From: Saccoglossus kowalevskii
Taxonomy: Eukaryota; Hemichordata; Enteropneusta; Harrimaniidae
NCBI RefSeq assembly: GCF_000003605.2
Contig: NW_003154744.1
Location: forward strand, 1 to 29,298
Direction of reading: 5' to 3'
DNA length: 29,298 nucleotides
In this document: positions 1 through 29,298 of the stretch, in pieces
Layout: the number at the start of each line of letters is the position of its first letter
How positions within the stretch are numbered: position 1 is the first letter of the stretch
Position numbers and translations under genes: made by a program
The notes under the pieces: model-generated
Databases searched by the model: none
What the model was told of the DNA's origin: nothing
The model's input: the letters and a program-made list of their open reading frames with translations, nothing else

Positions 1-954
1 CTGATGACACAAATGTAACCAAAACCAACCTTTAAGAAAGACTAACATGATCGTTATCAACAGGGTTGATAATTGCCAAAAACGTTTAGTTGCTTTACAT
101 TCAGTTGCTTTAGTTATCTCTGTGTGTATGTACCATAAAAACATTACAAATGTTTCCCCCTCTAAAGCTTTGAACACCTAATTATTTATCTTAATTTAGT
201 GGCTTCTTAATCTTTGAAAATTTACATAATTGTGCTCTTTTAGTTCTCCAAAATTGTGTCTGTCACAGATTTTGTTGTTATTGGTCCAGTGATTCAAATT
301 CTAATTTAGGCTACAACTGAATGAGAACAAACAGCGTTGAGAGACAGTACAGGGTGTTACGAACAGTGGAACATTTAAAACATGACCTACAAATGATCCT
401 GTAGACAATAGATAACACACACAAATAACTTACTTTTCTGAGGTTCCAATAGCATTCTTATTATTCAGTCATGGTTTGATACAAGAAATGTTTGTTTTTT
501 GGTTTGTTATGAAATATATGTAAACTTCCAGTTTGTTTTAAAGATTAATCCAGTAACACACATTAAATGTCAGTGACACTTGGTAAATCTGGTAAATGCA
601 CAATTCTTATTAATTTAGGGTTGAAATATGTGCATATTCTTTACTTAATTTCCTTAAATTAGGCAACCTTCTGAACCACTTAACAGATTTAAATAACATT
701 TCGTTCATAGATGGTCTGACATAGATCTTTACATAAATTAATCAATTATTGCTGTTCCAAAGATATTTATTGCCACATTTTCCCATATCTTCATAATTAT
801 AACTATGTATATTTCACCTGCCTTAGTGCCTGTAAGTAATCGAGCATCTGAGCGGATTATGCAAAATGCTCATTACATAGGGCATTTGTGTATATAGATA
901 ACAAACCATATCTTCATCTGTTTGATATCATTCTTGATTCCACCGTAATTTCAG
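1..954. other. Fibrillin intron sequence (left part)
   Basis: AT-rich sequence with many stops in all frames and no cysteine-rich exon that I could find on the + strand. It most likely belongs to the intron before the exon at 955. The expected TB-domain exon must lie further left. Confidence 0.6.
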
Positions 955-1131
955 TTTTATTTGAGGAGCTGTGCAAAGATGGCGGTATGAATCCAGATGG
1001 ACAGGATATAGATGAATGTATCGATGTACCAGGACTATGTGAACATGGCATATGTCTTAACACTGTTGGATCATACAGATGTATATGTAATGGTGGATAT
1101 ACCAGTGACACTGAAGGAACTAAATGTGTTG
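955..1131 (+). CDS. Fibrillin exon: linker after a TB domain plus cbEGF 1 of 7
   Basis: The acceptor is TTTCAG before 955 and the donor is GTAAGA after 1131; the start is phase 1. The encoded stretch begins [21 protein letters not shown], apart from its first split codon, which resembles the tail of the last TB domain in vertebrate fibrillin followed by DGRDIDEC. The EGF domain continues with [14 protein letters not shown] and ends in KCV. An open reading frame running back to 888 is only intron read-through. Confidence 0.88.
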
Positions 1132-4100
1132 GTAAGATACATTCAAATTTATGAGTACATATGCGAGTACATTTCTTTACACCATTTGATCAAATTTGCT
1201 AAATTGTGATACGTAAATGTGTCTGGAACCGTTTCTCGTAGATTAATAGGGTTATATCATGATCATATATACTGGGTTAAATATGGTGCACATCATATGT
1301 TTTGCTGATTGGCAGCCATTTTGTTTTTCTCAAATACAAATTTTCGGCACACGTGTTGATATACATATTTAGTAGACATGTTTATCTATACATGTGACTT
1401 GTAATGTAATTAGGATTACCTGTAATACTATAAGCAAGGTTTGTGCATTAATTCTCAATGCTTGATTTTCATATTTGTATTGTTATTTATATATGTCAAT
1501 ATTTTACATCCTTTTAGATGTTAATGAATGTGATCTACCTACGTCACCGTGTGATTATAACTGCCAGAATACGGAAGGCAGTTTTCTCTGTGGATGTCCT
1601 CGTGGTTTCATACAAGGCTCAGATGGCAAATGTACTGGTAAGATATACTCACCTTATTCTGTTCTTGTCTATATGCATTTATTTCGACACCAAATATTAT
1701 AATACACTTTATCTCATGCCTTGCATCTCTTAGCAATGAATGCTATAATGGAAGTAAAAAAAAATCATGTTTTGTATAATTTTTACATTATGAGGTACTA
1801 AAATATTTACACTAGAAGGAAATGATGAGTACATTATTTAGATCACCATGATCATGTGGTGGTTAAAATCGTGCAATTTTAACGTGACGGAAATGCAATA
1901 AATGTGTAAAATCAATATGATTAATACATGACCCTAATGCGAAAAATGCATGGTGCAAATTTCAGAAATAATGACTATTTTGTATCAACAAATGTATACC
2001 TTATTCCCACTATTTGATGCACATATAGGCAAAAATTGCATTATTATATACTGAATTTGTTTTTATCATAGAAAATATTAAAGGTAGTGTTTGTTTTAAT
2101 GGGAATATAGTACCATGGTTTAGTTTGAATGTTTGTTCATTTGATAGATCTTGATGAGTGCAGTACCGAGGCTCATAACTGTATGTATATCTGTGTGAAT
2201 ACGATTGGTGGTTTTCACTGTAACTGCCCTGAAGGCTACACGCAGCATGGCTCGGGATGTATTGGTCAGTATTTATGTTTAAATCTTAATCTTTTATGAA
2301 ATAAGTTTAATCCACTATTAAAAAAAATACTTTTTTTATGTTTTTGTAAAATAATTTTATTTATATTGTGTGAAATTTAGTGGTGTGTAATAATAAGCTA
2401 ATTAGCAAATTTAATGAAATTAAATTTAGTTCAACTCTTGTACATCTGTCATATACTGTTATTCAAATCTGCCTGAAAATTATTTGAATAGTGAGAATTT
2501 CATTTATTATTTTCATGACATTTGTCTTAAAAAACTATGAGTCTAGCAGCAATAATTTAATGGATCACAGTGGATATAATTGCTTCCTATTTTTATTTAA
2601 CCATACAGATGTGAATGAATGCGCTGAACAGCCCCAATTATGTGGAGGTTTTGGTACCTGTCAGAATGACCCTGGTAGTTATCACTGTGAATGTCAAAGA
2701 GGATATACATGGGAAGTCACTCTCAGTATATGCCAAGGTGAGTATTTAGCAATTCGGCATTTATCAGCTTTTAATTTATGTTTGGTTTGAGCTTTATCCA
2801 TGAGTCTGTATGCAGATTAGCATGAAGACATTAAATTCTGATTTACTAGTTCACACTACTTCATTTCACAAAGCAAGACGGCCGACTGGTGGCCATTTTA
2901 ATGCTAAAAATGGTTTTGTTCTTGATGCATATGCATTTGGTTGTACAGATCTAAATCAAAAAAGCTGACTTATTTACAAGAATGCTGTTCTGGCTGGAGT
3001 CATGACATGGCTTTATTACTTGCAATTATTGATCAAATTACAAATGGCTCTCTGATTCCATTTTCAGTTAAGATGTGCATGTGAATTAGATTTGATTTTT
3101 GGGATTTGATTTACATTTTCTACTAAATACTACTAAATAATATAGGAAAATGACATGTTTTTTTTTTATTATTTCAGATATTGATGAGTGCATTGGTAGC
3201 AATCATAAATGCCAGTATGGGTGTCAAAATACTGTGGGTGGATATAGGTGTAACTGTCCACAAGGATTTCTACAACACTATTATTGGAATCAGTGTGTTG
3301 GTAAGTAAATTGGTGAAAACAAAGGCATAACATCACAGTATTTTTTTATGTAATGTTCCTTGAAATTTGAATGTTACATGTATAAGAATGTTCAACATGC
3401 AAAATTATGTTCGGATTTCAAAACAAATTACTATATATAAAATATAATTTTAATACGTCATCAAAACATTACATGTAATAGCATTTGCCATTTGCTTCAA
3501 AGACAGAATAACTATAATTATATATCTATTTTTTGTTTTTATTTGTAAATAAATAAGTGCACACAGCCTGAGTGCATACTTTGGGATATTTTCATGATAC
3601 CTTTATTATTATTTATCTTTTTTTACTGGCTTGTAGTAATAATTTATGAGAGATTATAGACTGAAATTAAAACAAAAAACGTACTGTGCAAATATTATTG
3701 AGTGATGAGATTCTATTTCAATGGCACATAGTAATGCTTCTGCGTTCAATGTAAACAAAAGAAAATTAAAATGTGAATGCTAGTACATTTTAGAACGAGT
3801 GCTTATTATGGAATGACAAATTCTATTGTTTTCAATGCTAGATGTATACTAATATGGCTTCTGTGTGTTTTCTCAGATGACAATGAATGTGCCAGTAATC
3901 AGAGATGTGGATCAGCAACATGTTACAATACAGTGGGTAGTTATAAATGCGGATGTTCTTCTGGTTTTTCCTTCAATGAGCAGTATTTATCATGTCAAGG
4001 TGAGACATTTTCAATTTACTTTTTTAGCTCCACTGTCGACTTTGTTGAGCGGAGCTTATCTTATGAGTGATTGTCCGTCGTCCATGTCAATGTTTTACTT

Positions 4101-6754
4101 TTTCGACTTCTTCTTGAAAACTACAAGCCTGAATGCTTTGATACTTGGTGTATATGTACCTTGGATAGACCTATCTTAGATTTGTTCATTTCATGATGAT
4201 ATGGTCAATTCTCTGATTTTGGTGAATATTTTTTAAATTTTTGGTAAAAAGTGATATTTTAGACTTCTTGTTAAAACCTGTTAAAGTCTGATTGCTTTGA
4301 TATTACATATATAGGTACTACATGTGGACCTCTCTCAGATTTGTTCATTTTGTGATGATATCTTCAATTTTCCAATTTTAATGAATATTTTTATAATTTT
4401 TGATAAAAAGTTTTTTGAATATTATTCTTTCGAATTCTTATTGAAAACAGCAAATCTGATTGCTTTAATGATACTATACATATTGTTCATCTTCTAATGA
4501 TATCTTTAGTTCTTTAATTGAAATGTGCAATGCTAACAGCGGAGCTATCTCAGATTTACTGTCATTTGAACAACTAGTGGCCATTTATGTGAACAAATTT
4601 GAACATTTCTCAGCGATATTTGAGCCAATTGAATTCACACTTAATTTAAGCAAATATCTTAATTAATATGTAGATGTGTAATGTACATTAATTAATGTAG
4701 TTTCTATTTTTTTGCCTTACAAGATGTGAATGAATGCAGTGGTTCTGTGTCAGGTGGTCAGAATCCTTGTTCTTTTGAGTGTCAGAACACGCGTGGTAGT
4801 TTTAGTTGTGGGTGTCCTACTGGTTACACAGCTGCATTTCAGGGGTGAGTATGTGTACACCATTGATGCCAATCTCTACTTAAACAGCAGTCAGGAAAGT
4901 TTGCAATGTCAACAGTACCAGTCCGTAGAGATGTTTCATACATTCTGAAAAACAACAAATTTTTGTTTTTGTGAATTTTTATTCTCGCAATAGGTGTGAT
5001 AACCTTATATAGCAGTTGTTGCCAACTTTATACCCAATTAACTTACACTAAATAAAACATTCTGTGATTTTATAAACTTTTTAGATACATGTAACTAGGG
5101 GAATATCTTGTGCCAGCTTTTTAGTATGACACAAGATATTCACATACATGTTCCGTTTTGAGCTTAATTATATATTCTATAGATATATATGCATTTATTA
5201 TATACTTGTGACTGTTATTGGGTCCAAAATATTCTGCCAATTGCAGGTTTTTTAGTCAAAGCAATGTCACAAAAGTACAAATCATTTAAAACTGTATGTA
5301 ATTATTACAAACTACTTTTTTATTTCAATTTCAGGTCATGCGTATCAACATTAGGAAGGGAAGCTGAAGGGTGCTATGAATGTGACTTAGCAAAGAAGAA
5401 TGGTGGTGGAGGTGTGCCTTTACAGATTCCACTTCAACCAAGTGGTTACCAATCACCTAACCTTAACGTTAATCAAGATCCATACTATCAGGGCCAGCAA
5501 CCGGTTGACACTGGATATTACCAGCAACCTTATGCAAATCCTGCTGATCAACCTTTTATACAGCCATTTGGGCAATCGCAGGGGTATGGACAAGGTTATG
5601 GACAAGGTTATGGAAAACCACTGGGTCCGAGACAACCTTCTGTTGGTCAGCCATTTGGACAACCAGTTGGTCAGCCATTTGGTCAACCAATTGGACAACC
5701 TGCTGGTCAGCCATATGGACAGCCAGTTGGCCAGCCATTTGGACAGCCAGTTGGCCAGTCATTTGGACAGCCTTTCGGACAGCCTAACAGCCAACAATTC
5801 GGACAGCCTAACAACCAACAATTTGGACAACCAAACAATCAACCTTTTGGGCATCCTAACAACCAGCCGGTAAATGGTGGTTATCCTTATCTTAACAAGC
5901 CAGTTGATGATAATTATAATTCCGGTGCTGAGTATAATCCATATGGTAGATTCAAGAGATCTCCAGAAATTTTAAATAAAGAGGTTAAACATAAAAGCAA
6001 TGCCGAAAAAATTCATGATGACAATTCCAACATCGGTGTTTCTTCCTCAACTACCACAAGATGGGCTGTTGACGGAAATACTTCACAATCTGAAGAGCTG
6101 GAAAAACCATTCTGACAAAAGGTTTGTTGGTGTGCAAAATGGCTCTGCTCTTATGAATAATTCTGAACCTCTCGGTATTGATAATTGGACTGACAGCTTA
6201 TTAAATCGTTCTAGCACAGAAACTACCACTTGGGATAGTCCCATTCCACGTAATACTTCGGACAATGTCAGTGAGGACGATTTTGGTGAATCACATGTAC
6301 CTGGTAATTCATCAATGAATGATATTGAAACATGCATGAACCTGCTGATTCCAATGATACTGAAGCAAGAGATGTAGATGAACAAGATAATAATAATGTT
6401 GCAGATGAAGATTTGGAAACTAATCCTAAACCCATTGTTCTCACAATAAAGCTCCCACATGCAAAACCTCGGAGTAGAATATTGAAGTTTGTGCCCTCGC
6501 TAGCATCATTCGTTGGTGACATGCAGTACAATATCACAAAGGGTAATGACAATGGGTATTTTATGATTAGAGACAAACATGGTTTCACTACTCTCTCATT
6601 CCGAAAGCAGGTTGTGAGGCCTGCTGTGTTTCATCTTGAGTTATCAGGTAAAGTGAAACCCAAACCAATTGGGGAAAAATTAGAAGAAGCTCTATGGAAC
6701 AGCCAAACAAAAAGATCATCAGTGATGGCACTAGAGCTCCACATTGTGCCTTGA
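955..6754 (+). CDS. Fibrillin, C-terminal part (8 exons, 5' end outside window)
   Basis: Fibrillins are secreted glycoproteins that polymerise into extracellular microfibrils. Exons: 955-1131, 1518-1637, 2148-2264, 2609-2737, 3178-3300, 3877-3999, 4724-4844 and 5335-6754. All introns are GT-AG. The first six are phase 1, as expected for one-EGF-per-exon genes, and the seventh is phase 2. The seven EGF domains carry the calcium-binding start D-x-(D/N)-E-C and six cysteines. From memory of FBN1/FBN2 they match the terminal seven domains one to one, for example [20 protein letters not shown] in exon 5. After them come CYEC, a furin-type RFKR and an asprosin-like domain. Unusual points are a ~180-residue Gly/Gln/Pro insert and two compensating frame changes in the last exon. 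Upstream TB and EGF exons lie left of the window. The family call is near certain; orthology to a particular vertebrate paralogue is not implied. Confidence 0.93.
1518..1637 (+). CDS. Fibrillin exon: cbEGF 2 of 7
   Basis: Exactly 40 codons lie between CTTTTAG and GTAAGA, phase 1 at both ends. It encodes [20 protein letters not shown] followed by [11 protein letters not shown]. It carries the calcium-binding DVNEC and the Asn that is often beta-hydroxylated in C-x-N-x4-(Y/F)-x-C. Confidence 0.93.
2148..2264 (+). CDS. Fibrillin exon: cbEGF 3 of 7
   Basis: A 117 bp exon (39 codons) with acceptor GATAG and donor GTCAGT, phase 1 at both ends. It encodes [20 protein letters not shown] then [19 protein letters not shown], which lines up with the DLDEC...CVNTLGGFTC domain of FBN1. 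It contains no useful start codon, so simple ORF scans miss it. Confidence 0.92.
2609..2737 (+). CDS. Fibrillin exon: cbEGF 4 of 7
   Basis: A 129 bp exon (43 codons), acceptor CATACAG, donor GTGAGT, phase 1. It encodes [20 protein letters not shown] then a C-E-C-Q-R-G-Y core. The QPxLCG and CECQRG motifs match the equivalent FBN1 domain. Confidence 0.93.
3178..3300 (+). CDS. Fibrillin exon: cbEGF 5 of 7
   Basis: A 123 bp exon (41 codons). A strong polypyrimidine tract and TTTCAG precede it and GTAAGT follows. It encodes [20 protein letters not shown] and then [20 protein letters not shown]. The second stretch is nearly identical to the vertebrate fibrillin domain and is the most diagnostic segment of the gene. 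Confidence 0.96.
3877..3999 (+). CDS. Fibrillin exon: cbEGF 6 of 7
   Basis: A 123 bp exon (41 codons), acceptor TCTCAG, donor GTGAGA, phase 1. It encodes [20 protein letters not shown] and [20 protein letters not shown]. It matches the DENEC...ACGSASCYNTLGSYKC domain of FBN1. The intron that follows carries a transposable element. Confidence 0.94.
4025..4547 (-). mobile_element. Helentron/pearl-like non-autonomous element, copy 3 (in fibrillin intron 6)
   Basis: It begins TAGCTCCACTGT (4025) and ends ACAGCGGAGCTA (4536-4547), a 12-bp inverted terminal repeat with one mismatch. It carries the same sequence as the elements at 24156 and 24558, but reverse-complemented: a terminal hairpin near 4026-4056, then about two ~157 bp internal units, then the GCTAACAGCGGAGCTATCTC end. 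It lies entirely inside the 4000-4723 intron. It generates a spurious protein-like frame in the hairpin-proximal part. Confidence 0.85.
4724..4844 (+). CDS. Fibrillin exon: cbEGF 7 of 7 (last EGF)
   Basis: A 121 bp exon, acceptor TTACAAG, donor GTGAGT; it starts phase 1 and ends phase 2. It encodes [20 protein letters not shown], then [14 protein letters not shown]. The sixth cysteine of the domain comes from the next exon (G-S-C-V-S), the same split seen at GQG|HCVSG in vertebrate fibrillins. Confidence 0.92.
4845..5334. other. Fibrillin intron 7
   Basis: An AT-rich intron. The only structure seen is a perfect 12-bp inverted repeat, GAATATCTTGTG at 5101-5112 and CACAAGATATTC at 5130-5141, with a 17-base loop. 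Confidence 0.7.
5335..6754 (+). CDS. Fibrillin terminal exon: CYEC motif, Gly/Gln/Pro insert, furin site, asprosin-like domain (frame interrupted)
   Basis: The acceptor TTTCAG precedes 5335. The reading frame runs [20 protein letters not shown], then a Gly/Gln/Pro-rich repeat, then the furin-type site RFKR at 5948-5959. It meets a TGA at 6113. A second frame carries an Asn/Ser/Thr-rich segment (about 6114-6325) with seven N-glycosylation sequons. The first frame then resumes at about 6329 and runs to the TGA at 6752. The end encodes an asprosin-like domain: [20 protein letters not shown], then [20 protein letters not shown] and [18 protein letters not shown], matching the vertebrate ILEL...GNEDGFF...YLHF pattern. 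The shifts fall in A-runs (6102-6106 one base long, 6328-6330 one base short) and cancel. An intron across the gap is possible but would remove the sequon-rich part. Confidence 0.85.
5554..5874 (+). repeat. In-frame coding repeat, (GQPF/GQPV)n, in fibrillin
   Basis: A tandem 12/24-bp repeat encodes alternating GQPF and GQPV/I/A tetrapeptides. It starts with [10 protein letters not shown] and decays into QPNNQ/QPNSQ units at its right end. Codon choice varies between units (cag/caa, cca/cct, ttt/ttc), so the peptide pattern looks conserved beyond simple DNA slippage. It lies between the CYEC motif and the furin-type site. Confidence 0.9.
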
Positions 6755-6924
6755 TGAAATATGTACTAGCTTTTGTTGGTTTTTTAAGCATACTGAATAG
6801 GATGTATTAGATTTTCTGCTTGCTTTGTAGATTCTGCAAAACTTTTGTCAAGAATGAACCCACATGTTTTTTTTCACGTGTAGCAGTCGTACAGCACATT
6901 GAAAAGTAGATATTATGACGTTCA

Positions 6925-6930
6925 AATAAA
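6925..6930 (+). terminator. Poly(A) signal AATAAA of the fibrillin gene
   Basis: AATAAA lies about 170 bases after the fibrillin stop codon and is followed by GGATTTTTTTTT, a plausible downstream T-rich element. A second AATAAA at 7754-7759 could serve a longer 3' UTR. Confidence 0.6.
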
Positions 6931-6945
6931 GGATTTTTTTTTACT

Positions 6946-9771
6946 ATTTCATTCTATTTGTATGATTATACAAACACTGATTCTTTAAATTGGGCATGTG
7001 AGTAATACATATAAATGTATTTGTTGAGACAAACATTGGGCCATACTGTTATATGATCAAGCATTTTGGAGATCATCCTCAATATTTTAGGTTCAGAGGT
7101 TATGGACCGCACAATTTTTAACAATTTAATCTGCATATTTGATAACCTTTGTGTCGTTTCTGATTTACTATATACAACTTCAATCATCAAAGCAATATTT
7201 GATCTAATTTCTGCAAGATTTCACAATTTCACAATATTTTTGTCTTACATACTGTTCATTTGTTATTTCTTTTACGTCTTCTTTATTCAAGCTATAAATG
7301 CCTACAGCTAAATTACATTGTACTTTTAAGGAATTGTGTACTTCCTGTCTGTTGAGAATTACATTCTCGAAGTTATGACAAATCGTTCATGAAACAGATT
7401 TAACTATATGAAAAAATTGATGCATAATACGCCACATTTCAGAGCTAGTTTTGCAACAATTTATAATATTTTGAGTCCTCGAACATTCGTCATATAATGA
7501 TATTGAATAGACCATTTCTTCTGTAAAGAGACCATATGGGACATTTCTAGATTTAGTGTACTTTATGTCGACAACAGTGCTTATAATTACAATGAATCTA
7601 TGCTACTTCTTCTTCAATGATGAATTATAAACATATATTGTATTGTCATGTGTCTGTTTTTTGTGTGCAGTGTCTATTTTGGCAAGGACCACCAACACAA
7701 TTATGATATGTGAAGCCCAAGGTTTTATTTTCTTGCTTGATCGTTGTAATCTTAATAAAATCTGAGTTTATACATCGTTAATGAGTTTGTCTTATTGCCA
7801 TGTCTGTTAGTCCACACTATGTGAGTCACTGCTCTCAGTTCCATGTCACACATAACACATCTTGGTTTATGTCAAAGGCTACAAACCATCCTTAAAATGT
7901 TCCTAGTGCTAATCCACCAATCTGAATGCACCATTCCGAGATACACTATTCTGTGTTTATTTTGTGGTCACGACAATTCATATCTATTTGTTCTTCGCAT
8001 TACATCATACCACATTACGTCAAAGTAGGAAAAGGTACTGAAAAAAAGAAACAACCTAGACTAGGTTCAACTGTAATTCGAACTTTGCGCAACGAGTGAT
8101 ATGATAAACCTACTGTTCTGGGCTACCTGGAACTCTATGTCCGTCAATGGTTTGGAGTTACTAGTATATGTAAGATCATGAATATTCATAAGTTGATTGA
8201 TATGTAGCTTTTGAATATAGGCTCCACCTGTCACAATTTGAATTTCGTGACTTGTATTAAGAGTTGAGAAAAGTTGAAAGTGGAACAGATAGTTGGTAAG
8301 TGGTTTGGAATCAGTAAAAAGTAGGACAGGATCGGGGATATAAAATTCAACGTAATTCCTGGGCTACAATGTGGCTTAAATTTCCAATTGCACCAGCTTT
8401 CACTTCATAACACTTTTGATCATTTTACTGAACACCAAACTCTATTTTTAGGGGCGAGTCTAAGCCAATGTGGACGAAAATATTGTTCGACACACTAATA
8501 TACTGAAATATGATTTATTATAAATTCAAATGTTGAGCTTGAAAAACAGAAGTAAGTAAGTTTGTTAAACTAAGCATTTCATATATATTGGTGTTGTTTT
8601 CAGACTGAAAAGTTAGAATTTGATTGCTGGAATATGAATACAGTGGGTTTTTTCAACGTCTGATGAATTTCTTAATGGCGGTCCAATTCCATTTTCGACT
8701 TGTGTGCACTCAATCAGAAGTTTGACATTAATTTAACTTTTTTCCTGTTAATAAGTTTAATGGGCGGCAGTCGTCGTGCCGCGTGCTGTTCGATATGGAA
8801 CTCGTAGCGACGTATACAACGCGTGTAAAATACATTGTTTATTTACATGAAATTCGAACACGCGCTGCGCAACGACCATCGCGCTTTAAATACGTTGCAG
8901 TATTTCTTTGAGCGGCTCTTTTAAATGTCCATTACCCTGTGTTTATTCAGAAAACAGTTTCTTTTGAAATTTCAACAGCAGTGTTTTTCATGTTCCCTGG
9001 CCAATGGAATGTCAGTACTATTGATGCGATAGCTGTTTTGTATACGCGCCTTATTCATAAATGTACTAATACCGTAACCGATTGCTCAAAATGTCTATCT
9101 ATGTTGAATGTCTATGTACCTCTGAAACTTCTCAGTATATTTCCAAATTGAGTATTGTTCGTACGGGCTTGGCCAATTATTTTCCAACGTTCACTTGTAA
9201 TACTAGTAGTCTTTGTGCCAGAATCTAAGCTGGATCAATATCTTGCTGACTGTCATCCAGTCGCTTGGTCGATTATGTTAGACATAAAACTTGAGAAACA
9301 GTGAAGTAAGCTATGATAACAACGCGAAATAACTAATTTCACGTTAGCGACTCGATAATGTTCCCGGGCGCCACTTATCATTACGTAAACTCTTGACATT
9401 TTCTCGAAAACTACTTAACGAAAACGATTTTGTGTGCATCAATGCTTAATCAATTGAATTAACTGGACCAAATTCGTTAACGTAGGTCCGATTCTGTTCT
9501 ATTATTTTCGAAATAACTTTTATTATTAGGAAATCATTTTATTTGATTTAATTTAATAAAAAACACACGGTCACACATAATGCATTGCTGTTTTTTTTTT
9601 TCTACCAATGCATCCACCACCAATAGCATCACAATTCAGCCGATTATACGGTTACTAATAATGTGCTAATTACGTGATTCAGCACAACTTTTAGACTCGG
9701 AGTCAAATATGTATCTGTATTAACGCGTCTCCAGCCTTATACTCTTAATAGTCGTCTCGTAATCTCGTACA
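6946..9771. other. Intergenic, no gene recognised
   Basis: AT-rich DNA downstream of fibrillin. Short ORFs have no recognisable content. A CpG-rich patch at about 8760-8895, much richer than its surroundings, could be regulatory. There is no direct support for a promoter. Confidence 0.5.
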
Positions 9772-10143
9772 GTGAATGCGGTCAATGACCTGGTGTATGG
9801 CATGACGGTCAACACCGGGGAGAGTGTGGGTTAGAATTCCAAGGTAGTAGGCTGCCCATTTGCCAGGCTCGCGGCACTCGTATTTTGAAGGTACTCGTAC
9901 GTAAAGCTGAATCGGTCCTTGAGCTGTTCTTAAATCTCGATGGGCACGTAGACGTCATTTTCTCGCATTAACTGACGTAGTCTCTATCTATACACGTGAA
10001 TATGCTCGAGTTGTGATGTGCTGTCCCGCATTTCCGATACTCTGGATCGTCTCGTTCTGTTGACAGGAGATGATTGTCCGTATGGCGATATACGTCTTCA
10101 ATCGGAAAAATGCTATAAATACATAAATAAATAAATTAATAAA
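9772..10143 (+). mobile_element. tRNA-derived SINE, copy 1
   Basis: The left part carries Pol III promoter-like boxes: TGGCATGACGG (A-box-like, about 9799) and GGTTAGAATTCC (B-box-like, about 9829). Next comes a block shared with the copy at 12520: GCTCGCGGCACTCGTATTTT here and GCTTGTGGCATTCGTATTTG there. The right part shares GTTGACAGGAGA, TCTTCAATC and an (AAAT)n tail with that copy. Head and family assignment are inferred; the shared tail is directly visible. Confidence 0.6.
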
Positions 10144-10354
10144 TACTGTAAAATGACTAATTTTCACTGGGTTTAAATTTCACTGATTTACCATTTCAGG
10201 CATATTCAGTGGGTTTTAAATTCACGGTTTCGTCATTTAGATAATGTGTTCTATGCTAAATTTTACATATTCACTGGGTTTTAATTTAGCGCATTTTCCA
10301 GTCAGCGAAATAAGCTAAATTAAAACCCAGTGAATAATTACTACCTTTACAGTA
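10144..10354. mobile_element. Miniature inverted-repeat element with long TIRs (TACTGTAAA ends)
   Basis: The ends are TACTGTAAA (10144-10152) and TTTACAGTA (10346-10354). About 38 bp of each end match as imperfect inverted repeats. Inside is a perfect 23-bp inverted repeat, 10268-10290 and 10314-10336, with a 23-base loop; both arms contain the phrase CACTGGGTTTTAATTTAG. Further diverged copies of that phrase occur near 10162 and 10207. The element abuts the A/T-rich tail of the SINE. Confidence 0.75.
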
Positions 10355-11031
10355 TATAAATATGCTGAGCGACATTTTTAAATAATACACGCTATATAAC
10401 CAACCTCATATCATATTTAATCAGTGCTAGCAGCTGTTACCTATTTATTATATTTAAGCGTGTGTCAGCTCGTGATACACCGGCATAGGCTGTGTCCAGT
10501 AATTAAAAAAAAAAGATAACGATCACATAATATTGCGTTTACACCACCGTTTCGAGGGATGTAAGGCTCTTGTCGCTACACTGACTAGTATCACAATTGC
10601 CGTTGAGGGCAGCATAACAAACTGTACCCGTGGGACAGAGACTGTAAATCGAATCTACTGGAGAATGCGCACAATGGCACTAATCCGTAGAAGGGCAACT
10701 TTTCGATAAACCAAATATTTCAGCCGCGTGTGTACTTTTTAATCATCAAAAGTTGACACACCTTGGCTGCTGAAATATCATAATAATATACATTTCGATT
10801 TTAACAACTATATTCAGGAATAACTACCCCCCCCCTCACACCGCAGCCGAGAGCGTGTATGCCAGGATATATTGCACAATTCATGATATATATATATATT
10901 GTTGGTTTTTTTTTTTACCAAAACTTAGAGTTTACAATTTAAGTTTATTTCAATAGTAGAAGTCAAATTTTAATTCATTGTGGAGAATTTAGTAGATATG
11001 ATGTCATTATAATAAATCTATTTGCTGATTA
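10355..11031. other. Intergenic, with one foldback at 10715-10778
   Basis: No gene seen. ATATTTCAGC (10715-10724) pairs with GCTGAAATAT (10769-10778). Inside them TGTGT/ACACA and ACTTTT/AAAAGT also pair, giving a ~64-nt imperfect hairpin. Low-complexity tracts include a C-run near 10827 and an (AT)n run near 10887. Confidence 0.6.
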
Positions 11032-11355
11032 TCCTCGGGCGGACATCCGGGCATTTTCACCGCCTGGCAACCGGAGGCGGTGAAAACAAAGGCCCAAAAC
11101 TCGCAGAAAACGGTATTTTGGGATGATTGTTGAGACTCATCTGAACAGTGTAACAAGATTAGTCTTACGTGTGTAACATATATAAATTTGGTTGTTCGGG
11201 ATTACTTCAAAGTTGAGTTTGTGTTGTTTTCTCGAATTTTCACCGGCTCGACCGGCGTTCCACAGCAGCGCGCACAGAGCCCATAGAAATGCATGTACAG
11301 TGGTGCGCGTCGTAGCAACGTGGAACGTCTTGTGACGTAGCTCCGCCCCCGAGGA
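11032..11355 (+). mobile_element. MITE with TCCTCGGG(GG)CGGA ends, copy A
   Basis: It starts TCCTCGGGCGGA (11032-11043) and ends TCCGCCCCCGAGGA (11342-11355), an imperfect inverted terminal repeat. Near the left end lies a perfect 12-bp palindrome pair, TTTTCACCGCCT (11054-11065) and AGGCGGTGAAAA (11075-11086). The whole unit recurs in reverse orientation at 21968-22278. No transposase is encoded. Confidence 0.85.
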
Positions 11356-12519
11356 TTCCATATATATACCTTGTGCACACCTGCGCGTTAATTCAATTTA
11401 CCATGGCACTCATATGAAGTTTCAAGGTCTAGTTCACTTGCAAATTTGTTGCACATGGTCGCAGAGAGATTATGGCGTTTAGGTCCCGCTCGGTTTTTGT
11501 GTTCCCGACTGTTTTTACGCCGAGGTAGGTGTAAGACAACAGTTATACTGACACTGATATCCCTAAGGGGATTTGAACTCTGTCGGCACGATAAAGGAAA
11601 ACAGAAATAGTTGTGCATACGCTAATTGCGTTCACGTCAGAGTGTACTTGCTTCGAAAAAGTTGTCTATCGTTGCTCGTCCCCAGATCAGCGTCACTCAG
11701 GTCACTGTCACGATGCGCAAAGTCCATATTTTCACGCTCAGTGAAAACGCGGTGTACATGGCTTCCCACGCACATCAGATGATGCGATTGATAGGTTGTT
11801 ATATAGATTCATCTAAATTTTTTATCCCCCTCTCCTCCCCCGAACTAGTTACGCTCGCATTTCGGTGAAGAACAGTTTCCGAATAGAATGCCTGGTTAAT
11901 ATAATAAATTCGCCACGTTTTATCAATTTTCGACTTTCAGTAGATCAGTCTTCTAGATTATTTTTCGTTGTGTCAATATTCAGCCAATGTCAGCCACCTT
12001 GGATTATTTGGTCCCGGGAGAGGGTATTTGTACTTTGGCCTTTTCACCACCTAATTTTCTCGCCTACAATTTTTTGCACTTTTTATTTTATTTTCTTCTT
12101 AAATCATGGTCAACCGGGAAATTGCATTTCGCGTTAGTGGGAAAGATTCTACAAACTCGTTCTAAAGGAATTATCATATGGGACAATAAAATCGCCACGA
12201 CTGAGCCAGTCTACCGTCACGCTGACAAGGGTGACCGTTGAGATATCTTGAATTCATATGACTCTCACTGGTGTACTGTAATTAAATAATCCAAACAGGG
12301 GTGAAAAAATTATAACCAGCTTGTTTCTCCAAATTCTCACATAGGGATTGACGTTCACATAGCAATTTTTCGTGTGTTTTTTTTTATGTAGTACGAAATA
12401 TTTTTTGGATAAAATCTGACTGAAAATGTAAAAATTGAACAAGTTCAATGAGAATCCACGTGATAGCATTATTATCTGGATTTTCTGATAATTCTTACAA
12501 ACATTAAAGTACTCATTTC
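11356..12519. other. Intergenic, no gene recognised
   Basis: Several short ORFs occur on both strands but none has a recognisable domain or splice-bounded structure. GGGGATTTGAACTC at about 11566 resembles a reversed tRNA T-arm, but no cloverleaf forms. Confidence 0.5.
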
Positions 12520-12893
12520 AAGAAGGTTTTAGGTTCAACACTCGTGGTCGGCTGCACACTCAAAAGCACAAAAAGAATACATTCTGCCTATGGCTTGTGG
12601 CATTCGTATTTGGGAGAACGACGTCCTTTCCGTCGGATGGGGATTGTGGGACCAGTGTCGGTACACGTCCTATCCTCAGTGCACATAAAAGATCCAGTTG
12701 TTCTTATCATAAAGAGTAGAGGTTTCCGCGGGACAGTTGACATATTCATCTCATTACATGAGTATGCTTGAGTTGTGCAATCTCTTATTACCGAGTTTGT
12801 AAATGCTCACTGGGTGCGTTGACAGGAGACAGACGTACGAGTATGAATCTTCAATCCTATAATTACTGGGTAAATAAATAAATAAAATGTTGT
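12520..12893 (+). mobile_element. SINE, copy 2
   Basis: A B-box-like GGTTCAACACTC near 12532 is followed by TCGGCTGCACACTC, CTGCCTATGGCTTGTGGCAT, and TGTCGGTACACG...GTGCACATAAAAGATCC. This phrase order is familiar from SINEs in marine invertebrates. It ends with GTTGACAGGAGA, TCTTCAATC and a (TAAA)n tail, as in the copy at 9772. The left boundary is uncertain because the tRNA-like head is degenerate. Confidence 0.65.
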
Positions 12894-14312
12894 GCCTACA
12901 TACGATTTGTGTTGTTCATATATAATTCAACGGAATTTTGAGATATGACGAGCCTTTTTTGGAGGGGGCAAGGGTTTTTTTCGTTCAACGTAATTGCAAT
13001 ATTTTTTTGTTTGTACAACGTAAATTGAAAAAATAAATTCCGTAATTCTGTAATCACAGGCTAGACGTACAACGTAATCAATCAAATATTGCAGCGCAGC
13101 AACGGCGCAGAATTTGAGTCGGAGAGCTCTTCGGACCATTTAATGTTCCATTTTTTATCACTGTAAACTGTAAAAACGTCTTTTTTTCTTTGTAAATAAA
13201 TTGTAAAAAGCTCTTTTTATTCAGTTTCCCATAAAACTGTGCCAGCTGCCCCCTTGCCCCCCTCTTTTTGCTATTGGAACCAATAGTAAGTGGTTCATTT
13301 TAAGTGGTTCATTTTTTTCTCCACAAAAAGTAGTTGAAATCTGATCATTTGTTTTGATTGTAGTCACAGATTTTAATCTGAATACAAATGGTACGTTGAG
13401 CAATATGGCGCACCGTGGTCACGTGATCGAGCTAAACATAATAATTAGAAACAAAGAGCACAACTAACAAGTAAGAGCGTGATGGAGTTGTAGGAATGAA
13501 TGAAAATCGCAACATTCTGTTTATTTGAAGTAAATTCAGTTGTTGACCTGAGTAGTTATAGTACAACAAATAATCTTAAACATAGTGTTCAGTTCGCGTA
13601 TATCCACCCACCTGTTGTCGGATTATTTGATTGTGTTCCGTTGTGTTTTTATGTCGGGTGTTGAAGAATGTAATGATGACACAGGGAGTGCCATGTTTGT
13701 CATTCCACTGCAACCAAATGTAACGAAATTCAAGTAGTAACAATCGCTCTCTCACTGTCTTTTACTCGTCCCGCCCGGTGTTGTTGGACGGTTACCACAA
13801 ATACTAATAAATCCGGTATTAATGAGAGTAATTAGCTCAAAGTTCGCCGACACCAATTAGAAGTTATCTCTGTTCAATTGACGACATTTCGTCGATTAAC
13901 CTACTGGCGATCCCGTTTGAACTTTGCCGCCTAACACCGGAAGGCGGCGTCTTTGCAGTAGTAGCTGATGTGATGTCTTTTTTAAAGTTTGAACAATGTT
14001 GTATTTCGTAGATGTCAGCGGGATACATGTTGGTTTCCTCCGATGAAACTGACACGTAATGTATACTTCAGTTGAAGTGATACAAATATTGACGACACTG
14101 TATTTTAATTGCGTTGTTTGTTCCAAACCTACTCACAATACCCTCATGTATAATTCATATGAACACAAAAAGATAATCCACACCTTAGTTAAGTGATTCA
14201 CGATGCTTGTTTATATGCTTCCAATAACGACTTAATGAGATTTCAAAGGAATCACTAATCGCGTCGCCGGGAATCTGGCCAAATATTTAAATAATAATAA
14301 CGCCGCGAGTGG
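12894..14312. other. Intergenic, upstream of the forkhead gene
   Basis: No gene recognised. Short structures seen are a duplicated TAAGTGGTTCATTT near 13288-13317 and a small hairpin GCCGCCT...AGGCGGC near 13927-13948. Regulatory function is possible from position only. Confidence 0.5.
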
Positions 14313-14739
14313 CATGAACCAAAATAATGTAAAATACCCTAAAACAGACATGTTTATGAGCTCGAAGTTGACGATTATTGTGTAGTATTACTGGAATCTG
14401 GCGCGATTCCAATGTTGAGTTATAAAAACAAAATTAAAACACACGTTTATCCACGTTGTCCGTATGCTATTAACACGTGTGTCGGGCATCACATCAACAT
14501 TTTAAAAGATAGTAGCACAAATCTCACATACAAGTCCACAATATTAATTGTCATAATGCTTTTTTGTGACTAGTTCATCAAGTTGTTTTAACATCAACAA
14601 TACAGTAACAACAATATTGAAGAGTCCTATCGCAATAAGTTCTGTGTAGCATGAAGTGTAAAACAATTCACTCACCAGTGTCATTGTTGTTTTCATGTTT
14701 TTCTTATAAACTTGGTAATGACGTGGGCAGGGCAAGACA
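14313..14739 (+). repeat. Left arm of inverted repeat flanking the forkhead gene
   Basis: 14613-14739 is the reverse complement of 16705-16833. The first 31 bases are identical and the remainder is similar with small gaps, including a shared GTTTTTCTTATAAACTTG core. A further 20-bp perfect match, 14313-14332 against 16838-16857, lies immediately outside in the right arm but is separated by ~280 extra bases (14333-14612) in the left arm. Confidence 0.85.
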
Positions 14740-15093
14740 AGAAGATGATAACAACACGTTTATCGTTCGATCGATACGTTGTTGAAGTCTTAATGAGATG
14801 GTCCCATATTCGTCAAGTCATTGTGTTACGCATTGTATGTTTGAATAGGCTTCTCAGTGGGTGGCGATCTTTAAATGCCCCTCTAGCTCCTCAAACAATG
14901 TGACTTAATCTCATCCATATTCAGAGCGTGGTCACCACAAACCCTATACTGAGTTAGCTAACAAATCTTATTAGTCTTGTCTGCTCAACAAAAAGGGAAC
15001 GGTTTGCGTAAATCGGTGTCAGTACGCAGTGTACGAGGTTCCGACAAGAGCTCGATTCGTCCTCTGCCGACTGTACACCTACATCACACTACG

Positions 15094-16032
15094 ATGGCGT
15101 TCAACTACAACACTCAACTGTACACAGATGAAGAACATACCTACAGAGAAATGATACAGGGAAACCAGGCTGTCCATGCTAACCAGTTCGTATCAATACC
15201 ATGCGGTGAGCCGGACAAGCACGTTTTAGAAAGTGCTCCCTCGCCGTCACCTTCTTCCAGTAGCGCAGCTTCCTCCTCGTCACAGTCATCCTTAACGAAT
15301 GAGAAGAGGAGATTCGCCGATGTCAAGCCGCCGTATTCGTACATTGCTTTGATAGCCATGTCACTGGAGAATGCCCAAGATGGCATGCTGACTTTGAATG
15401 AGGTATACGAATTCATCATGAACAAGTTCCCGTATTTCCGAGAAAACCAACAAAGGTGGCAGAATTCGATTCGACACAATCTGTCTTTGAATGACTGTTT
15501 TGTGAAGATTCCCCGTGCCCCCGGTAGAGCAGGGAAAGGCAACTATTGGGCGTTGCATCCCGCTGCACGGGATATGTTCGCTAATGGAAGTTATTTAAGA
15601 CGGGCAAAGCGATTCAAATTGGGACGTAGGAGGAACGAACCGGCACAAATCCAGCACGTTAGCTCATACGGACATTTCAATCTTTTCGGCTCCGGGATTG
15701 CTGCACCAGCTTGCAGCTATCAGGGTATAGACAGCATTCCAGTGCAAGCAAGACCGATGGAAAACCATCACACAGATTCCTGGAACGGCCTGAACAGCGC
15801 TTTGTCGTCATCATGCAATACAGCATACTATCCATCGTCACTGTACCAGCGTTCACAAATAAACTCTAGCGCGTACTTCGTAGATCAATTCAAAGGTATA
15901 CCAACGACGCGATCAACAACGATACCCAACTACCAGGCGTCTTCACGATTACAGCAACCATTTTCCTACGTAAATGTTGGAAGCGACAGACAATTCCACC
16001 ACATGAACAGACTCGCCCCTCCAAGCTTATAA
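15094..16032 (+). CDS. Forkhead-box (Fox) transcription factor, class I, intronless
   Basis: A DNA-binding transcription factor of 312 residues in a single exon. The forkhead domain covers about residues 78-175, from [20 protein letters not shown] to LRRAKRFK. It includes the recognition-helix core [20 protein letters not shown] and the wing [11 protein letters not shown] Ser-rich stretch precedes it ([18 protein letters not shown]), and a basic GRRR follows. The rest is Ser/Asn/Tyr-rich with no motif I recognise; no clear Engrailed-like repressor motif was seen. The start ATG has a good Kozak context (ACGATGG). The open frame continues upstream to about 14962 without an ATG. Compared from memory, the domain is about equally close to FoxB (FRENxQRWQNS, WALHP, NGSxLRRxKRFK) and FoxE ([17 protein letters not shown]). 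FoxAB is another option. The subfamily is left open. Confidence 0.95.
15325..15618 (+). other. Forkhead DNA-binding domain
   Basis: A 98-residue winged-helix domain with all landmark blocks: KPPYSY, the [15 protein letters not shown] helix region, [15 protein letters not shown] (recognition helix) and [10 protein letters not shown]. Departures from common class I Fox sequences are [10 protein letters not shown] in helix 1/loop, RAPGRAG before wing 1, and [19 protein letters not shown] at the end. Confidence 0.97.
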
Positions 16033-16704
16033 GATTACCTGGAATATAGCCCGTCATTTTTATAGACATTTTAAAGTACAATTGGTTATCTTATGTCATA
16101 TTCTAGATTTTATTTTTATCAGAGTTTCTAACAAACTTTTTTCATAATTTGAAGTATAAAGTTTTACCTCTGTGAAACGCTTTTGTTAAGTAAGTCGGTC
16201 ACGTGTAAAGGTAATACGTTTCACGGCTTGTATCCAAACCAATCACTAATGTTTTTGTATCATTTTCAAATTGTAAATACATCTTGTCATCAATTCTGTC
16301 ACACACATTAATAATTAAATCATGCTACAATTTCAACGATTTTTGGCATTATAAAAAATTATATTTCGATGTGTGACGGTAACCCGACAAAAATACGCAA
16401 ACAGATCGCAAAGCATTCGATGTCTTTGTTGTCGTATGAACAATAAATGACCAGTGTTTCTCAGATTCTTCTAACAAAAAAATGAGAAATGCAACTCGTT
16501 ATTCGATAAATTTTATTGTAAATGACTATTTGAACTCATGCTATTGCAGGTCGGTAGAATAAAATATATTTAAATTAAAATATACTTGTGTGTCGTATGT
16601 TGGTTTACTACTGTATACGTGGTTACACGGTCTTTATCAACTATGTGCCGTGAAAATTGAGGGGGGGGGGTATTTAGATTGCCTAGGATGTCACCAGTTC
16701 AGAA
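16033..16704. other. 3' flank/UTR of the Fox gene
   Basis: AT-rich with two AATAAA signals (16442, 16558) and a G-run near 16661. No gene seen. Confidence 0.5.
16442..16447 (+). terminator. Candidate poly(A) signal of the Fox gene
   Basis: AATAAA lies about 410 bases after the Fox stop. Another AATAAA is at 16558-16563. The stretch 16033-16700 is AT-rich and otherwise featureless, in keeping with a 3' UTR. Confidence 0.45.
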
Positions 16705-16857
16705 TGTCTTGCCCAGCCCCCGTCATTGTCAAGTTTATAAGAAAAACAAAAAAGCAACAATTACACTGCTGGGTGAATGTTTTACACCCCATGCCACATG
16801 ATAGAACTTATTGCGATAGGACTCTTCAATATTTGTATTACATTATTTTGGTTCATG
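16705..16857 (-). repeat. Right arm of inverted repeat flanking the forkhead gene
   Basis: Reverse complement of 14613-14739 (16705-16833) plus 14313-14332 (16838-16857). The outer 31 bases, AGAACTTATTGCGATAGGAC and onward to AATATT, match perfectly. The two arms are about 2 kb apart with the whole Fox coding region between them. Confidence 0.85.
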
Positions 16858-19800
16858 TCAGTTTGAGAGTGATTGCACAAATTACAGTCCTTTTCAAGTT
16901 GCATTTTGCAAATTAGTCCCCAGTTATCCGCCAGCGATAGCACCCATATCGCACACGAATCTTCGTGATGACAGGAACGTTTCAACCTACGATCAAATGT
17001 GAGTGAGAGACGGAATGCTCGATGGAAATCAACATATGTTTGTCTGAAGTCTGTGTATGATCTGAAATTGTTATTTTCAAGTAACTTTTACCCCCCCCCC
17101 CCACATACCACACTCTTTCAGCACATATGTGAACGTGTTGGCATTTAGCAATCAGACAAATGAAACTCTTATTTCGAATTGGCCATGAACACGGTGTTCG
17201 TTTACCTATTCTTTTCGAATTGAGTATACAGTGTAAGGGAATTTGTTCGGAGGATGTCTACACCATTAACTGGATAATTTAGAAAATTGTTGTTGTTTTG
17301 TTTCATGTCCTTCAAATTTGAATCTAACCCGAGGTATTTATAAATTTGTAAACCCCGATGTCACGTCCTTCGAAGCGCTTATTTGATAACGCTATGAACC
17401 CGCGATAAATGTCGATGAACTTCGCCAACTCGAACTCTTTACCGGATCAGATCCAACTGTTCCCCGCCCACTGGTTATGTCCGTCTGTTACGTTAAAGTT
17501 AATGTATAACGGATATTTATTGGTCAAATATTGGTATTGCGCTTGGTAAAACTAACCGGTATTACGTATAATTAATATAGCACATGGAAATGTTCGTCCG
17601 CCGCTCGAGTTCCAATTCCACGTTTAACAAAAAATGTACATCATTTTATTACATTCGCTGCCTACGTCGCATGAAGCTCTTATCGAACACGGCGCGTATA
17701 GTTTCGTGTTCAGATTTGTTCACATGTGTAAACCAAAAACTATTTTCTAAAAAAAAGTTTGTAGAAACAGGTCGATGATATTTAAGCAAGCTAAACAGCG
17801 ACATCGTATACAATCGTATAAACATTTTTCTTCGTTAATGGAATACGAGTAATAGTTTATTGTGGACCCAGCGTATGAATCACCACACGGAGCGTATGGG
17901 TACTGAGCCAATTTCCTCTTATTTAGAAGTAGTTTAATAAATTAAGTTATCATAATGTGTGTTCTTAGTGAGCTCTACATCCATTACTCTGATTTGTTGT
18001 TTGTATATGTTCTATTTGTCTTTACACCTCGCGGCAAGTGGATTTATTTTCCCCAATCGAAATGTTGTCTTTGTGTTCGAAACCAAATGTCCTTGTCGCT
18101 TGTTGTGAAGTAGGACACCTGTATTTATATATTGGAAGTTCTATTTCAAAAACGTTTTCACCTGGCTGTAAAAAAACTGCATTCATCACTGAAAACCCTG
18201 AAAATGGCTGCAAAGAATTGTAGAGAACATTGGCCTGCTTGTTTAAATATTATTTTAGTTGTTACAGCATGTCTCAGGAACGGTTGCGGGTACTCTTGAA
18301 ATATGTCTACATATTCAATAAAGATACAGAGTGAGGTTAAATGAAAAACACGACAACATAACCGATGCATTTAACAGATATGACGGTTACGTGGGTTTGT
18401 TTTATTCAGTTTGTTAAAACCATGGATTAACAGGCAACAAACCATAGTGATCTGAAAGTCTCAGTTCTATCATCTCTTATTATAGACAGTTCAAATAAAG
18501 GAGTCAATGTAAGCCAAAATTTTAACGTTCACTGAGGCGAGTAAAATTCGTGGGGTCGACTGTTCGGCATCGTCTTTATTCGATAGGCTAGAGTGCGGGT
18601 TGTCGGGGAAAAAACGTATTCGAATTCGTACTATTGTATGGGTAGTCTGCTCTGGGGATCGGCTGGCGCGATGTGAGTGCGTTAACTAATATAGCACGCC
18701 AATTACCTTTTGATACGGCGAAATGGACAGGTACATAGTTGAGGTTTCCGGGAAACTGTTTAAAATGTTTAAAAAAATCTTAGATAAATAAATGAATGCA
18801 TATACAGGCAATTGACAAATTTATGTCACTGTTAACGTCTGTTTTGTTACGGAGTTATTGTGTTTTCTTATCACATAATAGCACGTAGTTGTACACAACA
18901 TTATAAGCGCAACGGTCAGTCTATGATAATGAGACAGTCCCTCAGAGGGCACATGTGGTAATGACGTAGAATAACTTCTATGTTAACTACAGCCAATATG
19001 GTCGACTTTTTTTGTTCTGGAAAATTAATTTTCACATGATTTTTGAATCATTACAATTACATCTCGGACAGATACGTTATACAGTGCAGTTCAAAAGCCA
19101 TTCACTTTTTAATTACTATCGGAGAGTAGGTGCGTTCATATCGTCCTAATTATGCGACTTCGAATTCTGCGTTCAGGCACACATGTTATTCTAGGCTATT
19201 CGCCTGATAGTAATGCATTCCCGCTTGTGTTTATAAGCGAAACACCTCCAACCGCCAATAGATTAGTTTGATTTCCCTGATAAAATGATAAAATCATGTA
19301 GTGGGTTTGGCAAACAATAAAACTAACCATATACCTATAATGAATGTAATAACCAAATAAAATGTAATTTAAGTTGTAATCATTAAAGGCCACCATATTT
19401 ATTTTAGAAGTTTGATTTTAGAATTCTGATCTGATTTCTCGTGAACTGTACAACAACTCAAAGCCATTATGATTAGCACTGGTCAACTAGGACGAAGACG
19501 TTCTATATCTGTTCTGATCATACAAAGTGGGAATCCAGCTATAATTATATAATTGCGTAGGTAATTAACGTACATATAAGCGTACCGTGTTCAAAGTTTT
19601 GCATCGAACTTCGATCACGAATACACGTGATTCAATAACAGTGTTGAACCATATTCGCTCACAGTAGCGTGAATTGTTAATTCGCCACCAGCCGATGCCC
19701 TTTCATGCATTGTTTCGTTTCTCGTTCTCATTAACGTTGTTTGTTCCTTTCTGAAAGCAGTAAATAAATATTAAATTAGGCAATTAGAAAAATTCCAGTT

Positions 19801-21967
19801 CTTCCTGAATTCGACTAACGAGCGATTGTTGAAACTTTAGTTCATTTTAATAGCCTGAATGGACAAGGCGTATCGCTTTAATGGGGTTGTGGTCCAAACT
19901 ATGTTATTGCTTTTAAAACGCTATTGTGTGTATGTTCTTAAACCCTCGCTCGGTGCGTGCTTGTGTGATTACTACACTTACTGGTGCCTTTTTAACAGTG
20001 AGTGTGAAAATAGATCATTTCAATGGGTATCTAACGTTACCTAAATCGGACCCATGGGAAATGTCGTTGTCTTCGCGGGATATACGCATGTGGGGGTAGT
20101 TAGGCAAGGTCCGTGGGGAGGGAGAAGAGTATCATAAACCACGGTTACTAGAAGATATCCTTTTGTTTTAAATGTTTACCGAGACACGCATCCTAACAAA
20201 AGAACCAAGAGAGTTTCCTAACCGTTCTTCTAGTAACCGTGCATAAACGTTTTAGAACATTTACGTGAGCGTATTCATTGAAGGTAGCTCCTACTACCTT
20301 CTATGGTGTATCCAGTGATTAAAAACCATCGTCATAAATATTTGACTTCAAACCTCAGCAGTAATACAATATGTTTTTTTTTCCAATGTGTCGCCGTAAT
20401 TATAGTTTAGTTGTTTATTACGAGTTACTTCCACAGGCCTGGAATGCCAATGTTGCACACATACAACATTAAGGTAGCTTTATTGGGATCTTGTAATTTA
20501 CGCACGTGCACATTGTAATAATAATAACTCCAATACAGCTCCATGAATGATCTTCGAATGAAACTTTAACAACCCCCATTTAATTCGACATAGATGTGGC
20601 TGTGGGAATCACCGACTGTGTCATTCGAATGCTGCTGGTGTATATGTTCGCCATTGAACAAGGAACGAGCTGCTTAACAGAACTTGAAGTATCCGTGCGA
20701 AAGATTACGTTTAGTACTTTAGATCCAATGAATCAAATATGAACAAAACACTAGTTAATCCTAGGTATAATGACGAGCTCATAAAGTTCAAATAATGATT
20801 ATTGTTCCCAGTAAATCATAACATGTTTAATAATATATATATAATTTCAATCTGAAAAAAAATGAAATGCTACTATCAAGCATACGAAGATATTATCCTT
20901 AGAAATGAGCATCGAAATTATTTAGAGCATAACATATATAAAATGCACATTACTAAGTTGCTCGGTTGAATTAGGTATTGAGCGTGGGTGACATCATTCA
21001 AATCACAGTCCCTCTATAGACAATCTAGATTTTTTTATTATTTCACGGACTAAATCTCATTTATTGACTCAGATGCTTCATACGACGCAGTCGTATGGCG
21101 ACCTTGGTAAGTATAACTAAGTTTTGCAACCATCAGAAGAGACACGTCCAAACTAGTACTACTGAAAATGTACACAGGCCTAGTAATATCCCAGTTTTTA
21201 CCAGGGCACATTGGACCACAATTCTATACTACAATTCCACCCCCCCCACCCCCCCACCCCCCGTTGTGTCAGCACGTGGTTTAATTTCTATTCGGGGTGT
21301 TTATGTGTAAGAGTATCCCATCCCCTTCCTGATACTGTCGGAAATACTGCTGGGTTTCAATAACGGACGGACTAGAGACTACGTTCGTCTTACAATGAAG
21401 GTACGTTGAAGGACAATAACACGACGTGGACATAATTGGTTTTTGATATATCTCCTTTGATCTCAAAGGAAAAGCTTTTTCGAGAAGGTGTTAAAATGTT
21501 CATTGGAGACGCTGGACTAATTGACATCTCGTTCACGGCGGCAAGTAAAGTTTGTATGGATTGACAACCTTGGTTGTTACTACAAGATTGGGTATTTGCT
21601 TTGGTAATACTAGGACAATCTAGGTTCAAGTTGCATGCTTGTTCGCTAAATGGAACCAGAAAATAGTCACTAACCACCCTACCGATCATATTGCTTTGAA
21701 CTATGTTCATTCTATCTGAAAGTGTTTGCTTTAGATCCGGGTTACGACGCCCTCAAGTAGCAGTCTTCGGTCTCCAACTACTCCGCAGACGCCAAAATAA
21801 GGCCCATTTTAATCTGAAATTCAGACTCAGACTGGAGTACTCAACCACACGTAATGAGACGCATGGTGTTCATTCCATGGAAGGGACCATATTCTCAAAC
21901 TGTACTCAAAATCCCAGTCCGACAAACACCAAGTGAGCATATTCAACAATATACCAATGCTATCCAA
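16858..21967. other. Intergenic, no gene recognised
   Basis: About 5 kb with only short unremarkable ORFs. Visible structures are C-runs near 17091 and 21240, and a perfect 16-bp inverted repeat at 20140-20155 and 20226-20241. No splice-bounded exon of a known family was found on either strand. Confidence 0.5.
20140..20241. repeat. Perfect 16-bp inverted repeat with 70-base loop
   Basis: CACGGTTACTAGAAGA at 20140-20155 is exactly the reverse complement of TCTTCTAGTAACCGTG at 20226-20241. Inside, CTTTTGTT and AACAAAAG also pair, so the unit resembles a short foldback element. Confidence 0.8.
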
Positions 21968-22278
21968 TCCTCGAGGGCGGAGCTACGTCACAAGACTAAG
22001 ACGCGCACCACTGTACTAAGGGCTCTGCGCGCGCTGCTGAGGAACGCAGAACACCGAGCGAAAGGCCGGTGAAAACTCGAGAAAACAACGGGAACTCATT
22101 TTTGAAGTAATCTTGAACAATCAAATTTATATGCGTTACACACGCAGGGGTAATCTTGTTACACTGTTCAGGGGAGTCCCAACAACCATCCCAAAGTACC
22201 GTTTTCTGAGAGTTTTCGGCCTTTGTTTTCACCGTGATGGTTGCCATGCGGTGAAAATGCCCGGATGTCCGCCCGAGA
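21968..22278 (-). mobile_element. MITE with TCCTCGGG(GG)CGGA ends, copy B
   Basis: A reverse-oriented copy of 11032-11355. It starts TCCTCGAGGGCGGA and ends TCCGCCCGAGA. Shared internal blocks include the GGAGCTACGTCACAAGA end, CCAAAGTACCGTTTTCTG and GCGGTGAAAATGCCCGGA. It is slightly shorter than copy A because of small deletions. The short ORFs here are transposon shadows. Confidence 0.85.
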
Positions 22279-23989
22279 ATACCATGTAAGCATGTTACAA
22301 TATATATAAATTTTATCAGAGGTATATTACTTGGGGTTTGCAACTACGGTGACATGAAACCAAGATCCCGTTTCAATCTCACTCTCGCATAAGCGTTCCA
22401 ACTCAGAAAAATGCGAATGCGCATGCCCGAGATAACTAGGATACTGAGATGTCCAGGTGGATCAAAATAGCTGCTCACGGATGACGGATTACGATAACTA
22501 TATTTTCTGTACATTTTTGATGTATTACATTTTTTCACTATGACTGTGGTAATACATGTTTTATTGTTTTATTACAAATAAAATGATGCGATTACAGTTC
22601 TGGAAATGGTCTGTGAAGGCAAGTAAGTTCACGAGCGACGTCAGAGAGATTCCGCCAGTAGGACCGTGACAAAGGCTGTTATACAAAATGTAATTTAATA
22701 AAGAAAATCAGGGACTAATATCGAATTGGCCGTAATATGAAACTGGACTATTTCGTTTCTCTCTAAGGTTCACTATTCTCACACTAGATATATGTTCATG
22801 AAACTTTGACGTCATGGGGGGGGGGGATCACGTCGTAGATACGTTTTGAACATCACATTTACAGACGACTGATAGTGGATGGACAGTTCATTCGTGGAGA
22901 TTGGGTGAAATAGCATTGCCACTTTTCGTTGCTGCAATAATCGACTAAATTCGTAAACTCATTTCAACGATTTACTAACTGGTGTTGATCCGGAAAATCG
23001 GGTCGTTAATGTTTCGGCAATAAAACACAAACGTGCCACAAAACAAGGATGCAAACAACGTTGCGCCTTTTATTTATACCGCCGCCTACGGCATATATTA
23101 TAAAACATCGTCGAGGGCGTACTAAACTCACAATCGACTCTTGCATTCCTCAGATAACTATGTCAGGCTGTGGTAAAACTGAACTCAGGGAACATCCTGG
23201 TAATACGAAGATGTTCTTTTAACATAGGTTACCAAATAAATGCACAAACAGTAAAGGATGCAGAACTTTGGTTGAATAACTCATGAACTTTCTGTAGAGT
23301 GTAGACATTATCTTTAATTTTTTAAATATACTTTCTTAGTTATTATTTTTCCACTTGCTATAAAGTTACCATTGAACACCTAAAGTGATTTTTGTACATC
23401 CTGTTTGGCACTAATAGGTAATGCGTGAATGCCAGTGTGCTATGCTATGCACAAACGTTAGACATTATTTCATTTTTAATATTTTAGAACACAATGCATG
23501 ATACTAATTTAATTATTCACCTGTATCTGCAACAAGTACAATAGTGAAATTCAATTTCCTATAACACAGCAAAACACAACATCAATTGTTTAATTGTCAT
23601 TTAATTGATCAAGTTCCATACTAATGCTCATTTCATGTTAGTTGAAAACACATACATGTACATTTCATTTGGGTTGAAAACAAATACATGTACATTTCAC
23701 GTTGGTTGAAAAATGTATGCATATTTAATGATACAAATTATAACTCCCAACTAAAATCTTAAGATCCCATATTTTGTAATAAAAATAACTCTATAAACAC
23801 AAATAAAATGCTGCTCAACAAATACAAATTTTGTGGAGTGTGGCCTAAGATACAAATTAAAGGTAAAGCGTAAATGGGAGCTTATAGCACCTATGACTGA
23901 GAATATTCACACTATGTGTCACTATAATTACAAACTACACGCAATTCTTTATGGTTGTATTTTGCAATTTTTTCCTGTCTAGAATATTT
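22279..23989. other. Intergenic / 3' flank of the FABP gene
   Basis: No gene recognised. A G-run occurs near 22817. The right end contains a 32-bp tandem repeat (about 23627-23730). TTTAAT at 23724-23729 reads ATTAAA on the - strand and is a weak candidate poly(A) signal for the FABP gene. Confidence 0.45.
23627..23730. repeat. 32-bp tandem repeat, about three units
   Basis: GTTGAAAA recurs at 23641, 23673 and 23705 with 32-base spacing. The first two units share AATACATGTACATTTCA-type sequence, while the third is diverged. It lies 260-360 bases downstream of the FABP stop codon on the - strand. Confidence 0.8.
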
Positions 23990-24043
23990 CTATTCCAATT
24001 TCTTGTAAAGACGTGTACATACAACATCATCGATGTACAAAGT
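23990..24043 (-). CDS. FABP exon 4 (C-terminus and stop)
   Basis: 54 bp including TAG, which is the family's normal last-exon coding length. Acceptor TATTTTTCAG. It encodes TLYIDDVVCTRLYKKLE, with the carboxylate-binding R-x-Y. Confidence 0.93.
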   Translation of the reverse strand, partial: TLYIDDVVCTRLYKKLE

Positions 24044-27000
24044 CTGAAAAATAAAACAAAATAAACAAGAATTAATGTTATTTAAAAAAGAAACACCGGT
24101 ACCAATAAATAAACTGATAAAGTATAATAATAAACAAGCAGCCCCTCGTATGAGATAGCTCCGTTGTTAGCAATGCACATTTCAATTAAAGAACTGAAGA
24201 TATCATTAGAAAATGAACAATTCTGAGAGAGGTCTACCTCTAGTACTTATATGTATAGTATCAAATCCAGCAGACTTGTGGTTTTCAACAAGAAGTCAAA
24301 AATATCACTTTTTACCAAAAACGACAAAAATATTCATCAAAATTAGAGAATTAAAAATGTCATCACGAAATGAACAAATCCAAGACATATACACCTAGTA
24401 TCAAAACAGTAAGAATTGTAGTTTTCAAGAAGAAGTCAAAAAAGTAAAAAGTTGACACGGACGATGGTCGCCGGACGACGACGGACAATCACTCATATAA
24501 TAAGCTCCGCTCGACAAAGTCGACAGCGGAGCTAAACAAGCAGCCCCTCGGCTGAGATAGCTCCGCTGTTAGCAATGCACATTTCAATTAAAGAACAGAA
24601 GATATCATTAGAAAATGAACAATATGCATAGTATAAATGCAATGGGACTCATTTTTCACCATAAATGATTGTGGTTTTTAACACGAAGAAAATATCACTT
24701 TTTACCAAAAATGACAAAAATATTCACCAAAATTAGATAATTAAAGATATCATTACAAAATGAACAAATCTGAGAGAGGTCCACATGTAGTACCTATGTA
24801 TGTAATAATATCAAAGCAATTGGACTTGTCGTTTTTAACAAGAAGTCGAAAATATCACTTTATACCAAAAATGACAAAAATATTCACCAAAATTAGAGAA
24901 TTAAAGATATTATTACAAAATGAACAAGTCTGAGAGAGGTCCACATGTAGTACCTATATATGTAATATCAAAGTAATTGGATTTGCGGTTTTCAACAAGA
25001 AGTCTAAAATATCACTTTTTACCAAAAATGACAAAAATATTCACCAAAAATAGAGAATTGACGATATCATTACAAAATAAACAAATCTGAGAGAGGTCCA
25101 CATGTAGTACCTATATATGTAATATCAAAGCAATTGGACTTGTGGTTTTTAACAAGAAGTCGAAAATATCACTTTTTACCAAAAATGACAAAAATATTCA
25201 CCAAAATTAGAGAATTGAAGATATGATCATGAAATGAACAAATCTGAGAAAGGTCTACCCAAGGTACATATACACCAAGTATCAAAGCATTCAGGCTTGT
25301 AGTTTTCAAGAAGAAGTCGAAAAAGTAAAACATTGACACGGACGACGGACGACGGACGACGACGGACAATCACTCATATGATAAGCTCCGCTCGACAAAG
25401 TCGACAGCGGAGCTAAAAAACACACACAAATTAAAAAATATATATATAAAATCAAAGATTGATTTAATTTGTGGTTTATTTTAAAATACTCATATTCTAA
25501 CATGACTGAAACTGCACAGTTTCGTTTGCAAATAGCGGTATGTTATCATGCAAGTAAATCGCCACGACGCTGAATGAAACAGATACCCTAGTGGTACATG
25601 TGTGACTTCACTTAAAATAAATTACAGCCAAAATCACTCATTATCACAATTGTTGGGGTTTCGTGCACCATCGACGTATTTTGTCACAAAAAATATAAAC
25701 ATTTTACACAAAATACGTGCATTTCTAGACGGGCACGAAAAAGTATTACAAATATCTAAAGGATTACACAGTGTTTCGGATGGGAAATTCATTGATATCA
25801 ACTATATTGTATTCACAAGTTTAAAGTCTATTGGGTCAAAGGTTACACAACATCTCGCCACATTAATAAAATCACACTATCTCCTCAGTTATATTTGCAT
25901 AGTACTAAGTAGCATCGGTTTACGAGTAAGATGGCATGATAGTGTAATCTAAGCTTTGGTCAATGTAGTCCAAGAAAAGACAGAGTTCATACAGTACTAC
26001 TTTGGAACATGTAATGTGTATAAGTTGCAGTCAATGTTGACTTACTTGGAATACATTTTTATTCAGTATATTAGTTCACCAAGAAACAGTTTTTGGTCAT
26101 TATTTTGCCTGGGGAGGTCATATACACAATGACTCTGTTTAGTCTAAACATTGTCAACTAGTTTTCAAAAATCGAAGAATAAATAAAAAAAAAACATTAA
26201 CCTTAAAAGTGTGAAAAAATTAAAGTCAGGTCAGTTAAATGCCAGCTCCTTTGTGTCCGTCAAGCACCAATCGCTTTAAATAATATGAATCGAATCTGTC
26301 AGTTATTTTTATTACAAACAAATTATCTTATATAAATGCGAACATAATTAGAACCTGCATCTCGTATTTAAAAAGCACAATGTCTGGTATTACCTAAATT
26401 ACAAAACCCAATTGGAAGAAAGTGGTTTCGAACATTGTACATGTTAATGACAAAATAAAGGCACCGTAAAAGACATTGATTATCTATAACGGGCACGGGC
26501 TGTCTGTCAAATATTCTTTATTTTTTAAAACAGCCGATACATTTGGCATAATGTTGGATTCAGATAAATTTGCATTTCAATTACACAGATGTGTTATATA
26601 TGTACAGTTTTTAATAATCCTTTCCATTCACGCATAGTCATTTTATTCACATCGCCCACAATACAGTCCACTATATTTTGAGTTCATCATTTCAATATAT
26701 CTACAGCTGTATCGTATTTATTCCACGCACCAGGCATATATTACTCCACTAATATTTCGTACTATACTACCGATTATTTAATGGTTTGACTTCAACCCGA
26801 CACACTAAACTGATGAATATTGACAGTTTAAATAATTTGGTTTTTATGAATCTAATAATTGTATGTTAACTAATGTTGTATCACTATAACAAGTAATTTG
26901 AGGTCCGAATGAAACTTGCTTAATGATGATTAAAACCACTAGACTGGAAAGAGCATTTTATATTCTATTTCTTTATTGGTCGTGTTGGTTGCATGTTAAT

Positions 27001-27133
27001 ACTACTGAATTTACCTTTAATTTGGCTGTATTTGCATATTGCTTCATTGAGGTTCAGACATATCAAGTTGAGACCACGTGGTTGACCAACAGACAGAAAC
27101 CAGACATGATTTGATTCCACTGCAAACACCGAT

Positions 27134-27228
<95 letters not shown>

Positions 27229-29241
27229 TGTATTTATGTATTTATTTATTTATTTTAGTTATAAAGCAAATGTGATATATCAAAAATAATTGAATACGTT
27301 GATCTGTATTTGTATCAGGAAGCAAACGTTCTCGGCCCGTAAACAATACAAAAACTGACGGTATGAAAAACAAACTTTGAATCTAGAGAACTCACCATGA
27401 GTATATTTCCATCATCAGTGACTTCTCTGACTATAGTTGTTTCTTTGCCCTTTTCACCAGGCTTTGGCTTCTGCACTTCCTTCAGCTTATCTTTATCCCA
27501 TGTTACAACGCACTGTGGGCAAAGATGTATAACGCATAGCTCTATATTGGAAAATTCTTATTGGTATGCAAATGAGACTAATAAATATTTAAAAACTATA
27601 AATGTATTATTTATTTCAACTTAAAGCAAAACTTGAGTAAAATGAATCTGGCTTTCATATCACTTCATGCCACACTGCCCCGTCACAGATAATTTTAAAG
27701 TTTCAAATAATTTCAAGTGATTTTATCCATAAACTCTATCCGACTTTGTCATATGCAATGTGACTAACTCAGTAGATCATGTCTGAGACAAGACACAACA
27801 TGTTTTTGCTAATATAAATGAGGGGGGGGGACAAATCTTATTCAACTCAGGTCACTGGCGGAGGCACAAGGGGGTCGCCCTCCGAAAAAAATGAGAGGGG
27901 CGTCGCCCCCCAAATCAAGCTGAAACCATTTGTGTCAGCAAAATTTGTCATTCAAAAATGCAGGAAATAGCGTTTCAGAGAGTCTAGATTTCAGATCTCG
28001 CCCCCAAATCAAATTGTGTTAAAGCGATACTCTCTGCACTGCAAAGGAGATGTTTCCATTTTCAAAATATGTCATTGCGTGGGCTTGCTGATTGGCTGGT
28101 TACATTCAACTGCCACTGACGTTTCAAAAGAGTTTTTTTATGCCGAGAGTACAGCCGTAAGGCAGTTATTTGAATGGGAAATGTTTTGTAATGTATGTAA
28201 ATAGCTCATGGTCCTGTCAAATTACCTAAGCTAAAGGATATAAAGATTTATTTTAAGCCAACTACTAAATCGGATACAATACGGATATGAACATGTAATG
28301 TTACAAGTATTGTTGTATGTTGATGACACATTTTGATTGTGATTTGTCATGACGTAAAAATGTTTTTCCTGTACCAAACAAAAACATGAGATACGTATTA
28401 GCCTGTGTTTTTTTCATCGAACGAGTGTGTTCAGCAAAATCAACATTTTAATTTCAACATTCTAATTTGGCTTCCAACATGCAGTCTCAAACAACGATAT
28501 TGAAAAATGCATGTCTTCAGCAATGCTGCGTTTATAAGTGTAGACCATGCACAACACAGATCCAGACGGCATGTTCACGTGACCAAATTTGACAATAGTT
28601 GAGACGTAACAAATAACCAAACTGCCGTGAAAGCAGATTGGCTTCCAAGTAATATCAGAGGTTAGGCAACAGATTTAATTTGCAGTGATCATGTAAACGG
28701 CAGTTTAACATCTCAAATGTCCTTCACATTGCGTCCTGCCGCGCGCTTTCTACTTTGTACCACCGTCCCTCACGGTGTTTGTAGTAGCATGCACGTGGAT
28801 GCAAAGCGTTTAGGAGAGTCTAGACGAAGTGATTAGAACAATTTGGCGGGAAATGCCAAACGTGTCTTAGTCGAGATCAGATGATGATTAAAATGAACTG
28901 ATAATACTATCTGTACGCATTGCTATAAAACTTTAATGACTTGCGCATTATATCAGTGCTACACATATACTAGCACTGTACAGCGCGGCGTGAATTCAAC
29001 AGGATTACGTACAACACGTGCTCAAAGGAAGAAATACTTGACTTGTGTGTTTGTTGGTAATTTCTTTACCTTTACATTCCTGTCATCCATTGTTTTGAAA
29101 TCGAATTCTTCTCCCACGGTAAATTCTACTGTTTGGTTTTTGAATGTTGATTCTGATTTCCACACAATTTATCACCGTCTCTGGTAACAGTCAGCGTTGG
29201 TGTAGTCATGTTTCCAATTTTGCGGGTTGCAAAACCCACCC
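23990..29241 (-). CDS. Fatty-acid-binding protein (FABP/CRABP superfamily), exons 2-4; exon 1 outside window
   Basis: An intracellular lipid-binding protein: a ten-strand beta-barrel that carries fatty acids or retinoids in the cytosol. The exons on the - strand are 29241-29070, 27512-27396 and 24043-23990, the last including the stop. All have GT-AG borders. Intron positions match the classical four-exon FABP genes: phase 1 before VGFATRK, then after DDRNVK, then before TLYIDD. The protein reads VGFATRKIGNMTTPTLTVTR..., STFKNQTVEFTVGEEFDFKT, ETTIVREV and CTRLYKKLE. The Arg of TIVREV and the R-x-Y of CTRLY are the residues that bind the ligand carboxylate in this family. One base is missing in exon 2, and exon 3 is five codons longer than usual. 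The last intron is 3.35 kb and holds two mobile elements. The first ~24 residues lie beyond the right edge. Confidence 0.92.
24156..24534 (+). mobile_element. Helentron/pearl-like non-autonomous element, copy 1 (FABP intron 3)
   Basis: It starts TAGCTCCGTTGT (24156-24167) and ends ACAGCGGAGCTA (24523-24534). Near the right end, AGCTCCGCT-CGAC and GTCG-ACAGCGGAGCT form a hairpin, followed by CTAA. About one and a half internal units are present. The flanking AAACAAGCAGCCCCTCG is repeated before copy 2, so the two copies look like a tandem duplication. Confidence 0.85.
24558..25415 (+). mobile_element. Helentron/pearl-like element, copy 2, with ~157-bp tandem array
   Basis: Terminal repeats are TAGCTCCGCTGT (24558-24569) and ACAGCGGAGCTA (25404-25415). 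Internally, ACCAAAAATGACAAAAATAT starts at 24704, 24864, 25021 and 25178, giving units of 160, 157 and 157 bp. A short GACGGAC microsatellite (about 25338-25369) precedes the terminal hairpin. The architecture (short inverted ends, central tandem repeats, 3' hairpin, CTAA end) matches non-autonomous Helentron-type elements such as DINE-1 and the bivalve pearl family. Confidence 0.85.
25416..27395. other. Remainder of FABP intron 3
   Basis: AT-rich intron sequence with no recognisable exon or element apart from the TTTA microsatellite at 27132-27255. The 116-residue + strand ORF at 25602-25952 shows nothing recognisable and lies antisense in the intron. Confidence 0.6.
27132..27255. repeat. 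(TTTA)n microsatellite
   Basis: About 30 near-perfect TTTA units with GTA-containing variants at the right end. It creates an artificial (YLFI)n reading frame. Confidence 0.97.
27396..27512 (-). CDS. FABP exon 3
   Basis: 117 bp, 39 codons, phase 0 at both ends. Acceptor TTTGCCCACAG, donor GTGAGT. It encodes CVVTWDKDKLKEVQKPKPGE, then KGKETTIVREVTDDGNILM. The usual exon is about 102 bp; the extra residues sit in the KPKPGEKG turn. Confidence 0.92.
27513..29069. other. FABP intron 2
   Basis: Non-coding. It contains a G/C-rich patch at about 27820-27920 (a G-run, GGGGTCGCCCTCC and GGGGCGTCGCCCCCC) and then TTTCAGAGAGTCTAGATTTCA. These resemble fragments of dispersed repeats in marine invertebrates, but the family is not identified. 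Short ORFs here are not supported. Confidence 0.5.
29070..29241 (-). CDS. FABP exon 2 (one base short)
   Basis: The acceptor TTTCTTTTCAG and donor GTAAAG are on the - strand. The exon starts in phase 1 with VGFATRKIGNMTTPTLTVTR then DGDK. Then the frame shifts by one and continues VWKSESTFKNQTVEFTVGEE, then FDFKTMDDRNVK. The exon is 172 bp; 173 bp is the usual length in FABP genes. The missing base falls in the A-run complementary to TTT at 29168-29170. Confidence 0.9.
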
Positions 29242-29298
29242 CTGAAAAGAAATGGTATTACCCAAATTAATGGATTTGTTGGGGCCGTGGCGGCAGAA

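Follow-up and report, generated by a model that had tools for sequence, protein, structure and literature searches.

A Gly/Gln/Pro-rich spacer between the CYEC motif and the furin-type site of a putative invertebrate fibrillin from Saccoglossus kowalevskii

RESULTS

The window, a 29,298-nucleotide stretch of Saccoglossus kowalevskii DNA (contig NW_003154744.1), carries, as judged from its sequence, the 3'-terminal exons of an invertebrate fibrillin gene. Seven exons on the plus strand were delimited by splice sites, translation, and Pfam EGF_CA. The first (955..1131) encodes post-TB-type residues followed by the first of seven cbEGFs, and the others encode cbEGFs 2 through 6 (1518..1637, 2148..2264, 2609..2737, 3178..3300, and 3877..3999) and the last EGF (4724..4844). 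EGF_CA matched seven stretches in the spliced 325-residue piece (E 7.6e-58). The last coding exon (5335..6754, plus strand), assigned from its acceptor and open frames, contains CYEC, the spacer, the convertase site, and the propeptide. Its acceptor (tttcaatttcag followed by GTC) is good, and exon 4724-4844 joins it in continuous reading. In the spliced translation, CYEC is located at 5372..5383 (plus strand) in the fibrillin C-terminal unique domain, and we take it to be the conserved C-terminal cysteine pair of fibrillins. The RFKR sequence at 5948..5959 (plus strand) conforms in translation to the proprotein-convertase motif R-X-K/R-R and is the sole R-X-X-R in the piece 5336-6112; a search for the convertase-type P domain gave five matches in the same genome. 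The available part of PMC3306419 describes two conserved cysteines at the C-terminal unique domain of fibrillins and an RX(K/R)R site pattern in their C-terminal domain.

The exon ends with a putative C-terminal propeptide domain of the fibulin/fibrillin Ig-like type (6428..6754, plus strand; stop 6752-6754), which matched Pfam Fibulin_C with E 3.9e-4 and 21.1 bits, below the cut-off of 24.6. A PDB sequence search with this domain gave 0 matches, the viral contigs collection contained no relative of it, and the pLDDT of a single-sequence AlphaFold fold of the C-terminal part (51) was too low for use. From the exons, the domain order reads as seven cbEGFs, CYEC, RX(K/R)R, and, at the C-terminus, a putative domain of the fibulin/fibrillin type. 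Known fibrillins (FBN1-3 and the single invertebrate fibrillin) likewise have a cbEGF array, CYEC, RX(K/R)R, and a C-terminal propeptide domain, and this architecture supports the assignment of the gene as a fibrillin. Human fibrillin-1 also has seven cbEGFs before its C-terminal end; cbEGFs 37-43 of fibrillin-1 are named in the accessible part of PMC5639267. The PDB sequence search with the EGF part does not single out fibrillin, because all 20 sequences were EGF-bearing, with NELL2 first and fibrillin 1 ninth; among NCBIfam profiles, nothing useful matched. The name is used more broadly elsewhere than in our architecture-based sense: PMC10969987, using EGF_CA as its criterion, counts 146 "fibrillin" genes in one pearl mussel. 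Exon 5336-6754 had one DNA match in its own genome, namely itself, and the C-terminal domain (6329-6751) matched one place in the 572-Mb genome. The gene is probably the animal's only fibrillin.

Contig C130 probably holds the 5' part of the gene; its join to contig C4412, which begins with the post-TB-type exon, is suggested by domain order. On one strand of C130 there are cysteine-rich exons resembling EGF1-3, and four matches to the TB profile; cbEGFs separate these four matches, and five more cbEGFs follow the last of them. TB-profile matches numbered eight genome-wide, four on C130 and four on C128. The domain order of C130 is fibrillin-like by eye outside the masked low end of the contig. 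An EGF-like exon follows TB1, as in the invertebrate fibrillins covered by the available part of PMC3306419, and no vertebrate-type Pro/Gly-rich region after TB1 was found in the unmasked part of C130. Further G/P/Q-rich open stretches were absent from the unmasked sequence examined on C130 (39 kb, both strands) and C128 (34 kb, minus strand).

We then analyzed the segment separating CYEC from RFKR by spliced translation, composition, and codon analysis. The initial annotation had placed a repeat of ~180 residues at 5400..5947; its location between CYEC and the furin-type site stands, but the spacer spans exactly 188 residues at 5384..5947 (plus strand). It consists of Q (19%), G (18%), P (17%), N (9%), and Y (8%) as major residues, with no Cys and four Lys. 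GQP occurs 13 times, compared with a mean of 1.1 and a maximum of 7 in 10,000 shuffles, confirming that the low-complexity Gly/Gln/Pro repeat noted at the outset is non-random. Period-4 identity was 63 (shuffle mean 21.8, maximum 41), and period-8 identity was 71 (shuffle mean 21.4, maximum 39). The mean hydropathy of 0.374 is below the Uversky disorder boundary of 0.417, which predicts disorder. Collagen was rejected, since a period of 4 rather than 3 gives no triple helix. The Pfam families PT repeat (23.5 bits, cut-off 26.2) and Prion_octapep (16.4 bits, cut-off 32) remained under their cut-offs and were taken as low-complexity matches.

An array of tandem units spans 5643-5865, at first of 12 and later of 24 bases. 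Its 16 in-register 12-base units (5645..5836, plus strand) encode GQPx tetrapeptides and later GQPN-NQQF octads. As the 16 units include 13 different sequences, an exact repeat is unlikely to have collapsed or expanded here. In the Gly-Gln-Pro codons of the 16 units from 5645, 16 of 24 changes were silent, whereas random placement gave a mean of 4.2 and a maximum of 12 (10,000 runs). When all four codons were counted, 18 of 42 changes were silent (random mean 5.6, maximum 14). By contrast, the two other frames gave 2/43 and 1/44 silent changes, not above random. A silent-change excess confined to one frame indicates that the spacer has been kept as protein, and these results support a protein-coding, non-random spacer.

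The same stretch contains in-frame GT-AG pairs, overlooked in the initial annotation, that could splice out much of it. We consider it quite unlikely that some or all transcripts lose 5412-5903 (492 nt) or 5646-5903 (258 nt) as an in-frame exonic intron, the former hypothetical interval (5412..5903, plus strand; from splice-site scores) taking most of the spacer and either loss leaving a shorter link. Both pairs, 5411/5904 and 5645/5904, preserve the frame. The donor at 5411 (GAG/GTGTGC) scores 3.4, within the range of the seven real donors (1.0-8.3), the acceptor at 5904 is 62% pyrimidine (62-88% in the eight real acceptors), and the pair 5645/5904 is the best (9.2) by a matrix made from the gene's own sites. 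However, donor 5645 is weak by general frequencies, the identical nine bases at 5669 scoring -0.3, and chance sites do occur, as in an intronless forkhead ORF with one 4.0 donor among 42 GTs. Moreover, a constitutive intron is not expected to show the in-frame silent-site excess.

Next, the genome was searched with the spacer, which gave at least 150 matches besides itself (150 scored from 320 candidates; best E 6.6e-10). Nine loci, L004-L012, had 0 or 1 GQP each, and four of the nine were translated. Inspection covered 14 further places, each on a different contig: three from L004-L012 (contigs C1210, C2676, and C441) and 11 corresponding to L033-L043. GQP counts were 0 or 1 in 12 of these 14 and 2 on contig C691; contig C995 has 13 GQP, but inside a 12-residue unit (KSEYGQPIVSTH) and not as GQPx tetrapeptides. 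No second GQPx tetrapeptide array was present among the 14 places. Since the inspected matches were low-complexity or other tandem repeats, and C995 reaches the same 13 GQP, low-complexity scores and GQP counts alone mean little.

Downstream of the cleavage site, a post-cleavage polar linker (5960..6427, plus strand) was delineated by a coding-score scan and sequon list and runs through three successive frames. The frame holding CYEC and RFKR ends at a TGA (6113-6115), after which another frame is coding-like until about 6340-6377, and the first frame of the exon resumes after the second break and continues to the stop at 6752-6754. Neither these two breaks (about 6113 and 6340), both 3' of the cleavage site, nor this second long, sequon-rich segment of the last exon had been recognized initially. 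One N-X-S/T sequon occurs in the first piece (to 6112) and seven in the second (6117-6340). An intron at the second break (6304-6404, a 101-nt GT-AG interval) was rejected, having no pyrimidine tract and an interior that is coding-like in frame. Because of the two breaks, the copy as assembled lacks a whole propeptide in a single frame; they may represent a sequencing error, an allele, or a real feature. The breaks, together with a short contig that starts within the gene, are what could be expected if the spacer stretch or last exon were an assembly artefact or pseudogene remnant, which we regard as highly improbable. Splice sites and frames are intact in all seven upstream exons, the single genome matches of the last exon and C-terminal domain leave no intact paralogue found as the source of a copy, and the second and third pieces look coding, with scores reached by 0/7275 and 0/7413 overlapping windows (7000-14500), respectively. 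A pseudogene or foreign gene was judged unlikely on the same grounds of intact upstream exons and one genomic match.

DISCUSSION

In vertebrate fibrillins, about a dozen residues separate CYEC from the processing site. The short link from the last EGF/CYEC to the convertase site would have grown here into a 188-residue, Cys-free, disordered segment, and the spacer and the long post-cleavage linker together distinguish this protein from known fibrillins. The available part of PMC3306419 mentions no Gly/Gln/Pro spacer before the cleavage site. The earlier suggestion that this arrangement is undescribed agrees with open-access titles and the beginnings of abstracts, a body of literature outside which most subscription journals fall.

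Because the spacer follows CYEC and precedes the convertase site, the mature chain would retain it after cleavage. If, as we infer, a furin-type convertase cuts after RFKR, mature fibrillin would end in a Gly/Gln/Pro tail, and the initial proposal that the spacer stays on the mature protein fits this location. Our favored reading, in which belief and doubt are about balanced, is that mature fibrillin retains the disordered tail close to the microfibril bead and that this tail also lengthens the propeptide tether. Fibrillin termini are bead-proximal according to the available part of a review (PMC5639267), so the tail would form a brush at the bead. Such a brush would be soft, hydrated, and tyrosine-containing, and could provide slack or adhesion. 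The uncut tail would act as a long tether. In fibrillin-1, the propeptide folds back onto cbEGF41-43 (PMC5639267, available part); with a long tether, it could still reach the last cbEGFs and fold onto them, though more loosely.

A less probable but credible explanation treats the spacer as low-complexity linker sequence that is tolerated, having grown by slippage where length matters little, and that is translated but has no special mechanical role. The array is tandem, and the post-cleavage segment is likewise long, as if constraint were loose throughout the linker zone. Peptide repeats of minisatellite type also occur elsewhere in the same genome, and low-complexity regions are reported to be frequent at protein ends in the accessible part of PMC11285758. 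On the other hand, the silent-change excess in the Gly-Gln-Pro codons of one frame only indicates that some peptide property is kept. If the spacer is only such a linker, it is a minor curiosity.

It is also unlikely that the tail mainly regulates processing, the spacer altering the masking of the last cbEGFs by the propeptide and the tail being trimmed later. In the available part of PMC5639267, the fibrillin-1 propeptide binds cbEGF41-43 and blocks premature assembly, and N-glycosylation near the fibrillin-1 site regulates cleavage; in the present gene, eight sequons are found in two pieces between RFKR and about 6340. However, the spacer has no second R-X-X-R site, and the mechanism is extrapolated from the human protein.

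Returning to the bead-proximal tail, its composition suggests that it may be elastic. The boundary between elastomer and amyloid is at a 2P+G of about 0.6, and the values here, 0.61 in the 107-residue core and 0.52 in the whole spacer, are borderline. Like elastin, flagelliform silk, and resilin, the spacer has high P + G, periodic short motifs, and predicted disorder; unlike them, it has Gln as the commonest residue, a short total length, and no known cross-linking module. From these sequence features, the spacer would resemble elastomeric proteins in how it works, not in membership. Lys for cross-links is scarce in the spacer (4/188).

The unique region after TB1 of tetrapod fibrillins is 40% Pro in FBN1 and 38% Gly in FBN2, and the invertebrates considered lack an N-terminal Pro/Gly-rich region (PMC3306419, available part). 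Both the tetrapod region and the spacer are Cys-free, flexible, and Pro/Gly-rich, but the spacer is at the opposite end of the molecule and is built of Gln-rich tandem tetrapeptides. It is doubtful, though conceivable, that in a lineage without elastin the GQPx tail is the built-in elastomer of fibrillin at the bead, taking the role of the N-terminal Pro/Gly region of vertebrate fibrillins and shared by relatives as a functional module. The bead-proximal tail bears on how elastin-less animals tune microfibril stiffness, and would suggest that fibrillins gained Pro/Gly-rich stretches repeatedly, at opposite ends of the molecule. C-terminal cleavage controls the assembly of human fibrillin-1, and a tail at that point would be a natural experiment on how far the stretch joining the last EGF to the propeptide can vary. 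Octovafibrin of octopus egg tethers, a load-bearing molluscan tandem-EGF protein, is likened to the present protein by description only (PMC10336842, available part).

Architecture and identity of the gene

Contig C4412, which makes up the entire window, is one of the 4,830 contigs of a 572-Mb genome. Its plus strand carries the 3' end of a gene (955–6754), in which seven exons with one calcium-binding EGF domain (cbEGF) each are followed by a single long last exon. Pfam detected EGF_CA in seven stretches (E 7.6e-58). Translation of the last exon, which starts at 5335 with the end of EGF 7, yielded a CYEC motif (5372–5383) and, after a 188-residue spacer (5384–5947), the convertase site RFKR (5948–5959); beyond it come a polar linker and then the C-terminal domain, which extends to 6754. 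The C-terminal domain matched Fibulin_C with E 3.9e-4 and 21.1 bits, below the curated cut-off of 24.6 bits. It had one match in the genome and none in a PDB sequence search, and the quality of its AlphaFold model, built from one sequence, was too low for use. This order of parts fits that of fibrillin, whose C-terminal unique domain is described as carrying a pair of conserved cysteines together with an RX(K/R)R site (PMC3306419).

In a PDB search with the EGF part, NELL2 ranked first and fibrillin 1 ninth among 20; by itself this part is not diagnostic of fibrillin. The hallmark of the fibrillin family is the TB domain, and none was found in the window. Genome-wide, eight TB-profile matches were obtained, four on contig C130 and four on contig C128, of which 70 kb (31 kb N) and 50 kb (16 kb N), respectively, were examined. 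By eye, the minus strand of C130 begins at the 5' end with exons resembling a cysteine-rich N-terminal region and EGF1-3, followed by a TB-profile match at the place of hybrid 1 (52995) and two cbEGFs, then TB1 (49053), an EGF-like exon, cbEGFs and a masked gap. The 3' part holds a TB domain (15695), cbEGFs, another TB domain (7960), five cbEGFs and a masked end. The labels hybrid 1 and TB1 are our presumptive assignments after the vertebrate fibrillin order. Because of this domain order, and because the first exon in C4412 is of the type found after a TB domain, C130 and C4412 are most simply parts of one gene, a join that we infer. The second TB/cbEGF gene of the genome lies on C128 (20001–33000, minus strand) and is perhaps LTBP-like; the search with the fibrillin C-terminal domain gave no match on C128.

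The spacer encodes a tetrapeptide repeat

The initial annotation had proposed a Gly/Gln/Pro repeat between CYEC and the furin-type site of a fibrillin, and this was borne out: the spacer contains 13 GQPs, far above 10,000 shuffles (mean 1.1, maximum 7), with strong periodicity at 4 and at 8. Within it, 16 in-register 12-base units (5645–5836) encode an array of GQPx-type tetrapeptides, whose fourth codon is freely variable (F, V, I, A, Y, N); two of the 16 units start with residues other than GQ. Silent changes accounted for 16 of 24 in the Gly-Gln-Pro codons of these units (random placement: mean 4.2, maximum 12) and for 18 of 42 in all four codons (mean 5.6, maximum 14). The two remaining frames gave 2/43 and 1/44. 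The changes are not independent events, since the units are related copies; the contrast between frames is clear.

A genome search with the spacer, in which 150 of 320 candidates were scored, gave at least 151 matches including the spacer itself; the best non-self match among them had E 6.6e-10. All 14 further match sites inspected, on 14 contigs, were low-complexity or other tandem repeats, and no second tetrapeptide array within a fibrillin was found among these 14 places. A minisatellite-like open stretch (C995:469238–469654), with 12-residue units KSEYGQPIVSTH, also contains 13 GQPs, and therefore the GQP count by itself is not distinctive. Scanning for G/P/Q-rich open windows gave one cluster in the window and none in the unmasked sequence of C130 (39 kb, both strands) or C128 (34 kb, minus strand).

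Frame breaks and possible splicing

Three features of the last exon had escaped the initial annotation: breaks of the reading frame, a long linker after the cleavage site and in-frame GT-AG pairs. The exon is not a single open frame. The frame with CYEC and RFKR reaches a stop at 6113–6115, a second frame is coding-like up to ~6340–6377, and the original frame then picks up again. Overlapping control windows from presumed noncoding sequence (7000–14500) equaled the coding score of the second piece in 0 of 7,275 cases and that of the resumed frame in 0 of 7,413. Both breaks (within 6100–6380) are located 3' of the convertase site and leave the spacer untouched; they may reflect sequencing error, an allele or true breaks. 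The linker after the cleavage site (5960–6427) is also long and polar, with eight N-X-S/T sequons up to ~6340, one in the first piece and seven in the second.

Part of the spacer is possibly spliced out in some transcripts, as the GT-AG pairs 5411/5904 and 5645/5904 keep the reading frame. Both sites of the former fall inside the range of real sites; the latter is the top pair by the gene's own matrix, with a donor weak by general frequencies.

Comparison with known fibrillins and a proposed role

Following TB1, tetrapod fibrillins have a region rich in Pro or Gly, whereas the invertebrates studied reportedly have an EGF-like domain in its place (PMC3306419). The exon after TB1 on C130 agrees with the latter in being EGF-like; compared with tetrapods, the low-complexity region here is at the opposite end of the molecule. 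A paper on silk-like proteins counts fibrillin among its broadly distributed proteins, with glycine placement unstated in the text accessible (PMC4944945). The arrangement had also been put forward as undescribed, and in agreement with this, no such spacer was described in the titles and abstract openings listed for fibrillin in an open-access library. We regard the gene as a fibrillin whose mature C-terminus is unusual, any function of the spacer being hypothetical.

In human fibrillin-1, the C-terminal site is cut upon secretion, the propeptide reportedly folds back onto cbEGF41-43 and blocks early assembly, and the N- and C-termini are near the bead (PMC5639267). By analogy, the spacer would form a long tether in the uncut protein and, after cleavage, a disordered tail of the mature protein. 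It is predicted to be disordered (hydropathy 0.374 versus a boundary of 0.417), has 15 Tyr and a net charge of -2, and contains no second R-X-X-R site. Searched with the profile of the convertase-type P domain, the genome gave five matches. The value of 2P+G came to 0.61 for the 107-residue core but to 0.52 for the full spacer, the elastomer boundary lying near 0.6. That the spacer is elastic would be a guess from composition. The strongest rival reading of the spacer is a linker that is simply tolerated.

Other features of the window

An intronless open frame (15094–16032) encodes a forkhead domain (Pfam Forkhead, E 2.3e-36). Two exon-like pieces on the minus strand (27396–29206) resemble a fatty-acid-binding protein by eye, and an ATTT microsatellite of 31 copies is located at 27132–27255. 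A tandem repeat of 157 bases in 4.2 copies, followed by a GCTCCGCTCGACAAAGTCGACAGCGGAGCT-type end (24669–25323), is probably a dispersed element, because a similar end was seen by eye, in opposite orientation, in a fibrillin intron (~4027–4060).
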